Both the position numbers and the translations under genes were made by a program. DNA of 64,000 bases, from positions 496,001 to 560,000 of the forward strand of contig JANQRY010000003.1 of the NCBI GenBank assembly GCA_028284345.1. The letters are read 5' to 3'. Numbering within the stretch: position 1 is the first letter of the stretch; the number at the start of each line of letters is the position of its first letter. This stretch comes from Hyphococcus sp. Its GTDB lineage: Bacteria > Pseudomonadota > Alphaproteobacteria > Caulobacterales > Parvularculaceae. Below are positions 1 to 64,000 of the stretch, one piece after another. The notes below the pieces were generated by a model. That model was given only the letters and a program-made list of their open reading frames with translations. It searched no databases and had not been told where the DNA came from.

Positions 1-503
1 CGTCGACGGAAGAACTGCGCATGGCCAATCCGCGCTTCGCCGGCGTCGACGACAAGGGCAAGCCGTTCGAGATCACCGCCGTCGCCGCCTTGCAGGATCC
101 GGCGACCAGGGACGTCATTCAGCTTGAACAGCCCCGCGCCGTCCAGGGCGGCGATGACGAAGCCTCGGTCGTGACGGCGGAAAGCGGGCTTTACCGTTCC
201 GAAGACAACATCCTGACATTGAACGACTCCGTCACGCTCGAACATGAGCTTGGCGCCAAGACTTATGTGTTGCGCGCGCCGGTCGCCACCGTTTTGATCA
301 AGAACCAGATCGTGACGAGCGACGCCGGCGTCGGCGCCGAGGGGCCCGACGGCGCGACCCTGCAGGCGGACAGGATGAGCGCGTTTCGCGAGGACGGGCG
401 GGTTGTCTTCGAAGGCAATGTCAGTATGCGTATTTATCCGAACAAGGGCGAGATCGCCGTCCCGACGCTCCGCGACGGCGAAGACAAGAAAGAAGAAGAA
501 TGA
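1..503 (+). CDS. lptC: LPS export protein LptC, C-terminal part (5' end outside window)
   Basis: The reading frame is open to the left edge of the window (codons from base 3), so the N-terminal membrane anchor is missing. The sequence around MANPRFAGVDDKGKPFEITA is typical of alphaproteobacterial LptC, and the Met at base 21 is probably internal. The visible part is the periplasmic LptC/OstA-like beta-jellyroll, ending in an acidic/lysine tail. LptC is known to anchor to the inner membrane, receive LPS from LptB2FG and pass it to LptA. Its stop overlaps the lptA start by 4 bp (ATGA), which supports translational coupling and the assignment. Confidence 0.88.
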   Translation, partial: STEELRMANPRFAGVDDKGKPFEITAVAALQDPATRDVIQLEQPRAVQGGDDEASVVTAESGLYRSEDNILTLNDSVTLEHELGAKTYVLRAPVATVLIKNQIVTSDAGVGAEGPDGATLQADRMSAFREDGRVVFEGNVSMRIYPNKGEIAVPTLRDGEDKKEEE

Positions 504-973
504 AAATTGCAGCGCTCGGAATAGTGTTGGCGTTTTTTGCGGTAAGCGCCGCAAACGCGCAATTCGCCGCGAACAGCGACGCGCCCATCGATATCACCGG
601 CGACGCCGCGGAATTCCTGGACAATATCGCCATCTGGACGGGCAATGTCCGGGTCGTTCAGGAAGACTCCATCCTCGCCGCCGACCGCCTTGAGGCGAAT
701 GTCTCCGACGACGGCGAATTCTCGTCGATCACGGCGACCGGGGCCGTGCGCTATTCGAACGGCAAGGAGGCCATCACCGGCAAGCGCCTGTTTTTCGACA
801 ACGAGGCGCGGACCATCACGGTGATGGAGAACGTCATCGTCACCCAGGGCAAACAGGTCATGTCCGCGGGGGCCGTCACCTTCTGGATCGATACGGGAAT
901 GGTTAAATTCGCCCCGGCCGAGGGCCGGCGAATCCGGGGTATTTTCTACGCCGAGGGCGACGAGCAAACCTGA
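500..973 (+). CDS. lptA: LPS transport periplasmic protein LptA
   Basis: 157 aa with a signal peptide (hydrophobic residues about 5-20, cleavage near AANA). It is followed by an OstA/LptA beta-jellyroll: the DAPIDITGDAAEF opening and repeated short strands such as LAADRLEANV and ITGKRLFFDN are typical. LptA forms the periplasmic bridge carrying LPS from LptC to the LptDE translocon. It starts inside the lptC stop codon and is followed 46 bp later by lptB, giving the classical lptCAB order. Length is normal for the family. Confidence 0.92.
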   Translation: MKIAALGIVLAFFAVSAANAQFAANSDAPIDITGDAAEFLDNIAIWTGNVRVVQEDSILAADRLEANVSDDGEFSSITATGAVRYSNGKEAITGKRLFFDNEARTITVMENVIVTQGKQVMSAGAVTFWIDTGMVKFAPAEGRRIRGIFYAEGDEQT

Positions 974-1019
974 TCGTTAAAATTGAAACTTCACCGATCC
1001 TTAAAGAGAAAAGGTCTTA

Positions 1020-1823
1020 ATGAGCAACGCCATGAGTGACATGACGCCAGAAATAACCGACGCCGACGCCGCTCGCCATCAACCCGCCGTGGTCGAGGGG
1101 GGCGGCGCGCTTGTGGCTGAAAATCTCGGCAAGTCGTTCAAGCGCCGGCCGGTCGTCCGCGGCGTCTCCATGAGCGTCAAGCGCGGCGAGGTCGTTGGCC
1201 TTCTGGGCCCCAACGGCGCCGGCAAGACCACCTGCTTTTATATGATCACGGGGCTGATCCCCGCCGACCGGGGCGCCATCGCCATTGACGGCCACGACGC
1301 GACGGCGCTGCCCATGTATCAGCGCGCCCGCCTCGGCCTTGGCTATCTGCCGCAGGAGGCGTCGATCTTTCGCGGCCTGACGGTGGAGCAAAATCTGCGC
1401 GCTGTCGTCGAGCTTGTCGAGAAAAACAAGGACCGGCAGCAGGCGATCATCGACGACCTTCTGAACGAGTTTCACGTCACGCATTTGCGCGGCGCGCCGG
1501 CGCTGGCGCTTTCCGGCGGCGAACGCCGCCGCGTCGAGATTGCGCGCGCCTTAGCGACGGCGCCGTCCTATATGCTGCTCGACGAGCCATTCGCCGGCAT
1601 TGACCCGCTGGCTATCGCAGAGATCCGCGAACTTGTCGCGCATCTAAAAGACCGCGGTCTCGGGGTTCTCATCACGGATCACAATGTGCGCGAGACCCTC
1701 GATATCATCGACCGCGCATACATCATTCACGAAGGCGAGGTGCTGCTGGAAGGCGCGCCTGGCGACATTGTCGGCGATAAAGACGTGAGACGCGTCTATC
1801 TCGGCGATCGTTTTCAAATGTAA
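1020..1823 (+). CDS. lptB: LPS export ABC transporter ATP-binding protein LptB
   Basis: 267 aa ABC ATPase that powers LPS extraction with LptFG. Visible motifs are Walker A GPNGAGKTT (63-71), Q-loop Gln112 in LPQEASIF, signature LSGGERR (164-170), Walker B MLLDEP (185-190, catalytic Glu189) and H-loop His221. An N-terminal extension of about 30 residues precedes the ABC fold; the Met at residue 5 or 8 could be the true start. It follows lptCA and precedes rpoN, an arrangement common in Proteobacteria. Confidence 0.95.
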   Translation: MSNAMSDMTPEITDADAARHQPAVVEGGGALVAENLGKSFKRRPVVRGVSMSVKRGEVVGLLGPNGAGKTTCFYMITGLIPADRGAIAIDGHDATALPMYQRARLGLGYLPQEASIFRGLTVEQNLRAVVELVEKNKDRQQAIIDDLLNEFHVTHLRGAPALALSGGERRRVEIARALATAPSYMLLDEPFAGIDPLAIAEIRELVAHLKDRGLGVLITDHNVRETLDIIDRAYIIHEGEVLLEGAPGDIVGDKDVRRVYLGDRFQM

Positions 1824-1840
1824 GGGACCAAGGGGGCGGT

Positions 1841-3355
1841 GTGGCGTTAGCTCCGAGACTGGAACTCAGGCAATCACAACAACTGGTGATGACGCCGCAA
1901 TTGCAGCAGGCGATCAAGCTGTTGCAATTGTCGAACCTCGAACTCGCTGAGTTTGTGGCCGAACAGCTTGAGGAAAATCCCTTCCTCGAAGCGGACGAAT
2001 CCCCGGCCGACGCGCCGGAGGAACGGCGCGGCGCGAAGGAGACGGAAGCGGACGAGAAATCGGCGCGCGAGGAAGTCGACCTGACGAGCGACGCGGCCCC
2101 GAAAGAAGCCAGCGACGCCATCGACGCCGAATACGCCGACATCGACCCGTCGAGCACCGGCAGCGACGCCGCCGAGCAGGATTTCCGCACAAACGACTGG
2201 GCCAACGCCGGATCGGGCGGCCCCTCTCTTGACGACGACCGTCAATTCGACGCCGCGCTCTCTCGCGAGATATCGCTCTCGGACCATCTGACCGAACAGC
2301 TTCACGTGGCGACCCGCGACGCCTCACAGCTTTTCATCGGCGCCTATCTCATCGATCTGATCGACGATGCGGGGTATTTGCGCGATTCCCTCGAAGACGT
2401 TTCCGAACGCCTTGGCGCGGATCTCGCCGATGTCGAAGCGGTGCATTCCCTGATCACCGCGTTTGACCCGTGCGGCGTCGGCGCCCGCGACCTTAAAGAG
2501 TGCCTGTCGCTGCAACTGAAAGAAGCTGATCGCTGCGACCCGACCATGCAGGCGTTTCTCGACAACATTGAATTGCTCGCCAAGGGCGATCTCAAAGGAC
2601 TGATGCGCGCGACCAGCGCCGATGAAGACAATGTCCGGCAAATGGTCGCGGAAATCCGCGCCCTGACGCCAAAGCCCGGATACGCCTATGGCGGCGGCGC
2701 CGTGCAGGCCGTGGCGCCCGACGTCTTCGTGCGCAAGTCCGCCGACGGCGGCTGGAAAATCGAACTCAACAGCGACACCCTGCCCCGCGTGCTCGTCAAT
2801 CGACGCTATTACGCGGAAGTATCCGCAGCGCGCGCCAATGAGGAAGACAAAAGCTATGTCGCCGATCAGTTCGCCAACGCCAACTGGCTCGCCAAAAGCC
2901 TTGACCAGCGCGCACGCACGATCCTCAAAGTGTCGACGGAAATCGTCAAACAGCAGGACGGGTTTTTCGCCTATGGCGTCAAACACCTTCGCCCGCTCAA
3001 CCTCAAGACCATTGCCGACGCCATCGACATGCACGAATCGACCGTGTCCCGCGTCACGTCGAACAAATACATGGCGACGCCGCGCGGGCTGTTCGAACTG
3101 AAATATTTCTTCACCGCGTCGATCGCCTCGACGTCGGGCGGCGAGGCCCACTCGGCCGAGGCGGTGCGGTTCCGCATCCGCGAGTTGATCGACGCGGAAA
3201 CCGCCGAGGCGGTTCTGTCCGACGACAAGATTGTGGAAATCCTGCAGGGCGAAGGCGTCGATATTGCCCGCCGAACGGTGGCCAAATACCGGGAAACCCT
3301 GAACATTCCCTCGTCGGTCCAGCGCCGGCGTGCTATGGTGCAGGGCGCAATCTGA
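1841..3355 (+). CDS. rpoN: RNA polymerase sigma-54 factor RpoN
   Basis: 504 aa starting at a GTG with a strong purine-rich ribosome site (AGGGGGCGG) just upstream, 17 bp after lptB. The N-terminal region I is Gln/Leu-rich (LELRQSQQLVMTPQLQQAIK), the expected activator-interacting segment. It is followed by an acidic, poorly conserved region II (about 55-130), the core-binding domain, and the RpoN box ARRTVAKYRE (about 476-485) that reads the -24 promoter element. Sigma-54 requires AAA+ activators; none is encoded in this window. Confidence 0.96.
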   Translation: MALAPRLELRQSQQLVMTPQLQQAIKLLQLSNLELAEFVAEQLEENPFLEADESPADAPEERRGAKETEADEKSAREEVDLTSDAAPKEASDAIDAEYADIDPSSTGSDAAEQDFRTNDWANAGSGGPSLDDDRQFDAALSREISLSDHLTEQLHVATRDASQLFIGAYLIDLIDDAGYLRDSLEDVSERLGADLADVEAVHSLITAFDPCGVGARDLKECLSLQLKEADRCDPTMQAFLDNIELLAKGDLKGLMRATSADEDNVRQMVAEIRALTPKPGYAYGGGAVQAVAPDVFVRKSADGGWKIELNSDTLPRVLVNRRYYAEVSAARANEEDKSYVADQFANANWLAKSLDQRARTILKVSTEIVKQQDGFFAYGVKHLRPLNLKTIADAIDMHESTVSRVTSNKYMATPRGLFELKYFFTASIASTSGGEAHSAEAVRFRIRELIDAETAEAVLSDDKIVEILQGEGVDIARRTVAKYRETLNIPSSVQRRRAMVQGAI

Positions 3356-3434
3356 CCCCTTTAAAGGGACCGGACGGCGCCAATATAGGAGAGGCGGGCC
3401 AGCGCCGTCTGAAACCGCCAAACGAGGACACTTC

Positions 3435-4013
3435 ATGGACATCCAGGTCAGCGGCAAAAACATCGAACTCGGCGACGCGCTGCAATCGCATGTGACGGAC
3501 CGGCTTTCGGAGGGCGTGAAAAAGTATTTTGACCGCGGCGCGGAGGCCAGCGTGACTTTCGTGCGCGAGAAGCGCGAGGTCGAGTGCGACGTCACGACCC
3601 ATCTCGCCTCCGGCGTATTCCTGGCCGCTCATGGCCGCGCCGGCGACGCCTATGGCGCCTTTGAGGAAAGCCTTGAAAAGCTCGAAAAGCGCATCCGGCG
3701 CTACAAGCGCCGGCTGAAAGATCATCACGCCAACGGCAAAGACCCGCTGCCGGCGCAAAATGCGTCCTATTACCTCCTGGAGCCGCTCAAGGACGAGGAT
3801 GGGGAAAACGTTGAAAACGGCGACCCGGCGCCGGTGATCGTCGCGGAAAGCCAGACCAAATTGCGGGAAATGACCGTGGGCGCGGCGGTGATGCAGCTTG
3901 ATCTCGCCGAACAACCGGCGATTGTATTCAAAAACGCCGCACACGGGCGGATCAACGTGGTTTACCGCCGCCGGGACGGCAACATCGGATGGGTTGACCC
4001 CGCCGCGCAATAG
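3435..4013 (+). CDS. hpf: Ribosome hibernation promoting factor, long form
   Basis: 192 aa. The start at 3435 gives the family N-terminus MDIQVSGKNIELGDALQ; the frame is open further upstream but that part is non-homologous. The N-terminal beta-alpha-beta-beta-beta-alpha domain (1-100) binds the 30S decoding region. The C-terminal domain (about 135-190, with QLDLAEQPAIVF and IGWVDP) is the dimerisation module of long HPF that forms 100S ribosomes. Position downstream of rpoN and upstream of ptsN is conserved in Proteobacteria. Confidence 0.93.
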   Translation: MDIQVSGKNIELGDALQSHVTDRLSEGVKKYFDRGAEASVTFVREKREVECDVTTHLASGVFLAAHGRAGDAYGAFEESLEKLEKRIRRYKRRLKDHHANGKDPLPAQNASYYLLEPLKDEDGENVENGDPAPVIVAESQTKLREMTVGAAVMQLDLAEQPAIVFKNAAHGRINVVYRRRDGNIGWVDPAAQ

Positions 4014-4104
4014 GGTAAATCCCCGCCCTTCGTCGGCTTCCGCTAGGGTGACTCGGGACGGCGAAGAATGTGCAAGGGAACGGTTTTGAGGGCCTCGACA
4101 GGCG

Positions 4105-4617
4105 ATGCAGACGGCGACAGCGAAGACGACCCGGCAAGGTGTGAGTGCGAAAATGGGATTTGCCGAAATTTTGACGCCGGACGGCGTCCTTCATCATCTT
4201 AACGCCCGCTGTAAACGCGAAGCGCTGGAGGTCATGGCCGAAAAGGCGGCGAAAATTGTCGGCCGCCCGACGCCCGAAATCGTCGATACGCTGCTGCAGC
4301 GCGAACAGCTTGGCTCTACAGGCGTCGGCGACGGCGTCGCCATCCCTCACGGCAAGATTGAAGGGCTGGGCTCCATCGTCGGCGTTCTCGCCCTCCTGGA
4401 AAAACCGGTCAGCTTTGACGCCCTCGACGATCAGCCCGTTGACTTGATCTTTCTGCTGCTGGCGCCGGCAAACGCCACTGCGGCCCATTTGAAGGCCCTG
4501 GCGAAAGTTTCCCGCCTGTTAAGAGATCCGGATACGCGCGCGGCCCTGCGCGGCGCCGACAGCGCAGAATCCCTCTTTGCCCTGGCGACGTCGGCAGAAA
4601 AACCCGACGCCGCTTGA
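4105..4617 (+). CDS. ptsN: PTS IIA-like nitrogen regulatory protein PtsN
   Basis: 170 aa EIIA(Ntr) protein. The phospho-acceptor histidine lies in AIPHGK (His82 from this start), with the usual flanks GVGDGVAIPHG and PVDLIFLLLAP. It accepts phosphate from the Npr branch and regulates nitrogen and potassium metabolism. The first 16 residues are not family-like, so translation may begin at the internal ATG at 4153 (MGFAEILTPDGV). It completes the rpoN-hpf-ptsN block. Confidence 0.92.
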   Translation: MQTATAKTTRQGVSAKMGFAEILTPDGVLHHLNARCKREALEVMAEKAAKIVGRPTPEIVDTLLQREQLGSTGVGDGVAIPHGKIEGLGSIVGVLALLEKPVSFDALDDQPVDLIFLLLAPANATAAHLKALAKVSRLLRDPDTRAALRGADSAESLFALATSAEKPDAA

Positions 4618-4657
4618 GGGCCGTCAACTTACCGTAAAATTTTAGTGAACGCTGACG

Positions 4658-4945
4658 TTAATGAACGCTGACAGGCGTCATTTCATGTTGGCGCGCCGCC
4701 GCAAAGGCGAGATCGCGATCACCGACCAGCGCAAGCCGCTCGCCGTCTTCGTCGTGGACGGAATAAAGCGTCGCGTCAGCGTCAATCTGGACGCTCATGT
4801 CGCCATATTCATCCTGCAAATCGTCCATCACGTCGCTGGCGAGAATGGGCCGGATATAGACAAGCTTGCGCCCGTCATAGGACGCAAATCCGCGGTCCGG
4901 GCTGAACGTCTCGCTGTTGGGGTCGTATGGTTTATTGCCGTTCAT
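4658..4945 (-). CDS. DUF1150 family small protein
   Basis: 95 aa soluble, acidic protein resembling the alphaproteobacterial DUF1150 family: an RKLVYIRPI strand, then DVMDDLQDEYGD, then a conserved C-terminal segment (LALVGDRDLAFAAARQHEM). Proteins of this family are small and often occur next to heat-shock or regulatory genes. No catalytic motif is visible and the function is unknown. It converges on ptsN with about 40 bp between the stops. Confidence 0.8.
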   Translation of the reverse strand: MNGNKPYDPNSETFSPDRGFASYDGRKLVYIRPILASDVMDDLQDEYGDMSVQIDADATLYSVHDEDGERLALVGDRDLAFAAARQHEMTPVSVH

Positions 4946-5129
4946 AGATAAGCGCGGTCCTGCATGCTCTCTTTCAGCAACGGTCAGCTTCGCCGATCAT
5001 CGCTATTAAAATCTAAACGCCATGGCTTTTTGGCGTTTTCGTCGCACTTGAATATGTGTTCGCGCACCGAGGCGTTCAATGGCGAAACCCGGTCTGGCGC
5101 CAAATGGCCCAATTTGAAACGCCGCAGGA

Positions 5130-6134
5130 TCAACCAAAATTTTCCCCGTCGCGTAAAATTGATGTAAAAAGCGCCGGATCCACATTGCCGCCGGAAAGCG
5201 TGACAATGGTGGTCGTCCCTCGCGTGGGGATCTTGCCCGCCAACACCGCGGCAAGGGCCGCAGCGCCGCCCGGCTCCAGCACCAGCTTCAGACGTCTGAA
5301 CCCAAACGCCATCGCACGACGGACCTCGCTTTCGGAGACGGTCGCCCCGCCGGAGACCCGGCGTTTGAGGATCGGAAATGTCAGCCGTCCCGGCGCCGGC
5401 GTCGCGATGGCGTCGCAGATGGTCTTTTTCGTCGGATCGGCCGTCAGCCGCTTTCCGGCTTTGATCGACGCCCAGGTTTCGTCGAAATCTTCCGGTTCGG
5501 CGATCCAGACCTCCGTCCCCGGAGCAATGTCTTCCAGGATGGTCGCGCAACCGGCCGTCAGACCGCCGCCGCCGCAACAGATAACAAAGCGATCAATCGC
5601 CGCGCCAGCCTGTTCCATCGCCTCCAGAGCAACCGTTCCCTGCCCTTCGATGATATCGGCGTGATCATAGGACGGGACAAGGGTCATGCCGCGGTCTTCG
5701 CTGATCGCACAACCAATCGCTTCACGGTCGTCGCTGTAGCGGTCGTACCAGATGATTTCCGCGCCGAGCGCACGCACATTTTCGGTTTTAACGGCCGGCG
5801 CGTCGGACGGCATGACGATCACCGCCGGGCAGTCAAACGCCCTTGCCGCAATCGCGACGCCGGTCGCATGATTGCCCGACGACCAGGCGACGACGCCGCG
5901 CGCCCGCGCCTCGGCCGGCAATTGCGAAATCAGATTGTAAGCGCCGCGCAGTTTGAACGAGCCGCCGCGCTGCAAAACCTCCGCCTTCAGCAAAACGCGC
6001 CCGCCGGCGATGTCGTTCAGTCGGTCGTTTTCCAAAAGCGGCGTCCGGACAATATGACCGGCAAGGCGTTGCGCCGCCGCGCGCACGCCCCTCGCGGTAA
6101 CGGAACGGTCGGAACTGAGTGCAAGTTCGCTCAT
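5130..6134 (-). CDS. Threonine/serine dehydratase (PLP-dependent, fold type II)
   Basis: 334 aa. PLP-binding Lys61 lies in GGSFKLRGA, the substrate loop is SSGNHATG (85-92) and the phosphate-binding loop is CGGGGLT (187-193); the C-terminal SGGNVDP is also typical. These are the signatures of the IlvA/TdcB/serine racemase family. There is no C-terminal ACT regulatory domain, so a catabolic or biodegradative dehydratase or a serine racemase is more likely than biosynthetic IlvA. Start chosen at 6134 (MSELALSSD); the frame extends 36 codons upstream into sequence overlapping uppP that is not family-like. Confidence 0.87.
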   Translation of the reverse strand: MSELALSSDRSVTARGVRAAAQRLAGHIVRTPLLENDRLNDIAGGRVLLKAEVLQRGGSFKLRGAYNLISQLPAEARARGVVAWSSGNHATGVAIAARAFDCPAVIVMPSDAPAVKTENVRALGAEIIWYDRYSDDREAIGCAISEDRGMTLVPSYDHADIIEGQGTVALEAMEQAGAAIDRFVICCGGGGLTAGCATILEDIAPGTEVWIAEPEDFDETWASIKAGKRLTADPTKKTICDAIATPAPGRLTFPILKRRVSGGATVSESEVRRAMAFGFRRLKLVLEPGGAAALAAVLAGKIPTRGTTTIVTLSGGNVDPALFTSILRDGENFG

Positions 6135-6219
6135 TGGCCTTGATGCTCGCAATTCGCTTTTCCAGCGATCCTGCGCGCGGATCGCGTCCGCGCCAAGGCC
6201 GATTTGCGGCAATCCGGCG

Positions 6220-7032
6220 TCAGCTGAAAAATCCGGCCGCAAACGCCAGGAGCGCCGCGCCCATGACGATCCGGTAAATCACAAAAGGCGTAAAGCTGAT
6301 TTTGCGGGTCAGGGTCATCAGGACCGCGATGGCGGCGTAGGCCGTCACGAAGGAGAGCGTCGCCACAATAGCGGCCGCCTGCATGGTCGCCCCGGCGCCG
6401 TTGCGGACAATCTCAATCGCTGCGAGGAGGCCAAGCGCGCCAATCGCCGGAATGGCGAGCAGCATGGAAAAGCGCGCGGCCTCTTCCCGGGTCCAGCCGA
6501 GATAGCGCGCCGCGGTGATCGTCACGCCGGAACGGGACGCGCCGGGGATAAGAGCCAGCGCCTGCGCCGCGCCGATCAGCATGGTCTCGCGAAAGGTAAT
6601 GCGGTCAAGGCCGCGCTTTTCCGTCGGCTGACGGTCCCCATGCCACAACAATGCGCCGAAAACGATGCTTGCAACGCCGATGGTCGCGGGCGATCGCAGC
6701 AAATCAATAATACCGGCGGCGACGACTACGCTGGCCGCGAGCAGCAACGGGATCGTCGCCGCCGCGATAAACAGAAACAACTTGCGGTCGGCGCTTTCGC
6801 GAAAGCGGAGCGCATCGACGCCGCCGCGTACAAGCATCACTGATTCGGCGCGAAAATAAATCAGTACGGCAATTAATGAGCCAACATGGGCGGCGATATC
6901 GATGAGCGGGCCCTGATCGCGCCATCCGTCGACAACCACCGGCGCCAGGATCAGATGCGCGGACGATGAGATCGGCAGAAATTCCGTAATGCCCTGAATA
7001 ATGGCCAGGACAATCAATTGAACGAGCGTCAT
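6220..7032 (-). CDS. uppP: Undecaprenyl-diphosphatase UppP (BacA)
   Basis: 270 aa polytopic membrane protein. It carries both UppP signatures: EFLPISSSAH (17-26, the glutamate/serine active-site segment) and PGASRSG (163-169). It dephosphorylates undecaprenyl diphosphate to recycle the lipid carrier used in peptidoglycan and exopolysaccharide synthesis. Seven to eight hydrophobic segments are visible. It is separated from the neighbouring dehydratase start by 85 bp, so the two are probably co-transcribed. Confidence 0.95.
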   Translation of the reverse strand: MTLVQLIVLAIIQGITEFLPISSSAHLILAPVVVDGWRDQGPLIDIAAHVGSLIAVLIYFRAESVMLVRGGVDALRFRESADRKLFLFIAAATIPLLLAASVVVAAGIIDLLRSPATIGVASIVFGALLWHGDRQPTEKRGLDRITFRETMLIGAAQALALIPGASRSGVTITAARYLGWTREEAARFSMLLAIPAIGALGLLAAIEIVRNGAGATMQAAAIVATLSFVTAYAAIAVLMTLTRKISFTPFVIYRIVMGAALLAFAAGFFS

Positions 7033-7097
7033 GGCCTGTCGCTACCCTTCAATTGCGGCCTGTTGTCGACGACGTTGCGGCGACATGGGCGACGGTT

Positions 7098-7520
7098 TTA
7101 TTTTTTTGCCCCGACAGAGACGCCCCGATCATTCGCGACTTTCTCGATCACGCCGGCTTCGCCAAGCACGGTTTCGATCGCGGCGCGGTCAAACGGTTTC
7201 AGGACGTGATAGGCTGCGCCGGCGGCCTTCGCCAGCGTGAATTGCTGCGGATCATTTTCCGTCGCACAAAGAATAATCAACGGTTTTTTCTCCTCCGGCA
7301 ATTCCGCGGCGCTGCGGAGAAAATCAAGCGCGCCCATGGAGGGCAGGTCCCAGTCAAGCAGGACCGCATCCGTCGCGTTATCGACGCAGAATTCAACGCC
7401 CGCCGCAGCGCTTTCCGCCTGCGCAGCCTTAAGGCCCAGATCAGTAACGATCCGCGCAGCGATCTCGCGGATGACATCGGAATCATCGATGATAAGGCAG
7501 GTCTTTTTCTCGGTCATCAT
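7098..7520 (-). CDS. Single-domain response regulator
   Basis: 140 aa receiver domain only. The acidic pair is D12-D13, the predicted phospho-acceptor is Asp56 in LLDWDLP, and Lys108 lies in VLKPF; no output domain follows. Start chosen at the Met-Met pair (7520/7517); the open frame further upstream is Arg-rich and non-homologous. It lies 77 bp downstream of the ChpT-like gene on the same strand, so it is a plausible phosphorelay partner. A near-consensus CtrA half-site pair lies upstream (7571-7585). Confidence 0.85.
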   Translation of the reverse strand: MMTEKKTCLIIDDSDVIREIAARIVTDLGLKAAQAESAAAGVEFCVDNATDAVLLDWDLPSMGALDFLRSAAELPEEKKPLIILCATENDPQQFTLAKAAGAAYHVLKPFDRAAIETVLGEAGVIEKVANDRGVSVGAKK

Positions 7521-7570
7521 TTCCCTCGCAAGGCGGCGCCGACATGGGCGTCCATAGTGCCGGCGCAGCG

Positions 7571-7585
7571 TTAGGGACGCGTTAA
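7571..7585. promoter_or_regulatory. Imperfect CtrA-type box (TTAG-N7-TTAA)
   Basis: TTAG, seven bases, then TTAA in the gap between chpT and the response regulator, 51-65 bp upstream of the regulator start codon. The reverse strand reads TTAA-N7-CTAA. One mismatch from the canonical TTAA-N7-TTAA. Function is inferred from spacing and from its setting beside a CtrA-pathway gene. Confidence 0.35.
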
Positions 7586-7597
7586 CGCACCATGCCG

Positions 7598-8281
7598 TCA
7601 ATCACCCGCAGCGCCGGAAAACCGCACGTCGATAACGGCTTTTTCATCGTCGGCGAAAACATCGACCGCACCGCCGCCGGCGACGATCATCTGCGCGGCA
7701 ATAAGCGCCGGCGTGAATTTCGGCGTCAGATCGCGGGCCTCGCCGCCGAGCGCCTTGACGAGATCATCCTGCAGGTAAATGCGTTTGCCGACGGCGGTGA
7801 TCGTAAAGGCGTCAATGTCGCCGGCTATCGTGACGGTCCCGCCGCGGGGGACGCAGTCCGCGGCGGCGTTGGCGAGGATCAGGATGGCTTTGACATTATC
7901 TTTCGGCGCCATGCCGCCGGTCATCTCCCAAACGAGATCAGGCTTCAGCGTTGCATAAAGCCCGTCCAGCGCCTCGCGCGCATCATCCATGGATATCTCG
8001 GCGCCGAAGCCGCCGGCGGCGCCGTAGGCGAGCCGAGCGTAGCTTAAGAGCGCCAGCGCTTTCGTCGCCCCGGACCGGATCAGGTCGAGCGCCGCGCCGC
8101 GCATGGCCTCGTCCATTTCCGGATCGTCGAGCACGTCGAGGCCGGAGCCGATCGCGCCCACCGGGTTGATCAGATCATGGCACACCCGCGACGACAGCAA
8201 CGCCGACAGGCCGAGGGCGTCGGGCCCCTCCTCCTCGGCCGCGGGGTTTTCAGACTGAGGCGCTGCATTTTCCGACGTCAT
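7598..8281 (-). CDS. chpT: Histidine phosphotransferase ChpT
   Basis: 227 aa from the ATG at 8281 (MTSENAAP), which has a GGAG about 8 nt upstream; an ATG 11 codons earlier lacks a good ribosome site. The DHp-like helix contains SRVCHDLINPVGAIGSGLDV, with the phospho-accepting His35. A degenerate Bergerat-like C-terminal domain without ATP-binding boxes follows, as known for ChpT. In Caulobacter, ChpT relays phosphate from CckA to CtrA and CpdR. Its presence supports an intact CtrA cell-cycle pathway here. Confidence 0.85.
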   Translation of the reverse strand: MTSENAAPQSENPAAEEEGPDALGLSALLSSRVCHDLINPVGAIGSGLDVLDDPEMDEAMRGAALDLIRSGATKALALLSYARLAYGAAGGFGAEISMDDAREALDGLYATLKPDLVWEMTGGMAPKDNVKAILILANAAADCVPRGGTVTIAGDIDAFTITAVGKRIYLQDDLVKALGGEARDLTPKFTPALIAAQMIVAGGGAVDVFADDEKAVIDVRFSGAAGD

Positions 8282-8376
8282 CGACGCATCTCCGATCACT
8301 TTGCCGGAGATCATATGGCCGATTCGCGCAAACTGCGGGAGAGACGCGCCGCCGGACGCATGAGGCGCGAGCGGAC

Positions 8377-8871
8377 TTATGACTGCATCTCGTCCAGCAC
8401 CTCGTCGATAATGGCGTAGCCCTTGCCCCAGCCGCCGTCCATGTTGGACATCATCTGGGCGAATACCGCGATTTCCTTGTCGCTGGCGTCCACCGGAACC
8501 TGGCTCAGGCGCACGTCGGTTTTATCGCCGGCGTCTTTGAACGCAACGGTGGTCAGCAGGACCCGCGGCCAGTCGGCCATCATCGGATTGGCAATGATGT
8601 TCCAGTCCGCATCCGTCGATGAATGACGCCAGATGAGTTTTTCCGTCGCGACGACGTCCTGAAAATCCATGCGGCTGTAATCGGACATGCCGCGCATCTT
8701 CATCTCATTGAGCCAGGACCCGCCGGGCTTCAGATCGTATTGGTGAATAATCGTCTCAACGCCGGGCCCGTACCAGCGCTGCAAAATGTCGGGATCGGTC
8801 CAGGCCCGCCAGACGAGGTCGCGCGGCGCATCAAAGGTTCGATCCAGTATATATTCCGGCAAATCGCTCAT
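8377..8871 (-). CDS. SRPBCC/AHSA1 domain protein
   Basis: 164 aa START-like fold protein. The N-terminal strand-helix (YILDRTFDAPRDLVWRAWTDPDILQRWYGP) and the central GGSW strand are typical of the activator-of-Hsp90-homology/SRPBCC group. Such proteins bind hydrophobic ligands; the ligand here is unknown. It starts 4 bp after the stop of the ArsR gene, the common ArsR-SRPBCC operon arrangement, and is probably repressed by that regulator. Confidence 0.85.
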   Translation of the reverse strand: MSDLPEYILDRTFDAPRDLVWRAWTDPDILQRWYGPGVETIIHQYDLKPGGSWLNEMKMRGMSDYSRMDFQDVVATEKLIWRHSSTDADWNIIANPMMADWPRVLLTTVAFKDAGDKTDVRLSQVPVDASDKEIAVFAQMMSNMDGGWGKGYAIIDEVLDEMQS

Positions 8872-8875
8872 CGCC

Positions 8876-9235
8876 TCATTCCTTTGCTTCAGCTTTTTTC
8901 ATTTCCAACAGAACGTCGTCCAACTGATCGAAGCGCGCGCCCCAGAACGCCTTGAACTCCGCAAGCCAGCCCACCGCCGACGCCATGGTCTCGCCCGTAA
9001 GCCGCGCCGGGCGGCGTTGCTCGTCAATGTCCCGCTCAATAAGCCCGGCGTTCTCCAGCACCTTCAAATGGCGGGAAATCGCCGGCTGGCTGATCGAGAA
9101 TGGCGTCGCGATTTCACTGACCGAGGCCTCGCCATCGGCAAGGCGCGATAAAATCGCCCGCCGGGTCGGGTCGGCCAGGGCGGCAAAAACGGCGTCGAGC
9201 TGCGCTTGCTGGGCGACGGCTGTTTCTATATTCAT
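8876..9235 (-). CDS. ArsR-family transcriptional regulator
   Basis: 119 aa winged-helix protein. The ADPTRRAILSRLADGE opening and recognition helix SQPAISRHLKVLENAGLI are typical of ArsR/SmtB. The metal-binding ELCVC motif is absent, so the ligand is probably not arsenite or a heavy metal. This subfamily commonly precedes an SRPBCC gene, as here. A perfect palindrome (9238-9254) directly upstream of the start codon is a likely autoregulatory operator. Confidence 0.9.
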   Translation of the reverse strand: MNIETAVAQQAQLDAVFAALADPTRRAILSRLADGEASVSEIATPFSISQPAISRHLKVLENAGLIERDIDEQRRPARLTGETMASAVGWLAEFKAFWGARFDQLDDVLLEMKKAEAKE

Positions 9236-9237
9236 AA

Positions 9238-9254
9238 CTTATATGTTATATAAG
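9238..9254. promoter_or_regulatory. Palindromic operator upstream of the arsR gene
   Basis: CTTATAT-GTT-ATATAAG: two perfect 7-bp arms with a 3-bp spacer, 2 bp upstream of the ArsR-family start codon. It is AT-rich in an otherwise GC-rich region. Binding by the encoded ArsR protein is inferred. Confidence 0.6.
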
Positions 9255-9320
9255 GAATTTGTTCTGGTCAAGGGCGTGCGGAAGGACGGCGCAATAAGAG
9301 ACTGTAGAAAAACCCCTCCG

Positions 9321-9395
9321 CCGCTCATTCCCGCGAAGGCGGGAATCCACTGGATCTATGGCTTTCTGGATTCCCGCCTTCGCGGGAATGAGCGG
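9321..9395. repeat. Perfect 29-bp inverted repeat element (long hairpin)
   Basis: Left arm 9321-9349 and right arm 9367-9395 are exact reverse complements over 29 bp, with a 17-bp loop. Each arm also contains its own palindrome, ATTCCCGC-GAAG-GCGGGAAT. The motif resembles the dRS3-like or intergenic palindromic repeats known from Neisseria and many Proteobacteria. It sits in a 260-bp gene-free gap between the arsR operator and the ydbL-like stop. I see no other copy in the window. It could act as a bidirectional transcript end or a non-autonomous mobile repeat. Confidence 0.85.
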
Positions 9396-9495
9396 ACTCA
9401 AAAGCGAGCGCCGATACTGATCGATCGCGGATGCGCCGAGGCCGCAGTTGATAAGGTCGCCAGCTTTACCCAGCGCCTGACGCGGCTGTCAGCGC

Positions 9496-9846
9496 CTAGC
9501 GTTCAATCCACGCGCCGTTGGCGTCCTGCACGCATTCGCCGGGGTCGGCGCTGTTGATGAGTTTTTCCGCCGTTAACGCAGCGGCGACATCAATGGAAAC
9601 GCCGTTGCGCGCGGCAAGGTCGGCGTAGAACGCTTTGCGCTGCTGGTTGATGTCGCGCACTTCCCGTCTAAGGGCGGTGTCCGCGGCGCTTTCGTCGACA
9701 AAGCCGAGATAACCGTCGGCTTGTTCGCCGACAATGCAGCGGTCTTTCGCGTCTTCAACGATGGCGCTTGCTGCGAGGGCAATTGCGGGAACCGCCGCAA
9801 AACTCAAAACGGCGCCGGCGAGAAAAGAAAGAGGATGCTTGCTCAT
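9496..9846 (-). CDS. YdbL/DUF1318 family periplasmic protein
   Basis: 116 aa with a signal peptide (hydrophobic 8-26, cleavage near ALAA). The mature part has the YdbL pattern GEQADGYLGFVD...VRDINQQRKAFYADLA and two cysteines (Cys37, Cys106 approx.). It is the last gene of a ydbH-ynbE-ydbL type operon. In E. coli YdbL is reported to modulate the YdbH-YnbE envelope bridge. Assignment rests on sequence pattern plus order. Confidence 0.82.
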   Translation of the reverse strand: MSKHPLSFLAGAVLSFAAVPAIALAASAIVEDAKDRCIVGEQADGYLGFVDESAADTALRREVRDINQQRKAFYADLAARNGVSIDVAAALTAEKLINSADPGECVQDANGAWIER

Positions 9847-9856
9847 GACGCGTTTC

Positions 9857-10057
9857 CTAAAAAATGTCGGGATTGTTGGCGATCAGGTCTTCGATTTCCT
9901 GATCCATTCTCACGCGAACTTCCTGATCGATCTTGACATTGAGGTTGACCTCGATCGGCTTGTCGCCGCCTTCCAGCCTAACGGTGGTGCACGCGGCGAC
10001 GGCGAAAACCCCCGCCATCAGCGCCGGCCCGCCAAAGCCCGTCTTGAGAATGTCCAT
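9857..10057 (-). CDS. YnbE-like lipoprotein
   Basis: 66 aa. The N-terminus is hydrophobic with a lipobox ending at Cys23 (AVAAC), followed by TTVRLEGGDKPIEVNLNV and a DQEVRVRMDQEIEDLI segment typical of YnbE. YnbE is a small outer-membrane lipoprotein thought to add beta-strands to the C-terminus of YdbH and complete a lipid-transport bridge. It starts 150 bp after the ydbH-like stop and ends 10 bp before the ydbL-like gene. Confidence 0.85.
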   Translation of the reverse strand: MDILKTGFGGPALMAGVFAVAACTTVRLEGGDKPIEVNLNVKIDQEVRVRMDQEIEDLIANNPDIF

Positions 10058-10207
10058 CGCCTTGTCCCTTGTTTGCCCCTACACGCGGCCCAGCGGCGCC
10101 CGCCGCCGCGATTCGTTGCCTGCATCCCGCATTTTTAGACCGTCCATCCGGCGAAAACTAGGCGGAAACGCCGTCGTTTGAGGCTGAATTGCGGCGGTTC
10201 GGGGAAA

Positions 10208-13021
10208 TTATTCACTGCCGCGCACGGCGTTTTCGATCTGCAATTCGAGATTGCGCGACAGGTTGGCTTGATTGAGGAGTTCGAGCAAAGCGGCGTCCAG
10301 GGTAATGTTGTATTTGACCGGGACGCGCCCCCGCGCGCGATTGATGCTGACTTCGCCCGTGCCTTCGAAGTTGATCCGGAAATCGAGACGGCCGTCGAGA
10401 GGACCGTCGATCAGAACCGATAATGTATCATAACGAAGGTCGCGCAGGACGTCGAAAGCAATTTGCGCGTCGCCGCCCGCCGCGGCAGCCGCGGCGCCGG
10501 CTTTGCCCACATAGGAAATACGCCCGGGACCTTCGGCTGACAATCGTCCGCCTACAAAGCTTGCGCGGCTGTTTTCAACAACAAGCGGCAAATCGCCGTT
10601 CAGCACGCCGGCGCCGGAAAGCCCCTCAACATCCACGAAGTCGAGGATCTGTTTCAGGTCGACCGACTCAACACGGAGCGGCGCCAACGCATTGCCCCCT
10701 TCAAACGCCGCTTTTGCATCGCGCACGCCGATCCGCCCGCCAAACCAGGGGAAAATCGCGCGCTCCACGAGCAGCGTGCTGTCGCCGGGCATGTCGAAGA
10801 CGATCTCACCGTCCTCAAGCTGGAGCGCCCCGAAATCAACGCCGGCGACGGTCACCGTTTGCGCGCCGTCTGTCGCCACCGGCCACAGGCTGGAGAAGGC
10901 GATATCGCCGTTAACGCCGACGGTTTTTGTGACGGTGAGGCCCGGACCGCGAAAGGTAATGTCGTCAAACGTCAAATTCGCCCGCGATGCGATCCCGTCC
11001 TGATCCCAGGAAAACCGCGCCGCGCCCTCCGCCGCTCCTTGCGTCAGCCCGATAATGCCTTTCAGCACGGGCGCGAGCGCGTCGGGCTGTAGCCCGCGGG
11101 GAGCAAAGTCGAGGCGATTGAAGTCGAATGAGGCTGTACCCGTCGCTGTTTTGATATTGTGTTCGCCGGCGCCGGCGCCCAGAACGACCGCGCCTTCGGA
11201 CAGGGCTTCGTAGTTGAACCGCGCGATGTCGCCGGAGAGGATCATGCCCCCGCGGGCGTATATGGGCGCGACTTTTGCGTCCTCGCCATATTCCGTCATA
11301 CGGATTTGCGTCGCGTCGGCGCGAATGGTCATGCCGTCTTTTTCAAGAGCGAAGTCGAGAACCGCGTCTGCGCGATCGAAGCGGAGCAGGTTGTTCAACA
11401 CGACAGACCCGCCCTTCGCAACGCCGCTCGCCGTCGTACGATTTTCCGCCGGAACGTATCGCCCGTCCAGTTCGATTGACGGCGGCCCCCCAACGAAGCG
11501 CGTTTGCCCGAGGCGATAGCGCGCGCCCTCGGCGGTGACGACGCCGGAAAAATCCGCTGTCGGATTATCCTCAAGGCGAATGGCCGCGAGCGGCCCGTCG
11601 CCGGCGCAAAGCCGCGCGTCATTGAGCGACGCATCCATATCCTGCCCGGCGATCTTCAGGGAGATCCGATCAAGCATCGCGCAGCTGCCCTCAGGGAGCT
11701 GGAGCACGAGCGATTTCATCGCCCGATCGTATGCGCCGCGCGCTGTAATCGCGCCGGGAGCGTCGGATATGGCGAAGCGGCCGATCGACGCCGACAGGAC
11801 CTCGCCGCTCGCCGTGACCTCAAAGTCGATGACATCGGCGGCGGCAGTTCCATGCAGCACCGCCGATGCATCGCTCAACGCGAAGGACGGCGCCGCAATG
11901 GCGCCGACGCGAAGGGGAATGTTGAAATACCAGCCGCCGTCATCGGTTTGATAGGCGTCAATCGTCGCCGTCGCGGAGACATCCCCGCCGCGCACGGACA
12001 GGACGCCCGCAATGGCGGCGCGCATATCTTCGAACACCAACAACGGCTCGCCCATGGCGGCGTCAATAGCGAAGCGCGCGCCCGTATCTGCCTCGACCGA
12101 CAACGCACGCTCGCCCAGTTCCACAGATACGGCGCCGTTGTCCGCAACAAGCGTCAGATCGCCCGACAGCTCGAGGACATCGAAGGGCCCGCCCAGCAGA
12201 TCCGCATAGGCGTTGAGCGCATCGGCGACAGGCGCGTCCCGGGCCTCAAGGCGCGCCTCGCCAACGCCCAGATCCGCTCGCCCGCGAAAGGCCCGCCAGT
12301 CGCCGGCGGCGAGATCTTTCCACGAAGCGCCCTCGCCCTGAACAACAAAGTCGGCCTCGCGAATTTGTCCGTGTGGAGAGCGAATATCGCCGGCGTAACC
12401 TGCAGTCACGCTGACGTCGCCGCTTTCCGCCAAGGCGATATCAACGGTGGCGGCGGTGTTCTCCAGAACAAAGCCGGAAAGACCGGCCTTCTCTGAACTG
12501 AAGGTCGCCTCAATACGCCCCGAACCGTCAATATCGTACGTCGCGTCAACGGCGCCCGAGGCGACGCCCTCGGGCGTCCAGACAGTAACCTCAAGGTCAG
12601 AGACGGTAAGCGCGGAGAAGGGCAAGCCGCCGCCCGATCCGCCGCCGCCGGCGCCGACGGGAACGCCCGCCGCCCGCATGGCACCGTTTTCCTGAACGTC
12701 GATGCGCACGGCGCCCGGCCCCAGATCAACGCGGGAAACGCGGCGTGCGCTCATCGCCTCTCTGAGATTGAACGCAACGTCCACGTGATCAAAACGCAGC
12801 AAAGGCGCATCGAGACGTCCGGCCTGCACGCTCGATACGTCTTCAATGCGGATATGGTTAACGGAAAGCGCCGTCACGCGCGCGCCGGGGTTTGGCAAGC
12901 CTTGCGCCGCCATGGCCTGGCGCAAGGCGAAGCCGGCAATCGGGTTGCGGAATACAAAAAGCGCGGCGGCGACGATAATGACCGCCGCAACGACCGCCAG
13001 AATGACTTTTACCCCACGCAT
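10208..13021 (-). CDS. YdbH-like AsmA-family intermembrane bridge protein
   Basis: 937 aa from the ATG at 13021 (MRGVKVILAVVAAV); a GTG start 17 codons earlier is possible. It has one N-terminal membrane anchor (about 5-27) and then a very long periplasmic stretch of repetitive beta-strands. This is the expected shape of the elongated lipid-conducting groove of the AsmA/TamB/YdbH group. The C-terminal part (LDLRYDTLSVLIDG, GRLDFRINFEGTGEV) is the YdbH dicarboxylate-transport-like region. E. coli YdbH acts redundantly with TamB and YhdP in moving phospholipids to the outer membrane. Confidence 0.83.
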   Translation of the reverse strand: MRGVKVILAVVAAVIIVAAALFVFRNPIAGFALRQAMAAQGLPNPGARVTALSVNHIRIEDVSSVQAGRLDAPLLRFDHVDVAFNLREAMSARRVSRVDLGPGAVRIDVQENGAMRAAGVPVGAGGGGSGGGLPFSALTVSDLEVTVWTPEGVASGAVDATYDIDGSGRIEATFSSEKAGLSGFVLENTAATVDIALAESGDVSVTAGYAGDIRSPHGQIREADFVVQGEGASWKDLAAGDWRAFRGRADLGVGEARLEARDAPVADALNAYADLLGGPFDVLELSGDLTLVADNGAVSVELGERALSVEADTGARFAIDAAMGEPLLVFEDMRAAIAGVLSVRGGDVSATATIDAYQTDDGGWYFNIPLRVGAIAAPSFALSDASAVLHGTAAADVIDFEVTASGEVLSASIGRFAISDAPGAITARGAYDRAMKSLVLQLPEGSCAMLDRISLKIAGQDMDASLNDARLCAGDGPLAAIRLEDNPTADFSGVVTAEGARYRLGQTRFVGGPPSIELDGRYVPAENRTTASGVAKGGSVVLNNLLRFDRADAVLDFALEKDGMTIRADATQIRMTEYGEDAKVAPIYARGGMILSGDIARFNYEALSEGAVVLGAGAGEHNIKTATGTASFDFNRLDFAPRGLQPDALAPVLKGIIGLTQGAAEGAARFSWDQDGIASRANLTFDDITFRGPGLTVTKTVGVNGDIAFSSLWPVATDGAQTVTVAGVDFGALQLEDGEIVFDMPGDSTLLVERAIFPWFGGRIGVRDAKAAFEGGNALAPLRVESVDLKQILDFVDVEGLSGAGVLNGDLPLVVENSRASFVGGRLSAEGPGRISYVGKAGAAAAAAGGDAQIAFDVLRDLRYDTLSVLIDGPLDGRLDFRINFEGTGEVSINRARGRVPVKYNITLDAALLELLNQANLSRNLELQIENAVRGSE

Positions 13022-13236
13022 CTTACCGACATCCCTCAAACCCGACCGACGGCCTTCGTTAAAGGTTAACACCGGATGCTTTTAATCGGCGCCAACCTGC
13101 CGCCAAAACCATGCAGAAAATTGCGGAGCTTGGCGAGGCGTGTCATTGTTGACTTTTACCGCGAGCCCCGCCATTCGCCGGCGGTTTTGTTCCCTTTGAA
13201 GGTTCCAACCGGGCCGGAAATTGCAGCGCTGTCTTC

Positions 13237-14955
13237 ATGTCGGACGAATTTATTGAAACAGGTCAGACGTTTACGGAAGACGGCGCGGCCTATTGCCCGG
13301 TTGAGCGCAAGGAGCGCGGCGCTGCTGGCGTCGCCGCATCGTTAGCCGTACTGGCCGGCGGGGCGGCGTTTTTGACCTACGCCATGCTCGGCGCACCAGC
13401 GCCCAAAAAATCGCCCACGCCCGAAATCAACCCGGAAACGAGCGTCGTCGCGGCGCCGCAGCCCCCTGTCGAAGAGACCGCGCCCGTCGCAGCACCGATC
13501 ACAAACACAAGCGATTTGGTTGCCGAAGCGCTGGCGGAATCGCGCGCGGCGCGCGCCGTTGTCGACGCGACGCCATATGGCTTCCGTGCGCCGCGCCTGA
13601 AACCAGCGCTGGAACGCCATATCGCCGCAGCGCCGTCCATGCGCCTTACGCCTATCGGCGGCGTCGCCGGCGCGCCCACTGCGGAGACAGATCCCACAAT
13701 TATTTTTCTGCCGCCCGACCGCGCGCTGCGCCACCTGACGCCGGCCATCGCCTATGCGCGCGACATTGCCCGCGACACCATCCATACGACGATCACGATC
13801 GCCCGCGGCGAGACATTTGTCGACGCGCTGAAGCGCGCGGGCATCGCGGCCGCCGATCGCAACGCCGCGGCCTACGCTTTCGGCCGCCACTATAATCTCC
13901 GCCGTCTGAAACCGGGGCAGCAGTTTCAGTTGCGCCTCGGATGGGCGAACCAGACGCTGTTTCAACTGGCCGGTCAGGGCGAGCCCGATGCGCGGTTGTT
14001 GTCGCTATCCTTTCGCGACGGCTTTGAGCAGGAAATCAATGTCACCCGCGCCGGCGACGACGCCTTTCACGCCGAAGCAACGCCGATCGAGCTGACGACC
14101 CACATGCACGCCATTGAAGGGCGCATCGACGGCAGTCTTTATCTCTCCGCAAAGGCGCTTGGCGCGCCTGACGACATCATCGCGGGTCTTGCGGACGCCT
14201 TCGCCTACGACGTTGACTTCCAGCGCGAGATCTTCGGCGGCGACGAATTCGAACTCATCTTCGAAGCCAAATATGACGACCGCGGGCAAATGGCCGCCGG
14301 CGGCGAAATTGTCTTTGCGCGGCTGAACTGGCGCGGGAAATCCCGGGAAAAGGGATATTACCGGTTTGAGGAAGAGGAAGGGCGCGCGGATTTCTACGAC
14401 GCCGCCGGCCAGAGCGCGAAACGACTGCTCATGAAAACGCCCATCGACGGCGCGCGTCTGTCATCGCGCTTCGGCACCCGCCGCCATCCGATCCTCGGTT
14501 ACCGCCGGGCGCATAAAGGCGTCGATTTCGCAGCGCCGCGCGGCACGCCGATCAAGGCCGCCGGCGACGGCGTCGTCGAGCGCGCCGACCGCTACGGCAG
14601 CTTCGGCAACTACATCCGCATTCGCCATGCAAACGGCTACAAAACCGCCTATGCGCATCTGAAAGGGTTTCGCACGGGCGTCCGCAAGGGCAAGCGCGTG
14701 CGCCAGGGCGACATTATCGGCTATGTGGGCACCACCGGCCGATCGACAGGCCCGCACCTTCATTATGAAGTGCACCTGAACGGCAAGGCCGTAAATCCGC
14801 AAAAGCTCAAAATCGCAACGGGCAAGAAACTGACCGGCGCAACGCTCGACCGGTTCAAGCTTGAACGCGACCGTATCGACCTGTTGCGGGCGCCGCCGGC
14901 GGAAGACGCGCCGCTCTTCGCCGAAGGCGAAACTCCGACCAAAGAAAGCCTCTAG
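13237..14955 (+). CDS. M23 family metallopeptidase (murein endopeptidase)
   Basis: 572 aa. A cytoplasmic N-terminus, one transmembrane helix (about 28-50) and a Pro/Ala-rich linker precede an OapA/LysM-like domain (about 180-230, RGETFVDALKRAGI) and the M23 catalytic domain (about 405-525). Zinc ligands and catalytic residues are visible: H417 and the HxxxD pair His426/Asp430, plus HLH at 507-509. This layout matches MepM/ShyA-like DD-endopeptidases that cut peptide crosslinks during wall growth. A terminator follows 12 bp after the stop. Confidence 0.92.
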   Translation: MSDEFIETGQTFTEDGAAYCPVERKERGAAGVAASLAVLAGGAAFLTYAMLGAPAPKKSPTPEINPETSVVAAPQPPVEETAPVAAPITNTSDLVAEALAESRAARAVVDATPYGFRAPRLKPALERHIAAAPSMRLTPIGGVAGAPTAETDPTIIFLPPDRALRHLTPAIAYARDIARDTIHTTITIARGETFVDALKRAGIAAADRNAAAYAFGRHYNLRRLKPGQQFQLRLGWANQTLFQLAGQGEPDARLLSLSFRDGFEQEINVTRAGDDAFHAEATPIELTTHMHAIEGRIDGSLYLSAKALGAPDDIIAGLADAFAYDVDFQREIFGGDEFELIFEAKYDDRGQMAAGGEIVFARLNWRGKSREKGYYRFEEEEGRADFYDAAGQSAKRLLMKTPIDGARLSSRFGTRRHPILGYRRAHKGVDFAAPRGTPIKAAGDGVVERADRYGSFGNYIRIRHANGYKTAYAHLKGFRTGVRKGKRVRQGDIIGYVGTTGRSTGPHLHYEVHLNGKAVNPQKLKIATGKKLTGATLDRFKLERDRIDLLRAPPAEDAPLFAEGETPTKESL

Positions 14956-14966
14956 TTTCCTGAAAT

Positions 14967-14998
14967 AAAAATCCCCGGCGCGATGGCCGGGGTTTTTA
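14967..14998 (+). terminator. Rho-independent terminator after the M23 gene
   Basis: Stem CCCCGGC (14973-14979) / GCCGGGG (14986-14992), followed by TTTTT. An A-run precedes the stem, so it can also act on the minus strand, where the flippase gene ends about 100 bp away. Confidence 0.85.
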
Positions 14999-15099
14999 TG
15001 CTGCCTCCTAAAATCCGGTGCAAGCGGGTTTCGGTTAAAGCTGGAGCCAGCGCCGATACTCATCTCAATTCTACATTAAGGAAACGCAAAAGAGCATGC

Positions 15100-16638
15100 T
15101 TAAGAAACGCTGTTGCGAAATCGCCGTAAGCGGATGTTCGCAGCGTTTACTTGGTTAATTGCAACACTTTCGATGGCGTCCGGCGCGCCTTCTATTCGCC
15201 ACAATGTCAAAACCGTAATGAAATAGAGGCCGGCGCCGGCAATCGCGTCAACCATCAGCCGCGCGGCGAGCAGCCAATCGTCGATGGTCGCAACGTGATC
15301 GCGCAAGACGATAAAATACAACCCCATGACCGCTACGCCGGCGAGACTGCGCCGCGCGCGCCAGAGCGGTTCAAAGGGCGAGCCGCCGCTGAGCCGCGCA
15401 TAAAGACCGGCATTGAGCGATGCGATAACCAGAAGCCCGACGGCGCAGGCGATCGCGGCGCCAAGGAGGCCGTAAAAATACGCCGCAGCGACAAAGATCG
15501 GCATGCGAATGAAAAAGACGAGGACTTCTCTCAAGAAAATCAACCGTGCGCGGCCCATGGCCAGAGCATAGGCGTTGGTGGCGTAGAATATGACGGCGAG
15601 CCCCGCCGCGGGGCTGAAATATTGCAGCATCAGCGCCGCGCGCTCCCACCCGGCGCCGAGCAGCAGGGCCACAAGGTCCGGCGCGATAAACGCCACACCG
15701 AAGGACGCCGGCATGGCGATGAAAGCCAAGGCCTCCGCGCTGCGCAAATAGGCGCGTCTCATAGCGCCGGCGTCGCCCTGAAGTTCTGAAAGACCCGGAT
15801 AAACCGCGCGCGCCATGGGAATGGCGATTTCCCCGCTCGGCAGGGACGCGATGGACCCGCCGACAAAGAACGCGCCGACGTCAGCCGGGCTTACGAACTT
15901 ACCAAGAAACAGGACATCGAGCTTGTTGTTGAGCGCGGCGACAAAGCTGAGCCCGGCGAGCCATCCGGCAAAGCCGCCGATTTCCCTCGCCGCCGCGAAG
16001 GAAAGACGCGGCCGGTATGGGCGCAGCACCCAGGACATGACCATCTGCGCGAACGTGCCGGCGACCAAACCCAGAATGATCGCCCAATAGGTTCGGAAGA
16101 CAAGGGCGATTGCGATCGATACGGCGACGCCGAGCAGTTTGTCGGCGGCCTCGAGCCAGAACTGCTTTGAGAAATCAAGCTCGCGCTCAAACTCAAAAAA
16201 GCGCGGGTTCATCAGCGCGTGGAGAAGCGGAACGACGCTGATCCCGAAAAACACCACTGTTGCGCGCGGGTCGTTGTAGAAATTATCCGCCAGCAGCGCC
16301 GCAAACAGCATGACCGCCGTCACGACCAGACCGCGGATCAGGGAGATCGTGAACAAGGTGTCGTATTGTTCGCAGCCGGCGTGCCGGAATTTGACGACCG
16401 TGCGAGACACGCCGATGTCGGTGATGTTTTGCAGAAGCTGCATCACCGTGACGCCGATGGCGACCAGACCGAAATCCTCCGGCACGAGAAGCCGCGCCAG
16501 GATCAGCGTGTTGATGAGACCAAGGGCGCGCACGACGACGCGCCCGCCGATCATCCACGCGGCGCCGCGCATGACGCGCCCTGTCAGCGAGGGTTTCTCG
16601 GGCGCCGCAACGTCTATTTCACCGGCGCCGATGCTCAT
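15100..16638 (-). CDS. Oligosaccharide flippase family protein (Wzx/MATE-like)
   Basis: 512 aa with 12-14 hydrophobic helices. The N-terminal GAAWMIGGRVVVRALGLINTLILARLL followed by PEDFGLVAIGVTVMQ is the hallmark of the polysaccharide transport family (MOP superfamily). Start set at the ATG that overlaps the upstream hydrolase stop by 4 bp (ATGA). It is the last gene of the NRPS-PKS operon, so it probably moves a lipid-linked or otherwise polar product, or a sugar conjugate, across the inner membrane. A role specific to the assembly-line product is inference. Confidence 0.9.
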   Translation of the reverse strand: MSIGAGEIDVAAPEKPSLTGRVMRGAAWMIGGRVVVRALGLINTLILARLLVPEDFGLVAIGVTVMQLLQNITDIGVSRTVVKFRHAGCEQYDTLFTISLIRGLVVTAVMLFAALLADNFYNDPRATVVFFGISVVPLLHALMNPRFFEFERELDFSKQFWLEAADKLLGVAVSIAIALVFRTYWAIILGLVAGTFAQMVMSWVLRPYRPRLSFAAAREIGGFAGWLAGLSFVAALNNKLDVLFLGKFVSPADVGAFFVGGSIASLPSGEIAIPMARAVYPGLSELQGDAGAMRRAYLRSAEALAFIAMPASFGVAFIAPDLVALLLGAGWERAALMLQYFSPAAGLAVIFYATNAYALAMGRARLIFLREVLVFFIRMPIFVAAAYFYGLLGAAIACAVGLLVIASLNAGLYARLSGGSPFEPLWRARRSLAGVAVMGLYFIVLRDHVATIDDWLLAARLMVDAIAGAGLYFITVLTLWRIEGAPDAIESVAINQVNAANIRLRRFRNSVS

Positions 16639-17480
16639 GACGCACCCCCGTCGCGCGCGGCCGGGAAATACCGGCCGAGCCATGCGTCAATATGGGCAAT
16701 CAGCGCTTTCTGGGCCGCCAGTGTCGAAAATGTATGGTCCGTATGCGGCATGGCTTCGACATCGATCCTGCCGTCAAAATCGTAGTCCGCGAATGTCTCA
16801 AAGAAATGCGCCGGCTTCGAGACATGGCGGCGCACCAGCCCCGTATAAACGATGAAGATGCGAACGCCGCGATCGACGAGCGTTGTCAGGTCGGCGGCGA
16901 AGGCTTCCTTCGGCGCGACCGGACGGCCCTGTTCAACATGATCGTCGGCTTGATCTTCATTGTTCGCGACATTCGCGTTGTCATCCCGCGCCATCAGCGA
17001 TCTGATCTTGCGCGCCCATCGGTCGGGATCGGCGGCGCGCGCGAACAGATCGGCCGCGGCGGCCCCATCGTTCGGATAGGCGTATGGATCGAGCAAAACG
17101 AGACCGCTGATGCGCGGGTCTTCGACGGCGGCGCGCAATGCGTGGTCCGCGCCTGAACACATGCCGACGGCGACAATGTCGTCCGCGCCGGTTTCATTTT
17201 TCACAACGTCAATCGCCGCGCCGAGATCGGCGATGGCCTGCCGTTCGAAACCAAGGCCCGCTTCCGCCACCGGGCTTTCCCCCTGCCCTGACAAGTCAAA
17301 GCGCAGGCTCGCCGCGGTGAGCGCGCGCGCAAGTTTGACATTCAGTCGGTGCGGGCCAATGCGATGCACGACGCCGGCGTTAAAGAACAAGAGACCTCTC
17401 GCGCATGCGAGCGCCGCGTCGTTACGCAAAACGCCGCTTAACAGGCCGCCGGCGCCGAACTGGACGATCCGTTCCATCAT
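16635..17480 (-). CDS. Alpha/beta-hydrolase fold protein, cysteine at nucleophile elbow (exosortase-A hydrolase 1-like)
   Basis: 281 aa. The hydrolase core is visible: LLFFNAGVVHRIGPHR near the oxyanion strand, LRFDLSGQGES, the elbow GMCSG (106-110) and a late His in MPHTDHTF. The elbow position equivalent to the serine of GxSxG is Cys108, as in dienelactone hydrolases. From memory, this pattern resembles the 'exosortase A system-associated hydrolase 1' family; no exosortase gene is visible here. It overlaps both neighbours by 4 bp. Possible roles are product release, proofreading or acyl transfer for the carrier proteins upstream. Confidence 0.75.
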   Translation of the reverse strand: MMERIVQFGAGGLLSGVLRNDAALACARGLLFFNAGVVHRIGPHRLNVKLARALTAASLRFDLSGQGESPVAEAGLGFERQAIADLGAAIDVVKNETGADDIVAVGMCSGADHALRAAVEDPRISGLVLLDPYAYPNDGAAAADLFARAADPDRWARKIRSLMARDDNANVANNEDQADDHVEQGRPVAPKEAFAADLTTLVDRGVRIFIVYTGLVRRHVSKPAHFFETFADYDFDGRIDVEAMPHTDHTFSTLAAQKALIAHIDAWLGRYFPAARDGGAS

Positions 17481-18289
17481 GATCGCCGTCCCGCCGCATC
17501 GGCAATGTAGTCAATGACGTCCGTGGGAACATAATAGGCGTTCATGGCCTCATTACTGTTCCACGTCATCGACGCCTTGTCATAGCGGTGATAGCGCGCC
17601 GCCGCCCGTTGCAGGGTCTGTTCCTGCGCCGGCGACACCGAGGCGTCCGACGATCCAATCAAATGGATGGCGCGCGCGATTTTTTTGTCGTCCACGAAAT
17701 CAAACCGCCGAAGTTGATCGCGCAACGCATCCGGCAGACAAGCCCCGAGCGCTTCAGTCATTTTTGCCGCCGCAGGCGTGTCGCGCTCAACGCTGGATTG
17801 CGGAACATCCAACGCCTCCGACAGCGCCGCAATATGCGCGCGGCGCAGACCGGCGAGGTAATCGGCGCCGGAAAGAACAGGGTCCCACAGAAACAATTGC
17901 TCAAGCCTCGCACCGGTTTCGCTGGCGGCGCGAAGGGCGACAGCGCCGCCGAGACCCAAACCGATCCAAATAACACGCCGCGCGTCGCTCAGCGCCTCCA
18001 GTTCGTCCTGCGCCATTGCGGCGTCGCGGATCATGCCGTCGAAATCCAGCGCGGCGCAGTCGCCGTCGGAGTCGCCGCTGCCATAATAGTCGAACCGCAA
18101 CACGGACGCGCCGGCGCGCGCCAGCCGTTCGGCGAGTTGCTTGAAAATGCGAAAGGAGCGGACCGCCTCTTCGCCAAAGGGATTGAACAGCAACACCGCC
18201 GGCGCGCTAGGCGTCCGCTTCTCCGCATGGTGGAAAACACCGTATAGTTTGCGGTCGCTATCGCCGAAATGTAATGGCGTCGCGGCCAT
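17477..18289 (-). CDS. Alpha/beta-hydrolase fold protein lacking the serine nucleophile (exosortase-A hydrolase 2-like)
   Basis: 270 aa. The fold is recognisable from LLFNPFGEEAVRSFR, LRFDYYGSGDSDGD and the elbow GLGLGG (110-115). The elbow residue is Gly112, where Ser, Cys or Asp is expected, so the protein may be non-catalytic or use another residue. It resembles the 'exosortase A-associated hydrolase 2' group, which also lacks a classical GxSxG as far as I recall. It lies 57 bp downstream of the peptide synthetase and is coupled to the next hydrolase gene by a 4-bp overlap. Confidence 0.72.
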   Translation of the reverse strand: MAATPLHFGDSDRKLYGVFHHAEKRTPSAPAVLLFNPFGEEAVRSFRIFKQLAERLARAGASVLRFDYYGSGDSDGDCAALDFDGMIRDAAMAQDELEALSDARRVIWIGLGLGGAVALRAASETGARLEQLFLWDPVLSGADYLAGLRRAHIAALSEALDVPQSSVERDTPAAAKMTEALGACLPDALRDQLRRFDFVDDKKIARAIHLIGSSDASVSPAQEQTLQRAAARYHRYDKASMTWNSNEAMNAYYVPTDVIDYIADAAGRRS

Positions 18290-18346
18290 CGTAATTTCCT
18301 CCGGGCCTTTATTCGCCAGCGCAAGCGCCGCCTGACCGCGCCGACA

Positions 18347-21300
18347 TCACGCGGCGACGGGATCCGCGGCAAGCTGTTCCAGACTTTCAAAAATGACTTC
18401 GCGCGGCGAAATCGACAGGCCGATCGCATCGCGCGCCCGCGCAATCATGCGCGCCGCCTGCAACGACTGGCCGCCGAGTTCGAAGAAATTGTCGGTCACG
18501 GAAATTTCAGGCGCATTCAGAATGTCGCCCCAGATATCGGCAAGCGCGATTTCCTGCGGCGTCCTCGGCGGGACGCGGCGCGCCGCCGCGGCGACGCCCG
18601 CCGGCGCCGGCAGCGCCTTGCGGTCGACCTTGTTGTTGTTCGTAAGCGGCAAGGCCGACAACTCGATAAAGAACTGCGGCGTCATATAATGCGGCACATG
18701 CTCGCGCATGAAGCGCCGTAACTCGCTGTTGGTCGCGGACGCGCCGTCCTTGAAAACCACATAGGCGACGATCGAGGCTTCGCCTGATTGATCGTTGCGC
18801 AACGCCGCCGCCGCTTCCCGTACAGCCGGGTATTTGTTCAGCGCCGCTTCGATATCGCCGAGTTCAATCCGGTAGCCGCGGACCTTAATCTGTTCGTCGC
18901 GGCGGCCAAGGATTTCAATCGTTCCGTCCCGGCGCCATCGCGCGTGGTCGCCCGTGTTGTAGATGCGGCCCGCGGAAGGCGCGAAGGGATTGTCGCGAAA
19001 ACGCTCCGCGGTCAGATCCGGCTTGCCCAGATAGCCAAGCGCGACGCCATCGCCGCCAATCCAGAGATCGCCCGCGACGCCCGCCGGCGCCGGCTTGCCG
19101 AAATCATCCAGCACATAAATTTGCGTGTTCTGGATCGGCCCGCCCACATGGATCGTCGACGCGTCTTCAATCCGCGCGCAGGTCGACCAGACGGTTGTCT
19201 CCGTCGGCCCGTACATATTCCAGAGTTCGCCGACGAGGTTCGGCAACCGGTCGGCGAGCTCGGCGGGCATGGCCTCGCCGCCGCAGAGCGCCTTGAGGTC
19301 CGCTTTGCCGCGCCATTCGGCGTCGAACAGAATGCGCCAGGTCGCCGGCGTCCCTTGCAGCACCGTCACATCGCGTTGCTCGATGATGTCGGCGAGGGCG
19401 AACCCGTCCATGCCTTCGTCGTCGCTGGCGAGAATGATTTCCGCGCCGGCCGACAGGGTGACGAACAGTTCAAGCAGCATGACGTCGAACGAGATGGTCG
19501 TGACGGCAAGCAACCGGTCGTCCGGCGCCATGCCGGGTTCGCGCATCATCGCTTCGATAAAATTGCAAAGCGCGCCATGGGAATTTTCTACGCCCTTGGG
19601 GTCGCCTGTCGATCCTGACGTGTAAATGACATAGGCCCGCGCCGCCGCGCGATCGCGCCGGATTGACGGCGCCGTCGCCGGCATGGCGTCGAGTTCGGCG
19701 GCGCGCGCTTCGAGATCGACGACGGGCGCAACGGCGACCAGCCAGTCCTCAATAAGGGGCGTTGTCGTGATGACGGCTTTGGCGCGCGCGTCTTCCAGCA
19801 TGTAGGCAAGGCGGTTTTGCGGAAATCCCGGATCAATGGGCAGCAACGCGGCGCCGGCTTTCCACACGCCGAGGATCGACGCGACCATATCGATCGTGCG
19901 GTCCATATAGACGGCGACGATGTCCCCTTCTTCGACCCCTTCGGCGCGCAGGAGATTGCCGATGCGATTGGAGCGCGATTGCAATTGCGCATAGGTGAGC
20001 GACGCGTCGCCGATACTTACCGCCGGCGCGTCCGGACGGGCGACAGCGGCCTCGTCGAAATAGTCAAAGGCCAGGGCCTCGCGCCGAAAGTCGGTTTTCG
20101 TCTCGTTCCATTCGCACAGCACGCGATAATGTTCCGCAGGCGACATGAGTTCCATGTCGGCGATGCGTTTGTCCGGGCAAGCCAGCACATCGTCGAGGAA
20201 CACCATAAAACAGTCTGCAAGATACGTTGCGCCATCGGCGTTCATGACCGCGGTCGCATAGTTGATCTCGCCCATCGCGCCGTCGCCTGTTTCCGCGATT
20301 TCCAGACGAATATCCGTCGGCGCGCCGCCTGGCGCCATGTCGATCATCTCAAGCGCAACATCGCCGAGCCTATGCGGGCGTTCGGTTTCATTCTGGTATG
20401 TGAACATCGCCTGGAACAGCGGCGTGCGCGATACGTCGCGCGACCCGTGCAGTTCCGAGGCAAGAAACTCTATCGGCGCCTGCTGGCGTTCGAAGACGTC
20501 AAAAAAATTGTCGCGCGTCCGCGTCAGCATCGACAGAAACGGCTCGGCCCCGTCAATCTGCGCGCGCAGGCCAAGCGTATTGCCGAAACAGCCAATGAGG
20601 TCCGCCGCGCCTTCGCCGCGGCGCCCCTGCGTCGGCGCGCCGACGACAATGTCCGATTGTCCCGTTATACGATGCAAAAACGCCTGCCATGCGGCGAGAT
20701 AGACCACGAACGTCGTACACTGACAACGCGCGGCGAGCGCTCGCGCCGCAGCAGCCGTCTTTGCGGATACATCGAAATTGACTGCGCCGCCTTCAAATGT
20801 GAAGAGTTTCGGTCGCTTGACATCGGCGGGCAGCGCAAGAGGCGGCGTCTCGCCTGCGTAGTACTCGCGCCAATAGTCCAGCTCATTTTCCGGCGCGCCG
20901 CTTTCCATCCAGCGCCGATGCCAGGCTGCGAAGTCGGCGTATTGGCGATCCAGCGAAGGCGCGTCCGCGGCGGGGCCGCCTGTTTCCTCAGCGTAAAACG
21001 CCGCGAGTTCGCGCAAGAAAACGTCCCACGAAAGCCCGTCCCAGACAATGTGATGGGGCGCGAAGAAAAAGACGTGTTCACGGGCTGAGCGCCGGATCAG
21101 GCGCGCGCGAAAGACTTCGCCCTGGTCGAGCGCCATCGGCGCATCGCGCCAGGTTTCGAGCGCCGTGACGAGGCCCGCGTCGCTGACGTCCTGCGCGATT
21201 TCCTCTACAGGCAGGTTGACGTCGACCGCTTGCCGATAAGTAACGAACGGTGCGCCGTCGATCACCTCGAAGCGGGCGCGCAGAACGTCATGGCGCTGCA

Positions 21301-21673
21301 CGATGCGGGCGAAGGCGCGAGAGAATGCATCCGTGTCGAGATCGCCGCTCATGCGCCACGCGTTCGCCAGATTATAAAGCGACATCTCCGGGAACATGAG
21401 CTGGTGCGACCAGATCTTTTCCTGCTGATAGGACAATCGCTCGCGCGGTGACCGGACGGCCTTCGGCAAGACCGTCGAAGCAAGAATGCTATCGCCACCC
21501 AGCCTCGCGAGAATGTCGCCTTTGTGATCGCGAATGAAGGCGGCGTCATCAGGAGACAGCAGATCTTTCGGCGCCGATACGCGCAAAGAGTCGCCGTCGC
21601 GCCCGAAGGTCGCGCCGCTGTCGCGCATCCGGCGCAGGAAATCGTCAATCGAATATGTTTGCGCAGGCTGCAT
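18347..21673 (-). CDS. Non-ribosomal peptide synthetase, TubC docking-C-A-PCP
   Basis: 1108 aa. Domains in order: N-terminal TubC-type docking domain (about 7-57); condensation domain with HHIVWDG (207-213); adenylation domain with A3 YVIYTSGSTG (from 681), A5 YGPTE (821-825), A7/A8 YNTGDHARW...GRRDEQIKVRGYRIEL and A10 NNKVDRKAL (1013-1021); PCP with phosphopantetheine Ser1070 in ELGGQSL. Reading the ten-residue specificity code by hand against GrsA gives D-V-L-Q-L-G-M-V-W-K, close to the glycine code D-I-L-Q-L-G-L-I-W-K. There is no thioesterase or reductase domain at the C-terminus. It starts on the last base of the upstream stop (TAATG). Confidence 0.93.
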   Translation of the reverse strand: MQPAQTYSIDDFLRRMRDSGATFGRDGDSLRVSAPKDLLSPDDAAFIRDHKGDILARLGGDSILASTVLPKAVRSPRERLSYQQEKIWSHQLMFPEMSLYNLANAWRMSGDLDTDAFSRAFARIVQRHDVLRARFEVIDGAPFVTYRQAVDVNLPVEEIAQDVSDAGLVTALETWRDAPMALDQGEVFRARLIRRSAREHVFFFAPHHIVWDGLSWDVFLRELAAFYAEETGGPAADAPSLDRQYADFAAWHRRWMESGAPENELDYWREYYAGETPPLALPADVKRPKLFTFEGGAVNFDVSAKTAAAARALAARCQCTTFVVYLAAWQAFLHRITGQSDIVVGAPTQGRRGEGAADLIGCFGNTLGLRAQIDGAEPFLSMLTRTRDNFFDVFERQQAPIEFLASELHGSRDVSRTPLFQAMFTYQNETERPHRLGDVALEMIDMAPGGAPTDIRLEIAETGDGAMGEINYATAVMNADGATYLADCFMVFLDDVLACPDKRIADMELMSPAEHYRVLCEWNETKTDFRREALAFDYFDEAAVARPDAPAVSIGDASLTYAQLQSRSNRIGNLLRAEGVEEGDIVAVYMDRTIDMVASILGVWKAGAALLPIDPGFPQNRLAYMLEDARAKAVITTTPLIEDWLVAVAPVVDLEARAAELDAMPATAPSIRRDRAAARAYVIYTSGSTGDPKGVENSHGALCNFIEAMMREPGMAPDDRLLAVTTISFDVMLLELFVTLSAGAEIILASDDEGMDGFALADIIEQRDVTVLQGTPATWRILFDAEWRGKADLKALCGGEAMPAELADRLPNLVGELWNMYGPTETTVWSTCARIEDASTIHVGGPIQNTQIYVLDDFGKPAPAGVAGDLWIGGDGVALGYLGKPDLTAERFRDNPFAPSAGRIYNTGDHARWRRDGTIEILGRRDEQIKVRGYRIELGDIEAALNKYPAVREAAAALRNDQSGEASIVAYVVFKDGASATNSELRRFMREHVPHYMTPQFFIELSALPLTNNNKVDRKALPAPAGVAAAARRVPPRTPQEIALADIWGDILNAPEISVTDNFFELGGQSLQAARMIARARDAIGLSISPREVIFESLEQLAADPVAA

Positions 21674-24600
21674 TAGAATACGAACTCCTCGCGTTCCGCA
21701 TCGGTATATGATTTCTCAAGGCCATCAATATGCGCCGCAAGCGATCGCAAACTGTCCGCTTCGAAAATCGCGCGGATACCCAGCGCCGGCGCCAGGGTCT
21801 GGCGCAGCCCGGTCAGAAGGCGGGAGGCGTGAATGGAATGGCCGCCCAGTTCGAAGAAATTGGCGTCAATCGGAACGGCGTCGCGGCCCAGCGCCGCGCC
21901 GACGGCGTCAACCAACCCCCGCTCTGTCGCATTCAATGTTGCGGCGCCTGCTTCGGCGAGGGCTTCGTCCTCGCGTTGAACGCGATGGGTTTCGAAGAGA
22001 ACAATATTGGCCTGCGAATGGCCGCTTCGCGGCGCGAGCGCGCCCAGCGCAATCGCCGGATCGCGGACAATCTCTGAGAGGATGGCCGCGTAGTCGTCAA
22101 GCCACCCATCGATGGTGTCCGCGTCGAACAGGTCCGCCGCATATTCGAGATCGATATGCATCGCATCGCCGGCGTCTGCGACGTTAAAGAACAATTCGTT
22201 GCAGACGGCGCGGCGTTCGTTCTCGACGGCGCGGACCGTAACGCCCGCGGTTTCCAGTCCGCGGAAATAGCCGCCGAAATTGAACATCGCCTCGATAAGC
22301 GGTCGCCGCTGTGACGACGGCGCCCTATTGAATTCGCTCGTCAGCGCGCTCAGCGAAAGCTCCTGGTGCTCGAACGCATCAAGCGTCATGTCCTGAACGC
22401 CTTTCGCGAAGGCTTCAAATGTCGGTTCATGATCGACGCGCATGCGAAGCGGCAGGATGTTCACGCAATAGCCGATCGTCTCGACGCCGCGCCGGACCTG
22501 ACCCGCTGCCGGCAATCCGACGACAAAATCCGACCGGCCGGAAAGACGGGACAACAGCGCCGCATAGGCCGACAGGGCGATGCACGACATGGAAACGCCG
22601 AGACCGCGCGCCGCCCCGCGGATATCGTCGCAAAGCGGCGTCGGCAGGGTTCGCCGCGCCGTGGCGCCGCGAAAGGAAAACGCCTCGCCACGCGGCGCAT
22701 CCGTCGGCAGATCCAGCGGCGGCGGGGGCCCGTCCGCATAGACCTGACGCCAGAATTCTGGAACCGGCATCGCCGCCGATACTTGCGAAACATAGTCCGT
22801 AAACGGTGCAATGTCGGACGGAGCAACCCGCTCCCCGGCGACGATGGCGCCGTAGCGGCGCACAATATCGCGGATCAAGAGGTCGGACGAATATCCGTCG
22901 AAGATAAGATGATGGGCGAAGATGACAAATATATGCGCGTCGTCGCTAATTCGGAAAAGCTGCGCGCGGGCGAGCGGACCGTTCTCAAGGTCAAACAGCG
23001 TCGTCGCCTGCTGCTCCAGCCAGGCCTCGATTTTCTTTTGCTGTTCGGCTTCCGAAAGATCGGCGAGATCCGACGTCTCAAGGACGAAACCCGGTTGCTC
23101 GGCCACAAACTGGAACGCGCCGGCGCCGTCGAAACGCAGCCGAAATGCCTCATGATCGTTCATCGCCATGTTGACGGCGTCAGCGAAGGCGTCGCGATCA
23201 AGGGGGCCGTCTATGTGAAAGCGGTCGGACTCATTAAAGGCGCAGGAGGCCCGGTCGCCGAGCTGCGCCGTCCACCAGATCAGATGCTGGCCGGCTGTCA
23301 GCGGCGTTCGCCGGATTGCCGGCGGCGCGGCTGCCGTTTCTTTTGCGGTTGTTGGCAACACGCCGTCCGCCTGCATTTCGAGGATGGCGTCCTTGGCCGC
23401 ATCGATCGCCGCCGCCACGTCGTCATCCGAATGCGCCGCCGTCATGTAACAGGGGAAACCCTCCAGCAGATGTACGCCGCGCTCGCGCATATGATAAAAG
23501 AAGAGCGTCGCGAGGGGCGCGTCCTCATCAACGCGAATAAACATCTGGGACGCAAATTGAAGCACCCGGAATTTAACGCCCCTCTCAGCGAAAAATGCAT
23601 TGAGGTCATCGGCGAACCGCGCGGCGCGCGCGCTCGCACGTTCCTGCAAGGCGGGACCTTGCTCCTTTAGGTATTTTAACGACGCGTACGCAGCGGCGAT
23701 GGCCAAGGGATGGCGCACAAAGGTACCGGCGAAAAACGTAACGCCGGCTTCCGGCTTCGACGCGTCGCCATAGCGCCATGCGCCGCCGTCGAACGTGTCC
23801 ATATATTTCGCGCGACCGGCGACAGCGCCGATAGGCATGCCGCCGCCGAGAATCTTGCCGTAGGTTGCGAGATCGGCCTTGACGCCGAAATATTCCTGCG
23901 CGCCGCCGGGACCGGTGCGGAAGCCGGTGATCACCTCGTCAAAGATCAGGGCGATTTCTTTTTCTTCCGTCAGGGCGCGAAGCGCGTGGAGAAATTCGCG
24001 GGGCTGAAAGTCCGGGCGCCGGCTCTGCACCGGTTCGACCAGCACGGCGGCGATGGAACCGGCCTCGGCCGCGATCGCATCAAGGGCCGCGTCTTCGCCA
24101 TAGTCGAGCACAATAACATTGTCGACAGAACCAAAGGGAATGCCCGGCGCCAGCGGCAAGGTCCGGCGGGCGCTGTTCGGGCCGCCAACGCCGCGGACCA
24201 ACACTTCGTCAAAATTACCGTGATAGGACCCTTTAAAGACGACAATCTTTTCCCGGCCCGTCACCGTTCGCGCAATGCGGATCGCCGCCTGCACCGCCTC
24301 CGAGCCGGTATTGACCCAGCTCGCCCGGTCCATGCCCGTCAGGTCACAGAGGAGTTTCGCCGCCTCGCCCGCCTGCGGGGTCTGCGGGCCGATTTCAAAT
24401 CCGTCGTCAAGCTGCGCGCGCAGCGCGTCCGTGACAAAATCGGCGCGATGGCCAAAGAAATTCGGACCAAACCCGTTCAGAAGATCAATATACTGATTGT
24501 CGTCTATGTCCCAGAGATAGGCGCCTTTGGACCGGTTGACGACGATCGGATACACCATCTCTTTCCACAGCGGGTTGAACCCGGCTGCGGTTCGGGGGTC

Positions 24601-25290
24601 AGCGTGATGGAGGCGATCAGCCTGCGCGCGCTCCTTGGACCGCCGCGTCTTCGCGTTGTAGCGCGCAATGAGCCGGTCCACATGGCGGCGCTGTTCCGGC
24701 GAAAACTCTTTGGGCTTTGCCGCGTCGGCGGTTTGCGGCCCGAAACCGGCCGGCAGCGGCGCTGGCGCAGCGGCGGCCGCTGCGGTCTCCGCTTCAACGG
24801 GCTCCGCCGGTTGCTTTGCCGGGGCCGGAATTTCGGCGGCGCCATTGGCGCGCAAAAACGCAAGCTGTTCGCGCATGAGATCGAGTTGCCGGGCGAACAC
24901 GCTGGCGAGCCCGTCCGTATTATGATTATTCCTGGCCGGCGTCGGGATCTCGACGCGCGGCGCGGTCGCCGGCGCCGTCTCCGGTTCCACGGCCGCGGGC
25001 GTCGGCGCAGGCGTAGCCGGCGTCTGTTCGGCAATCCATGCGGCGAGCGCCGCCGGCGTCGGCAGCTCCGTAATCAACTGCCGGAACGTCACCGGCGTCC
25101 CGAATTCCTTCTGAAACGCCGTCGCCAGTTGGGTGAGAAAAAGGGAGTCAAACCCGAGTTCCAGAAACGTGCTGGCGCAATCAATGTCCGTCTCCGCAAA
25201 GCCTGACAATTCCGCCGTGACGGATGTCAGGCGCGCAAGGATGGCGGCTTCGCGATCGGCCGTTGCTGTCATTGTCCAGGACTTCCCCAT
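21673..25290 (-). CDS. Hybrid assembly-line protein, ACP-aminotransferase-C-PCP
   Basis: 1205 aa. Domains in order: ACP with Ser49 in LGFDSL; Ala/Pro-rich linker; class III PLP aminotransferase (about 240-645) with FDEVITGFR (Asp451) and PLP Lys479 in ATYGKI; condensation domain (about 660-1095) with HHLIFDG (793-799); PCP with Ser1152 in ELGGHSI. The ACP-aminotransferase-C order is that of mycosubtilin/iturin synthetases, where the aminotransferase converts a beta-ketoacyl-ACP to a beta-amine. There is no adenylation domain before the terminal PCP, so that carrier must be loaded in trans, bypassed or used as a transfer point. Start is ATG 25290; a GTG one codon earlier is possible. Confidence 0.92.
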   Translation of the reverse strand: MGKSWTMTATADREAAILARLTSVTAELSGFAETDIDCASTFLELGFDSLFLTQLATAFQKEFGTPVTFRQLITELPTPAALAAWIAEQTPATPAPTPAAVEPETAPATAPRVEIPTPARNNHNTDGLASVFARQLDLMREQLAFLRANGAAEIPAPAKQPAEPVEAETAAAAAAPAPLPAGFGPQTADAAKPKEFSPEQRRHVDRLIARYNAKTRRSKERAQADRLHHADPRTAAGFNPLWKEMVYPIVVNRSKGAYLWDIDDNQYIDLLNGFGPNFFGHRADFVTDALRAQLDDGFEIGPQTPQAGEAAKLLCDLTGMDRASWVNTGSEAVQAAIRIARTVTGREKIVVFKGSYHGNFDEVLVRGVGGPNSARRTLPLAPGIPFGSVDNVIVLDYGEDAALDAIAAEAGSIAAVLVEPVQSRRPDFQPREFLHALRALTEEKEIALIFDEVITGFRTGPGGAQEYFGVKADLATYGKILGGGMPIGAVAGRAKYMDTFDGGAWRYGDASKPEAGVTFFAGTFVRHPLAIAAAYASLKYLKEQGPALQERASARAARFADDLNAFFAERGVKFRVLQFASQMFIRVDEDAPLATLFFYHMRERGVHLLEGFPCYMTAAHSDDDVAAAIDAAKDAILEMQADGVLPTTAKETAAAPPAIRRTPLTAGQHLIWWTAQLGDRASCAFNESDRFHIDGPLDRDAFADAVNMAMNDHEAFRLRFDGAGAFQFVAEQPGFVLETSDLADLSEAEQQKKIEAWLEQQATTLFDLENGPLARAQLFRISDDAHIFVIFAHHLIFDGYSSDLLIRDIVRRYGAIVAGERVAPSDIAPFTDYVSQVSAAMPVPEFWRQVYADGPPPPLDLPTDAPRGEAFSFRGATARRTLPTPLCDDIRGAARGLGVSMSCIALSAYAALLSRLSGRSDFVVGLPAAGQVRRGVETIGYCVNILPLRMRVDHEPTFEAFAKGVQDMTLDAFEHQELSLSALTSEFNRAPSSQRRPLIEAMFNFGGYFRGLETAGVTVRAVENERRAVCNELFFNVADAGDAMHIDLEYAADLFDADTIDGWLDDYAAILSEIVRDPAIALGALAPRSGHSQANIVLFETHRVQREDEALAEAGAATLNATERGLVDAVGAALGRDAVPIDANFFELGGHSIHASRLLTGLRQTLAPALGIRAIFEADSLRSLAAHIDGLEKSYTDAEREEFVF

Positions 25291-28097
25291 CACATCGCTT
25301 TCAGAAGCGCAAGCTGGTCGGCGATAAGGTCAAGCTGCTGATCGATCAGGCCCTCAACCGCGCCGTTTTTCGCGCCGTTAACGCTTTCCGCTTTCACTGC
25401 AACGTCTGCGCCAGAGGCCGCTTGCGCGCCGGCGGGCTCAACCCAGAAACGCTTGCGTTCAAAGGCGTAGGTGGGCAGGGGCACGCGCCGCCGGCGTCCG
25501 ACGGTTAACGCATCCCAGTCGGGCGCGGCGCCATGGGCCCAGAGACGCCCGATCGTTTCGAGCATGGCGGCGACATCGCCGTCCGCGTCGCCGGCCCCCA
25601 GCGCGGGAAACGCCTTCGCAGACGGTCCGAAGATACGGCGCGCGAAACCGGTCAGCGCCCGGCCGGGGCCCAGCTCAACGAAAAGGCGGGCCCGGTCCGT
25701 TTCGCCGGCGGCGCGCAAAGCGTCGCAAAACAGAACAGGGCGCATCATTTCATCGCCCCAATAGTCGGGGTCCGCGAGCGCATCGCCGCGCGCCTTCTCG
25801 CCGGTCAAGCTTGAATAAAAATCTAGTTCGGCGGACGCCATGGTTAACGACGACGCCTTGTCCACAAGCGCTGCTCTGGCCCCGGCCATCATCGGCGAGT
25901 GAAAAGCATGCGACGTTTTCAGCGGCGTCGCGGCGATTCCCTCCGCGTCGAGGTCCCGCATGAGACGGGCGACAGCGTTGTCATCGCCGCTCACGACGCA
26001 GGCGCCCGGCGCGTTGATTGCGGCGATGCTGACGCCGTCCGGCAACCTGCCCCGCAACGCTTCCGCGTCTTCCATGACCGCAAGCATGCAGCCGGGCGGC
26101 TGGGCCTGCATGGCCGCGCCGCGCGCCGCCACCAGTCGGGCGCCGTCTTCAAGGGAAAAAACGCCGGCGGTCGCCGCGGCGGCGAATTCTCCGATGGAAT
26201 GTCCGACGACCCCCGCGGGTTCTACGCCCCAGCTTTTCATCAGCGCGGCGAGCGCGCATTCAATTGCATAGAGCGCCGGCTGCGTATTGGCGGTGTCGGC
26301 GAGCTGGCGCGCCGCCGCTTCCTCTGAAAGATCCGAGTCTTTGTCCCACAGGAGAAAGTCGCGAACGTCGCGGCCATAGTTCTCATCGGCGAGAAATATC
26401 TCCGCAATGCGGTCCACGGTGTTTCGAAAAACGGGTTCGGACCGGTAAAGGTCGCGGCCCATGCCCGGATATTGCGCGCCCTGCCCCGGGAACATGAAAA
26501 TGATTTCCGGCGCCGACGCATCGGCGACGCCTTTGTCGTCCGGGCGCAGCGCATCGCGCAGTTTTGACGCCGCGCCCGCAAGATTGGACGCGACGACGAA
26601 ACGGCGGTGCTCGAATTGCTTGCGGCCGATCCGCAACGTGTGAGCCGCGTCGGCAAGCTCCGTGTCGGGATGATCTTCGAGATGCGCGGCGAGACGCGCC
26701 GCCTGCTCCTCAAGCGCCGCTTCGGAACGCGCGGAGAGAACAATCAGTTCATGGGACCGGCGCGCCGGATCCAAATGTAAGGCCGGGCCTTCTTCGACAA
26801 CAACATGGGCGTTCGTACCGCCAACGCCGAAGGACGAAACGCCGGCGCGGCGGGGCCCGTCTGATTGCCAATGCTGCAGTTCCGTATTGATGTAAAACGG
26901 CGTTTCGGCGAAATCGATTTTCGGATTGGGCGCCTCGAAATGCAGCAGCGGCGGCAGGACCTGATCATTGAGCGCCAGCGACGTCTTGATCAGCCCGATG
27001 GCGCCGGAGGCGCAATCGAGATGACCGAGATTGGCCTTTACCGATCCGAGCGCGCAATATTGCTTCTCGTCCGTGTCCCGACGATAGGCGGTTGTAAGTC
27101 CCGCCGCTTCGATGGGATCGCCGAGCGGCGTCGCCGTGCCGTGCGCTTCCACATAGCCGATCGAGCGCGCGTCGACGCCGCCCATGCCGAGGGCCAGCGA
27201 GATGACTTCCGCCTGTCCGTCGACGCTTGGCGCCGTGTAGCTCAGCTTTTCGCCGCCGTCATTATTCGTCGCATAGCCGCGGATAACGGCGTAAATGGTG
27301 TCCCCGTCCCGCACCGCGTCCTCAGCGCGTTTGAGGAGCACAACCGCGGCGCCGTTTGAAAACACCGTCCCGGCGGCGTTTTTGTCGAAGGGGCGGCAAC
27401 GCCCGTCCGGCGACAACATACCGCCTTCTTTGTAAAAGTACCCTTTGTGTTGCGGCAGCACGATGGTGACGCCGCCGGCGAGCGCCATATCGCATTGATA
27501 GGATTCGATGCTCTGGCACGCCGTCGCAATCGCCACCAGCGACGTGGAACAGGCCGTCTGCAGCGTCATGGCGGGACCGCGCAGGCCCAGCTTGTAGGCG
27601 ACGCGCGTTGCAAGATAATCCTTGTCGTTGCCGAGTTCCGTCTGCAGCGAACCGACCTGGATCGACTCAACGAGCCTGCGGCGGAATTCTTCATCAGAAC
27701 ACAGATTGTTGAGGACGTAGGTGTCCATATAGCAACCGCCGAACACCCCGACGGCGCCCGGATAGCGCGACGGGTCATAGCCCCCGCGTTCCATCGCCTC
27801 CCAGCAAATCTCCAGAAACACGCGATGTTGCGGATCCATGACTTCCGCTTCTTTCGGCAGGTAACCGAAAAAGCGAGCGTCAAACATGTCGATGTCGTCG
27901 AGAACGCCCTTGGCGCAGACATAGTCCCCAGCGTCCGCCTCATCGGCGGAGGGCGGCAATTCGAGATCGTCCGGCGAGAACCGGGTGATCGAGTCAACGC
28001 CGTTTTTGATGTTTTCCCAGAACTTGTCGACATTGTCGGCGCCGGGAAACCGGCCGGCCATGCCGACGATAGCGACGCCTTTCACATCCTCGCTCAT
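25290..28097 (-). CDS. Type I polyketide synthase, KS-AT
   Basis: 935 aa. Ketosynthase triad: Cys183 in TACSTSL, His319 in EAHGTATPLGDP, His359 in ANLGHL. The acyltransferase has Ser634 in GHSIGE and HAFH (730-733), the motif for malonyl-CoA. After PLPTYAFERKRFW the protein ends with a short helical tail (GLIDQQLDLIADQLALL), a likely docking element. It carries no KR, DH, ER or own ACP, so the extension product stays a beta-ketone; the ACP is at the N-terminus of the next protein. Overlaps both neighbours at their start and stop codons. Confidence 0.93.
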   Translation of the reverse strand: MSEDVKGVAIVGMAGRFPGADNVDKFWENIKNGVDSITRFSPDDLELPPSADEADAGDYVCAKGVLDDIDMFDARFFGYLPKEAEVMDPQHRVFLEICWEAMERGGYDPSRYPGAVGVFGGCYMDTYVLNNLCSDEEFRRRLVESIQVGSLQTELGNDKDYLATRVAYKLGLRGPAMTLQTACSTSLVAIATACQSIESYQCDMALAGGVTIVLPQHKGYFYKEGGMLSPDGRCRPFDKNAAGTVFSNGAAVVLLKRAEDAVRDGDTIYAVIRGYATNNDGGEKLSYTAPSVDGQAEVISLALGMGGVDARSIGYVEAHGTATPLGDPIEAAGLTTAYRRDTDEKQYCALGSVKANLGHLDCASGAIGLIKTSLALNDQVLPPLLHFEAPNPKIDFAETPFYINTELQHWQSDGPRRAGVSSFGVGGTNAHVVVEEGPALHLDPARRSHELIVLSARSEAALEEQAARLAAHLEDHPDTELADAAHTLRIGRKQFEHRRFVVASNLAGAASKLRDALRPDDKGVADASAPEIIFMFPGQGAQYPGMGRDLYRSEPVFRNTVDRIAEIFLADENYGRDVRDFLLWDKDSDLSEEAAARQLADTANTQPALYAIECALAALMKSWGVEPAGVVGHSIGEFAAAATAGVFSLEDGARLVAARGAAMQAQPPGCMLAVMEDAEALRGRLPDGVSIAAINAPGACVVSGDDNAVARLMRDLDAEGIAATPLKTSHAFHSPMMAGARAALVDKASSLTMASAELDFYSSLTGEKARGDALADPDYWGDEMMRPVLFCDALRAAGETDRARLFVELGPGRALTGFARRIFGPSAKAFPALGAGDADGDVAAMLETIGRLWAHGAAPDWDALTVGRRRRVPLPTYAFERKRFWVEPAGAQAASGADVAVKAESVNGAKNGAVEGLIDQQLDLIADQLALLKAM

Positions 28098-30124
28098 TGC
28101 AGCGCCTCCCGCATCTCTTTCATGCGCCGCGACTGTTGCGCGCGCGTATGGGCCATGGCGTTCGCCCGCGCGCCCACGGAGGACTCAGCGCGCGCGTCCT
28201 CGTCGCCAAGGCGCCGCGCAAGCCGCGCCGGCGTCGAACACTCAAACATCAAGGTGAGATCGAGCGGACGTTGCAGAAACGCAGCCAAGCGCGAATGGAC
28301 CTGAACCAGATCAATGGATTTTCCGCCCAACGCGGCGAAGGAATCCTCCGCGCCGACAGGCGACACCGCCAGCACGTCTTCCCAGATCCGCGCGATCTCG
28401 CTTTCAAGACCGCGCGCCGGCGCGACGAACGTTGTCTCAAGACTGCGCGGCCTCCTACGTTCCTCACGCGCAGCGCGGACAATCGCGCGTCCGGTCGTCA
28501 GTTCCGTTGCGATATACGACCAGTCGACGACCGGCGCATCGCCTGAAAGGCGCGCCGCCGGTTTTGGTTGCGCGGACGGCGCCGGCGCGCGCGACGGGTC
28601 GAACGTCGCCGCCGCGAGTTTGCCCGCCGCAATCAAATTGCCGCCGTCGCTTGGCGCGCTCTCAAGGAGCACAGCGAGAAATTGGCGCGCCGGCTCATTG
28701 CGCGGGCCCTGCGCGAAGGCAAAGGACGCCTCGCCGACGCCGGCGCGCTTTGCGGTTTGACCAATATGCGCCGCCATTTGATATTCGACGCCGCGACCAA
28801 GGGCGCGGCAGCTCAACGAGAATAGATCGACGGATATCTGATCGGCGCATCGCCGCAATCCAATCACGCCGACGACGCCGTAATCGCCGAAGCGGTCCTT
28901 CGTCGAAACGGCAAAGAGACGATGATCCGGTTCCGCAACCCAGGCGCTGAGTTCTGCTTGCGTAAAGCGTCGCAAAGTCGTGTTGAACTGGTTCGTGCGC
29001 TGCGTCAGTTGGGCGAGTCGCGCGATATTGCCTGCGTCGACGCCGACGATATCCACTTCAAGGCGCAGGCTTTCGATAAAGGCTTTCAAAGTCGGCGCGG
29101 CGTTCGCTTCTTTTTTGCGAGCGGCGTCCTCACGATACATCCGGCGGCGATTGCGGTCTTCCTCAGTCGCCGGCGCCGGATCCAGAAGCCAGAGGTGCTC
29201 GGCGAATTCGGACACCGGCGAGACCGTCGCCGAGATAACGCCGGGCATGCGCGCTTGCATCGCTGCGATTTCGACCGGGTTGTCGTCGAGAAATACGATC
29301 GACTCTTCGGCGAACCCGAATTGCTGTGCGATGGCGGCGAGATTGTCCGCCTTGTCGCGCCAGTTGACGCTGCGCGCGAGAACATGATCGAGCGACAGCG
29401 TCATCTCCGTATGCTGTTCAAATACTGACGCAACATCGTCGTCATTATTTTTGCTCAGGAGCGCGATGGCGACGCCGGCTTCCGACAGCACTTTGAGACG
29501 ACGCTGCAAGGCGGTCGCCGCCTCGTCAATGCGCAAACCCTTTACGCCCTCCTCGCCGACAACGCCGCGCCACAGCGTCTCGTCGCAATCGACCGCCGCC
29601 AGTTTGAGCGGCGTCCGTCGCGCCGCATGGGCGCGCCGGACCAGCTCCGCCGAAAGCGCCGCAAACGCTTCCGGCGTAAAGGCAACCGACACGGCGACGT
29701 CGGCGCGGGCGTCGAACGGCTCCGTCACGCGGTAGCGGTCAAAGATGTCGGCGGCGTCGACAATGGCGCAGCGTTCGTCGAGCGTTGATCGGAACACCGC
29801 GTCCAACGCCGGCGCTTGGCCCTCGCCCCGGTCCGGACAAAGCACGACGACAAACGGCAATCCGGTTGCGTTCATCGCGATTGCGAGGTCCCGGGCAGCA
29901 TCCGCTGCACCGCCAAGATCACTCCATCGCACGAGCAGAACACGCGCGGCGGCGCGTTGATCATTCAGCGCGCTCTCCGGCCTTAACAGTGATTGATAGA
30001 GATTGGCCGCCGGCGTCAGCGAAAACTCTACGCTCGCGCCCAATATGCGCGACCAGAACGGCGCAAAATCATGGAGCGGATCGGCGGTAAAGCTTGCTCC
30101 AATCGCCAGCGTTAACCGGTTCAT
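28094..30124 (-). CDS. FkbH-like HAD-GNAT-carrier protein (glyceryl-type starter loader)
   Basis: 676 aa from ATG 30124; a GTG 7 codons earlier also has a purine-rich site. The N-terminal region is FkbH-like. The HAD-IIIC domain has the nucleophile motif DCDETLW (Asp179, Asp181, Thr183) and DDNP (280-283). A GNAT-like segment follows (about 330-500, RFGDYGVVGVI), and then a carrier domain with Ser603 in LGGKSI. Characterised FkbH proteins convert 1,3-bisphosphoglycerate to a glyceryl thioester on a carrier protein. Here HAD, GNAT and carrier are on one polypeptide directly upstream of the KS-AT, so it probably supplies the starter. The exact C3 unit is unproven. Confidence 0.87.
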   Translation of the reverse strand: MNRLTLAIGASFTADPLHDFAPFWSRILGASVEFSLTPAANLYQSLLRPESALNDQRAAARVLLVRWSDLGGAADAARDLAIAMNATGLPFVVVLCPDRGEGQAPALDAVFRSTLDERCAIVDAADIFDRYRVTEPFDARADVAVSVAFTPEAFAALSAELVRRAHAARRTPLKLAAVDCDETLWRGVVGEEGVKGLRIDEAATALQRRLKVLSEAGVAIALLSKNNDDDVASVFEQHTEMTLSLDHVLARSVNWRDKADNLAAIAQQFGFAEESIVFLDDNPVEIAAMQARMPGVISATVSPVSEFAEHLWLLDPAPATEEDRNRRRMYREDAARKKEANAAPTLKAFIESLRLEVDIVGVDAGNIARLAQLTQRTNQFNTTLRRFTQAELSAWVAEPDHRLFAVSTKDRFGDYGVVGVIGLRRCADQISVDLFSLSCRALGRGVEYQMAAHIGQTAKRAGVGEASFAFAQGPRNEPARQFLAVLLESAPSDGGNLIAAGKLAAATFDPSRAPAPSAQPKPAARLSGDAPVVDWSYIATELTTGRAIVRAAREERRRPRSLETTFVAPARGLESEIARIWEDVLAVSPVGAEDSFAALGGKSIDLVQVHSRLAAFLQRPLDLTLMFECSTPARLARRLGDEDARAESSVGARANAMAHTRAQQSRRMKEMREALQ

Positions 30125-30164
30125 TGCGGGGGCCCCTGCTTTCACATGCCCCCGCGCCGATCAT

Positions 30165-30914
30165 CTAATAGCGGGAGCCTCTTTGCGGCTTTACGCGCAG
30201 AACGTGCAAGTTCGGGGCCGCGAGATCGACGGCGATAGCAGCGCAGTAACCCTCTAAGGGCTTGAAGGCGCGCAGGGCCCAGTCGCGCGCAACGGTGATG
30301 TCGCCGTCGGCCCGTAAGATTTCGGGCCGGTCGCCGGGCTTCAGGGAAACTTCAAAAGCGGCGAGCGGCGCCGAAAGCCCGACCCCCATCGCCTTGACCA
30401 CCGCCTCCTTGCGGGTCCAGCAGTTAAAGAACCCGTCGGCCCACGCCGCGCCGGAGAGCGCATCGAGCGCAGACTGTTCCGCCGGCGAGAAATGCTGGCG
30501 TGCAACTTCGGCGAGATCGTCGCTCATGCGCGCCGCTTCGATATCGGCGCCGAGCGTCGCCGCACTGGAAACAGCGAGCAGTCCCCACCCTTCCGATCGC
30601 GAATAGTTAAAGTTGACGCCGCCGCCTTTCAGCGACGGGCGCCCATTCTCCGCAATGACAAAGCCGAGGTCCTGCGGCGCCGCGTTTTGATAGCGTCCGA
30701 GAATGCGCCGGATCGCGTCGTGCCCGGCGATGAATCGGCGCCGGTCGCGATCAAACCGGAAACGCGATGCGCGCTCGCGCTCTGCGTCGTCCAGAACGCT
30801 CTCGCCCGTGTCTCCTTCCAGGGAAAACAACCAGCAATGAACATCGCTAGCCGGCAATGGGACCGGCGCGCCGTCCAGGCTTTCAACATCTTCACTGATG
30901 AATTCGCTATTCAT
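30165..30914 (-). CDS. 4'-phosphopantetheinyl transferase, Sfp type
   Basis: 249 aa from ATG 30914; a TTG two codons earlier is less likely. Sfp-type motifs are visible: RFRFDRDRRRFIAGHDAIRRIL, GADIE (122-126, magnesium ligands) and WTRKEAVVKAMG (166-177). It installs the phosphopantetheine arm on carrier proteins. It is the first gene of the operon, 40 bp upstream of the FkbH-like loader, and so probably serves the four carrier domains encoded downstream. Confidence 0.92.
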   Translation of the reverse strand: MNSEFISEDVESLDGAPVPLPASDVHCWLFSLEGDTGESVLDDAERERASRFRFDRDRRRFIAGHDAIRRILGRYQNAAPQDLGFVIAENGRPSLKGGGVNFNYSRSEGWGLLAVSSAATLGADIEAARMSDDLAEVARQHFSPAEQSALDALSGAAWADGFFNCWTRKEAVVKAMGVGLSAPLAAFEVSLKPGDRPEILRADGDITVARDWALRAFKPLEGYCAAIAVDLAAPNLHVLRVKPQRGSRY

Positions 30915-31087
30915 GAACAAAGACTATCACGGGCGCGACGGACGGGAAAAACGCAATTATGCACAGACGGCGCCGTTATTGCCGATGGCGCGCCGGCGGA
31001 AACAATACGGCTTCGCTAATGTCGCGAGCGCTGGCCTCGCCGTCCCTGGTTGATATACTTACGCCCAACCACTCAGGAGCATGAGCC

Positions 31088-31642
31088 ATGAAATTTGCCG
31101 CAACAGCAGCCTCGTTCCTCGTTGCGATCGCCGCATCGGGACCGGTCCTCGCCGACGGCGCGAGCGATATCGAAGCCTGCCGCGTAAACAGCGCCTCCCC
31201 CGAAGCGCGCATCGCCTGCCTCGAAGCCGCGCTCTTACAACACGACGCTGTTTCCGCCGCCCAAGCGACGCCCGCGCCCGTCGCGGAAGCGCCCGGCGGC
31301 GCCAGCGCGACGATGGAGGCGAACAACGCCGCCGACGCGGAGGTGTTGGAACTCGGCGCCGAGCAGGTGCGCACGCAAGAGGAAATCGATGAGCGACAGA
31401 AAAAGCGGCAGGCGCAAAAAGTCCTCGCCGCGGTGACCGATCTCGCGCGCACGCAGACCGGCAGCTACATATTCTTTCTCGATAACGGTCAGATCTGGCG
31501 CCAGAAGAAATCGGACAGCAATACGAAAACCATTTCCATGCGCGCCTCCTATGAGGCGGAGGTTTCCCGCGGCGCCATCAGCGGCTATCGACTGAAGCTT
31601 ACCGGCATTCGCCGCTCATTTGCTGTCGAACGCGTCAAATAG
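31088..31642 (+). CDS. Secreted protein of unknown function
   Basis: 184 aa with a signal peptide (cleavage near VLAD) and two cysteines in IEACRVNSASPEARIACLEAAL. An Ala-rich, charged coiled-coil-like linker (about 65-120) leads to a C-terminal beta domain with YIFFLDNGQIWRQ and YRLKLTG. The C-terminal LDNGQxWRQ pattern recurs in small exported proteins of alphaproteobacteria, with no known function. A CAGGAG ribosome site precedes the ATG and a strong hairpin follows the stop. It is divergent from the PPTase gene, with the two starts 174 bp apart. Confidence 0.8.
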   Translation: MKFAATAASFLVAIAASGPVLADGASDIEACRVNSASPEARIACLEAALLQHDAVSAAQATPAPVAEAPGGASATMEANNAADAEVLELGAEQVRTQEEIDERQKKRQAQKVLAAVTDLARTQTGSYIFFLDNGQIWRQKKSDSNTKTISMRASYEAEVSRGAISGYRLKLTGIRRSFAVERVK

Positions 31643-31671
31643 AAAACGGCGGCCCATGGGGCCGCCGTTTC
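31643..31671 (+). terminator. Bidirectional terminator hairpin
   Basis: A 12-bp stem, AAACGGCGGCCC / GGGCCGCCGTTT, with a 3-nt loop follows the stop at 31642. It lies between two convergent genes and has A/T ends on both sides, so it can serve both strands. Confidence 0.8.
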
Positions 31672-31693
31672 CCTTGTTTATGCGCTTCGGTCT

Positions 31694-34666
31694 CTAGAAC
31701 CGCACATTCGCGCCGAAGAAGAACCGGCGTCCGATCACGTCATAGAGCGACGGATCGGTGTTGGCGTCAGCGCCGCCGCCGCGGCCGGTGAAGCCAAAGC
31801 CGATGATCGGCGGCTCGTTGTCGAAGACGTTATCGATGCCGGCCAACAGACGCACATTCTCCGTAACGTCATAGGTCGTGGCGAGATCGAGATAGGTTTC
31901 GACCGCCGTATCCGGCGCCGCCAGATCGGAGATAGTCGCGACAAACGCATTCGTCAGCCCGCCAACAACACGCACCTGACCGCGGAACGACATCGGGCCC
32001 GCATTCAGCGTAACGTTGTTGGTGAGACGCCATTCCGGCTGGGCGAAATCGCCGAGCCCCGTGCACCCACCGCCAAAGATGCCGTTACAATCGGTCGGCG
32101 GAGAATCCGGCGTCGATTGCGTGGTGTTGGTCAGCGTGTAGTTGCCGAGATGGGCGAAATCGATATTCGCGTTCGACAGGAAACCGCGATCGCCAAAGAC
32201 ATTGGCGAGATCGAGATTGTACCGGATTTCCCAGTCGATGCCTTCGCGTTCTTCCGCGCCAAGGTTCACCCGCGGCTGGTCCAGACGAATGATCTGGCCG
32301 TTGAACGGGTTCCGGGTGATGCCCTGACAGAAGAAGTTGTTGAGGTCCTGCGACTGCACGCAGAGATTGGCGGTCGTCGTCGCGTTCACGTCGTCGATCG
32401 CGTCCGTCAGCGTGATGTTGTAGTAGTCAACAACAGCCGAGAAGTTCGGCATGGACGGCGGCGAAATCACCATGCCGACGGTCCAAGTGTTGGCCTTTTC
32501 TTCGGTAAGGTTCGGGTTGCCCGACGTGGTGCCGAGAACCTGGGCGTCGCCCTGGAAGTTGTTCGGGTCCGGCACGCCCTGCGCGATACAGAAGGCCTGG
32601 ATTTGCGCAACGGTCAAACCCGTCGTCGCCGCCGTGCCCATCTGGCCCGCCGTGTTGCAGGGATCGGCGAAAGTCGGCGAGTCGCCGACGAAGCCTTCGA
32701 ACAGTTCGGCGACATTCGGCGCCCGAACGGCGCGTTGGAACAGGCCGCGGATCTTAAATCCTTCGACCGGCGTCCACGAGCCGCCGCCGCCAAACGAGAC
32801 GGCCGAACCAACGGTGGTGTAGTCGGCGTAACGGATCGCCGCTTCCAGTTCCACACGTTCAAAGAACGGCTGGCCCGTGACGATCGGCACAAGCGTTTCG
32901 CCATAGACTTCCCAGACATTGAACGAACCGGACGTCGGGTCATTGTCGTTGCCCGGGCCAAGCTCGCCGGTTTGCAGCAGAAGATCAGGCCGGAAATCGG
33001 CCGCTTCGCTGCGATATTCAAAACCGAGCGCGGTTTGAACGGCGCCGGCCGGGAGTTCGAACAATTCGCCGTTCGCGGAAACGCTGGCGATGTGCTGTTC
33101 GGTCTCCGTGACCTGGATCGCGGTCGGCGAGATATACGCCAGCGCCGCCGGCGGAAGGCTGGTGTCGCCTTCGCCGAAGAGACGGATGGGCACGCATCCG
33201 CCGGCGCGGGCGGCCGGATCGATACATTGCGCGCCGCCGAGCCCGTCCGGTTCGGCCTGCAACGCCCGCTGAATGCGGATGTCCGACGTATAAGCGGCGA
33301 GGATCTCCGACGTATTGGTCCGCGCATAGGAGTAGTAGGCGTCGTACTGCCAGGGCGATCCGTTGGTTTCGAACGGAAGATCGCCGCGGCCGCCAATGAG
33401 GACGCGGAAAGCGTCGGTTTCGCGATCCGTGCGCCGCGGGCCCACTTCGACCATCCGGCGCGCAAGCGTCACCGGCAGGTTGGCGATGCCGTCGCCGGCG
33501 ACGTCGTCAATGCCCGGCGCGCCCGTGTCAAAGTTGTCCGACAGGAATGTCACGAGATCCGGATTGGCCGCGATCAACGGGTTCGTCAGCGGAACCTGTA
33601 GAAACGGCGGCGCATCCGTGATGTCGTTCGCGTCCTGCGCCAGTTGCTGTTCGTTGCGATTGTTGGCGTAGGAGATTTCCATATATGCGTCGAAGAACCG
33701 GCTCACTTCAAAATGGCTTTGGCCAAAGATCAGAAAACGTTCTGACGGGGTTTGCAGATAGTTTTCCGGTTGGAAGTTGAAGCTTTCGCCGTCGACATCG
33801 TTCGAAATCGGCGTGCCGTCCTCGGTAAACTTAACCGTCGACGCCGTAGACCCGTCCGGAAGAACGCCGCCGGCCGCGCCAAGATTGAGCTGGCCGCCGG
33901 GGATCCGGCCGGAGCCAAGCGTGATGAAGCCGTTCGGCGCGCCGATGTCGTCCATGGCGAATTCCGAGAACGGTCGCGCGCCCGCGCGAATTTCACCGCG
34001 ATTGTAGTAGTCGGCAAAGACCACCGCGTTGCCGCGACCGTCGGCGAAATCGCCGCCAATCGTCAGGTTGACGTTGTAGGTGTCGCCGTCGCTTTCGTCC
34101 GTGACGCCATAGCGCCCGCCAAGCTCAACGCCTTCAAAGTCGTCCTTCAGGATGAAGTTGACCGCGCCGGCGATGGCGTCCGAACCGTAAATCGAGGACG
34201 CGCCGCCCGTGACGACTTCAACCCGCTGGATCAGAGCCGACGGAATGTTGTTGACGTCGATGCGGCCTTGCTCGTCGCTGGACATGAAACGCCGGCCGTT
34301 GACGAGGATGAGCGTGCGCGGCGAACCGGACAGGGCGTTCAACGCCCGCAGGTCAACCGTCGACGCGCCCGTGCCGCCATTGTTGGTCGTGCTGGTCAGT
34401 TCCGGCGCTATTTGCGGCAGTTCGTTGAGGAAGTCTTCAACAAGCACCGAGCCGGACAGCGTGATGTCCTGTTGATTGACAACGCTGATAGGGCTTGAGG
34501 CTTGCAGATCAGCCCGCGGGATCCGCGAACCGGTGACAATGATGGTGTCGTCGACGGCGTCGCCGTCGTCCTGCGCAATGGCAGGCTGCCCCGTCAGGGC
34601 GAATCCTGACAAAGCGGTTACGGCGAGCAGGCTCGTGCGAACCCGCCCGGATTTAAATTTCGACAT
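31694..34666 (-). CDS. TonB-dependent receptor
   Basis: 990 aa from ATG 34666, chosen because GAGGG lies 6 nt upstream. Signal peptide (cleavage near AIAQ), TonB box DDTIIVTGS, plug domain (about 45-160, with RTLILVNGRRF and GASSIYGSDAIAGAVNFIL) and a large 22-strand-type barrel ending in an aromatic residue (GANVRF). This belongs to the big receptors common in oligotrophic marine alphaproteobacteria that import peptides, glycans or siderophores. It has no STN signalling domain. The substrate cannot be read from sequence. Confidence 0.92.
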   Translation of the reverse strand: MSKFKSGRVRTSLLAVTALSGFALTGQPAIAQDDGDAVDDTIIVTGSRIPRADLQASSPISVVNQQDITLSGSVLVEDFLNELPQIAPELTSTTNNGGTGASTVDLRALNALSGSPRTLILVNGRRFMSSDEQGRIDVNNIPSALIQRVEVVTGGASSIYGSDAIAGAVNFILKDDFEGVELGGRYGVTDESDGDTYNVNLTIGGDFADGRGNAVVFADYYNRGEIRAGARPFSEFAMDDIGAPNGFITLGSGRIPGGQLNLGAAGGVLPDGSTASTVKFTEDGTPISNDVDGESFNFQPENYLQTPSERFLIFGQSHFEVSRFFDAYMEISYANNRNEQQLAQDANDITDAPPFLQVPLTNPLIAANPDLVTFLSDNFDTGAPGIDDVAGDGIANLPVTLARRMVEVGPRRTDRETDAFRVLIGGRGDLPFETNGSPWQYDAYYSYARTNTSEILAAYTSDIRIQRALQAEPDGLGGAQCIDPAARAGGCVPIRLFGEGDTSLPPAALAYISPTAIQVTETEQHIASVSANGELFELPAGAVQTALGFEYRSEAADFRPDLLLQTGELGPGNDNDPTSGSFNVWEVYGETLVPIVTGQPFFERVELEAAIRYADYTTVGSAVSFGGGGSWTPVEGFKIRGLFQRAVRAPNVAELFEGFVGDSPTFADPCNTAGQMGTAATTGLTVAQIQAFCIAQGVPDPNNFQGDAQVLGTTSGNPNLTEEKANTWTVGMVISPPSMPNFSAVVDYYNITLTDAIDDVNATTTANLCVQSQDLNNFFCQGITRNPFNGQIIRLDQPRVNLGAEEREGIDWEIRYNLDLANVFGDRGFLSNANIDFAHLGNYTLTNTTQSTPDSPPTDCNGIFGGGCTGLGDFAQPEWRLTNNVTLNAGPMSFRGQVRVVGGLTNAFVATISDLAAPDTAVETYLDLATTYDVTENVRLLAGIDNVFDNEPPIIGFGFTGRGGGADANTDPSLYDVIGRRFFFGANVRF

Positions 34667-34883
34667 GATATCCCTCACTTAGTTCGTGTTTTTTACTTTA
34701 TCGAGTGTCGACAAGCCCAAGCGATGATGCGAAACGCGCAATGCTTGGCTCCCGTCGTTGCGCGCATTGTGAGCGCGTCGCACACTGAGACAAGAAACTT
34801 GCGCAGCACCCTCAGCAGAATCTGCCAACGAATTTGTGATTGTGGCTCGGGCGCAACATGGTTAACGCTGCAGGTCGCATAAA

Positions 34884-34898
34884 TTAACGCACGGTTAA
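34884..34898. promoter_or_regulatory. CtrA-type box TTAA-N7-TTAA
   Basis: A perfect TTAA, seven bases, TTAA in the 612-bp gap between the TonB receptor and the sigma factor gene. Further TTAACG half-sites flank it at 34862 and 34916. It matches the CtrA consensus of Caulobacter-like bacteria. Occupancy is inferred. Confidence 0.5.
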
Positions 34899-34939
34899 TG
34901 TTCCGCCGCAGCTATTAACGCTTGCGGTTCTGTAATGAA

Positions 34940-35225
34940 GGGAACTACAGTGTGTCCCGTGTGAGCCAGGAAGCAATTGGGCGTTACTCCCCGGCTCACG
35001 GGTACGTTGAACACCAGGCACCGGAGGGAGCCCGCTGTTCGATCAGTAGACAACCGGCAGGCAAGACTCCTCAATCCGTTGGCGAGTTTTTTGCGACGCC
35101 GGGAGCCGCGAAAGCGGCGAACTGATCGGAATAGTGCGGGCAAGGGCCTTCGTTTCCACGATTTTGGAGCGCGGCGGTCTTGCCGAAACGGGTCTGGGCC
35201 GGAACGGGCCTTATGCCCCGTTTGA
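34940..35225 (+). ncRNA. Hairpin-rich leader or small RNA, family not recognised
   Basis: Several nested pairings can be read on the plus strand. (1) GTGAGCC 34961-34967 with GGCTCAC 34993-34999, extended by CCC/GGG around a 2-nt bulge. (2) GAACA 35009-35013 with TGTTC 35036-35040. (3) GATCAGT 35041-35047 with ACTGATC 35121-35127, enclosing CCGGC/GCCGG (35054/35098), GCAA/TTGC plus ACTC/GAGT, and a GCCGC-GAAA-GCGGC tetraloop hairpin (35105-35118). (4) AAACGGG 35186-35192 with CCCGTTT 35217-35223. No open frame fits. It ends about 55 nt before the sigma factor start, so it is either that gene's structured 5' leader or a separate RNA. I could not match it to tmRNA, 6S, SRP, RNase P or a riboswitch class. 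Confidence 0.45.
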
Positions 35226-35278
35226 CCGGAGGCGTATCAGGCTGTGACCAAGCCAACCGACATAAGCGGAGGCCGGCA

Positions 35279-35824
35279 ATGACGCCGGACCAGACCGCCC
35301 GAATCGAGACCGCCATTCGTGAAAACGAGGGCATGCTCGTGAAGTGGCTGACGCGCCGGCTGGGCGACCCAGACGCGGCCGGCGACGTGGCCCAGTCGGT
35401 ATACCTGCGGGTGTGGAGTTACGCGGCGACGGAATTGGTTACAAATCCCAAAGCGCTGATTTTCAAGACGGCCGGCAATCTTGCCGTCAATGAAATGAAG
35501 CGCCGGAACACATTCAACCGCAGACACATCATGCCCTCCGAGAATGACGATGACGACGCGATATCCAATATCGCGGCCACCGGCCCAACGCCGGAAAAAG
35601 AGACCAGCTTGCGCCAGGACGTTCGAAAGACGCTGGACGCGATCGCGGCGCTGCCCGAACCGGCGCGCACCGCATTTACGATGAATCGCTTTGACGGACT
35701 GAGTTATCGCGAAATCGCCAAACGGATGAAAGTTTCAGAAAGCAGCGTCGAAAAATACATGATCGTCGCCCTGAAACAATTACGTCAGGCGCTGCGCGAT
35801 GATGATGACGACAAGGCCAAATAG
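35279..35824 (+). CDS. ECF-type RNA polymerase sigma factor (FecI-like)
   Basis: 181 aa from ATG 35279, preceded by a clear GGAGG; upstream open frame is non-homologous. Region 2 (about 20-85) includes GDVAQSVYLRVW and region 4 (about 120-170) includes PARTAFTMNRFDGLSYREIAKRM, the usual helix-turn-helix. It is followed by fecR and an STN-containing TonB receptor, so it is the output sigma factor of a cell-surface signalling system. The C-terminus is acidic (DDDDDKAK). Confidence 0.92.
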   Translation: MTPDQTARIETAIRENEGMLVKWLTRRLGDPDAAGDVAQSVYLRVWSYAATELVTNPKALIFKTAGNLAVNEMKRRNTFNRRHIMPSENDDDDAISNIAATGPTPEKETSLRQDVRKTLDAIAALPEPARTAFTMNRFDGLSYREIAKRMKVSESSVEKYMIVALKQLRQALRDDDDDKAK

Positions 35825-35888
35825 ATTGGGCGGCCGCGCAAGGGGACGTGTCGCGGCTAATCAGTAGAAAGGAAATCGGGGCGCATCT

Positions 35889-36887
35889 ATGACCGATTCA
35901 CAAACCGGACGCGGCGATCTTCGCCGCATTGACGACCAGGCTGCGGCCTGGGCGGCGCGGCGCTTATCCGGCGCTTTTGATCAGGACGACGAAGCGCGGT
36001 TTCGCGCGTGGCTTGCCGAAGACGCGCGCCACGCCGTTGCGCTCAATGAATATATGGCCATCGCCGACGCAAGCGCGCTGGCCGGCGCCGTCGGCGGGCT
36101 TAAGGAAGCCGCCAATGACGAAGCCGCGCAAGCAACGCCGTCGCGGCGCCGGTGGTTGCAATGGGGCGCGCCAGCGATCGCCGCGTCATTGTTCGCCGCC
36201 TTTTTCTTTTTTACGGCGGTGCGTGAAACGCCGGCAAATGTTGAACAATACGCAACAGCGCGCGGCGAAACCCGCGACATATCCCTGCCCGACGGAACAA
36301 CGGTTAGCCTAAACACGGACACCGTCCTTACCTTCTCTTCAGAGAAAGACGGGCGATACGCAGGACTGGAGCGCGGCGAGGCTTATTTTGACGTCGTTCA
36401 CGATCAGGCGCGCCCCTTTATTGTTGACGCCGGCGAGGCGCGCGCCACCGTATTGGGGACGACCTTTACCGTTCGCATAAAAGACGACGCATCCGTTGTT
36501 GGCGTGTTGCGCGGCCGGGTCGCCGTGCATTCAATCACCAATGACTCTGCCACGGACGGCGTGCATCTAGAGCCCGGCGAGCGCGTGGCCGTCACATCGA
36601 CCGGGGACGTCGGCGGGATTGACGCCTTTGACGCCGCCGCCGCCGCCACATGGCGATATGGCTATCTCTATTTTGACGAAACGCCGCTCAACATCGTCGT
36701 CAAAGACCTTAACCGATATTTTGACCGGCAAGTTGAACTGGCCGACGCGGCGCTCGGCGCGGCGCCGGTTTCCGGCCGGGTGGAACTTGGTAATCAGGAT
36801 GTCGCCATTCGCGCCATCAGCGTCGCGCTGTCGCTGAAAGCCGAGCAGCGAAATCCCGACAAGATCGTTCTGAAGGCGGATGATTAA
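35889..36887 (+). CDS. FecR-family anti-sigma regulator
   Basis: 332 aa. The N-terminal cytoplasmic domain (DUF4880-like, AAAWAARRLSG...FRAWLAEDARHAVALNEY) binds the sigma factor. A transmembrane helix spans about 94-111. The periplasmic FecR domain has LPDGTTVSLNTDT and VLGTTFTVRI, and a C-terminal DUF4974-like region (about 255-330) contacts the receptor STN domain. It lies 64 bp downstream of the sigma gene and overlaps the receptor start by 8 bp, indicating coupled expression. Confidence 0.92.
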   Translation: MTDSQTGRGDLRRIDDQAAAWAARRLSGAFDQDDEARFRAWLAEDARHAVALNEYMAIADASALAGAVGGLKEAANDEAAQATPSRRRWLQWGAPAIAASLFAAFFFFTAVRETPANVEQYATARGETRDISLPDGTTVSLNTDTVLTFSSEKDGRYAGLERGEAYFDVVHDQARPFIVDAGEARATVLGTTFTVRIKDDASVVGVLRGRVAVHSITNDSATDGVHLEPGERVAVTSTGDVGGIDAFDAAAAATWRYGYLYFDETPLNIVVKDLNRYFDRQVELADAALGAAPVSGRVELGNQDVAIRAISVALSLKAEQRNPDKIVLKADD

Positions 36888-39800
36888 TGCCGGCCGCCAT
36901 ATATGCGCGCTGCGCAGGGTCCTGCCCGGCCTTGTCGCGATCTTGTTCTGCCTGGCGCAAACCGCGAACGCCGCGGATGCGCGCGCGCATCGGTTCGAGC
37001 TGCCCGGCGGCGCGCTGGACGAGGCGCTGAAACAGTTTTCCGAGCAGGCGGGCGTCTCTCTTGTCTACGACCATCGCATTGTTTCCGGCCGAATTGCGCC
37101 CGCCCTGTCCGGGACACTGACAACGCACGACGCCTTGCGGGCGCTGCTCGGCGACTCGCCGCTGGAGTATCGCGAGATCGACAGCGGCGCGCTCGCCATC
37201 GTCGAGCGCCCGGTTGTCGTTGAATTAATGCCCGAATTACCGCCGCGCAAGCACGTTATTGATGATGATCGTGCGCGCGTTGACGAAATCATCGTCACGG
37301 CGAGCTATCGCGCGCCCGACGCCAGCGGCGTACGATTAAGTTATTCGCTCGACGCCGAGGCGTTAAACCTCTCCGGCGCGCAAAACATCGCCGAACCGAT
37401 TCACGAATTGCCGACGACCGTTGCGTCAATTTCAGCGGCCAATTCGCAACTGCTTATCTCCGCCAGCGGCTTGAACCTGACGGATTTGCGCGGTCTCGAA
37501 CCGGTGCGGTCGCTGGTTCTAGTCAATGGACGCCGGTTTGTGCGGACGAGCGGCGGCAACGGCAATGTTTACGGCGTGGACTTGAACGCCATTCCGACGG
37601 CGCTGATTGACCGCGTCGAAATTATCAACCAGGGCGCGGGGCCGACGCTCGGGACAGACGCCGTCGCCGGCGCGGTCAATATTATCATGCGCGATCATAT
37701 TGACGGCGTTTCGCTGACCGCCCATGGGGGCGCTTCGGAACGCGGCGACGCCAGCGAATACTCGTTCTCGCTATTCGCCGGCGACGCATTCGCCGACGGG
37801 CGCGGCAAAATTTCCGGCGGCGTCGTTTATACTGCCGACCCGTCGTTATTTTATTCCGACCGCGATTATCTCTCCCAACCCTATGGCTTTGCGCTTGACG
37901 GCCGGCAGTCCTTTCCCGGCGTCGGCGCCTATACGCCCGGCTTTGGCGGCAGCGTATTCACCCCCGCCGGATCGGTCGCCGGCGCCATCGATACGAACGG
38001 TGATATCGCGCTGTTTGTCGATCCGTATACTCAGTACGCCCTGACGCCGGGCGGCTTTGAACCCTTCGAAGGACGGCTTGATCAGTTATACAACTGGCTC
38101 GACGGTTTCTCCGCCTTGCCGGAAATCGATCGCCTGCATGGATATGCGCGCGTCGATTACGAACTCACCGCCGCTGCGTCTTTTTTTGGCGAGTTCTTTT
38201 TCGCTGACGTGGAAACGACGAATCAGATTGCCGCGGCGCCCTTAAGTTTTTATCGCGGCGCCGATGCGACAATCGGCGATTCTCTTCTCGTTCCCGCAGA
38301 TCACCCGAGCGCGCCGGCTGGCTTGCGCGCCGCTGTCGAAGCCGCCGTCGGCGGCCCGATTGACAGTTTTCTGGTCAACCGCCGCTTTGTCGAACTCGGC
38401 CAGCGACGCCATGAACTCAACAGACAGACCGTGGATTTCATTGCCGGCGTCGAAATTGATCTGGGAAACGACTGGGCGTTGAACGCATCCTACGGCTATG
38501 GCCGCAGCAGGGCGAAAATCAACACGGACGGCCTTGTCGACGCGACGCGCGCCGCCATCGCAATCGATCCCGGACTTTGCGCCGCGACGCCCGGATGCGC
38601 GCCGCTGGACGTTTTTTCCGGCGGCCCGGTCTCACAAGCCACGGCCGATTATTACGGCCTCCCCGCGCGAATGCGGCGCATTACAACGCAGGAGCATGTG
38701 GCGCGCGCAACGGCGTCCGGACCGATCTATCAGTCCGGCGAGCGCCAGGGCCTGATGTCCGCAGGCGTCGAATATCGACGCGACGTATTGGACGACAAAG
38801 GCGCATCGTCGTTTTCATCCGCCGCGGCGGCCCCTGAGCTCGACGCGCCGGGCAGCGCCGGATCGGTTGGGTATGCGGAAGTTTTCGCCGGCGTCGATCT
38901 GCCGTTTTCCCCGAATCAGGAGGCATTCGGCGTATTCGAACTGGGCGTTGACGGGCGCGCCACGCGATGGAGCGGCGGCGGTTTTGTCGGCAATGTCAGC
39001 GGCGACCTCTCATGGACGCCTATCGCGGGGCTGGAACTCTATGCGTTTGCGCTTTACGGCGGCCGCGCGCCCAATATCATTGAACTTTCCTCCGCCGGGC
39101 TGAATTTAGCCCGATTGTATAATGATCCGTGCACAGCGCCGGTCGATCCGATTATCGCCGACAATTGCGCCTCCGGCGGCGCGCTGGGCGTTCCAGCCGG
39201 CTTTTCTCAGCAAAACGCGCTGATCCATTACAGTTTCACGGGGAATCCGAACCTCGACAACGAGAAGGTGCGCACGCGCCATTTTGGCGTCGCTGCGGAT
39301 ATCCAGGAGTTCGTTTATCTCGGCGACAACGCCCTCCGGGCGACGGCGGATTGGCGATACCACCGTATCACAAATCTCATGGGCGGCGGCGGCGCCATTG
39401 CGGAATTGCTTGAGTGCTACGACAGCCCTGCACTCTCCGGTCTCTTTTGCGGCGTCAATCCGGCGACCGGGAATTTGTTCCTGCAACGCGACGCCGCAAC
39501 CGGCGAACTGACCCTGATTGAAACGACATATCTGAACGCCGGCGAGCTTGAAACGAGCGGCCTTGACGCCACCATTGCCTATCGTAGCGAGTTGCTCTGG
39601 GCGCCCCTTGCGCCCGCATTGTCCGTGGACGTTCTTTATTCCTATGTGGACAAAATCAGTTTTCGCGGCGTTCATGACGAAACGCCCGCCGACATCCTCG
39701 GGCTTTCGGAATTTCCGCGTCATCAGGTCTATGCGACCGCCGGTCTCGAAACGGATCGGTGGAAAACGCTCTGGACCATACGTCGCCGCGGCGCGACGCA

Positions 39801-40023
39801 GGCGATTGACGCCGACATTCCCGAAGCGCGCCTTCCCGCAATCGCTTATGTCGACGCCGGCCTGCAATTTCGGCCCGGGGACAATGTGATTGTCTACGCC
39901 GGCGTCGAAAATCTCTTTGACAAGGCGATGCCGGTGGCGATGTTCCGCGACAGAGGGTTTTTCGCAGAATTTTACGACCCCATTGGCCGTCGATATTTCG
40001 CCGGCGTAAAGGCGGAGTTTTGA
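36880..40023 (+). CDS. TonB-dependent transducer with N-terminal STN domain
   Basis: 1047 aa. Signal peptide (about 1-31), STN/secretin-like signalling domain (37-107, FELPGGALDEALKQFSEQAGV), TonB box VDEIIVTAS (from about 134), plug domain with RSLVLVNGRRFV and GTDAVAGAVNIIM, and a C-terminal barrel ending in KAEF. The STN domain plus the adjacent sigma/FecR pair make this a surface-signalling receptor that probably induces its own operon on ligand binding. The ligand is unknown; both iron chelates and carbohydrates are possible. Its start codon lies inside the fecR end. Confidence 0.93.
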   Translation: MINAGRHICALRRVLPGLVAILFCLAQTANAADARAHRFELPGGALDEALKQFSEQAGVSLVYDHRIVSGRIAPALSGTLTTHDALRALLGDSPLEYREIDSGALAIVERPVVVELMPELPPRKHVIDDDRARVDEIIVTASYRAPDASGVRLSYSLDAEALNLSGAQNIAEPIHELPTTVASISAANSQLLISASGLNLTDLRGLEPVRSLVLVNGRRFVRTSGGNGNVYGVDLNAIPTALIDRVEIINQGAGPTLGTDAVAGAVNIIMRDHIDGVSLTAHGGASERGDASEYSFSLFAGDAFADGRGKISGGVVYTADPSLFYSDRDYLSQPYGFALDGRQSFPGVGAYTPGFGGSVFTPAGSVAGAIDTNGDIALFVDPYTQYALTPGGFEPFEGRLDQLYNWLDGFSALPEIDRLHGYARVDYELTAAASFFGEFFFADVETTNQIAAAPLSFYRGADATIGDSLLVPADHPSAPAGLRAAVEAAVGGPIDSFLVNRRFVELGQRRHELNRQTVDFIAGVEIDLGNDWALNASYGYGRSRAKINTDGLVDATRAAIAIDPGLCAATPGCAPLDVFSGGPVSQATADYYGLPARMRRITTQEHVARATASGPIYQSGERQGLMSAGVEYRRDVLDDKGASSFSSAAAAPELDAPGSAGSVGYAEVFAGVDLPFSPNQEAFGVFELGVDGRATRWSGGGFVGNVSGDLSWTPIAGLELYAFALYGGRAPNIIELSSAGLNLARLYNDPCTAPVDPIIADNCASGGALGVPAGFSQQNALIHYSFTGNPNLDNEKVRTRHFGVAADIQEFVYLGDNALRATADWRYHRITNLMGGGGAIAELLECYDSPALSGLFCGVNPATGNLFLQRDAATGELTLIETTYLNAGELETSGLDATIAYRSELLWAPLAPALSVDVLYSYVDKISFRGVHDETPADILGLSEFPRHQVYATAGLETDRWKTLWTIRRRGATQAIDADIPEARLPAIAYVDAGLQFRPGDNVIVYAGVENLFDKAMPVAMFRDRGFFAEFYDPIGRRYFAGVKAEF

Positions 40024-40090
40024 AGACCTGAGCCGCAAACCATTGCTTTAAATAATAAAATAAGAACTTTTTCTTCGCGCTTGTAATTTC

Positions 40091-40127
40091 AGAATAGCTG
40101 TTCTATTCCAGAATTATCGTTCTGGAA
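40091..40127. promoter_or_regulatory. Tandem TetR-type operators
   Basis: Two sites of the form AGAA-N6-TTCT, at 40091-40104 and 40110-40123. The second extends to a perfect TTCCAGAA-N6-TTCTGGAA inverted repeat (40106-40127). They lie 11-48 bp upstream of the tetR start in an AT-rich gap, the expected place for autoregulation. Confidence 0.65.
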
Positions 40128-40138
40128 CAGGCATTCTG

Positions 40139-40741
40139 ATGGGCCTCGTCGCCGCAAGCACATCCACCGAAACGACCCGGGCGCTGAAAGAACTCTTCTG
40201 GCGGCGCGGCTACGAACGCGCGTCCATCGAGGATGTCGTGCAAGCGACGGGCATGAACCGCTATGCGCTTTACAACGCCTTTGGCGGCAAGCGGGACCTC
40301 TTTCTCGCCGCGCTCGATGATTACTACCACGAACGAAAAGCGGTTTTTCTGGCGAATCTCGACGATCCGGAAACGCCGCCGCTAGAAGCCATCCGCCGCG
40401 TCATGGAATTCGCCATTGGCGAAATGGCCGACCGCGGCGCCGGATGTCTGATGGGCAATGTTGCAAATCATCTGGGTCCGAAAGACCCGATTATTGCGGC
40501 GCGCGTTGAAACCTATCTTCAGGAAATTGAACTGGCGTATGGCGAGGCGTTGTCTCGCGCCGACGCAAACGGCGCGTTGAACGCTAATATCACGCCGCAG
40601 AATGGCGCGAAAATGTTGATCGCCGTGCAACTCGGACTTGGCGTTCGCGCACAGGCCGGCGCAAGCGGCGAGGAAATGCTGGAAACATTCGATGCGGCGA
40701 TGCGCGCACTCGCCCGACCACAACGGCGTGCGCAACAATGA
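40139..40741 (+). CDS. TetR-family transcriptional regulator
   Basis: 200 aa. The N-terminal helix-turn-helix (about 12-58) is clear: LFWRRGYERASIEDVVQATGMNRYALYNAFGGKRDLF. The C-terminal ligand-binding domain resembles the AcrR/TetR_C group (GAGCLMGNVANHLGPKDP). It stands directly upstream of an RND transporter operon in the same direction and has tandem palindromes in front of it. It is therefore probably a local repressor of itself and the exporter. Confidence 0.9.
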   Translation: MGLVAASTSTETTRALKELFWRRGYERASIEDVVQATGMNRYALYNAFGGKRDLFLAALDDYYHERKAVFLANLDDPETPPLEAIRRVMEFAIGEMADRGAGCLMGNVANHLGPKDPIIAARVETYLQEIELAYGEALSRADANGALNANITPQNGAKMLIAVQLGLGVRAQAGASGEEMLETFDAAMRALARPQRRAQQ

Positions 40742-40817
40742 GTTTGTCGAAACCTCGGTCCGACATACGTCAAGCGGCAATGCATCTTCGCCGGGTGCGA
40801 GTCTTAAGGAGTTTGTA

Positions 40818-43199
40818 ATGTCTCGAGGTTCGACAAACCTGGACGGCTTTTCCGTCGCTCTTGCGAAGATTGTCATTGCCTTCCGGTGGCCCGTGATCAT
40901 CATTGCCATCGCGGGCGCCGCGTTTATCGCAACCGGCGCCGCCAATCTCAAATATTCAAACGACTACCGGGTGTTTTTCTCAGAGGATAATCCTGAGCTG
41001 AGAACCTATGAAGAGTTTCAGGCGACCTACATCAAGAGCGATAATTTTCTTTTTGTATTCAAGCTGAAAGACGGCTCGGAAATATTCACCAACGAAAATC
41101 TCGAAGCGATTGGGGAATTGACGGAAAAGGCATGGCGGCTGCCCTATGCGACGCGCGTCGATTCCATCACCAATTTTCAATATACCTATGCCGACGGCGA
41201 CGAACTCATCGTCGAAGATCTTGTCCCGACGCCGGGCGAGGGCGCGCCGGACGAACTCGCGCAACAGAAAGCAAATGCGCTTTCAGAGCCGCTGCTCAAC
41301 GGACAGCTTATTACGCCGGATGCCGGCGTCACGGCCGTCAACGTCGTCCTGACCTTCCCGGAAAAATCGCTGTCGGAATTCCCCGAGGCGGTCGCCGCCG
41401 CGCGAGCGCTGCGCGCGGAGATTCGCCAGTCGCACCCTCAATTCGACATATATCTGACCGGCTCGGCGATGTTGAACCAGGCGTTCAGCGAAGCCATCCA
41501 GGAGGATTTCAAAACGCTCATTCCCCTCATGATCGTCATCATCATCGTGACGACAATCATAGCGGTGCGGTCCGTATCAACGACCTTCGCGACGCTCGGC
41601 GTGGTCATCCTGTCGACCATGACAGCGATGGGTTGGGCGGGATTTGTTGGGATCGAACTCGCCGGCCCCAGCCCCAGCGCGACAATCGTTATCCTGACCC
41701 TGGCGGTCGCCGATGCGATCCATGTCCTGATGACGATGCGCGTCTCCATGCGCGCCGGCATGGCGAAGCGGGACGCCATCATTGAATCGATACGCGTCAA
41801 TTTTCTCGCGATTTCCATTACCTCGCTGACGACCATTGTCGGCTTCATGTCGCTAAACTTTTCGGATGCGCCGCCATTTCACGACTTCGGCAATATCTCC
41901 GCCGTCGGTATTTTTGCGGCCTGGGTTCTTTCCCTGACCTTCTTGCCGGCGGTCCTTGCGATTGTTCCGGTGCGCGTTCGCGCCGTTGAACAGGAAAAAC
42001 GAGTCAGCGCGTTGCGCGGCCTTGCGAATTTCATTGTCGCGCATAACCGCGTCCTGCTTGCGGTTTCGTCCGCCGCAACCCTCGCTCTTATTGTCATGAT
42101 CCCGCGCATCGAACTGAGCGATGAGTTTCTGAAGTATTTTGATCAAAGAATAGAGTTCCGGACCGACAGCGACGCCATTGTCGAGCATTTCGGCTTCTAC
42201 TCGATGGAGTTCTCCATCGATACCGGTGAGGCGGGCGGCATTACGGATCCCGCCTATCTTCAAAAACTCGATGCATTCACGAACTGGCTGCGGGCGCGGG
42301 ACGACGTCGCCCATGTCTATTCGATCGCCGACATCATGCGGCGCCTGAACAAGAATCTGAACGCTGACGATCCGGCCTATTTTCGACTGCCCGAAGACCG
42401 CGAACTCGCCGCCCAATATCTGCTGCTCTTCGAACTTTCGCTGCCCTATGGTCTCGATCTCAACGACCGCATCAATATTGACAAGTCGGCGAGCCGACTG
42501 ACGGCGACGCTGGCGGGCGACGTGAACACGAAAGCGATCCGGGCGTTTTTGAAAGAAACGGAAGCGTGGTTCGCCGAAAACGCGCCGGAACTGGAGGCGC
42601 CGCCGACCGGGCCGCAGGTGATGTTTACATTCATCGCGCAGCGCAATGTTGAAAGCATGATCCTCGGCACGTCGATTGCGATCGTCGCCATTGCGTTCAT
42701 CATGATGGCGGCGCTGCGCAGCATTCCTATGGGGCTTTTAAGCATGGCGCCAAACGGCTTGCCGATACTCGCCGCGTTCGGCGCCTGGGCGCTTCTCGTC
42801 GGGATCGTCGGATTTTCCGTCGCCACCGTTGCGTCGCTGTCGCTTGGCATTGTTATCGACGACACGGTCCACTTCCTGACCAAATACATGCGCGCGCGCC
42901 GCGAAAAATCCCTCAACGCCCCGGACGCCATTCGATACGCCTTTGAGACCGTGGGCGCCGCCCTGATCTTCAATACGATCATTTTGATGGCGGGTTTTTC
43001 CGTGCTGACCTATTCGGCTTTCCAGATCAACGCGGAACTCGGCCTCCTGACGACGCTGACCATCGGTCTGGCGCTTGTCATCGATTTTCTGTTGCTGCCC
43101 GGCCTGCTGCTCTTGTTCGCCAGAGACAAAGATAAAGGCGGCCAGCATTCGACCCCTGAAGGAGAACCCCATGCTCACTATGCGCCATCCGTTTCGTAA
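40818..43199 (+). CDS. RND superfamily exporter (MMPL/COG1033 type)
   Basis: 793 aa from ATG 40818, preceded by AAGGAG; the frame is open upstream but overlaps tetR. Two similar halves each have one N-terminal helix, a periplasmic loop and a five-helix bundle. The sterol-sensing-like first bundle contains VAIVILTLAVADAIHVLMT-type residues (about 285-305), and the second contains SLSLGIVIDDTVHFL. The single-chain length and short loops fit the MMPL/HpnN-like group rather than tripartite AcrB. It is likely to move lipids or hydrophobic compounds, together with the two genes that follow. Confidence 0.88.
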   Translation: MSRGSTNLDGFSVALAKIVIAFRWPVIIIAIAGAAFIATGAANLKYSNDYRVFFSEDNPELRTYEEFQATYIKSDNFLFVFKLKDGSEIFTNENLEAIGELTEKAWRLPYATRVDSITNFQYTYADGDELIVEDLVPTPGEGAPDELAQQKANALSEPLLNGQLITPDAGVTAVNVVLTFPEKSLSEFPEAVAAARALRAEIRQSHPQFDIYLTGSAMLNQAFSEAIQEDFKTLIPLMIVIIIVTTIIAVRSVSTTFATLGVVILSTMTAMGWAGFVGIELAGPSPSATIVILTLAVADAIHVLMTMRVSMRAGMAKRDAIIESIRVNFLAISITSLTTIVGFMSLNFSDAPPFHDFGNISAVGIFAAWVLSLTFLPAVLAIVPVRVRAVEQEKRVSALRGLANFIVAHNRVLLAVSSAATLALIVMIPRIELSDEFLKYFDQRIEFRTDSDAIVEHFGFYSMEFSIDTGEAGGITDPAYLQKLDAFTNWLRARDDVAHVYSIADIMRRLNKNLNADDPAYFRLPEDRELAAQYLLLFELSLPYGLDLNDRINIDKSASRLTATLAGDVNTKAIRAFLKETEAWFAENAPELEAPPTGPQVMFTFIAQRNVESMILGTSIAIVAIAFIMMAALRSIPMGLLSMAPNGLPILAAFGAWALLVGIVGFSVATVASLSLGIVIDDTVHFLTKYMRARREKSLNAPDAIRYAFETVGAALIFNTIILMAGFSVLTYSAFQINAELGLLTTLTIGLALVIDFLLLPGLLLLFARDKDKGGQHSTPEGEPHAHYAPSVS

Positions 43200-44001
43200 C
43201 GCCGCGTCCGCACTGGGCGTTTTCCTGCTGGCGGGCGCGCCGGCCTTTGCCGACGATCCGGCGGCCCGCGGCGACACGCCCGAAGCGCAGAAGGGATATG
43301 ATATCTCGGCGCGCGCGGACCGCACCGATAACGGTTTCGGCGACAGCCGCGTGAGCGCGCGCATGGTGCTGACCAATCGCGCGGGACAGCAGACCGTTCG
43401 AGAGTTTTCCTTTCAGACACTGGAAAAGGAAGATGAAAGCGTCGGCGACAAGTCGCTCGTTGTTTTCGATTCGCCCCGCGACGTCGAAGGCACCGCCCTC
43501 CTCTCCCACGCGAAGATCCTGGATCCGGACGATCAGTGGCTTTATCTGCCGGCGCTGAAGCGCGTCAAACGCATTTCGTCGCGAAATAAATCCGGCGCCT
43601 TTGTCGGCTCCGAGTTCGCGTTCGAGGATTTCACCATCACTGAGCTGAACAAGTTCACCTACAGCTATGTCGGCGAGGAAGAGATCGACGGGATGATGAC
43701 GGACGTCGTTGACCGGTTTCCCCGTTATGAAAATTCCGGTTACACCAAACAGAAATCCTGGGTCGACCAGGAAATATTTCAGGTCCGCAAAGTGGAATTT
43801 TACGATCGCAAAGACGCCTTGCTGAAAACGCTCACACTCTCCGATTATCGCGACTATGACGGCATATGGCGCGCTCATAGCCTGAAGATGATCAATGCGC
43901 AGAACGGCAAGGAAACCGAACTCGTTTATGATGATTTCACTTTCAAGAGCGGGCTCGACGAGAACGATTTTGAGCAGGGCGTGCTGACGCGGCTGCGATA
44001 G
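43171..44001 (+). CDS. LolA-like outer membrane lipoprotein-sorting family protein
   Basis: 276 aa from ATG 43171 (AAGGAG at the right distance), overlapping the exporter by 29 bp. Signal peptide with cleavage after PAFA. The body has the LolA-like half-barrel pattern of the COG2834 group: REFSFQTLEKED, KSLVVFDSPRDVEGTALLSH, and DQWLYLPALKRVKRI. These periplasmic proteins accompany MMPL-type transporters and are thought to carry the lipid cargo across the periplasm. It is not housekeeping LolA, which is shorter. Confidence 0.86.
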   Translation: MLTMRHPFRNAASALGVFLLAGAPAFADDPAARGDTPEAQKGYDISARADRTDNGFGDSRVSARMVLTNRAGQQTVREFSFQTLEKEDESVGDKSLVVFDSPRDVEGTALLSHAKILDPDDQWLYLPALKRVKRISSRNKSGAFVGSEFAFEDFTITELNKFTYSYVGEEEIDGMMTDVVDRFPRYENSGYTKQKSWVDQEIFQVRKVEFYDRKDALLKTLTLSDYRDYDGIWRAHSLKMINAQNGKETELVYDDFTFKSGLDENDFEQGVLTRLR

Positions 44002-44023
44002 CCGGCAAAAGGAGAGACGGGTT

Positions 44024-45256
44024 ATGCGCGCAAGACTGGTCGCCTACCTGTTCGGCGCCGCGGCGCTGGCGCCGACCTTATCGGCGGCGGGCGAGTGGGA
44101 TCTCGGCGGCGAGATCGCCGGCGAGCTGCGTTTCTTCCCGAATGATCCCCTGTATCCGGGGCAGTTCGAACATTTCCAGCCATCCATATCGTTTAAGCCG
44201 GATATTCGATGGGAGAGCGACGACAGGAAACACCAGGTCGTCTTCATTCCCTACGCCCGGATTGACGCCCAGGACGATGAACGCACCCATCTCGATTTGC
44301 GCGAGGGGTACTACCGGTTCAACGCCGATAGCGGCTGGTCGCTGACGCTCGGCGCTGTCAAAGTGTTCTGGGGACGGACGGAATCGCGCCATCTGGTCGA
44401 CATTATCAACCAGGTCGACGCCGTCGAGGATATCGACGAGGAAGACAAACTCGGCCAGCCCATGGCGAACCTCACGCTCATCAATGACTGGGGAACGGTC
44501 GATCTTTACGTCATGTCCGGGTTTCGCACGCGCACCTTTCCCGGCATTGACGGCCGGCCGCGTTTCGCCCTGCCCGTAGACACGGACGCGGAGATCATCA
44601 ATCGCGACTGGGGCCGCGGCGCCGTCGATGTGGCGGCGCGCTATTCCCACTATATCGGCAATTGGGATTTCGGCGTTTCGGTCTTCCATGGAACATCGCG
44701 CGAGCCGCGCTTCGCCATCGACCCGGCGAACCAGCGCATTCGCCCCGTATACGACACGATCACGCAAGGCGGCGTCGACCTTCAATACACGAAAGACGCC
44801 TGGCTCTGGAAACTGGAAGCCATTGTCCGCGAAGGGCACGGCGATACGTTCGCCGCTGCGGTCGGCGGCTTTGAATACACGCTTTATCAAATCTTCGGCT
44901 CGAACGCTGATCTCGGCCTTCTCGCGGAGTATCAGTATGACGGGCGCGACGAAGACCTCGTCCTTGAACCGTTCGGGCCCGCCTTCGCCGCGCCCGTAAC
45001 CTTCGCCGACAATGACGTCTTCGCCGGCGCGCGCCTCGCCCTCAATGATCTTCAGGACACGTCGCTGCTCGCCGGCGCGAGTGTCGATACGAACGACGCC
45101 TTTATGGGGATGTTCATCGAGGCTCAGCGCCGTTTCGGACAGAACTGGACCGCGGAACTCGAGGCGCGTCTGTTCCTCAACGCCGACCCGGACAACGCCG
45201 CGTTCCCCATACGCGACGATGATTTCATCACGCTTCGCCTGACGCGGTTTTTCTGA
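44024..45256 (+). CDS. Outer-membrane beta-barrel protein of the RND/LolA-like operon
   Basis: 410 aa. Signal peptide (cleavage near LSAAG). It is followed by many alternating amphipathic strands (ITGKSW-free, acidic loops such as DAVEDIDEED) and a C-terminal Phe-Phe (LRLTRFF) typical of barrel insertion signals. The pattern resembles DUF1302-type barrels found beside RND/LolA-like genes, but I cannot name the family with certainty. Placed 22 bp after the LolA-like gene with a GGAG site, it would complete an inner membrane, periplasm, outer membrane route. Confidence 0.75.
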   Translation: MRARLVAYLFGAAALAPTLSAAGEWDLGGEIAGELRFFPNDPLYPGQFEHFQPSISFKPDIRWESDDRKHQVVFIPYARIDAQDDERTHLDLREGYYRFNADSGWSLTLGAVKVFWGRTESRHLVDIINQVDAVEDIDEEDKLGQPMANLTLINDWGTVDLYVMSGFRTRTFPGIDGRPRFALPVDTDAEIINRDWGRGAVDVAARYSHYIGNWDFGVSVFHGTSREPRFAIDPANQRIRPVYDTITQGGVDLQYTKDAWLWKLEAIVREGHGDTFAAAVGGFEYTLYQIFGSNADLGLLAEYQYDGRDEDLVLEPFGPAFAAPVTFADNDVFAGARLALNDLQDTSLLAGASVDTNDAFMGMFIEAQRRFGQNWTAELEARLFLNADPDNAAFPIRDDDFITLRLTRFF

Positions 45257-45259
45257 GGC

Positions 45260-45922
45260 CTATTCGCTCACGGTTTTCAGATAGGCGACAATGTCGGCCC
45301 GGTCCTGCGGTTTGGCGACGCCCTGAAAGATCATCCGCGTTCCCGGCATATAGCCGCGCGGGTCTTCAAGAAACGCAAACAACGCGTCTTCGGTCCAGAC
45401 AACATCGCTATTTGCGTTGGCGTCCGAATATCGGAACCCGGGGACGTTGCCCGCAGGACTTCCGACAATATTGTAAAGGGTGGGACCGACGCGGTTTTGG
45501 CCTTCGGCGACGGCGTGACAGGCCATACATTGCGCATAAAGGCGCTTGCCGCGCGCCTCATCGCCCACAAGCGCGCCAAACCCGGCGCCGTCATCACTTG
45601 CAGACGGCGCGGCGGCGTCTTTTGAAACGGCAATATTTTTGATCGCGTCTCTCGAATCATTTTGGGCAGTCGCCGTCACATTGTTGACTTTGTCCCCTTG
45701 CGCGTCGACGCCGCCGGCGGCGTCACGGAATGCGGCGGATTGGGCGCTCGCCTCGCCGGCGGGGTCCGGCGTCGTCGCCGCATCGTGATGCGACGGCGGC
45801 GAAGCGGCTTCGGCGTATGGCGCTTCGGCGTCGGGCGGCGGCAGCGTTTCAGCCGTTTCGGATTGCGGGCCGCAACCGGTTGCGATCAGCGCGCCCGCGA
45901 CAAATGCAATACTTCTTTTCAT
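45260..45922 (-). CDS. Class I cytochrome c, predicted lipoprotein
   Basis: 220 aa. Lipobox ending at Cys17 (LIATGC), then a roughly 95-residue Ala/Asp/Pro-rich linker, then a c-type cytochrome domain (about 118-220). Haem-binding CMACH is at 132-136, GPTLYNIVG is typical of mitochondrial-like cytochrome c, and the distal ligand is probably Met197 in MPGTRM. It is probably tethered to a membrane as an electron carrier. The stop lies 3 bp from the convergent barrel gene. Confidence 0.9.
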   Translation of the reverse strand: MKRSIAFVAGALIATGCGPQSETAETLPPPDAEAPYAEAASPPSHHDAATTPDPAGEASAQSAAFRDAAGGVDAQGDKVNNVTATAQNDSRDAIKNIAVSKDAAAPSASDDGAGFGALVGDEARGKRLYAQCMACHAVAEGQNRVGPTLYNIVGSPAGNVPGFRYSDANANSDVVWTEDALFAFLEDPRGYMPGTRMIFQGVAKPQDRADIVAYLKTVSE

Positions 45923-46041
45923 CTTGTACTATGCCCTCTCCCACGTCGCGCGGGTTCAACCCGCCGCAACAGCTGCGCGCAATATGCGTTGCGCGCCACT
46001 TTATATCAAACGGAAAGCGGGCGGAATTCTGCGCCGAGACG

Positions 46042-47001
46042 CTAATGACGCACGGCGAGACAGTCCTGTCCGCGCTCTTTCAAAGCGGCGCAATGGGCCC
46101 GCGCGTCGTCGACCGATGCAAACGGCCCAATGCGCAGCCGATGAAAAACGCCCCGCTCGCCGAGATCGGCCCGCTCGATATGATGCGCCTTGCCGGCAAG
46201 AAGATCGGCAAGGCGGCGTTCAAGGCGGCGCCATTCCGCCATGGCCTCATCCTCGCTCCGGAACGAGCCGACCTGCACCAGGTGACTGCCGGACAACGGG
46301 TCCATCGCCGCCGGCGCGTCTTCCAGCGGCGCCGACTCTGCAGCAGACGGCGCTTCGTCAGCCTGCTCGATTGCCGCCGGCTCTGCGGCGGGCGGCGCTT
46401 GCGGACGAACGGCCTCGTCGCCGGACGCGATCTCCGTCGCAGGCGGTTCATCGAGCGCCGGTTCATCAGCCGGCGGCGCGGTTTGCGGAGCGACGTCGTC
46501 GACCGGCGGTTCGTCGGCAAACAGTTCCTCCGGCGACGCCGCGCTGTAGGGGATTATCGGTTCCGCTGCGTCGTCCGGCAGCGCAGCTTCAGCGACCGTC
46601 GCGCGTTCCGCTTCCGCAGGCGGCGGCGCATCCGGCCGAGCCGGCTTGATCGTAGGAACAAGAACCGGACCGGCCGGCGCTGTCTCCGGCGCCGGTTCGT
46701 CAACGACGCCGGCCTTATCGCCGTCCGACGCGTCCGGCGCCGGCGCGATAATGTCGTCCGCACCGCCCGCTCCTGCAGGCGCGTCAATACCCGCCGGGGC
46801 AGAGTCGCTGTTCGCCGGCGGGCGGGCGTCGGCGATGACGATCCCGCCGCTCAAACGGTGGTACGCAAGAAGGGCGACAAGGGCGAAGCCGGCCCCCAGG
46901 AGAAGCAGAAAAACACCCGCAACGCTCCCGGAGATGGCGATGTCGCCGGTCTCCCGTTCAGAATCGTCATCATGATAAGCGTCGCTTGGAACTATGCTCA
47001 T
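46042..47001 (-). CDS. SPOR-domain membrane protein
   Basis: 319 aa. A cytoplasmic acidic N-terminus is followed by one helix (about 25-47) and a long Ala/Pro/Glu/Asp-rich periplasmic linker (about 60-235). The C-terminal SPOR domain (about 240-315) has LVQVGSFRSEDEAMAEWRRL and FHRLRIGPFASVDDARAHC. SPOR domains bind denuded glycans at the division septum. It follows the GH16 gene by 39 bp, so it may be part of the exopolysaccharide transcript or independent. Confidence 0.87.
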   Translation of the reverse strand: MSIVPSDAYHDDDSERETGDIAISGSVAGVFLLLLGAGFALVALLAYHRLSGGIVIADARPPANSDSAPAGIDAPAGAGGADDIIAPAPDASDGDKAGVVDEPAPETAPAGPVLVPTIKPARPDAPPPAEAERATVAEAALPDDAAEPIIPYSAASPEELFADEPPVDDVAPQTAPPADEPALDEPPATEIASGDEAVRPQAPPAAEPAAIEQADEAPSAAESAPLEDAPAAMDPLSGSHLVQVGSFRSEDEAMAEWRRLERRLADLLAGKAHHIERADLGERGVFHRLRIGPFASVDDARAHCAALKERGQDCLAVRH

Positions 47002-47040
47002 GGCGCAGCCGGAATCTCGGATAAAAGCGCCGATTTTTGT

Positions 47041-47871
47041 CTACCGGCGCGCGTAGACTCTTACATAGTCTACATACATGTAGTCGGATTCGGGCGTTTT
47101 TTTGGTGATTTCACCGCCATCCATGGCGAGATTCAGCAAAACATGGAGCGGCTGTCGGAATTCGGGCAGCGTCGGCGTGCGCCAGATTTCCCGGCGATTG
47201 AGGTAGAACACCATCTCGTCTTCCTGCACGTCGACGCCATAGGTGTTGAATTGTTCCGATAACGAACCGGGCCTTATTCTTTCAACGTGCCAGTCCTGAT
47301 AATCTTCGATCCCTTCGGACGTGGCGTGAATATGCACTGTCAGTTCAAGCTTGTGCGGCCGGTTCGTGTGATACTCGAAAATGTCGACTTCGGCGGTGTA
47401 TTTCTCCTGTTCGATCCCGATCAGCCAGAACGCCGGCCAGAACCCCTCCCCGGCGGGAAGCTGTGTGCTGATCTCAAAATACCCGTATTTCTGCGCAAAC
47501 CCTTCGCCGCAGGTATTCCACGATGAAAGCAGGCCGGCCTGCCAGCCGAGATCCGGCTCCTTGCGCGCCTCGATCCGCAAAACGCCGTCGCGGGTGACAA
47601 AGGGAAACCCCCGCGAGGGATCGGCGAACGCCGCGACGCCGAAATCACCGTTCCATGGCGTGTGCGCAATCCAGCGCGTGTCGCAACGCCGACCAGAGAC
47701 GTCGAGCGTGTCGAACTCCTCCTCAAAGGTGAGCTCATAGGCGGCGAGATCTATGTCCGGGGGGCCGGCGTCGACGGCTTCAGGCGCAGGAAAGGCGCCT
47801 TTTCCGCAGCCCGCAGCCGCGACGACAAACAACCCGGCGACGGCCTTCGCCGCCATTGTGTTTCGAAACAT
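47041..47871 (-). CDS. Glycoside hydrolase family 16 lipoprotein
   Basis: 276 aa from ATG 47871; the frame is open upstream but overlaps the Wzc-like gene. Lipobox ending at Cys22 (AAAGC). The GH16 fold has the catalytic signature EVDIFE (E161 nucleophile, D163, E166 acid/base). Strands such as GYFEISTQLPAGEGFWPAFWL and the C-terminal YVDYVRVY are typical. GH16 enzymes cut beta-1,3- or beta-1,4-linked polysaccharides. In an exopolysaccharide operon the likely role is trimming or length control of the polymer, as with ExoK-type glycanases. Confidence 0.9.
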   Translation of the reverse strand: MFRNTMAAKAVAGLFVVAAAGCGKGAFPAPEAVDAGPPDIDLAAYELTFEEEFDTLDVSGRRCDTRWIAHTPWNGDFGVAAFADPSRGFPFVTRDGVLRIEARKEPDLGWQAGLLSSWNTCGEGFAQKYGYFEISTQLPAGEGFWPAFWLIGIEQEKYTAEVDIFEYHTNRPHKLELTVHIHATSEGIEDYQDWHVERIRPGSLSEQFNTYGVDVQEDEMVFYLNRREIWRTPTLPEFRQPLHVLLNLAMDGGEITKKTPESDYMYVDYVRVYARR

Positions 47872-47924
47872 GGATCGCCTGCCTCTCGCTGTCAGCTGCG
47901 TTGATCGTAATGACCGGCGGGCGC

Positions 47925-50429
47925 CTAGTAGGGCCGGCGGAAAAAGAACTGGCGATCTTCCGGCCGGAAATAAAAGCGTTGTTTCTCGTCGACTTTCGTG
48001 ACGACGAAACTCAGCATCGTCGCATGCATATCGACAAGGCGTTGCGTCGCCGCGCGCGCCGCGCCGCGCGAGGTCGAACACCACTCCATGACCAGCACCG
48101 TAAGGTCGGCCGCAGAGGCGATGACGCTGCCCTCGTTTTTGGCGAGAACGCTCGGCGCGTCGACGACGATGTAATCGAAATCGGCCCGGATCTCTTCGAT
48201 CATGGCGTCGAAGACAGAGATTTCGAAATCTTCAAACGACGAATTGTCTGATTCCATCTCCATGACATCGACGCCGCAGATCGTGCGGTCGGCGACCATC
48301 CGGTGCTGGGCGACCTCCAATTGACGGCTGTCGGTGGCGACAACCTCGCGCCGCAGATCGCGCACGCGATCACCCGTCGTCTGCGCCGAATTTTGTTCGG
48401 CTTCATCGGTTTCCGATCCGTCCGCATCGTCCGCCCCGGCTTCATCGGTTTCGTCCCGCGCCCGTTCAAGGCGCAGCGTCGGCGAGTCCGAATGCGTGAG
48501 ATGCCCATGCGTTCGCTTGAAGACATGCGACGCCCGCGACGGATATTCGATATAGGCGACGTTCTTGCCCGCAGCCGCCAGCAAACTCGCAAACGCAAAC
48601 GCCGTCGTCGTCGTCCCCTCGCCGCGGAACACGGAGGTGAACGCGATCGTCGGCGCATGGTCCAATTCGCGTTCGGCCAGCTTCAAATGCATTCTCAGAT
48701 CGCGCAACGACTCGGCAAACAGCGAATCCGGCTCTTCCTGAACATATTGGCGCACCACGTCGTCAAAACGACGATGCCGGAACAACAGCCGGGACTGAAT
48801 GCGCGGCACCAGCACCACCGGCGCGTTCGGCCCGAACTCGCGGCGAATGTCGTGGGTATTGCGAATGCGCGTATCCATGGATTCCGCGGTGAAGGCGGAG
48901 GCGCCCGCAACGAGCAGCCCGAGGAACAACCCGCCGGCGAGAATGAGCGTCTTTTTCGGCTTCGACGGAATTTCCGGCGGCACGGCGTGGGCGATGATGC
49001 GCGCATTGGCGTTCGCCAGTTGATCGCGCTCGTTCAATTCCTTTTGCCGGTTCAACAGCGCTTCATAAACGCCGCGCGTCGCATCGATGTCGCGCTCCAG
49101 CTCCATCAGTTTGACCAACGCTTCATTGTTGGACGCCATGTCGGCTTGCGCTTTGCCGAGATTTTCCTCAAGCGAGCGAACCTGCGCCGCGGCGAAATCG
49201 ACTTCCGCGCCCAGGGTCTCAACCACGCGTCGCTTTTCACGCTGAATCTGGCTGGTGAGCGCCGCATATTCTTCCCGCGTTTTGAGTACTTCGGGATGAC
49301 GGTTGCCGTATCGCACCCTCAGTTCCGCAAGTTTTCGATCAAGCGTCACCTGCTGGGTGCGCAGCTCCGCGATGATCACCGAGGAAATCACTTCGCTGAT
49401 GGAATCGAAGGACAGACCGGCCGCCGCTAGATTCTGCACCGTATTGTATCGGGCCTGCACGCTCGCAAGTTTCGTGCGCGCCTCAGCGAGTTCCGTTGCG
49501 ATCCCCGTCACCGCTTTTTCCGAGAACGACTCTCCCGTAACGTCAACAAGCCCCTGCTCGGCGCGATATTGCGCCGCCGCGGCGTCCGCCTGACGCACTT
49601 CGTCGCGCAATGTCGAAAGCCGCGCGTCGATCCATTTATTGGCCTGACGCAGTTCGGCGTACTGCGCTTCAAGCTGCTGAAGGATATATTCTTCCGCATA
49701 CGCATTTGCGATGTCGGCGGCCATGTCCGGCGAGGGATCGCTGTGCCGGATCTTGATCAGGAACGTTGTGCTGACGCGCTGAATTTCGAGATTTTTCATT
49801 AATTTCAAAATGGCGCGACCGTTTACGCCGGCGGCGCGGCCGGACGCCGCTTCGCTCACAGCGAACGCCGCGGGGTCTACCGGCTGCACCAGCGCCGCCG
49901 TCAGCGCGATGTCGTCCGGATCGCCGGAGCCCGTTTCATCACCCGCGTCAACGCCGGCGTCTTCTTCTTGCGCGGCAATGACGGATTTATCCGCCTGCAG
50001 ATCGGCAAGGTCCGCCGCGATATCGGCGAGGCGCCGGCCGAAAAAGTCGTCGCCTTGCCCGTCCCCGTCGCGATCGGTCCCCGGCGCCGCGCCCAGATCG
50101 CCCGCGCGCATGCGACCATAGACGCGCATCGCCATCGCCCGGCTGCGCAGCAATTCGACTTCCGTATCGACCATGGTCGGATCGGCGGCGTTCTGCCCCA
50201 TCACTTCCGCGCCATAGGCGAAGACCTGGGTCTTCGGTTCGATCATGATCGATGTTTCGGCGGTATAAAGCTCGGTCGACAGTATGGCGTAGGCGGCGAC
50301 GGCGGCGAAAACCGATGCGGTCACGCCGGCGAACAGCGCCGCCCGACGGCGCAGCCCGAACCAGACAGAGCGAAGATCGACAAGATCCTCGACCTCGTCA
50401 AAGCTTTCCGCGTTCTTAACCGACGTCAT
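47925..50429 (-). CDS. Wzc/GumC-like chain-length determinant with degenerate kinase domain
   Basis: 834 aa. Wzz domain with transmembrane helices at about 32-51 and 494-512 and long coiled-coil segments between (about 250-470). The cytoplasmic C-terminal domain follows the BY-kinase layout, but Walker A is TSVFRGEGTTTT (598-609), lacking the P-loop lysine. Walker A' is VAYIEYPSR (624-632) rather than IDxDxR. Only a Walker B-like YIVVDAP (753-759) remains. The C-terminus is Arg/Phe/Tyr-rich with few tyrosines. It probably regulates polymer length without tyrosine kinase activity. A periplasmic insertion contains DRDGDG (119-124), an EF-loop-like motif. Confidence 0.88.
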   Translation of the reverse strand: MTSVKNAESFDEVEDLVDLRSVWFGLRRRAALFAGVTASVFAAVAAYAILSTELYTAETSIMIEPKTQVFAYGAEVMGQNAADPTMVDTEVELLRSRAMAMRVYGRMRAGDLGAAPGTDRDGDGQGDDFFGRRLADIAADLADLQADKSVIAAQEEDAGVDAGDETGSGDPDDIALTAALVQPVDPAAFAVSEAASGRAAGVNGRAILKLMKNLEIQRVSTTFLIKIRHSDPSPDMAADIANAYAEEYILQQLEAQYAELRQANKWIDARLSTLRDEVRQADAAAAQYRAEQGLVDVTGESFSEKAVTGIATELAEARTKLASVQARYNTVQNLAAAGLSFDSISEVISSVIIAELRTQQVTLDRKLAELRVRYGNRHPEVLKTREEYAALTSQIQREKRRVVETLGAEVDFAAAQVRSLEENLGKAQADMASNNEALVKLMELERDIDATRGVYEALLNRQKELNERDQLANANARIIAHAVPPEIPSKPKKTLILAGGLFLGLLVAGASAFTAESMDTRIRNTHDIRREFGPNAPVVLVPRIQSRLLFRHRRFDDVVRQYVQEEPDSLFAESLRDLRMHLKLAERELDHAPTIAFTSVFRGEGTTTTAFAFASLLAAAGKNVAYIEYPSRASHVFKRTHGHLTHSDSPTLRLERARDETDEAGADDADGSETDEAEQNSAQTTGDRVRDLRREVVATDSRQLEVAQHRMVADRTICGVDVMEMESDNSSFEDFEISVFDAMIEEIRADFDYIVVDAPSVLAKNEGSVIASAADLTVLVMEWCSTSRGAARAATQRLVDMHATMLSFVVTKVDEKQRFYFRPEDRQFFFRRPY

Positions 50430-50456
50430 GACATCTCTCCGGAGCGCGAAGGCGCG

Positions 50457-51788
50457 CTACCTGCGAAGCTCCACACTGACTTGAATGATGTTCTCGTTGA
50501 AACCCGACCGCGCCAGCGCGCCGCTCGAACTGACGTCGATATGGGTGTATCCGGCGCGCAGGACGATGTTGCGGCGAAAGGCGTATTCAGCGCCCGCGGT
50601 GAACTGAAGAAATTTGTCGGTGCGATCGATTGCAACGCCGTTCACCGGCCGGAAGTCGTCGACAGTGTATTGCACGCCGCCATAGAGCAACACCCGCCGC
50701 AACAATTCATGTTCAATCTGCACGCCGCCGCCGGTGGAATAAAACCCGGCGAACCCGACCAGCGCCGTGTTCTCAATCGAGCGCCGGGCTGTGAGGGAAA
50801 CCGTCGTCAGATCCGACAGGAAATAGTCAAGCGACGCATCAACGTTGAGCCCGGAGATATCGTCAAAGAGGTCGCTGTCATAATTGCGGGTTTCGTAGCC
50901 GACGCCAATCTCGCCGCGGGCGACCTTATTGATGTCGAGGGCAATCCCAACCGATCCGCCGTAAGACTGCGAGTCCTGGCTGGCGTTAAGGCCCGGCTGA
51001 TTGTTTTCAAACTCCTGCACGCCGCCGGCGACCTCGGCGAACAGCGCCACCGTCGGCCGCACGCGGAACGACTGTCGATAAAACACGTCATAGGCTTCGC
51101 GGTCGCGAAAATCCTGATCGAGTTCGATTGGAACGCCGCTATTGGGCGCAAAAGCGTCACGAAAGTTGTCTTTTACGAAACTGACGCCGAACTGCTCGCG
51201 AAACCGGTTCTGGCGCAGATCGATTTCAAACGCCGCGTCAAACACGGAATAGCGCACGGGCTTTTCGCCGAAAGCGGTCTGAAGGGAGCGGCGCGGCTCG
51301 GTCAACCGGTTGTAACCGGCTGAGAGCGTCGCCGACGAGCGCCGCCCCAGATCGAACCGGCCCTCGCCGTTGACGCCGTAATCCGTCGTCGATTCGCCGG
51401 TATTCTGAAAATACTGAAGCCGGCGAACATTGCCGACGATGTTGAGCGCGTGCGCGTCCCAATCCGACTGAAGGCCCAGCTCGCCGTTTATATCCGCGAT
51501 GAAATCGTCGGTTTCATTCGCCGGCGAGCCGAAAATGTTGTCGTCGTAAGTCTGCACATAGCGAACGACGGGCAGAAAAAGAAACGACCCGCTGCGAATG
51601 CCGTCGGCGCCAAAATTCTGCGCAAATCGTTCGGACACGCTGAAATTCGGAGTGACGTCCTCGTCCGCGCTTTCCTGCGCAACCGCCTCGCCGCCGAGTG
51701 CGGTCGTCAAAACCCAGGCGCCAAGCGCCGCCGCGCGGGACGCCAGGACCGCGGCGGCGCCGCGCGATACATGATTAGCCTTCACCAT
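50457..51788 (-). CDS. Outer membrane beta-barrel protein of the exopolysaccharide operon
   Basis: 443 aa from ATG 51788, preceded by GGGG; the frame extends 18 codons upstream. Signal peptide with cleavage near AVAQ. The body is made of alternating strands with PVVRYVQTYDDNIF, typical of the BBP2-like barrels found in alphaproteobacterial exopolysaccharide loci. It ends in VSVELRR. Its place between the Wza and Wzc homologues suggests a part in polymer secretion through the outer membrane. Confidence 0.83.
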   Translation of the reverse strand: MVKANHVSRGAAAVLASRAAALGAWVLTTALGGEAVAQESADEDVTPNFSVSERFAQNFGADGIRSGSFLFLPVVRYVQTYDDNIFGSPANETDDFIADINGELGLQSDWDAHALNIVGNVRRLQYFQNTGESTTDYGVNGEGRFDLGRRSSATLSAGYNRLTEPRRSLQTAFGEKPVRYSVFDAAFEIDLRQNRFREQFGVSFVKDNFRDAFAPNSGVPIELDQDFRDREAYDVFYRQSFRVRPTVALFAEVAGGVQEFENNQPGLNASQDSQSYGGSVGIALDINKVARGEIGVGYETRNYDSDLFDDISGLNVDASLDYFLSDLTTVSLTARRSIENTALVGFAGFYSTGGGVQIEHELLRRVLLYGGVQYTVDDFRPVNGVAIDRTDKFLQFTAGAEYAFRRNIVLRAGYTHIDVSSSGALARSGFNENIIQVSVELRR

Positions 51789-51898
51789 AATTCCCCGAAC
51801 CCCAGTTACGCTACTTGCCGCGTCATGGCCTGTCGTCTTCAAGTCAAATGGCCATGCGCATGTTTATGCCGCCGATCCGCCCGGCGACGCCCAGTTCA

Positions 51899-52486
51899 TC
51901 AAAAAAAGCGTTCGCCGATCCTTACGACATCCCCCGGAAGCACGACGAGCTGCGGCGACAATTTGTATTTCACTTCTTCATCGCTATTGGCGCGCTTGAT
52001 GAACACGGCGGACTTGTTGGCGCGATAGGTGAACCCGCCGGCGGCCGCAACCGCTTTGATAACGCTCATGCCGGAGCTGTAGGGATACTCGCCGGGCGAG
52101 TCGACTTCGCCAAGGATGTAATAAGGCCGGAACTCGATCACTTCCGCGGCGACGCGCGCGCCGACGACATAGCCTTCCGACAGGCCGGCGGCGATTTTGT
52201 TTCGAAGCTCGTCCACCGACAGTCCTTCGGCGTCGACCTCGCCCAATAACGGAAGCGAAAGCTGCCCGCGCGCATTGACGGAGAATTCGCCGGAAAGATC
52301 GGGTTCGCCGAAGACGATCACCCGGATCTTGTCCGCCGGGCCGAGCCGGTATTCCTGAAGCCGTTCGGCGACGTTGATCGGATCGTCGAGCGATGTTTGT
52401 TCAGATACGGCGTTGCCCCCGCAGGCCGTCAGCGCCGCCGCCAGCGCAAGCAGCGTCATTGACCGTATGAGCCGGAAAAACCCCAT
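51899..52486 (-). CDS. Polysaccharide export protein (Wza/GumB-like lipoprotein)
   Basis: 195 aa. Lipobox ending at Cys22 (ALTAC). The polysaccharide export domain begins at EYRLGPADKIRVIVFGEPDLSGEF, followed by a SLBB domain with YYILGEVDSPGEYPY and GMSVIKAVAAAGGF. It is shorter than E. coli Wza and lacks the C-terminal amphipathic helix, like GumB/HfsD-type proteins, so the neighbouring barrel may provide the outer-membrane pore. It heads a minus-strand transcript of wza-barrel-wzc-GH16. Confidence 0.92.
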   Translation of the reverse strand: MGFFRLIRSMTLLALAAALTACGGNAVSEQTSLDDPINVAERLQEYRLGPADKIRVIVFGEPDLSGEFSVNARGQLSLPLLGEVDAEGLSVDELRNKIAAGLSEGYVVGARVAAEVIEFRPYYILGEVDSPGEYPYSSGMSVIKAVAAAGGFTYRANKSAVFIKRANSDEEVKYKLSPQLVVLPGDVVRIGERFF

Positions 52487-52757
52487 AAAATCACCCCCAA
52501 ATCAAAGATTAAGATTAATCAATAAACGGAAGGATGACAACGCTTTTCGCGCTGCGGGAACCGGTCGCCGCGAGGAGATCAATTCGCGTCCGGGACCGGG
52601 ATAATCTACCGGCAGGCGAAAACCGCAGAGCGCGCACCCGACGGTTGCAGCCGCGACGCCGCGGTCGCGAAATAACCGGCGACGGGCGGAGAATTAAATG
52701 CCAAAAGACCGGCGCGTGAGTTTAAAAACAACCGGTCGATTTGAGGGGGGAAGACCA

Positions 52758-53882
52758 GTGCGAACAGCGATAATCCACTATTGGATTGTGGCCGAGCGCG
52801 GCGGCGAAAAGGTCGTGCGCGCGCTTTGCGACCTGTTTCCCGACGCGGTGATTTTTACCCATGTGGCGGATCGGGATCTCGCCGCGCGCCTTTATCCGGG
52901 TCACGAAATCCGCACCACGTTCATCTCCCGCCTGCCCTTCGCGCAGAAACGGTATCAGTCCTATCTGCCGCTCATGCCGCTGGCGCTTGAGGAACTCGAT
53001 CTTTCAGAATTCGATCTCATTTTGTCGAGCGAGTCCGGACCGGCGAAGGGGATCATTCCTCCGCCCGCGGCGACGCATATCTGCTACTGCCATTCGCCAA
53101 TGCGGTATATCTGGGATCACTACCATATCTACCGCCGCAACGCCGGCGCCATTGCGCGCCTCGCCTTTCCCTTTATCGCCCATCGATTGCGCCGGTGGGA
53201 CGTCACCGCTGCTGCGCGCGTTGATCATTTTGTCGCCAATTCCAAATTCGTCGCGTCGCGGATTGAAAAATACTACCGCCGGAGCGCCGAGGTCGCCTAT
53301 CCGCCGGTCGATATCGAGCGGTTTCAGGGCGGCGCGGGCGAGGTCGACGACGCCTGGCGCGACGCCTATCTCTGGGTCGGACAACTCACGGCCTATAAAA
53401 ATCCCACACTCGCCATCGACGCCGCGAACGCGCTGGGAAAGAAACTGATTGTCATCGGCGACGGCGATCTCGCGCCCGCGTTAAGGGCGCGCGCGGGCGA
53501 CACAATTCGTTTTCTGGGCCGCGCCGACGACGAAACCGTGCGCCGCGCTTACGCCTCATGCCGGGCGCTGATTTTTCCGGGCGAAGAAGATTTCGGCATG
53601 ACGCCGATTGAAGCCATGGCCGCGGGCGCGCCGGTCATTGCGCTCAACAGAGGCGGCGCAACAGAAACGGTCGTCGCCGATAAAACCGGGATTTTATACG
53701 ACGACGATTCCGTCGACGGCCTGTCAGCAGCGATGACGCAATTTGAAACTGTGGAAAAAACTTTTGACGCCGATGTAATCCGGCAACATGCGAAAAAATT
53801 CGGCATCGAAGCCTTTCGCGAACGCATGCTTTCGTTGTTGCAAAGATACGGCGTCGCGCCGGCGAACCGTCAGGACAAATAG
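52758..53882 (+). CDS. Glycosyltransferase, GT4 family (GT-B)
   Basis: 374 aa from GTG 52758, chosen because of a strong GAGGGGGGA ribosome site and because the resulting N-terminus (VRTAIIHYWIVAERGGEKV) matches the family. An ATG 20 codons upstream also has a GGAG. Donor-binding signatures include LWVGQLTAYKNP and EEDFGMTPIEAMAAGAPVIAL, the EX7E motif of retaining GT4 enzymes. It resembles mannosyl-type transferases such as WbaZ. It is divergent from the wza homologue, separated by about 270 bp without another supported gene. Confidence 0.88.
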   Translation: MRTAIIHYWIVAERGGEKVVRALCDLFPDAVIFTHVADRDLAARLYPGHEIRTTFISRLPFAQKRYQSYLPLMPLALEELDLSEFDLILSSESGPAKGIIPPPAATHICYCHSPMRYIWDHYHIYRRNAGAIARLAFPFIAHRLRRWDVTAAARVDHFVANSKFVASRIEKYYRRSAEVAYPPVDIERFQGGAGEVDDAWRDAYLWVGQLTAYKNPTLAIDAANALGKKLIVIGDGDLAPALRARAGDTIRFLGRADDETVRRAYASCRALIFPGEEDFGMTPIEAMAAGAPVIALNRGGATETVVADKTGILYDDDSVDGLSAAMTQFETVEKTFDADVIRQHAKKFGIEAFRERMLSLLQRYGVAPANRQDK

Positions 53883-54101
53883 CGCCTTAGACACAGAAAC
53901 GCAGATCGCGCACACATCTAGTAGTTGCATGGCGACAAACCGGTCTCCTGACGCGCGAAACTGTCGAAAAGCGTTCGCTTAGCATTGCGCGAAGGCATAG
54001 AACGCGATTAACTAAAGTTAACGTCACGGCGTTTTTGCCGCGTTGTCTGCAGTTCCGTCGGCGTCGTCGCCGCACAGATCTGGTTTATGGGGGTTGGGGA
54101 G

Positions 54102-54878
54102 ATGACGATACCTGTGGCCGCGAATGCGGCTGTCACGAACGAAGGAACCGCGCCGTTAGACCGGACCCGCGATGTCGGCGCCGCGGCCTGCCGCAACGAC
54201 AACACGCCGCAAACAGACGGCCCGCCGCGCATCGAACAGACCGGTTCAGCGCACGACGCGGAGCCGCCTACCCCTTCCATCCGCAAACGTTTGTTCGACA
54301 TTGCCGGCGCGGCGGCGTTGCTGGTTTTCTTTGCGCCACTTATGGTTGTGATCTACTTTGTCGTTCGTCTCGACAACGGGCCGGGTATCTACGCGCAGGA
54401 ACGGGTTGGCAAAAACGGCGTCCGTTTCATGTGCTACAAATTTCGCTCAATGGTGCCGAACGCCGACCGCGCCCTTGAAGACATTCTCATCAGCGACATC
54501 AAGTTTCGACAGGACTGGGAAGCCGATCACAAACTGCGCAACGACCCGCGCATTACGCGCGTCGGTCTGTTCCTGCGTCGCAAGAGCCTTGATGAGCTGC
54601 CCCAGCTTTTCAATGTCTTGAAAGGCGACATGAGCCTGGTCGGGCCGCGCCCGATCACCGTTGACGAAATCAACCGCTATGGCGGGGATATTGCCTACTA
54701 CTACCGGACGCGGCCGGGTCTCACCGGCGCCTGGCAAGTCTCCGGGCGCAACGATGTTTCCTATGACGAGCGCGTGGCGCTTGACGTCGGCTACGCCAAG
54801 AACTGGACGTTCCTTACCGATTTTTGGATTTTGCTGAAAACGGTCCGCGTGGTCTTGAGCGGACGCGGCGCGCTTTGA
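54102..54878 (+). CDS. Undecaprenyl-phosphate sugar phosphotransferase (ExoY/WcaJ C-terminal type)
   Basis: 258 aa from ATG 54102; an ATG 5 codons earlier is possible. A polar N-terminus of about 60 residues is followed by one membrane helix (about 65-88) and the catalytic domain. Motifs: KFRSM (113-117), DELPQL (164-169), GPRP (181-184) and [14 protein letters not shown]. It adds the first sugar-1-phosphate to undecaprenyl phosphate and so starts repeat-unit synthesis. It belongs to the short single-helix class rather than the five-helix WcaJ/HfsE class. Confidence 0.93.
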
Positions 54879-54918
54879 TTCTTCGCGTATTTTCAACGGT
54901 TTAAGCTCGGGCGCCACG

Positions 54919-54933
54919 GTAACGAAGCGTTAA
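54919..54933. promoter_or_regulatory. Imperfect CtrA-type box (GTAA-N7-TTAA)
   Basis: One mismatch from TTAA-N7-TTAA, located between the priming transferase and the next small gene, about 110 bp upstream of its start. Such near-matches arise by chance and this one is only suggestive. Confidence 0.2.
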
Positions 54934-55044
54934 CGCTTACCGCCGCACATAAACATATCAAGAATTTAAGCCTGTCGCGCATGGCGCTAGCCGCCGATAT
55001 GGGCAACGGTTCTGAGTTGTTTCGGTTGGCGGCGAGGTTCCAGT

Positions 55045-55293
55045 TTGTCCATTCAGCGCCCGCAGGCAAGGCCCCTGAATAAGCCCGCGCTCGAAAAAAC
55101 CGACGCGGCCCGGGACGCCGCCATTGGCGAGGCGGAAACTCTCCCCAAGACCCAAAACGGCGCGACGCCGGAAAGCGCGGTAAAAACCCGCGCCCCAGCG
55201 GCGGACCGGGGAAAATTCGATATCGTCTTCGCCGCCGGCGCGTCCGTCGCGCTTTGGGCCTTAATCATTTTCCTGTTGGCTGTGTTGTTTTAG
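55045..55293 (+). CDS. Small membrane-anchored protein, unknown function
   Basis: 82 aa starting with TTG (GAGG about 9 nt upstream). The N-terminal 55 residues are polar and Ala/Pro/charged. The last 24 residues form one hydrophobic helix (VFAAGASVALWALIIFLLAVLF), giving a tail-anchored shape. I do not recognise a family. It lies between the priming transferase and the pyruvyl transferase, in the same direction, so a role in the exopolysaccharide machine is possible. The codon pattern and membrane tail support it as a real gene, but no homology is claimed. Confidence 0.5.
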   Translation: MSIQRPQARPLNKPALEKTDAARDAAIGEAETLPKTQNGATPESAVKTRAPAADRGKFDIVFAAGASVALWALIIFLLAVLF

Positions 55294-55373
55294 CCCTTTT
55301 TTTCGGCTTTATGGTGCGACCGCGCTGATCCCATAGGCGATCGGCGAAGACCTCGGTCGTTGTCGGAAAACCG

Positions 55374-56627
55374 TTGAGTCGACCTTTGAAAATCGTACTC
55401 GTCAACGCGAAGTTCAGCTCCGATCTTGAGGACGGCGTCACCGCCGAATGCCTTGAATACGGCCTGCGTCAGCGGCTTCCCGATATCGACATCGTCAATT
55501 GCGATCTCGCCGGGCGACATGAGTTCGGCCATAATCCGAGCGTGCTGCGTTCGCTGGCGAACAGCTTGCTGCCGATAACGCCCGACGCCGTCAAAACGTC
55601 CGTATACATGCGACTGTTCGAGACGATGGTGCGCGCAAAACTGCTGCCGCATTACGACCAGACCATCAACGGCGCCGATATCGCACTTTTTGGCGGCGGA
55701 CAATTGCTCGCAGACGTCAATCTGGACTTCCCGATGAAAATCGCCGCGGCGGCATCGATTGTTCGCGATCGCAATCTTCCCATCGCCATTCACGCCGTCG
55801 GCGTCGGCGCCGACTGGTCGGATGCAGGCGCGGAACTTTTCAAGGAAGCGTTCGCCGGCGCCGATATCGTCTGGGCGAGCGTGCGCAACGCGCTGTCGGA
55901 CAAGCGCTGGCGCCGGCATTTCGGAAACAGCCACGTGCCCGCGCCGCGCATCAGCGTCGATCCGGCGATGCTTGCGATCAGAGCCTATGCCTCGGCGAAT
56001 AACGATCCGGCGCCGCGCCGAAACCGACCCTTGATCGGCGTCAACGTAACCCATCCCGCAACCTTGATCGCCAAGGCCGACATCGGCGGCGCCGAACAGA
56101 TCGCGCCCAATATCGACTATTATCAGCACTGCGTTGACGCCATATCGGCGAAAGACTGCGACGTGCTCTTGTTTACAAACGGCGCGCCCGACGACGAAGC
56201 CTATTTGCGCCGATGCTTCCCGCCCACTTTCGTCGGCAAATTTGCAGATAATCAGGTGCGGATTGCAGCGTCCGGCAAAACGCCGGCGGCGCTTGTTGCG
56301 ACCATTCGCAATTGCGACGCTATCGTGTCGCACGGGCTCAACGCCTGCGTCATCGCCTATTCGTGCAAAATTCCGCATGTGGGTCTGACGCTGAACACCG
56401 AACTCGACGCCTTCTTTGACATGGTCGAGCGCCGGGATTTCGTGCTCGGACCAAACAACGTTGGACCGGAAGACGTCGCGGCCGCGCTCGCTCGCGCCGG
56501 AGAAACGCCCATAGACGACGGCGCCCACGCCGCGATCGTTGGACGTGTCGAAGGGGAGTTCGACGATCTCGCGGCCGAACTCGCCAAGGTCCACAGCGCC
56601 GATGAATACGACGCGGCCAGCGTTTAG
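55374..56627 (+). CDS. Polysaccharide pyruvyl transferase family protein
   Basis: 417 aa with a TTG start (weak GGAA site); the next in-frame TTG 4 codons later is possible. Features of the CsaB/ExoV-like fold: KIVLVNAKFSSDLEDGVTAECLEYGL at the start, GADIALFGGGQLLADVN in the middle and CDAIVSHGLNACVIAYSCKIPHVGL near the C-terminus. The family adds ketal pyruvate from PEP to a sugar and makes the polymer acidic. The stop overlaps the convergent GINT1-like gene by 4 bp. Acceptor sugar unknown. Confidence 0.85.
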   Translation: MSRPLKIVLVNAKFSSDLEDGVTAECLEYGLRQRLPDIDIVNCDLAGRHEFGHNPSVLRSLANSLLPITPDAVKTSVYMRLFETMVRAKLLPHYDQTINGADIALFGGGQLLADVNLDFPMKIAAAASIVRDRNLPIAIHAVGVGADWSDAGAELFKEAFAGADIVWASVRNALSDKRWRRHFGNSHVPAPRISVDPAMLAIRAYASANNDPAPRRNRPLIGVNVTHPATLIAKADIGGAEQIAPNIDYYQHCVDAISAKDCDVLLFTNGAPDDEAYLRRCFPPTFVGKFADNQVRIAASGKTPAALVATIRNCDAIVSHGLNACVIAYSCKIPHVGLTLNTELDAFFDMVERRDFVLGPNNVGPEDVAAALARAGETPIDDGAHAAIVGRVEGEFDDLAAELAKVHSADEYDAASV

Positions 56628-58177
56628 GCCCGCCTGACGGGCGCGCCGCGGCCGCCATAGGCGCGTCGCGCATCCATGATGAAATGACCGCCCGCGAAAT
56701 CGGCGTGATGGCATCCGATAAGGCCCGCTTCGAAATCCGGGGTAATGCGGCGGACGACGCGTTCGCTATAGCCGCCCATGTCGAGGCGCGTGATTTCCAT
56801 CACGTTTAGCCCGTAGCCGTATGTGCCGTGGGAATTGTCCTGCGACAGGCGATAGAGGCGATCGTCAAGGGCGAGAATGCGACCGCCGCCGCGGGCCGTG
56901 CGCGCATCGATAACGACGGGATTGAGCGGGTGCGGTTCGAGCGTTCGCAGCATCGGACCGTCGGCGCGGAAAAGATGCAGCTCCGCGCAATGATCGCCGT
57001 AGGAATCATTTGTGACATTCGTGAACAACCACCACTCGCCGTGATGATTCAGCAAGGCGCTATCCGCGGTCGCCGTGCCTTCAAGAGCCGTGGCGCATTG
57101 TTCCCACTTGCAGGGGAAGTCCACAGATCGCCAAACCTCGACCCGTTGCGACTGGCTTGTTTCCGGCAGCATGAAAAGCGCGCCGTCATGTTCAAATATA
57201 AACGGGTAGGACAAATGATAGTCCGCCCGGAGCGCCGGTCCGATGAACGAAAAACCGGCATCGTCAATCTTGCCGACGCTGATGTGACCGCGTCGCCCGG
57301 CGTAGCTGTAGTCTTCGAAAAACACGAACATGGCGCCGTTTTTTTCGAGCAGGAACGGATCGGCCCAGTATCGGTTTTGCGGCGGGACGATATCGACGCT
57401 GTTCGCGGGATCGAAATCGAGGGGCCCGCCTTTTCCGTATTTCAGGAGAAACATGCCGGGCCGCGCGCCAGCACGCGCTGCGGCGGTTTCAATGGCCCGC
57501 GCGCCGAGCCCGCGCGCCAAGCGAACGCCGTATTGCGCGATATCGGCGAGGCCGGGCTCCTGGCCCTCGCCCGCTTCATAGGGACCAAGATCCGCGGGCG
57601 CGCCGTCTTCGGCGAGCCGCTTCAACTCGCGGACGATCAACTGCGCCGACTTTTCGCGCATGAAGGCGGCGTTGCGCGCCGCCGAGATCTTGACGTTATA
57701 GGCCGCGGTCGCAATGCGCCGCGCCGGGTCGCCGGCGCCCGGCGTCCGAAACAGGTCGACCTTGGCGACAGGCGACGCCGTCTCAAAAAAGCCGGCGTTC
57801 CAGTCAAAAGACGTCAGCCGCCAAAGCCCGAAACGCGCGCAGTCGGATAGGGCGACGGGCGCGCCGCTCGCAGAAAAATCAAGAATAACATCGAACGCGG
57901 CGTCCCCGGCGATGACGGCGTCGGTTGATTGTACAGGAAGCGTTGCGCGCTTTGCGTCGAACGCCGGCGCCGCGACGGCGCGGGGCCGCGCGAACAGGCC
58001 GGCGTCAATCGCCATCGCCATATGAAAGGCGCCCGAGCCGCGCGCCGCGCCCGCATGCGCGATCAGGGCGGACAATTCAAAGCGCGCATCTTCGCAGATG
58101 GCCTCCAATGCGCGGCGCGGCCCGATCGCGATGTCTGCGGGATTGTCGATGACGGCGGCGATGCGAATGGCGTTCAT
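56624..58177 (-). CDS. GINT1-like glycosyltransferase-associated protein (formyltransferase-like N-terminus plus five-bladed propeller)
   Basis: 517 aa. The N-terminal part (1-190) looks like a degenerate formyltransferase/Rossmann region (IRIAAVIDNPADIAIGPRRALEAI). The C-terminal part (about 255-510) has the repeated blade motif of GH43/GH68-like propellers, with RYWADPF (268-274), FVFFEDYSYAGRRGHISVG and YPFIFEHDGALFMLPE. This combination matches the glucosamine inositolphosphorylceramide transferase 1 N-terminal family known from plants, which has bacterial homologues in polysaccharide clusters. The biochemical role in bacteria is not established. It is probably a sugar-transfer or modification enzyme of this exopolysaccharide. 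Confidence 0.7.
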   Translation of the reverse strand: MNAIRIAAVIDNPADIAIGPRRALEAICEDARFELSALIAHAGAARGSGAFHMAMAIDAGLFARPRAVAAPAFDAKRATLPVQSTDAVIAGDAAFDVILDFSASGAPVALSDCARFGLWRLTSFDWNAGFFETASPVAKVDLFRTPGAGDPARRIATAAYNVKISAARNAAFMREKSAQLIVRELKRLAEDGAPADLGPYEAGEGQEPGLADIAQYGVRLARGLGARAIETAAARAGARPGMFLLKYGKGGPLDFDPANSVDIVPPQNRYWADPFLLEKNGAMFVFFEDYSYAGRRGHISVGKIDDAGFSFIGPALRADYHLSYPFIFEHDGALFMLPETSQSQRVEVWRSVDFPCKWEQCATALEGTATADSALLNHHGEWWLFTNVTNDSYGDHCAELHLFRADGPMLRTLEPHPLNPVVIDARTARGGGRILALDDRLYRLSQDNSHGTYGYGLNVMEITRLDMGGYSERVVRRITPDFEAGLIGCHHADFAGGHFIMDARRAYGGRGAPVRRA

Positions 58178-58249
58178 GACAAAAGGGTCTGCAGCGAATG
58201 CGCGTCGTAAGAATGCCCGAGCCTGCGCGACCGGGCGGCTTCAATGTGA

Positions 58250-59728
58250 TCAAGCCAGCGATAACGTCGTGCGCAGGAAGGACGGACGCACCAGAAGGAT
58301 CACGAAAAAGTAGGCGACGGCGCCGATGACGATTTCGACGCCGAGACGGGAAATGACGCTAAGGTTATAGTCCGCCAGCCAGAGATTGGCGAAGACCACC
58401 GATATGACGAGCCCGATGACGCCGGCGTAAACGGGCGCCGCCGTCCGCGCAGCGGCCCACCACGCCGCGCCGGCGTGCTTGCCCTGCATCCAGAACGACG
58501 TCAGCAGCATGATGGCGCTCGAACCGAGGCGCGCAAACGCCGCCGCCATCAATCCGAATTGCGTGAACACAAGAAAAATAACGACAGTCGTGACCGCGTT
58601 GAACAGGGCGACCGGCGGCAGGACCTTTATCTTGCCGGATATGGTCAGGAGCGGTTCGTTGGCGATGGTCGGCGTGAAGAGAAGGCCCGCCAGCGCCAGC
58701 ACCGTTACCACCGGCGCCGCGGGCAGCCAGTCCTCGCCCAAGAAAACGCCCACAAGGTCGTCGGAAATCATGGCCAGGCCGATAAACACCGGGGCCGCGC
58801 ACAAGATCATCAGCGGGAAGAAATACCGGCTTTCCTGGGTCAGCAATTCCCGCACTTCGCCGGGCGTCCCGCCACCGTCGGCCGCCTGGCGAAACACCAT
58901 CCACGCAATGAGACGCATCGGCTCAAACAGCATCTCCGAAACCGCCAGGACGATGCGCTCGGCGGCGCGATAATAGCCGACGCTGGCGACGCCGAGAAAC
59001 GCGCCGATCAGGAACGTCGACGCGTTGCCCGAGATGAAACTGATCACCCGGTTGGAAAGGATTGACCGCGATATTTCGAAAATTTCAGCGGCGTATCCGC
59101 CATTGAGGACAAGTTTGATCGGCTGCCTGGCGACAAGCATCACGCAGGTGAAGTGAATAAGCTGCATGGTGATCTTCGCAACGCCAAGGGCGATGATGTT
59201 CCAGCCGGCCATCAGTCCTGCAACGCCCGCAGCGAGCCCGACCAGTTCCGAAACAATGAGGATGATGGACAGGGTCATAACCCGGCCCCGCCGCACCAGA
59301 AGCGCGCCGAGCGCATAGGTCAAAGGCCCGATCAGCAATGTTGCGGAGAAGATTAGGATCAGGATCGCGTAGGCCGGCGCATTGAAAACCAGAATGGACA
59401 CAGCCGCGCACCCAACGCCGATGACGGACAGGAGATATCCCCCGATCGCTGAATAGGCGATCGCCTGGGACGTCGCCCGGTTGCTGCCGCCCCAACCGAG
59501 GACGAATTCGTTCCAGCCCGCCGCGCCGAATATGAACAGGAGGGAGGAGACCGCGACGGTGATCGAAAAGACGCCAAAATCAGCGGGCGTCAAAACGCGC
59601 GCGGCCACCAGAAAGAGGGCCAGTTGCGCGCCCTGCGCGATGATGCGGGCGACAAGCGTTGATCCGCCGGCGGTCGCCATGGCGCCGGGGTTGCGTCCGT
59701 TGCTTTGCGACGCATTCTGATCAACCAC
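58250..59728 (-). CDS. Oligosaccharide flippase Wzx
   Basis: 492 aa, 12-14 hydrophobic helices, polysaccharide-transport family (MOP). The N-terminus GSTLVARIIAQGAQLALFLVAARVLTPADFGVFSI is characteristic. It would flip the undecaprenyl-linked repeat unit built by the surrounding transferases. It is distinct from the flippase at 15.1-16.6 kb, which ends the NRPS-PKS operon, so the window encodes two. Upstream of its start lies a 226-bp gene-free gap shared with the divergent GT2 gene. Confidence 0.9.
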   Translation of the reverse strand: MVDQNASQSNGRNPGAMATAGGSTLVARIIAQGAQLALFLVAARVLTPADFGVFSITVAVSSLLFIFGAAGWNEFVLGWGGSNRATSQAIAYSAIGGYLLSVIGVGCAAVSILVFNAPAYAILILIFSATLLIGPLTYALGALLVRRGRVMTLSIILIVSELVGLAAGVAGLMAGWNIIALGVAKITMQLIHFTCVMLVARQPIKLVLNGGYAAEIFEISRSILSNRVISFISGNASTFLIGAFLGVASVGYYRAAERIVLAVSEMLFEPMRLIAWMVFRQAADGGGTPGEVRELLTQESRYFFPLMILCAAPVFIGLAMISDDLVGVFLGEDWLPAAPVVTVLALAGLLFTPTIANEPLLTISGKIKVLPPVALFNAVTTVVIFLVFTQFGLMAAAFARLGSSAIMLLTSFWMQGKHAGAAWWAAARTAAPVYAGVIGLVISVVFANLWLADYNLSVISRLGVEIVIGAVAYFFVILLVRPSFLRTTLSLA

Positions 59729-59954
59729 GAACGGGCTCCTGCTTGTGTACGCAACTAACGGCTTGTATTAGCCGCAATAAACCGGAATGCCCATGTTTGT
59801 GAAATGGATTCGCCGTTGCAATTCCGGCGCATTTGCCTGAGTTTCGTTACGGTACAAAAATGGATTTAAAATTGTCACGTTTCGTCGTTAACCCTACCGC
59901 CGGCCGGCAAAAAAATAGGCTTTGTCAACACACGCAAGGCGCGAGCGGACGAGC

Positions 59955-60830
59955 GTGAAAACAAATATCGCGGTCATCATCGCGAGCTTCGGGCGGCGCG
60001 ACTATGTGTGCGAACTGAACCGCCGTCTGGCGCGACAAACGCGCCCGCCGGACCACATCTGCATATCCGTGACAACGCCGGGCGACGCGCCGGCGCGCGA
60101 GGACGCAGGCGCCTCGGAGGTCGTGATTTCGCCGGCCGGCCTTTGCGCCCAGCGCAACACCGGTCTCGACCGGGTTGCCGGCGGCGCGGATATCATCGTC
60201 TTTTTCGACGATGATTTCGTTCCGGCCGAGGATTACCTTGAACGGCTCGAAGCATTTTTTCTGGAAAATCCCGACGTCGCCGGCGCCACCGGGCTGGTGT
60301 TGCGCGACGGCGTCACGGGCCCCGGCCTGACCTATGAGGACGCCGACCGCGCCATCACCGCCCATGCGCCGGTCCCCTCAAGCAACTGGTCCCGAAAGGG
60401 GCGGACAAGCCTTTACGGCTGCAACATGGCCTACCGCCGCAACGCCATCGAGGGGCTTCGCTTTGACGAAAACCTTCCCCTCTATGGCTGGCTTGAGGAC
60501 GTCGATTTCTCGTCGCAGGCGCGCCGATGGGGCCCCGTTGTCGAGACCGACGCCGTCGCGGGCGTTCATCTCGGCGTCAAGGGCGGACGGCTCTCCGGCG
60601 TGCGCTTCGGATATTCGCAGATTGTCAATCCGGTTTACCTGCACCGCAAGGGAACCATCGCCTTCAAACAGGCGGCCGATAATGTCGGCGGCAATTTGCT
60701 CGCCAATCATGTCCGCGCCTTGGCGCCGGAGCCCCATATCGATCGCTGGGGCCGGGTAAAAGGCAACTGGATGGCGATCCGGGATGTTCTCGCCGGAAAA
60801 ATCGACCCGAAGGCGATTCTCTCACTGTGA
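59955..60830 (+). CDS. Glycosyltransferase, GT2 family (GT-A)
   Basis: 291 aa from GTG 59955 (MKTNIAVIIASFGRR), preferred over a TTG 11 codons earlier. GT-A signatures: NTGLDRV for donor binding, the DXD-type FFDDDFVP, and a catalytic region with YGWLEDVDFSSQARRWG. Inverting transferase, probably adding a sugar to the lipid-linked repeat. Its end overlaps the convergent GT4 gene by 9 bp. Confidence 0.9.
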   Translation: MKTNIAVIIASFGRRDYVCELNRRLARQTRPPDHICISVTTPGDAPAREDAGASEVVISPAGLCAQRNTGLDRVAGGADIIVFFDDDFVPAEDYLERLEAFFLENPDVAGATGLVLRDGVTGPGLTYEDADRAITAHAPVPSSNWSRKGRTSLYGCNMAYRRNAIEGLRFDENLPLYGWLEDVDFSSQARRWGPVVETDAVAGVHLGVKGGRLSGVRFGYSQIVNPVYLHRKGTIAFKQAADNVGGNLLANHVRALAPEPHIDRWGRVKGNWMAIRDVLAGKIDPKAILSL

Positions 60831-62057
60831 CGCGCCGCCATTGAGCAGCCGCCGATAGAAGGCGACATGGCTATCGACCCAACCGGCTTCCGTTTGCGCA
60901 ATCTCTGTCGCCCGTTCGAAGGCGGCGACGCTCATGGCGCGGATTGCATCGTCATCGTCCATCCAGGCCGAAATCCTGTCGCACAGCGCCGCGTGGTCAA
61001 AAACATCGCAGACGTCGCCCATCCCGTGACGCTTGACGTCGTCGCCGATCAGACAGGACGTCGAGGTCAGCACTGGAAGGCCGGCGCGCAAGGCTTCGGC
61101 GGCGGCAAGGCCGAACGGTTCGGTGCACCGGCTCGGCATCACGAAAAAACGCGCCTTGTGAAACGCTTCGCCGATTTCAGACTGGGTCGCCCAGCCTTGA
61201 AAGACGGCGTCAGGATAGGCGCGCCGGATCGCCGCCTCGTCCGCGCCGGCGCCGATGACGCGCAGCGGCGCCCCCGCCTCGCACGCGGCCCGGGCGAGAA
61301 TGTCCGCGCCTTTTTCGTGCTCGAGGCGCCCGACATAGAGAATTTCGCGATTGTCTTCCGCCGCCACGCGCGCCCCCGCAAGACGCGCCGCCGGGTTGGT
61401 CATTACGGTAATCCGTTTTTCCGGCACGCCGCCGCGCGCCAGATAGGGGATCATGCCGGCCTGAATGGCCAGCACGGAAAAAAGCGCCCGTTCGAAATCG
61501 ATATTGGCGTTCAAGACCGCCTGACGGGCAACGCGCCACAGCTTGTGCGCATAGCGCCGTTTGTCGCAATGGGTCGCGATGCAGCGGGCGGACATCGGAC
61601 TTAAATGGCATTGCTGCGATTTCGGATAGATGGAGAAATTGCCGTTGGGACACGCGAGGAAAAAGTCATGAGCCGTGACGACAGAGCGCTCGGCAACCGG
61701 GGCAAGGGCGGCAAAGACCGACGGCGACAAAATCTGCGACCAGCCATGGACATGATAGACGACGTCGGGGCCGTCTATTTCCGCAACCAGCGCTTTAAGG
61801 CGCCGCGCCGCCTTTCCATTGAACACGCCGTCAATGAACCCGCGACGCGATTTCAGCAGCGGCGCGCCGCCGATGGCGACGATATCGACCCCGAGCGCGG
61901 CAAGCTCCTCGCTGTCGCCATTATCGCCGGCGAAAAACGTGACTTTTACGCCGCGCGCGACGAGATCGCGCGTCAGCTGCAAGGCCAGTTGCGCCGCGCC
62001 GCCGCGGGCGACCGTCGTGTCATTGATGATGACAACGCGACCGAGATCACGCGCCAT
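60822..62057 (-). CDS. Glycosyltransferase, GT4 family (GT-B)
   Basis: 411 aa. The N-terminal acceptor domain has GGAAQLALQLTRDL and YHVHGWSQILSPSVF. The C-terminal donor domain has ILYVGRLEHEKGADIL and PSRCTEPFGLAAAEALRAGLPVL, the EX7E motif. A cysteine-containing segment (KSQQCHLSPMSARCIATHCDKRRY) in the acceptor domain is typical of one GT4 subfamily. It is probably one of the repeat-unit transferases. It overlaps the GT2 gene tail-to-tail. Confidence 0.9.
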   Translation of the reverse strand: MARDLGRVVIINDTTVARGGAAQLALQLTRDLVARGVKVTFFAGDNGDSEELAALGVDIVAIGGAPLLKSRRGFIDGVFNGKAARRLKALVAEIDGPDVVYHVHGWSQILSPSVFAALAPVAERSVVTAHDFFLACPNGNFSIYPKSQQCHLSPMSARCIATHCDKRRYAHKLWRVARQAVLNANIDFERALFSVLAIQAGMIPYLARGGVPEKRITVMTNPAARLAGARVAAEDNREILYVGRLEHEKGADILARAACEAGAPLRVIGAGADEAAIRRAYPDAVFQGWATQSEIGEAFHKARFFVMPSRCTEPFGLAAAEALRAGLPVLTSTSCLIGDDVKRHGMGDVCDVFDHAALCDRISAWMDDDDAIRAMSVAAFERATEIAQTEAGWVDSHVAFYRRLLNGGASQ

Positions 62058-62331
62058 GGGTTGCCGCCGCCGGCGCGGCCGAGACGGCGACCCCCATGGA
62101 TTTGACGCGGCGATAACCGGCCGCCGGCGTTGCCCGTGACATTGTTTTCCCGCCCTGTTCTCGGCCGGTTCTCATAACCGGCGCGGATCGGAATGCAAAG
62201 CAGCGCCGACGGCGCCTACCCGCAAGCGCGAGCCTAAATCGCATGCGCATCCCGTGGGTTGTGGACGAATATTTCCCGCTCGCATAGTAAGGGCGCATCG
62301 GCGGCAATCGCCAGCCGGTTCGGGGGAAGAC

Positions 62332-63420
62332 GTGAAGGCACGCGTAATCAGACCGCAAGAACTCGACGCCGGCGCCCTGGCGCGCTGGCGGACGATGATC
62401 GACGGCGCCCCCCTCTATCGCAACCCGTTTTATGCGCCGGAATTTACACGCGCCGTCGCCGACGCGCGGCAGGACGCCTATGTCGCCGTCATCGAAGACG
62501 CCGGCGAAACCGTCGGTTTTTTTCCCTTCCACAAGCTGCGCGGCGGCGTCGCAAAACCGATCGGCGGACCCATTTCCGACTATCAGGGGCCGATCTTCGC
62601 AGCGGGGTTTGCTCCCGACCCGCAAGGGCTGCTGAAAGCGTGCGGGCTCGCGTCATACGACTTCAACCATTTGCCGCTGGCGATGCAAAATTTCGCCGAC
62701 CTGTCCTACGCGCGCTCGCGCTCGCCCCATGTCGATCTGTCAGACGGGTATGAGACCTACGCCAATGGCCAGTCGAAAAGCTGGAGAAGCGCCATGAAGG
62801 CCATGCGCCGACGCTGGCGCAAAACGGAAAGAGAAATCGGCCCGATCCGCTTCACCTATCATGACGCCGCTGACGACATCTACGACCGGCACAAAGGCAT
62901 GAAGAATAAACTCTACGAAAAACTCGGCGTGCGGTCCGTGCTGGATGCGCCCTGGGTCGCCGCCGTGCTTGACAGTATTCGCAAGACGCAAACGCCTGAA
63001 TTCGCCGGGGTCATGACGACGGTCCATGCGGGCGAAAAACTGATGGCCGCCCATTTCGGCATGCGCTCACGGACCGTCTGGCACTGGTGGTTTTCATCTT
63101 ATGATCTCGAAACGGCGAATTACGGGTCAGGCATCATACTGATCCACGAAGCCTTGCGTTGCGCCAATGACCACGGCCTCGACATTATCGATTTCGGCCG
63201 CGGCGAGGCCGAATACAAAACGACATTCAGCAATGGCGCAACGCCGCTATGCGAAGGATCGGCGGAACGCGCGGGCACGCTCCCCGGCGCATTGCGAACG
63301 GGCCAGAAGGCGTTGCTGTCCGTTGCGCGGCCCTTGCCCCTCGGAAAGTATGAAAGCTATCCCCGACGGGCGCTTGCGCGGCTGATTTCAGGCATGCGTC
63401 TGCCCGCGCTTTCGGACTGA
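62332..63420 (+). CDS. GNAT/FemAB-like N-acyltransferase (CelD/BcsL, HfsK-like)
   Basis: 362 aa from GTG 62332, preceded by CGGGGGAAGA; the upstream open frame is not family-like. Features: PLYRNPFYAPEFTRAVA, VGFFPFHK, GGPISDYQGPIF, WHWWFSSYDLETANYGSGIILIHEALRCA and DFGRGEAEYKTTF, typical of the GNAT_6/CelD group. Members acylate exopolysaccharide sugars; HfsK in Caulobacter modifies the holdfast this way. Acyl donor unknown. Confidence 0.85.
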   Translation: MKARVIRPQELDAGALARWRTMIDGAPLYRNPFYAPEFTRAVADARQDAYVAVIEDAGETVGFFPFHKLRGGVAKPIGGPISDYQGPIFAAGFAPDPQGLLKACGLASYDFNHLPLAMQNFADLSYARSRSPHVDLSDGYETYANGQSKSWRSAMKAMRRRWRKTEREIGPIRFTYHDAADDIYDRHKGMKNKLYEKLGVRSVLDAPWVAAVLDSIRKTQTPEFAGVMTTVHAGEKLMAAHFGMRSRTVWHWWFSSYDLETANYGSGIILIHEALRCANDHGLDIIDFGRGEAEYKTTFSNGATPLCEGSAERAGTLPGALRTGQKALLSVARPLPLGKYESYPRRALARLISGMRLPALSD

Positions 63421-63431
63421 CCGGCGACGCC

Positions 63432-64000
63432 CTAGCGCGGCGCTTTTCGCCAAGCGGTTGCTCTACGCCATCGATCGGTGATTTTTTGTTCGCCGCGCCC
63501 GCCAAAAAACACCGGGCGCCCGGGAAACGAAAACTGCGGGCGCACGCCGGCCGGCTCAATCCCCAGGACGGTCTCAGAACGCCGCACAGACCCATAGGCC
63601 GCCGTCGCCGCGGCGACGAACAACATGAACATCAATCCGCCGTCAATCGTCGCCCCGGCGATCAACTGCGTAAGAATAAGCCCTAAGGCCGCCGCGCGCG
63701 CGGCGGTAAAGACGCGCCGCGCATATCGTATGTCCCGCTCCATGACGGGCGTGCGTTGTTGCGCCCAGGCGCGCAGGAACGACCGGCTGACGAAAGCAAG
63801 GTACATCGCCGTTCCGATAAACCCGACATTGCCGACGAGCGCGGTAAAAAGGCTCGACGCACGGGCGCTGCCAAGGCCAACGCCGAACCCCCTTGTATCG
63901 ACGAAGTTCTGCAGGCTTTGCATATTCCAGGCGGACCGCTCAACGCCGGAGTCCGACTGCAGCTTGACGCCGAAAAGGCGCTCATAAACCTCTTTCGCAA
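63432..64000 (-). CDS. Exopolysaccharide polymerase / O-antigen ligase-like protein (Wzy), partial
   Basis: The frame is open through the right edge; only the C-terminal part (about 189 codons) is in the window. It contains a segment just before the last helices, KLQSDSGVERSAWN followed by GFGVGLGSARASS. This is the signature of Wzy/EpsG-like polymerases, and two or three hydrophobic helices follow. The last 45 residues are Arg/Gly-rich and polar. The location beside Wzx, transferases and an acyltransferase supports polymerase over ligase. It converges with the GNAT gene, 11 bp apart. Confidence 0.75.
   Translation of the reverse strand, partial: AKEVYERLFGVKLQSDSGVERSAWNMQSLQNFVDTRGFGVGLGSARASSLFTALVGNVGFIGTAMYLAFVSRSFLRAWAQQRTPVMERDIRYARRVFTAARAAALGLILTQLIAGATIDGGLMFMLFVAAATAAYGSVRRSETVLGIEPAGVRPQFSFPGRPVFFGGRGEQKITDRWRRATAWRKAPR

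Follow-up and report, generated by a model that had tools for sequence, protein, structure and literature searches.

What does a compact operon of PKS, NRPS and flippase genes in a Hyphococcus species make, how does the product leave the enzymes and where does it go? Here we address these questions for a locus in a 64,000-nucleotide stretch of contig JANQRY010000003.1, referred to below as the window. We tentatively propose that the operon is a self-contained PKS-NRPS path to a small polar beta-amino-acyl glycine peptide and that it also encodes a dedicated pair for release or transfer of this peptide and a dedicated flippase that would flip the resulting conjugate. Taken alone, the assembly-line part, ending at the beta-amino-acyl glycine peptide, is likely.

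Organization of the operon and its assembly line

The original prediction placed eight minus-strand genes between 15100 and 30914, and all of them were found there, with the ATG of the PPTase gene at 30914 (Table 1). It also described most of the genes as overlapping by 1-4 bp, which holds for four of the seven junctions, just over half: FkbH/KS-AT, KS-AT/AMT and hyd2/hyd1 overlap by 4 bp and AMT/C-A-PCP by 1 bp. At the other three junctions, PPTase and FkbH are separated by 19 bp and C-A-PCP and hyd2 by 57 bp, and hyd1 and wzx, the latter called from its first ATG, overlap by 49 bp. An open reading frame at 14461-15063 was rejected as a gene, as it overlaps an M23 gene on the opposite strand, is conserved only along with that gene and has no family match.

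Table 1. Genes of the operon and neighbouring receptor genes in the window.
Feature	Position	Strand	Evidence
Sfp/HetI-type 4'-phosphopantetheinyl transferase (PPTase)	30165..30914	-	PF01648 (ACPS) 5.6e-17
FkbH glyceryl-loading protein (predicted), C-terminal carrier	28094..30145	-	TIGR01686, PP-binding, DCDET, LGGKS
KS-AT, malonyl-type AT	25290..28097	-	PF00109, PF02801, PF00698
ACP-aminotransferase-C-PCP	21673..25293	-	PF00550 (2 stretches), PF00202, PF00668
C-A-PCP, N-terminal TubC-type docking domain	18347..21673	-	PF18563, PF00668, PF00501, PF00550
hyd2, alpha/beta-hydrolase fold without nucleophile, putative pseudohydrolase partner	17477..18289	-	TIGR03101 below cut-off, 13-sequence alignment
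hyd1, alpha/beta hydrolase, candidate release/transfer enzyme	16635..17480	-	TIGR03100 below cut-off, Cys108, His249
Wzx-type MOP flippase	15100..16683	-	PF13440 2.1e-62
TonB receptor	31694-34678		
ECF sigma-FecR-TonB receptor set	35180-40023		

The FkbH domain (about 28673-29608) scores 275.3 bits against TIGR01686 in the NCBIfam search, with a cut-off of 146.65; together with DCDET (DxDxT) and the LGGKS motif of the fused carrier (about 28208-28399; PP-binding, 2.6e-9), this places the protein in the FkbH class. In the next protein, Pfam identifies a KS (about 26793-28076; KS-N, 1.4e-73) and an AT (about 25665-26501; 3.2e-57), and no reductive domain was matched by Pfam or NCBIfam. The motif search flagged GHSIG in the AT and left the KS site unflagged; TACS in the KS and HAFH in the AT, which we take to mark a malonyl-type domain, were read by eye. 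The third protein consists of an ACP (about 25033-25233), an AMT (about 23467-24552; aminotransferase III, 4.5e-57) that scores best with glutamate-1-semialdehyde aminomutase models, a C domain (about 22045-23307) and a PCP (about 21709-21906), and Pfam matched no A domain in it. The two C domains of the operon (8.9e-75 and 1.8e-85) carry HHLIFDG and HHIVWDG, the single A domain matches at 3.1e-85 and the four carriers have the motifs LGGKS, LGFDS, LGGHS and LGGQS; HHLIFDG, LGFDS and LGGHS all lie in the ACP-AMT-C-PCP protein. With KS-AT, ACP-AMT and C in this order and their active-site motifs intact, the line is a hybrid type I PKS-NRPS of the beta-transaminating kind. The PPTase matches the HetI model at 3.5e-38, below the model cut-off.

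This domain anatomy supports the predicted sequence of a glyceryl starter, one malonyl-type extension, beta-transamination and then one or two amino acids; the chemistry of each step, from the PPTase to the C domains, is what we infer from it. The PPTase would prime the four carriers and FkbH would take a glyceryl group from 1,3-bisphosphoglycerate or 3-phosphoglycerate and load it onto its own carrier. KS-AT would then extend the chain by one malonyl-derived unit, now on the following ACP, to give 3-oxo-4,5-dihydroxypentanoyl, which the AMT would convert to 3-amino-4,5-dihydroxypentanoyl. Two C domains would add two residues, one A domain supplying both PCPs, to leave 3-amino-4,5-dihydroxypentanoyl-Gly-Gly on the carrier; the predicted carrier-bound product is thus 3-amino-4,5-dihydroxypentanoyl-Gly(-Gly). 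An FkbH-like domain is no proof of glyceryl loading, as an OocJ module that holds one is described as judged non-functional (PMC4552970).

Recurrence in relatives and the added residue

The same gene order recurs in relatives. A match covering most of FkbH is present in 14 of 62 family genomes; the genes downstream of it are kept in 13 of these loci, the contig of the 14th ending before them. A PPTase homologue adjoins FkbH in 13 of the 14, window locus included, and was not found beside FkbH in G082. Three operon architectures occur among the loci, and in G013 the operon lies at a different chromosomal site. Among named genomes, the FkbH scan returned only L032 (Acidobacteriales) and L033 (Isosphaeraceae); both also match the C/A-type NRPS, and were rejected as the same cluster because KS-AT, hydrolase and wzx are unmatched there at 60 bits or more. 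At the phylum level, FkbH was matched in 11 of 398 genomes including the query genome itself, nearly over the whole query in G411 and G641 and partially in the other eight. Neighbourhoods were examined for four of these ten matches (G411, G531, G449 and G641, the last on a contig of only 3.5 kb), and KS-AT, hyd and wzx were absent among the best matches of the called frames. In our literature search, pairing FkbH or NRPS with aminotransferase, flippase or exosortase gave no paper in which all the paired terms occur.

The A-domain code in the window is DVLQACMVWK, and D[IV]LQACMVWK is found in 12 of the 15 A domains across the loci, I/V being the only variation. Compared with the glycine code of DhbF1, DILQVGLIWK, it is identical at five of ten positions, including Gln278 and Trp331 (PMC4169593), has I/V swaps at two and L/M at one, and differs at 299 and 301. 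Roles in the pocket are described for Trp and Gln in DhbF and for Cys in AlmE (PMC11253843). The domain is probably glycine-like, which would refine the added residue to glycine; the code of G082, DILQVSEVFK, is not glycine-like.

The module without an A domain probably receives the same residue, since the codes are almost alike in loci with two A domains (identical in G077, similar in G013); one glycine-type A domain would thus probably charge the terminal PCP as well as the internal PCP of the A-less module. That the A-less module is instead skipped or inactive, so that the line of this genome adds a single residue, seems rather improbable. The type II relatives G069, G070, G071, G072 and G082 do keep a single C-A-PCP, but the internal C and carrier motifs are retained in all six A-less loci, and in the window the A-less module is followed by a second protein that begins with a TubC-type docking domain. 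The six loci fall into two separate clades, a distribution that, with the retained motifs, fits a redundant A domain having been lost more than once.

The hydrolase pair and the flippase

Hyd1 scores 79.6 bits (2.2e-22) against TIGR03100 and hyd2 95.0 bits (5.4e-27) against TIGR03101, below the respective cut-offs of 168.45 and 202.75. The nucleophile elbow of hyd1 is Cys108 (GMCSG), and Cys108 and His249 are invariant in all 13 loci that reach these genes. The hyd2 elbow is GLGLGG in the window, with Gly as its residue; across the 13 loci this residue is Gly in five and Arg in eight, never Ser. The tandem arrangement of a Cys elbow in one protein and none in the other, a definition of our own drawn from these loci and homologous pairs, is found in 13 of 13. 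From their sequences, the two form a conserved pair of a Cys-hydrolase and a putative pseudohydrolase, related to the paired hydrolases of exosortase-A systems; this pairing is absent from the original prediction, which called two hydrolase-fold proteins. Structure models (pLDDT 82 for hyd1, 87 for hyd2) gave ordinary esterases and lipases as best Foldseek matches, too generic to serve as a functional lead.

At the class-level loci retrieved, hyd1 is paired with hyd2, the partner in L130 being a partial match. In G416 a related pair is accompanied by a ligase and a carrier-like ORF, in G520 another by a ligase and a PLP decarboxylase, and all of these genes except the carrier-like ORF match exosortase-A-associated families. 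No paper joining 'exosortase A system-associated' with 'hydrolase' was found in our literature search.

None of the 13 terminal synthetases has a thioesterase domain, all ending 42-49 residues past the carrier motif, too soon to accommodate one, and hyd1/hyd2 are therefore the best candidates for release or transfer. The carrier tail has a conserved [PA]R-x-x-IFE motif. The pair would detach the chain from the terminal carrier by means of the hyd1 Cys. An extra thioesterase-like gene, present in 8 of the 13 loci, could release the chain instead.

The flippase was predicted as part of the operon, and it is present in all 13 loci long enough to include it, four of them with wzx inverted. Its PF13440 (Polysacc_synt_3) score of 211.5 bits, with a cut-off of 23, identifies a MOP flippase; the best NCBIfam models, WzxC-type and TuaB, are both below cut-off. 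In trees of KS-AT, FkbH and Wzx the main clades coincide, with weak support for some of them, which suggests that flippase and synthetase genes moved together. Of 17 other genomes checked, only four have a Wzx no more than 30 kb from the hydrolase match. We rejected the idea that the operon Wzx is the displaced one of the EPS locus in the window: a separate Wzx is present in that locus (58250-59728) and was not detected at E <= 0.001 with the operon Wzx as query.

Fate of the product and relation to known systems

The weakest step of the proposed path is the last. Here the chain of the Cys acyl-enzyme would pass to an acceptor, for example a lipid-linked sugar, instead of being hydrolysed off, and the conjugate would then be flipped by Wzx. 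We slightly favour such a lipid-linked glycan conjugate over a free exported metabolite. In its most specific form, with amino-dihydroxypentanoyl-diglycine passed by the hydrolase pair onto a lipid-linked glycan and flipped by the operon's own Wzx, the proposal is unlikely.

The product could instead be a free diffusible peptide, an antimetabolite or signal, which hyd1/hyd2 hydrolyse or cyclise and the MOP transporter exports without a lipid-linked sugar. This reading, possible though doubtful, is opposed by a flippase of Wzx families, whose usual cargo is a lipid-linked sugar, and by the recurrence of the hydrolase pair among exosortase-A-associated genes. Exosortase A is described as an exopolysaccharide-associated system (PMC7293339). 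The free-peptide reading gains from the lack of a glycosyltransferase among the eight operon genes, which also counts against the conjugate, and from the patchy spread in the family and the separate site in G013, both typical of secondary metabolites. Among the annotated flanking genes, glycosyltransferases adjoin the operon only in G082, where one overlaps the wzx end, and in G077, where wzx has a homologue of that gene and an epimerase next to it. Cyclisation would yield a lactone or lactam via the peptide's own hydroxyls or amine, and a Cys thioesterase is able to cyclise: the GXCXG thioesterase of ObiF makes a lactone, and with Ser in place of the Cys it acts mainly by hydrolysis (PMC6668435). 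For corramycin, another FkbH product, a hydrolase and a flippase-like exporter have been proposed (PMC10099666).

The nearby receptor genes raise the further idea of a metallophore, or another imported nutrient-binding compound, taken up via TonB receptors; B12-type receptor and ABC-importer genes also adjoin the operon in G001, G014 and G016. We consider this highly improbable. For the receptor at 31694-34678 and that of G001, the top-scoring models are those of B12 receptors, at scores under the cut-off, and not siderophore models. Among labelled flanking proteins, homologues of the window receptor stand beside the operon only in G000, G001, G016 and G014, and Pfam and NCBIfam matched no catechol or hydroxamate enzymes in the operon.

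The pathway is compact, its product is predictable almost to the formula and it recurs in several relatives, making it attractive for product isolation. It could also help to clarify the role of the exosortase-A-associated hydrolase pair, both members of which are hypothetical equivalogs in NCBIfam, and whether Wzx flippases can serve assembly-line products.

Overall, the predicted chemistry is known and the putative release and export module is unusual. ACP-AMT-C modules of the MycA/iturin type build beta-amino acids, and here too the AMT sits between an ACP and a C domain; the predicted chain is a dihydroxy C5 unit instead of a fatty chain, and KS-AT is a separate protein. In vioprolide, corramycin, cystomanamide and suomilide/varlaxin, FkbH is held to load glycerate onto a carrier within an NRPS or hybrid line (PMC8949500, PMC10099666, PMC9581180, PMC10143770). 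Those FkbH modules sit within longer lines, whereas here a separate starter protein would feed KS-AT and an aminotransferase, only one or two residues would be added and a thioesterase domain is absent. Like the exosortase-A-associated hydrolases 1 and 2, hyd1 and hyd2 are a tandem in which only one partner has a nucleophile, a Cys, and in G416 and G520 exosortase-A-type pairs have an A-type ligase nearby, joined in G416 by a carrier-like ORF. Unlike them, the operon members fall below the family cut-offs and would serve a PKS-NRPS, the exosortase A of this genome being on another contig. Transfer onto a lipid-linked glycan, if true, would give this orphan pair a function. It would also make the operon an elaborate cousin of aminoacylation by AlmE and DltA, which modify surface glycans with glycine or D-alanine and share a small-residue A pocket with Cys near C-alpha (PMC11253843); those systems activate one amino acid, and glycan transfer by the operon is putative.

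Gene content and the proposed chain

The operon is best read as an assembly line in which FkbH would supply a glyceryl unit, KS-AT would add malonyl and the aminotransferase (AMT) an amine, and two glycines would follow, giving a carrier-bound 3-amino-4,5-dihydroxypentanoyl-Gly-Gly. The two hydrolase-fold proteins, hyd1 and hyd2, would then release or transfer this chain and the Wzx flippase would export it.

Coordinates of the operon and other features (unprefixed positions are those of the window, G000:C5:496001-560000; the source genome, G000, comprises 3.4 Mb in 10 contigs)
Feature	Location	Content
Operon	30914 to 15100 (-)	PPTase, FkbH-PCP, KS-AT, ACP-AMT-C-PCP, C-A-PCP, hyd2, hyd1, wzx
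Receptor genes	31694-40023	TonB receptor, then ECF sigma-FecR-TonB receptor set
First receptor	31694-34678	94% identical in G016; long matches in G001 and G014 at ~31%
Separate EPS locus	47925-63420	Chain-length/kinase-like (Wzc-like), BBP2-type outer-membrane protein, Wza-like export, WbaP-like transferase, glycosyltransferases, pyruvyltransferase, own Wzx
Second Wzx	58250-59728	Member of the EPS locus; PF13440
Exosortase A (above cut-off) and XrtA-type amidotransferase (below cut-off)	L162:9712-13110 (G000:C4)	Other contig than the hydrolase pair
Sugar kinase, G029	L043:1145-2629	FGGY gene directly after wzx; homologue likewise placed in G074 (L063)
Fused hyd2-hyd1, other same-class genomes	L132:6570-10900; L133:6594-10788	Directly 3' of a GH2-like glycosidase gene

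Gene coordinates give overlaps of 1-4 bp at four of the seven junctions. Motif scans found DCDET in FkbH, GHSIG in the AT, HHLIFDG and HHIVWDG in the C domains, and LGGKS, LGFDS, LGGHS and LGGQS in the carriers. By-eye reading of the protein sequence added TACS in the KS and HAFH in the AT, the latter of which we take to be malonyl-type. Pfam profile searches matched no A domain in the AMT-bearing protein and no thioesterase in either NRPS protein.

Architectures and adenylation pockets

Three architectures occur: ACP-AMT-C-PCP with C-A-PCP (type I; G000, G001, G016, G014, G029, G074), a single ACP-AMT-C-A-PCP (type II; G069, G070, G071, G072, G082) and ACP-AMT-C with A-PCP and C-A-PCP (type III; G013, G077). 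Pocket codes were extracted from 15 A domains, with positions set by motif landmarks, and 12 of them read D[IV]LQACMVWK. The two codes sharing a locus are identical in G077 and similar in G013 (DVLQCCLVWK and DILQACLIWK). Because type I loci form two distinct groups in the KS-AT tree, all six retain the internal C and carrier motifs, and coexisting codes are the same or similar, we take type I to have arisen by losing a redundant A domain more than once, the remaining one presumably charging both carriers in trans. PMC8949500 reports stand-alone A-T units able to rescue a defective module in trans. The divergent code of G082, DILQVSEVFK, may select a residue other than that of its relatives.

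Gln278, Cys301 and Trp331 occur together in 14 of the 15 pockets, and from the motif alignment we take Cys301 to be the same site as the cysteine of AlmE and DltA. In these enzymes, which activate glycine and D-alanine respectively, a cysteine by the C-alpha is held to exclude larger L-residues, and DhbF has a Trp, bonded to a Gln, that closes off the pocket (PMC11253843). DhbF1 is a glycine domain with the code DILQVGLIWK (PMC4169593). The leading PDB matches to the A domain were LgrA and 8xjz, each over two stretches, followed by 5u89 and 4zxh, both glycine enzymes (PMC11253843).

Proposed chain release and export

Both hyd1 and hyd2 are predicted to be alpha/beta hydrolases, with the elbow at residue 108 (pLDDT 82) and 112 (pLDDT 87) respectively. 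They resemble exosortase-A-associated hydrolases 1 and 2, scoring below the NCBIfam cut-offs. GxCSG with Cys108, and His249, are invariant in hyd1 (13/13 loci), and the hyd2 elbow is Gly in five loci and Arg in eight. A class-wide search found hyd1 at E <= 1e-15 in 15 of 385 genomes, self included. All 10 loci fetched, from 14 non-self, keep the Cys; hyd2 is a gene of its own in four, part of a fusion with hyd1 in five and, in L130, a partial match at a contig start, with Arg at the elbow in all eight where sequence covered it. Above-cut-off members of the hydrolase families in the compared genome G416 adjoin ligase TIGR03098, an exosortase-system acyltransferase, a PEP-CTERM protein and a carrier-like ORF (weak match). 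In the vicinity of the hyd2-hyd1 fusion of G520, of which the hyd1 half alone reaches its cut-off, are a ligase scoring below its cut-off, a PLP decarboxylase scoring above, and a small ORF with no family match in profile searches. An exosortase is found ~42 kb away in G416 and ~25 kb in G520. Among operon-bearing genomes, the set covered, all 14 have an exosortase; such systems are described as exopolysaccharide-associated (PMC7293339).

By analogy, a Cys enzyme would be a reasonable catalyst for transfer or cyclisation through an acyl-enzyme, because ObiF's GXCXG thioesterase is lactone-forming and becomes mainly hydrolytic when its Cys is mutated to Ser (PMC6668435). A tail, [PA]R-x-x-IFE-x-x-x-Q, follows all 13 terminal carriers and none of eight internal ones, which would fit recognition of the terminal carrier by a dedicated partner. 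Eight of 13 loci carry an extra thioesterase-like gene on the opposite strand (PF00975 tested in two, others by similarity), which speaks against an exclusive role for the pair. Similarity to these genes revealed none in G000, G001, G016, G014 or G013, and the operon holds the only hyd2/hyd1 matches of G000 at the thresholds used (hyd1: 6 of 28 candidates scored).

Transfer by hyd1/hyd2 may link the chain to a lipid or glycan; export as an unattached metabolite is nearly as probable. The operon Wzx belongs to PF13440, as do two other matches in G000, and as a query it did not detect the EPS-locus Wzx at E <= 0.001. A glycosyltransferase gene overlaps the wzx end in G082; in G077 a homologue of this gene lies next to wzx on the opposite strand, as does an epimerase gene. 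Among 17 other genomes selected for a hyd1 or hyd2 match, 13 have a homologue of the operon Wzx, which is within ~30 kb of that match only in G1096, G778, G520 and G416; in the remaining nine it lies >100 kb away or on a different contig.

Distribution and relation to known systems

FkbH matches across most of the query in 14 of 62 family genomes, and in 16 at E <= 1e-30, the extras (G032, G023) matching the FkbH domain only. An order-wide sample returned 14 of 398 genomes, every one in the same family as G000. A phylum-wide sample returned 11 of 398, self included, with no such cluster around the match in four inspected of the 10 non-self genomes. KS-AT, AMT, hyd2, hyd1 and wzx are all present in 13 of the 14 FkbH loci; in the other, G015, the contig stops within KS-AT, and in G016 the operon is divided between two contig ends. 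PPTase adjoins FkbH in 13 of 14 loci, none being found for G082. The flippase is inverted but still adjacent in G069, G070, G071 and G072.

The M23 peptidase gene adjoining wzx is present in 23 of 28 genus genomes, next to a YdbH match in 20 of these 23. In flanks read over ~1.5 kb, or as far as the contig reached, wzx lies beside it only in G000, G016, G001 and G014; as the peptidase gene is common in the genus, the operon seems to be accessory here. In the FkbH tree G015 (L040), of the same genus as G000, clusters with another genus, g7 (support 0.98), which suggests transfer of the operon. In G001, G016 and G014 (L035, L036, L039) the operon adjoins a B12-type TonB receptor, a binding-protein-like gene and an ABC ATPase, with a BtuC-like permease also in G014 and a homologue in G016; these families were profile-tested in G001 and G014 only, scoring below cut-offs.

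Our literature search found no paper joining FkbH or NRPS with aminotransferase, flippase or exosortase in the combinations searched. Known NRPS lines with FkbH include those for vioprolide, corramycin, cystomanamide and suomilide (PMC8949500, PMC10099666, PMC9581180, PMC10143770). The chemistry and the parts are already known, and what appears new is their arrangement, with the shared hydrolase pair and flippase.
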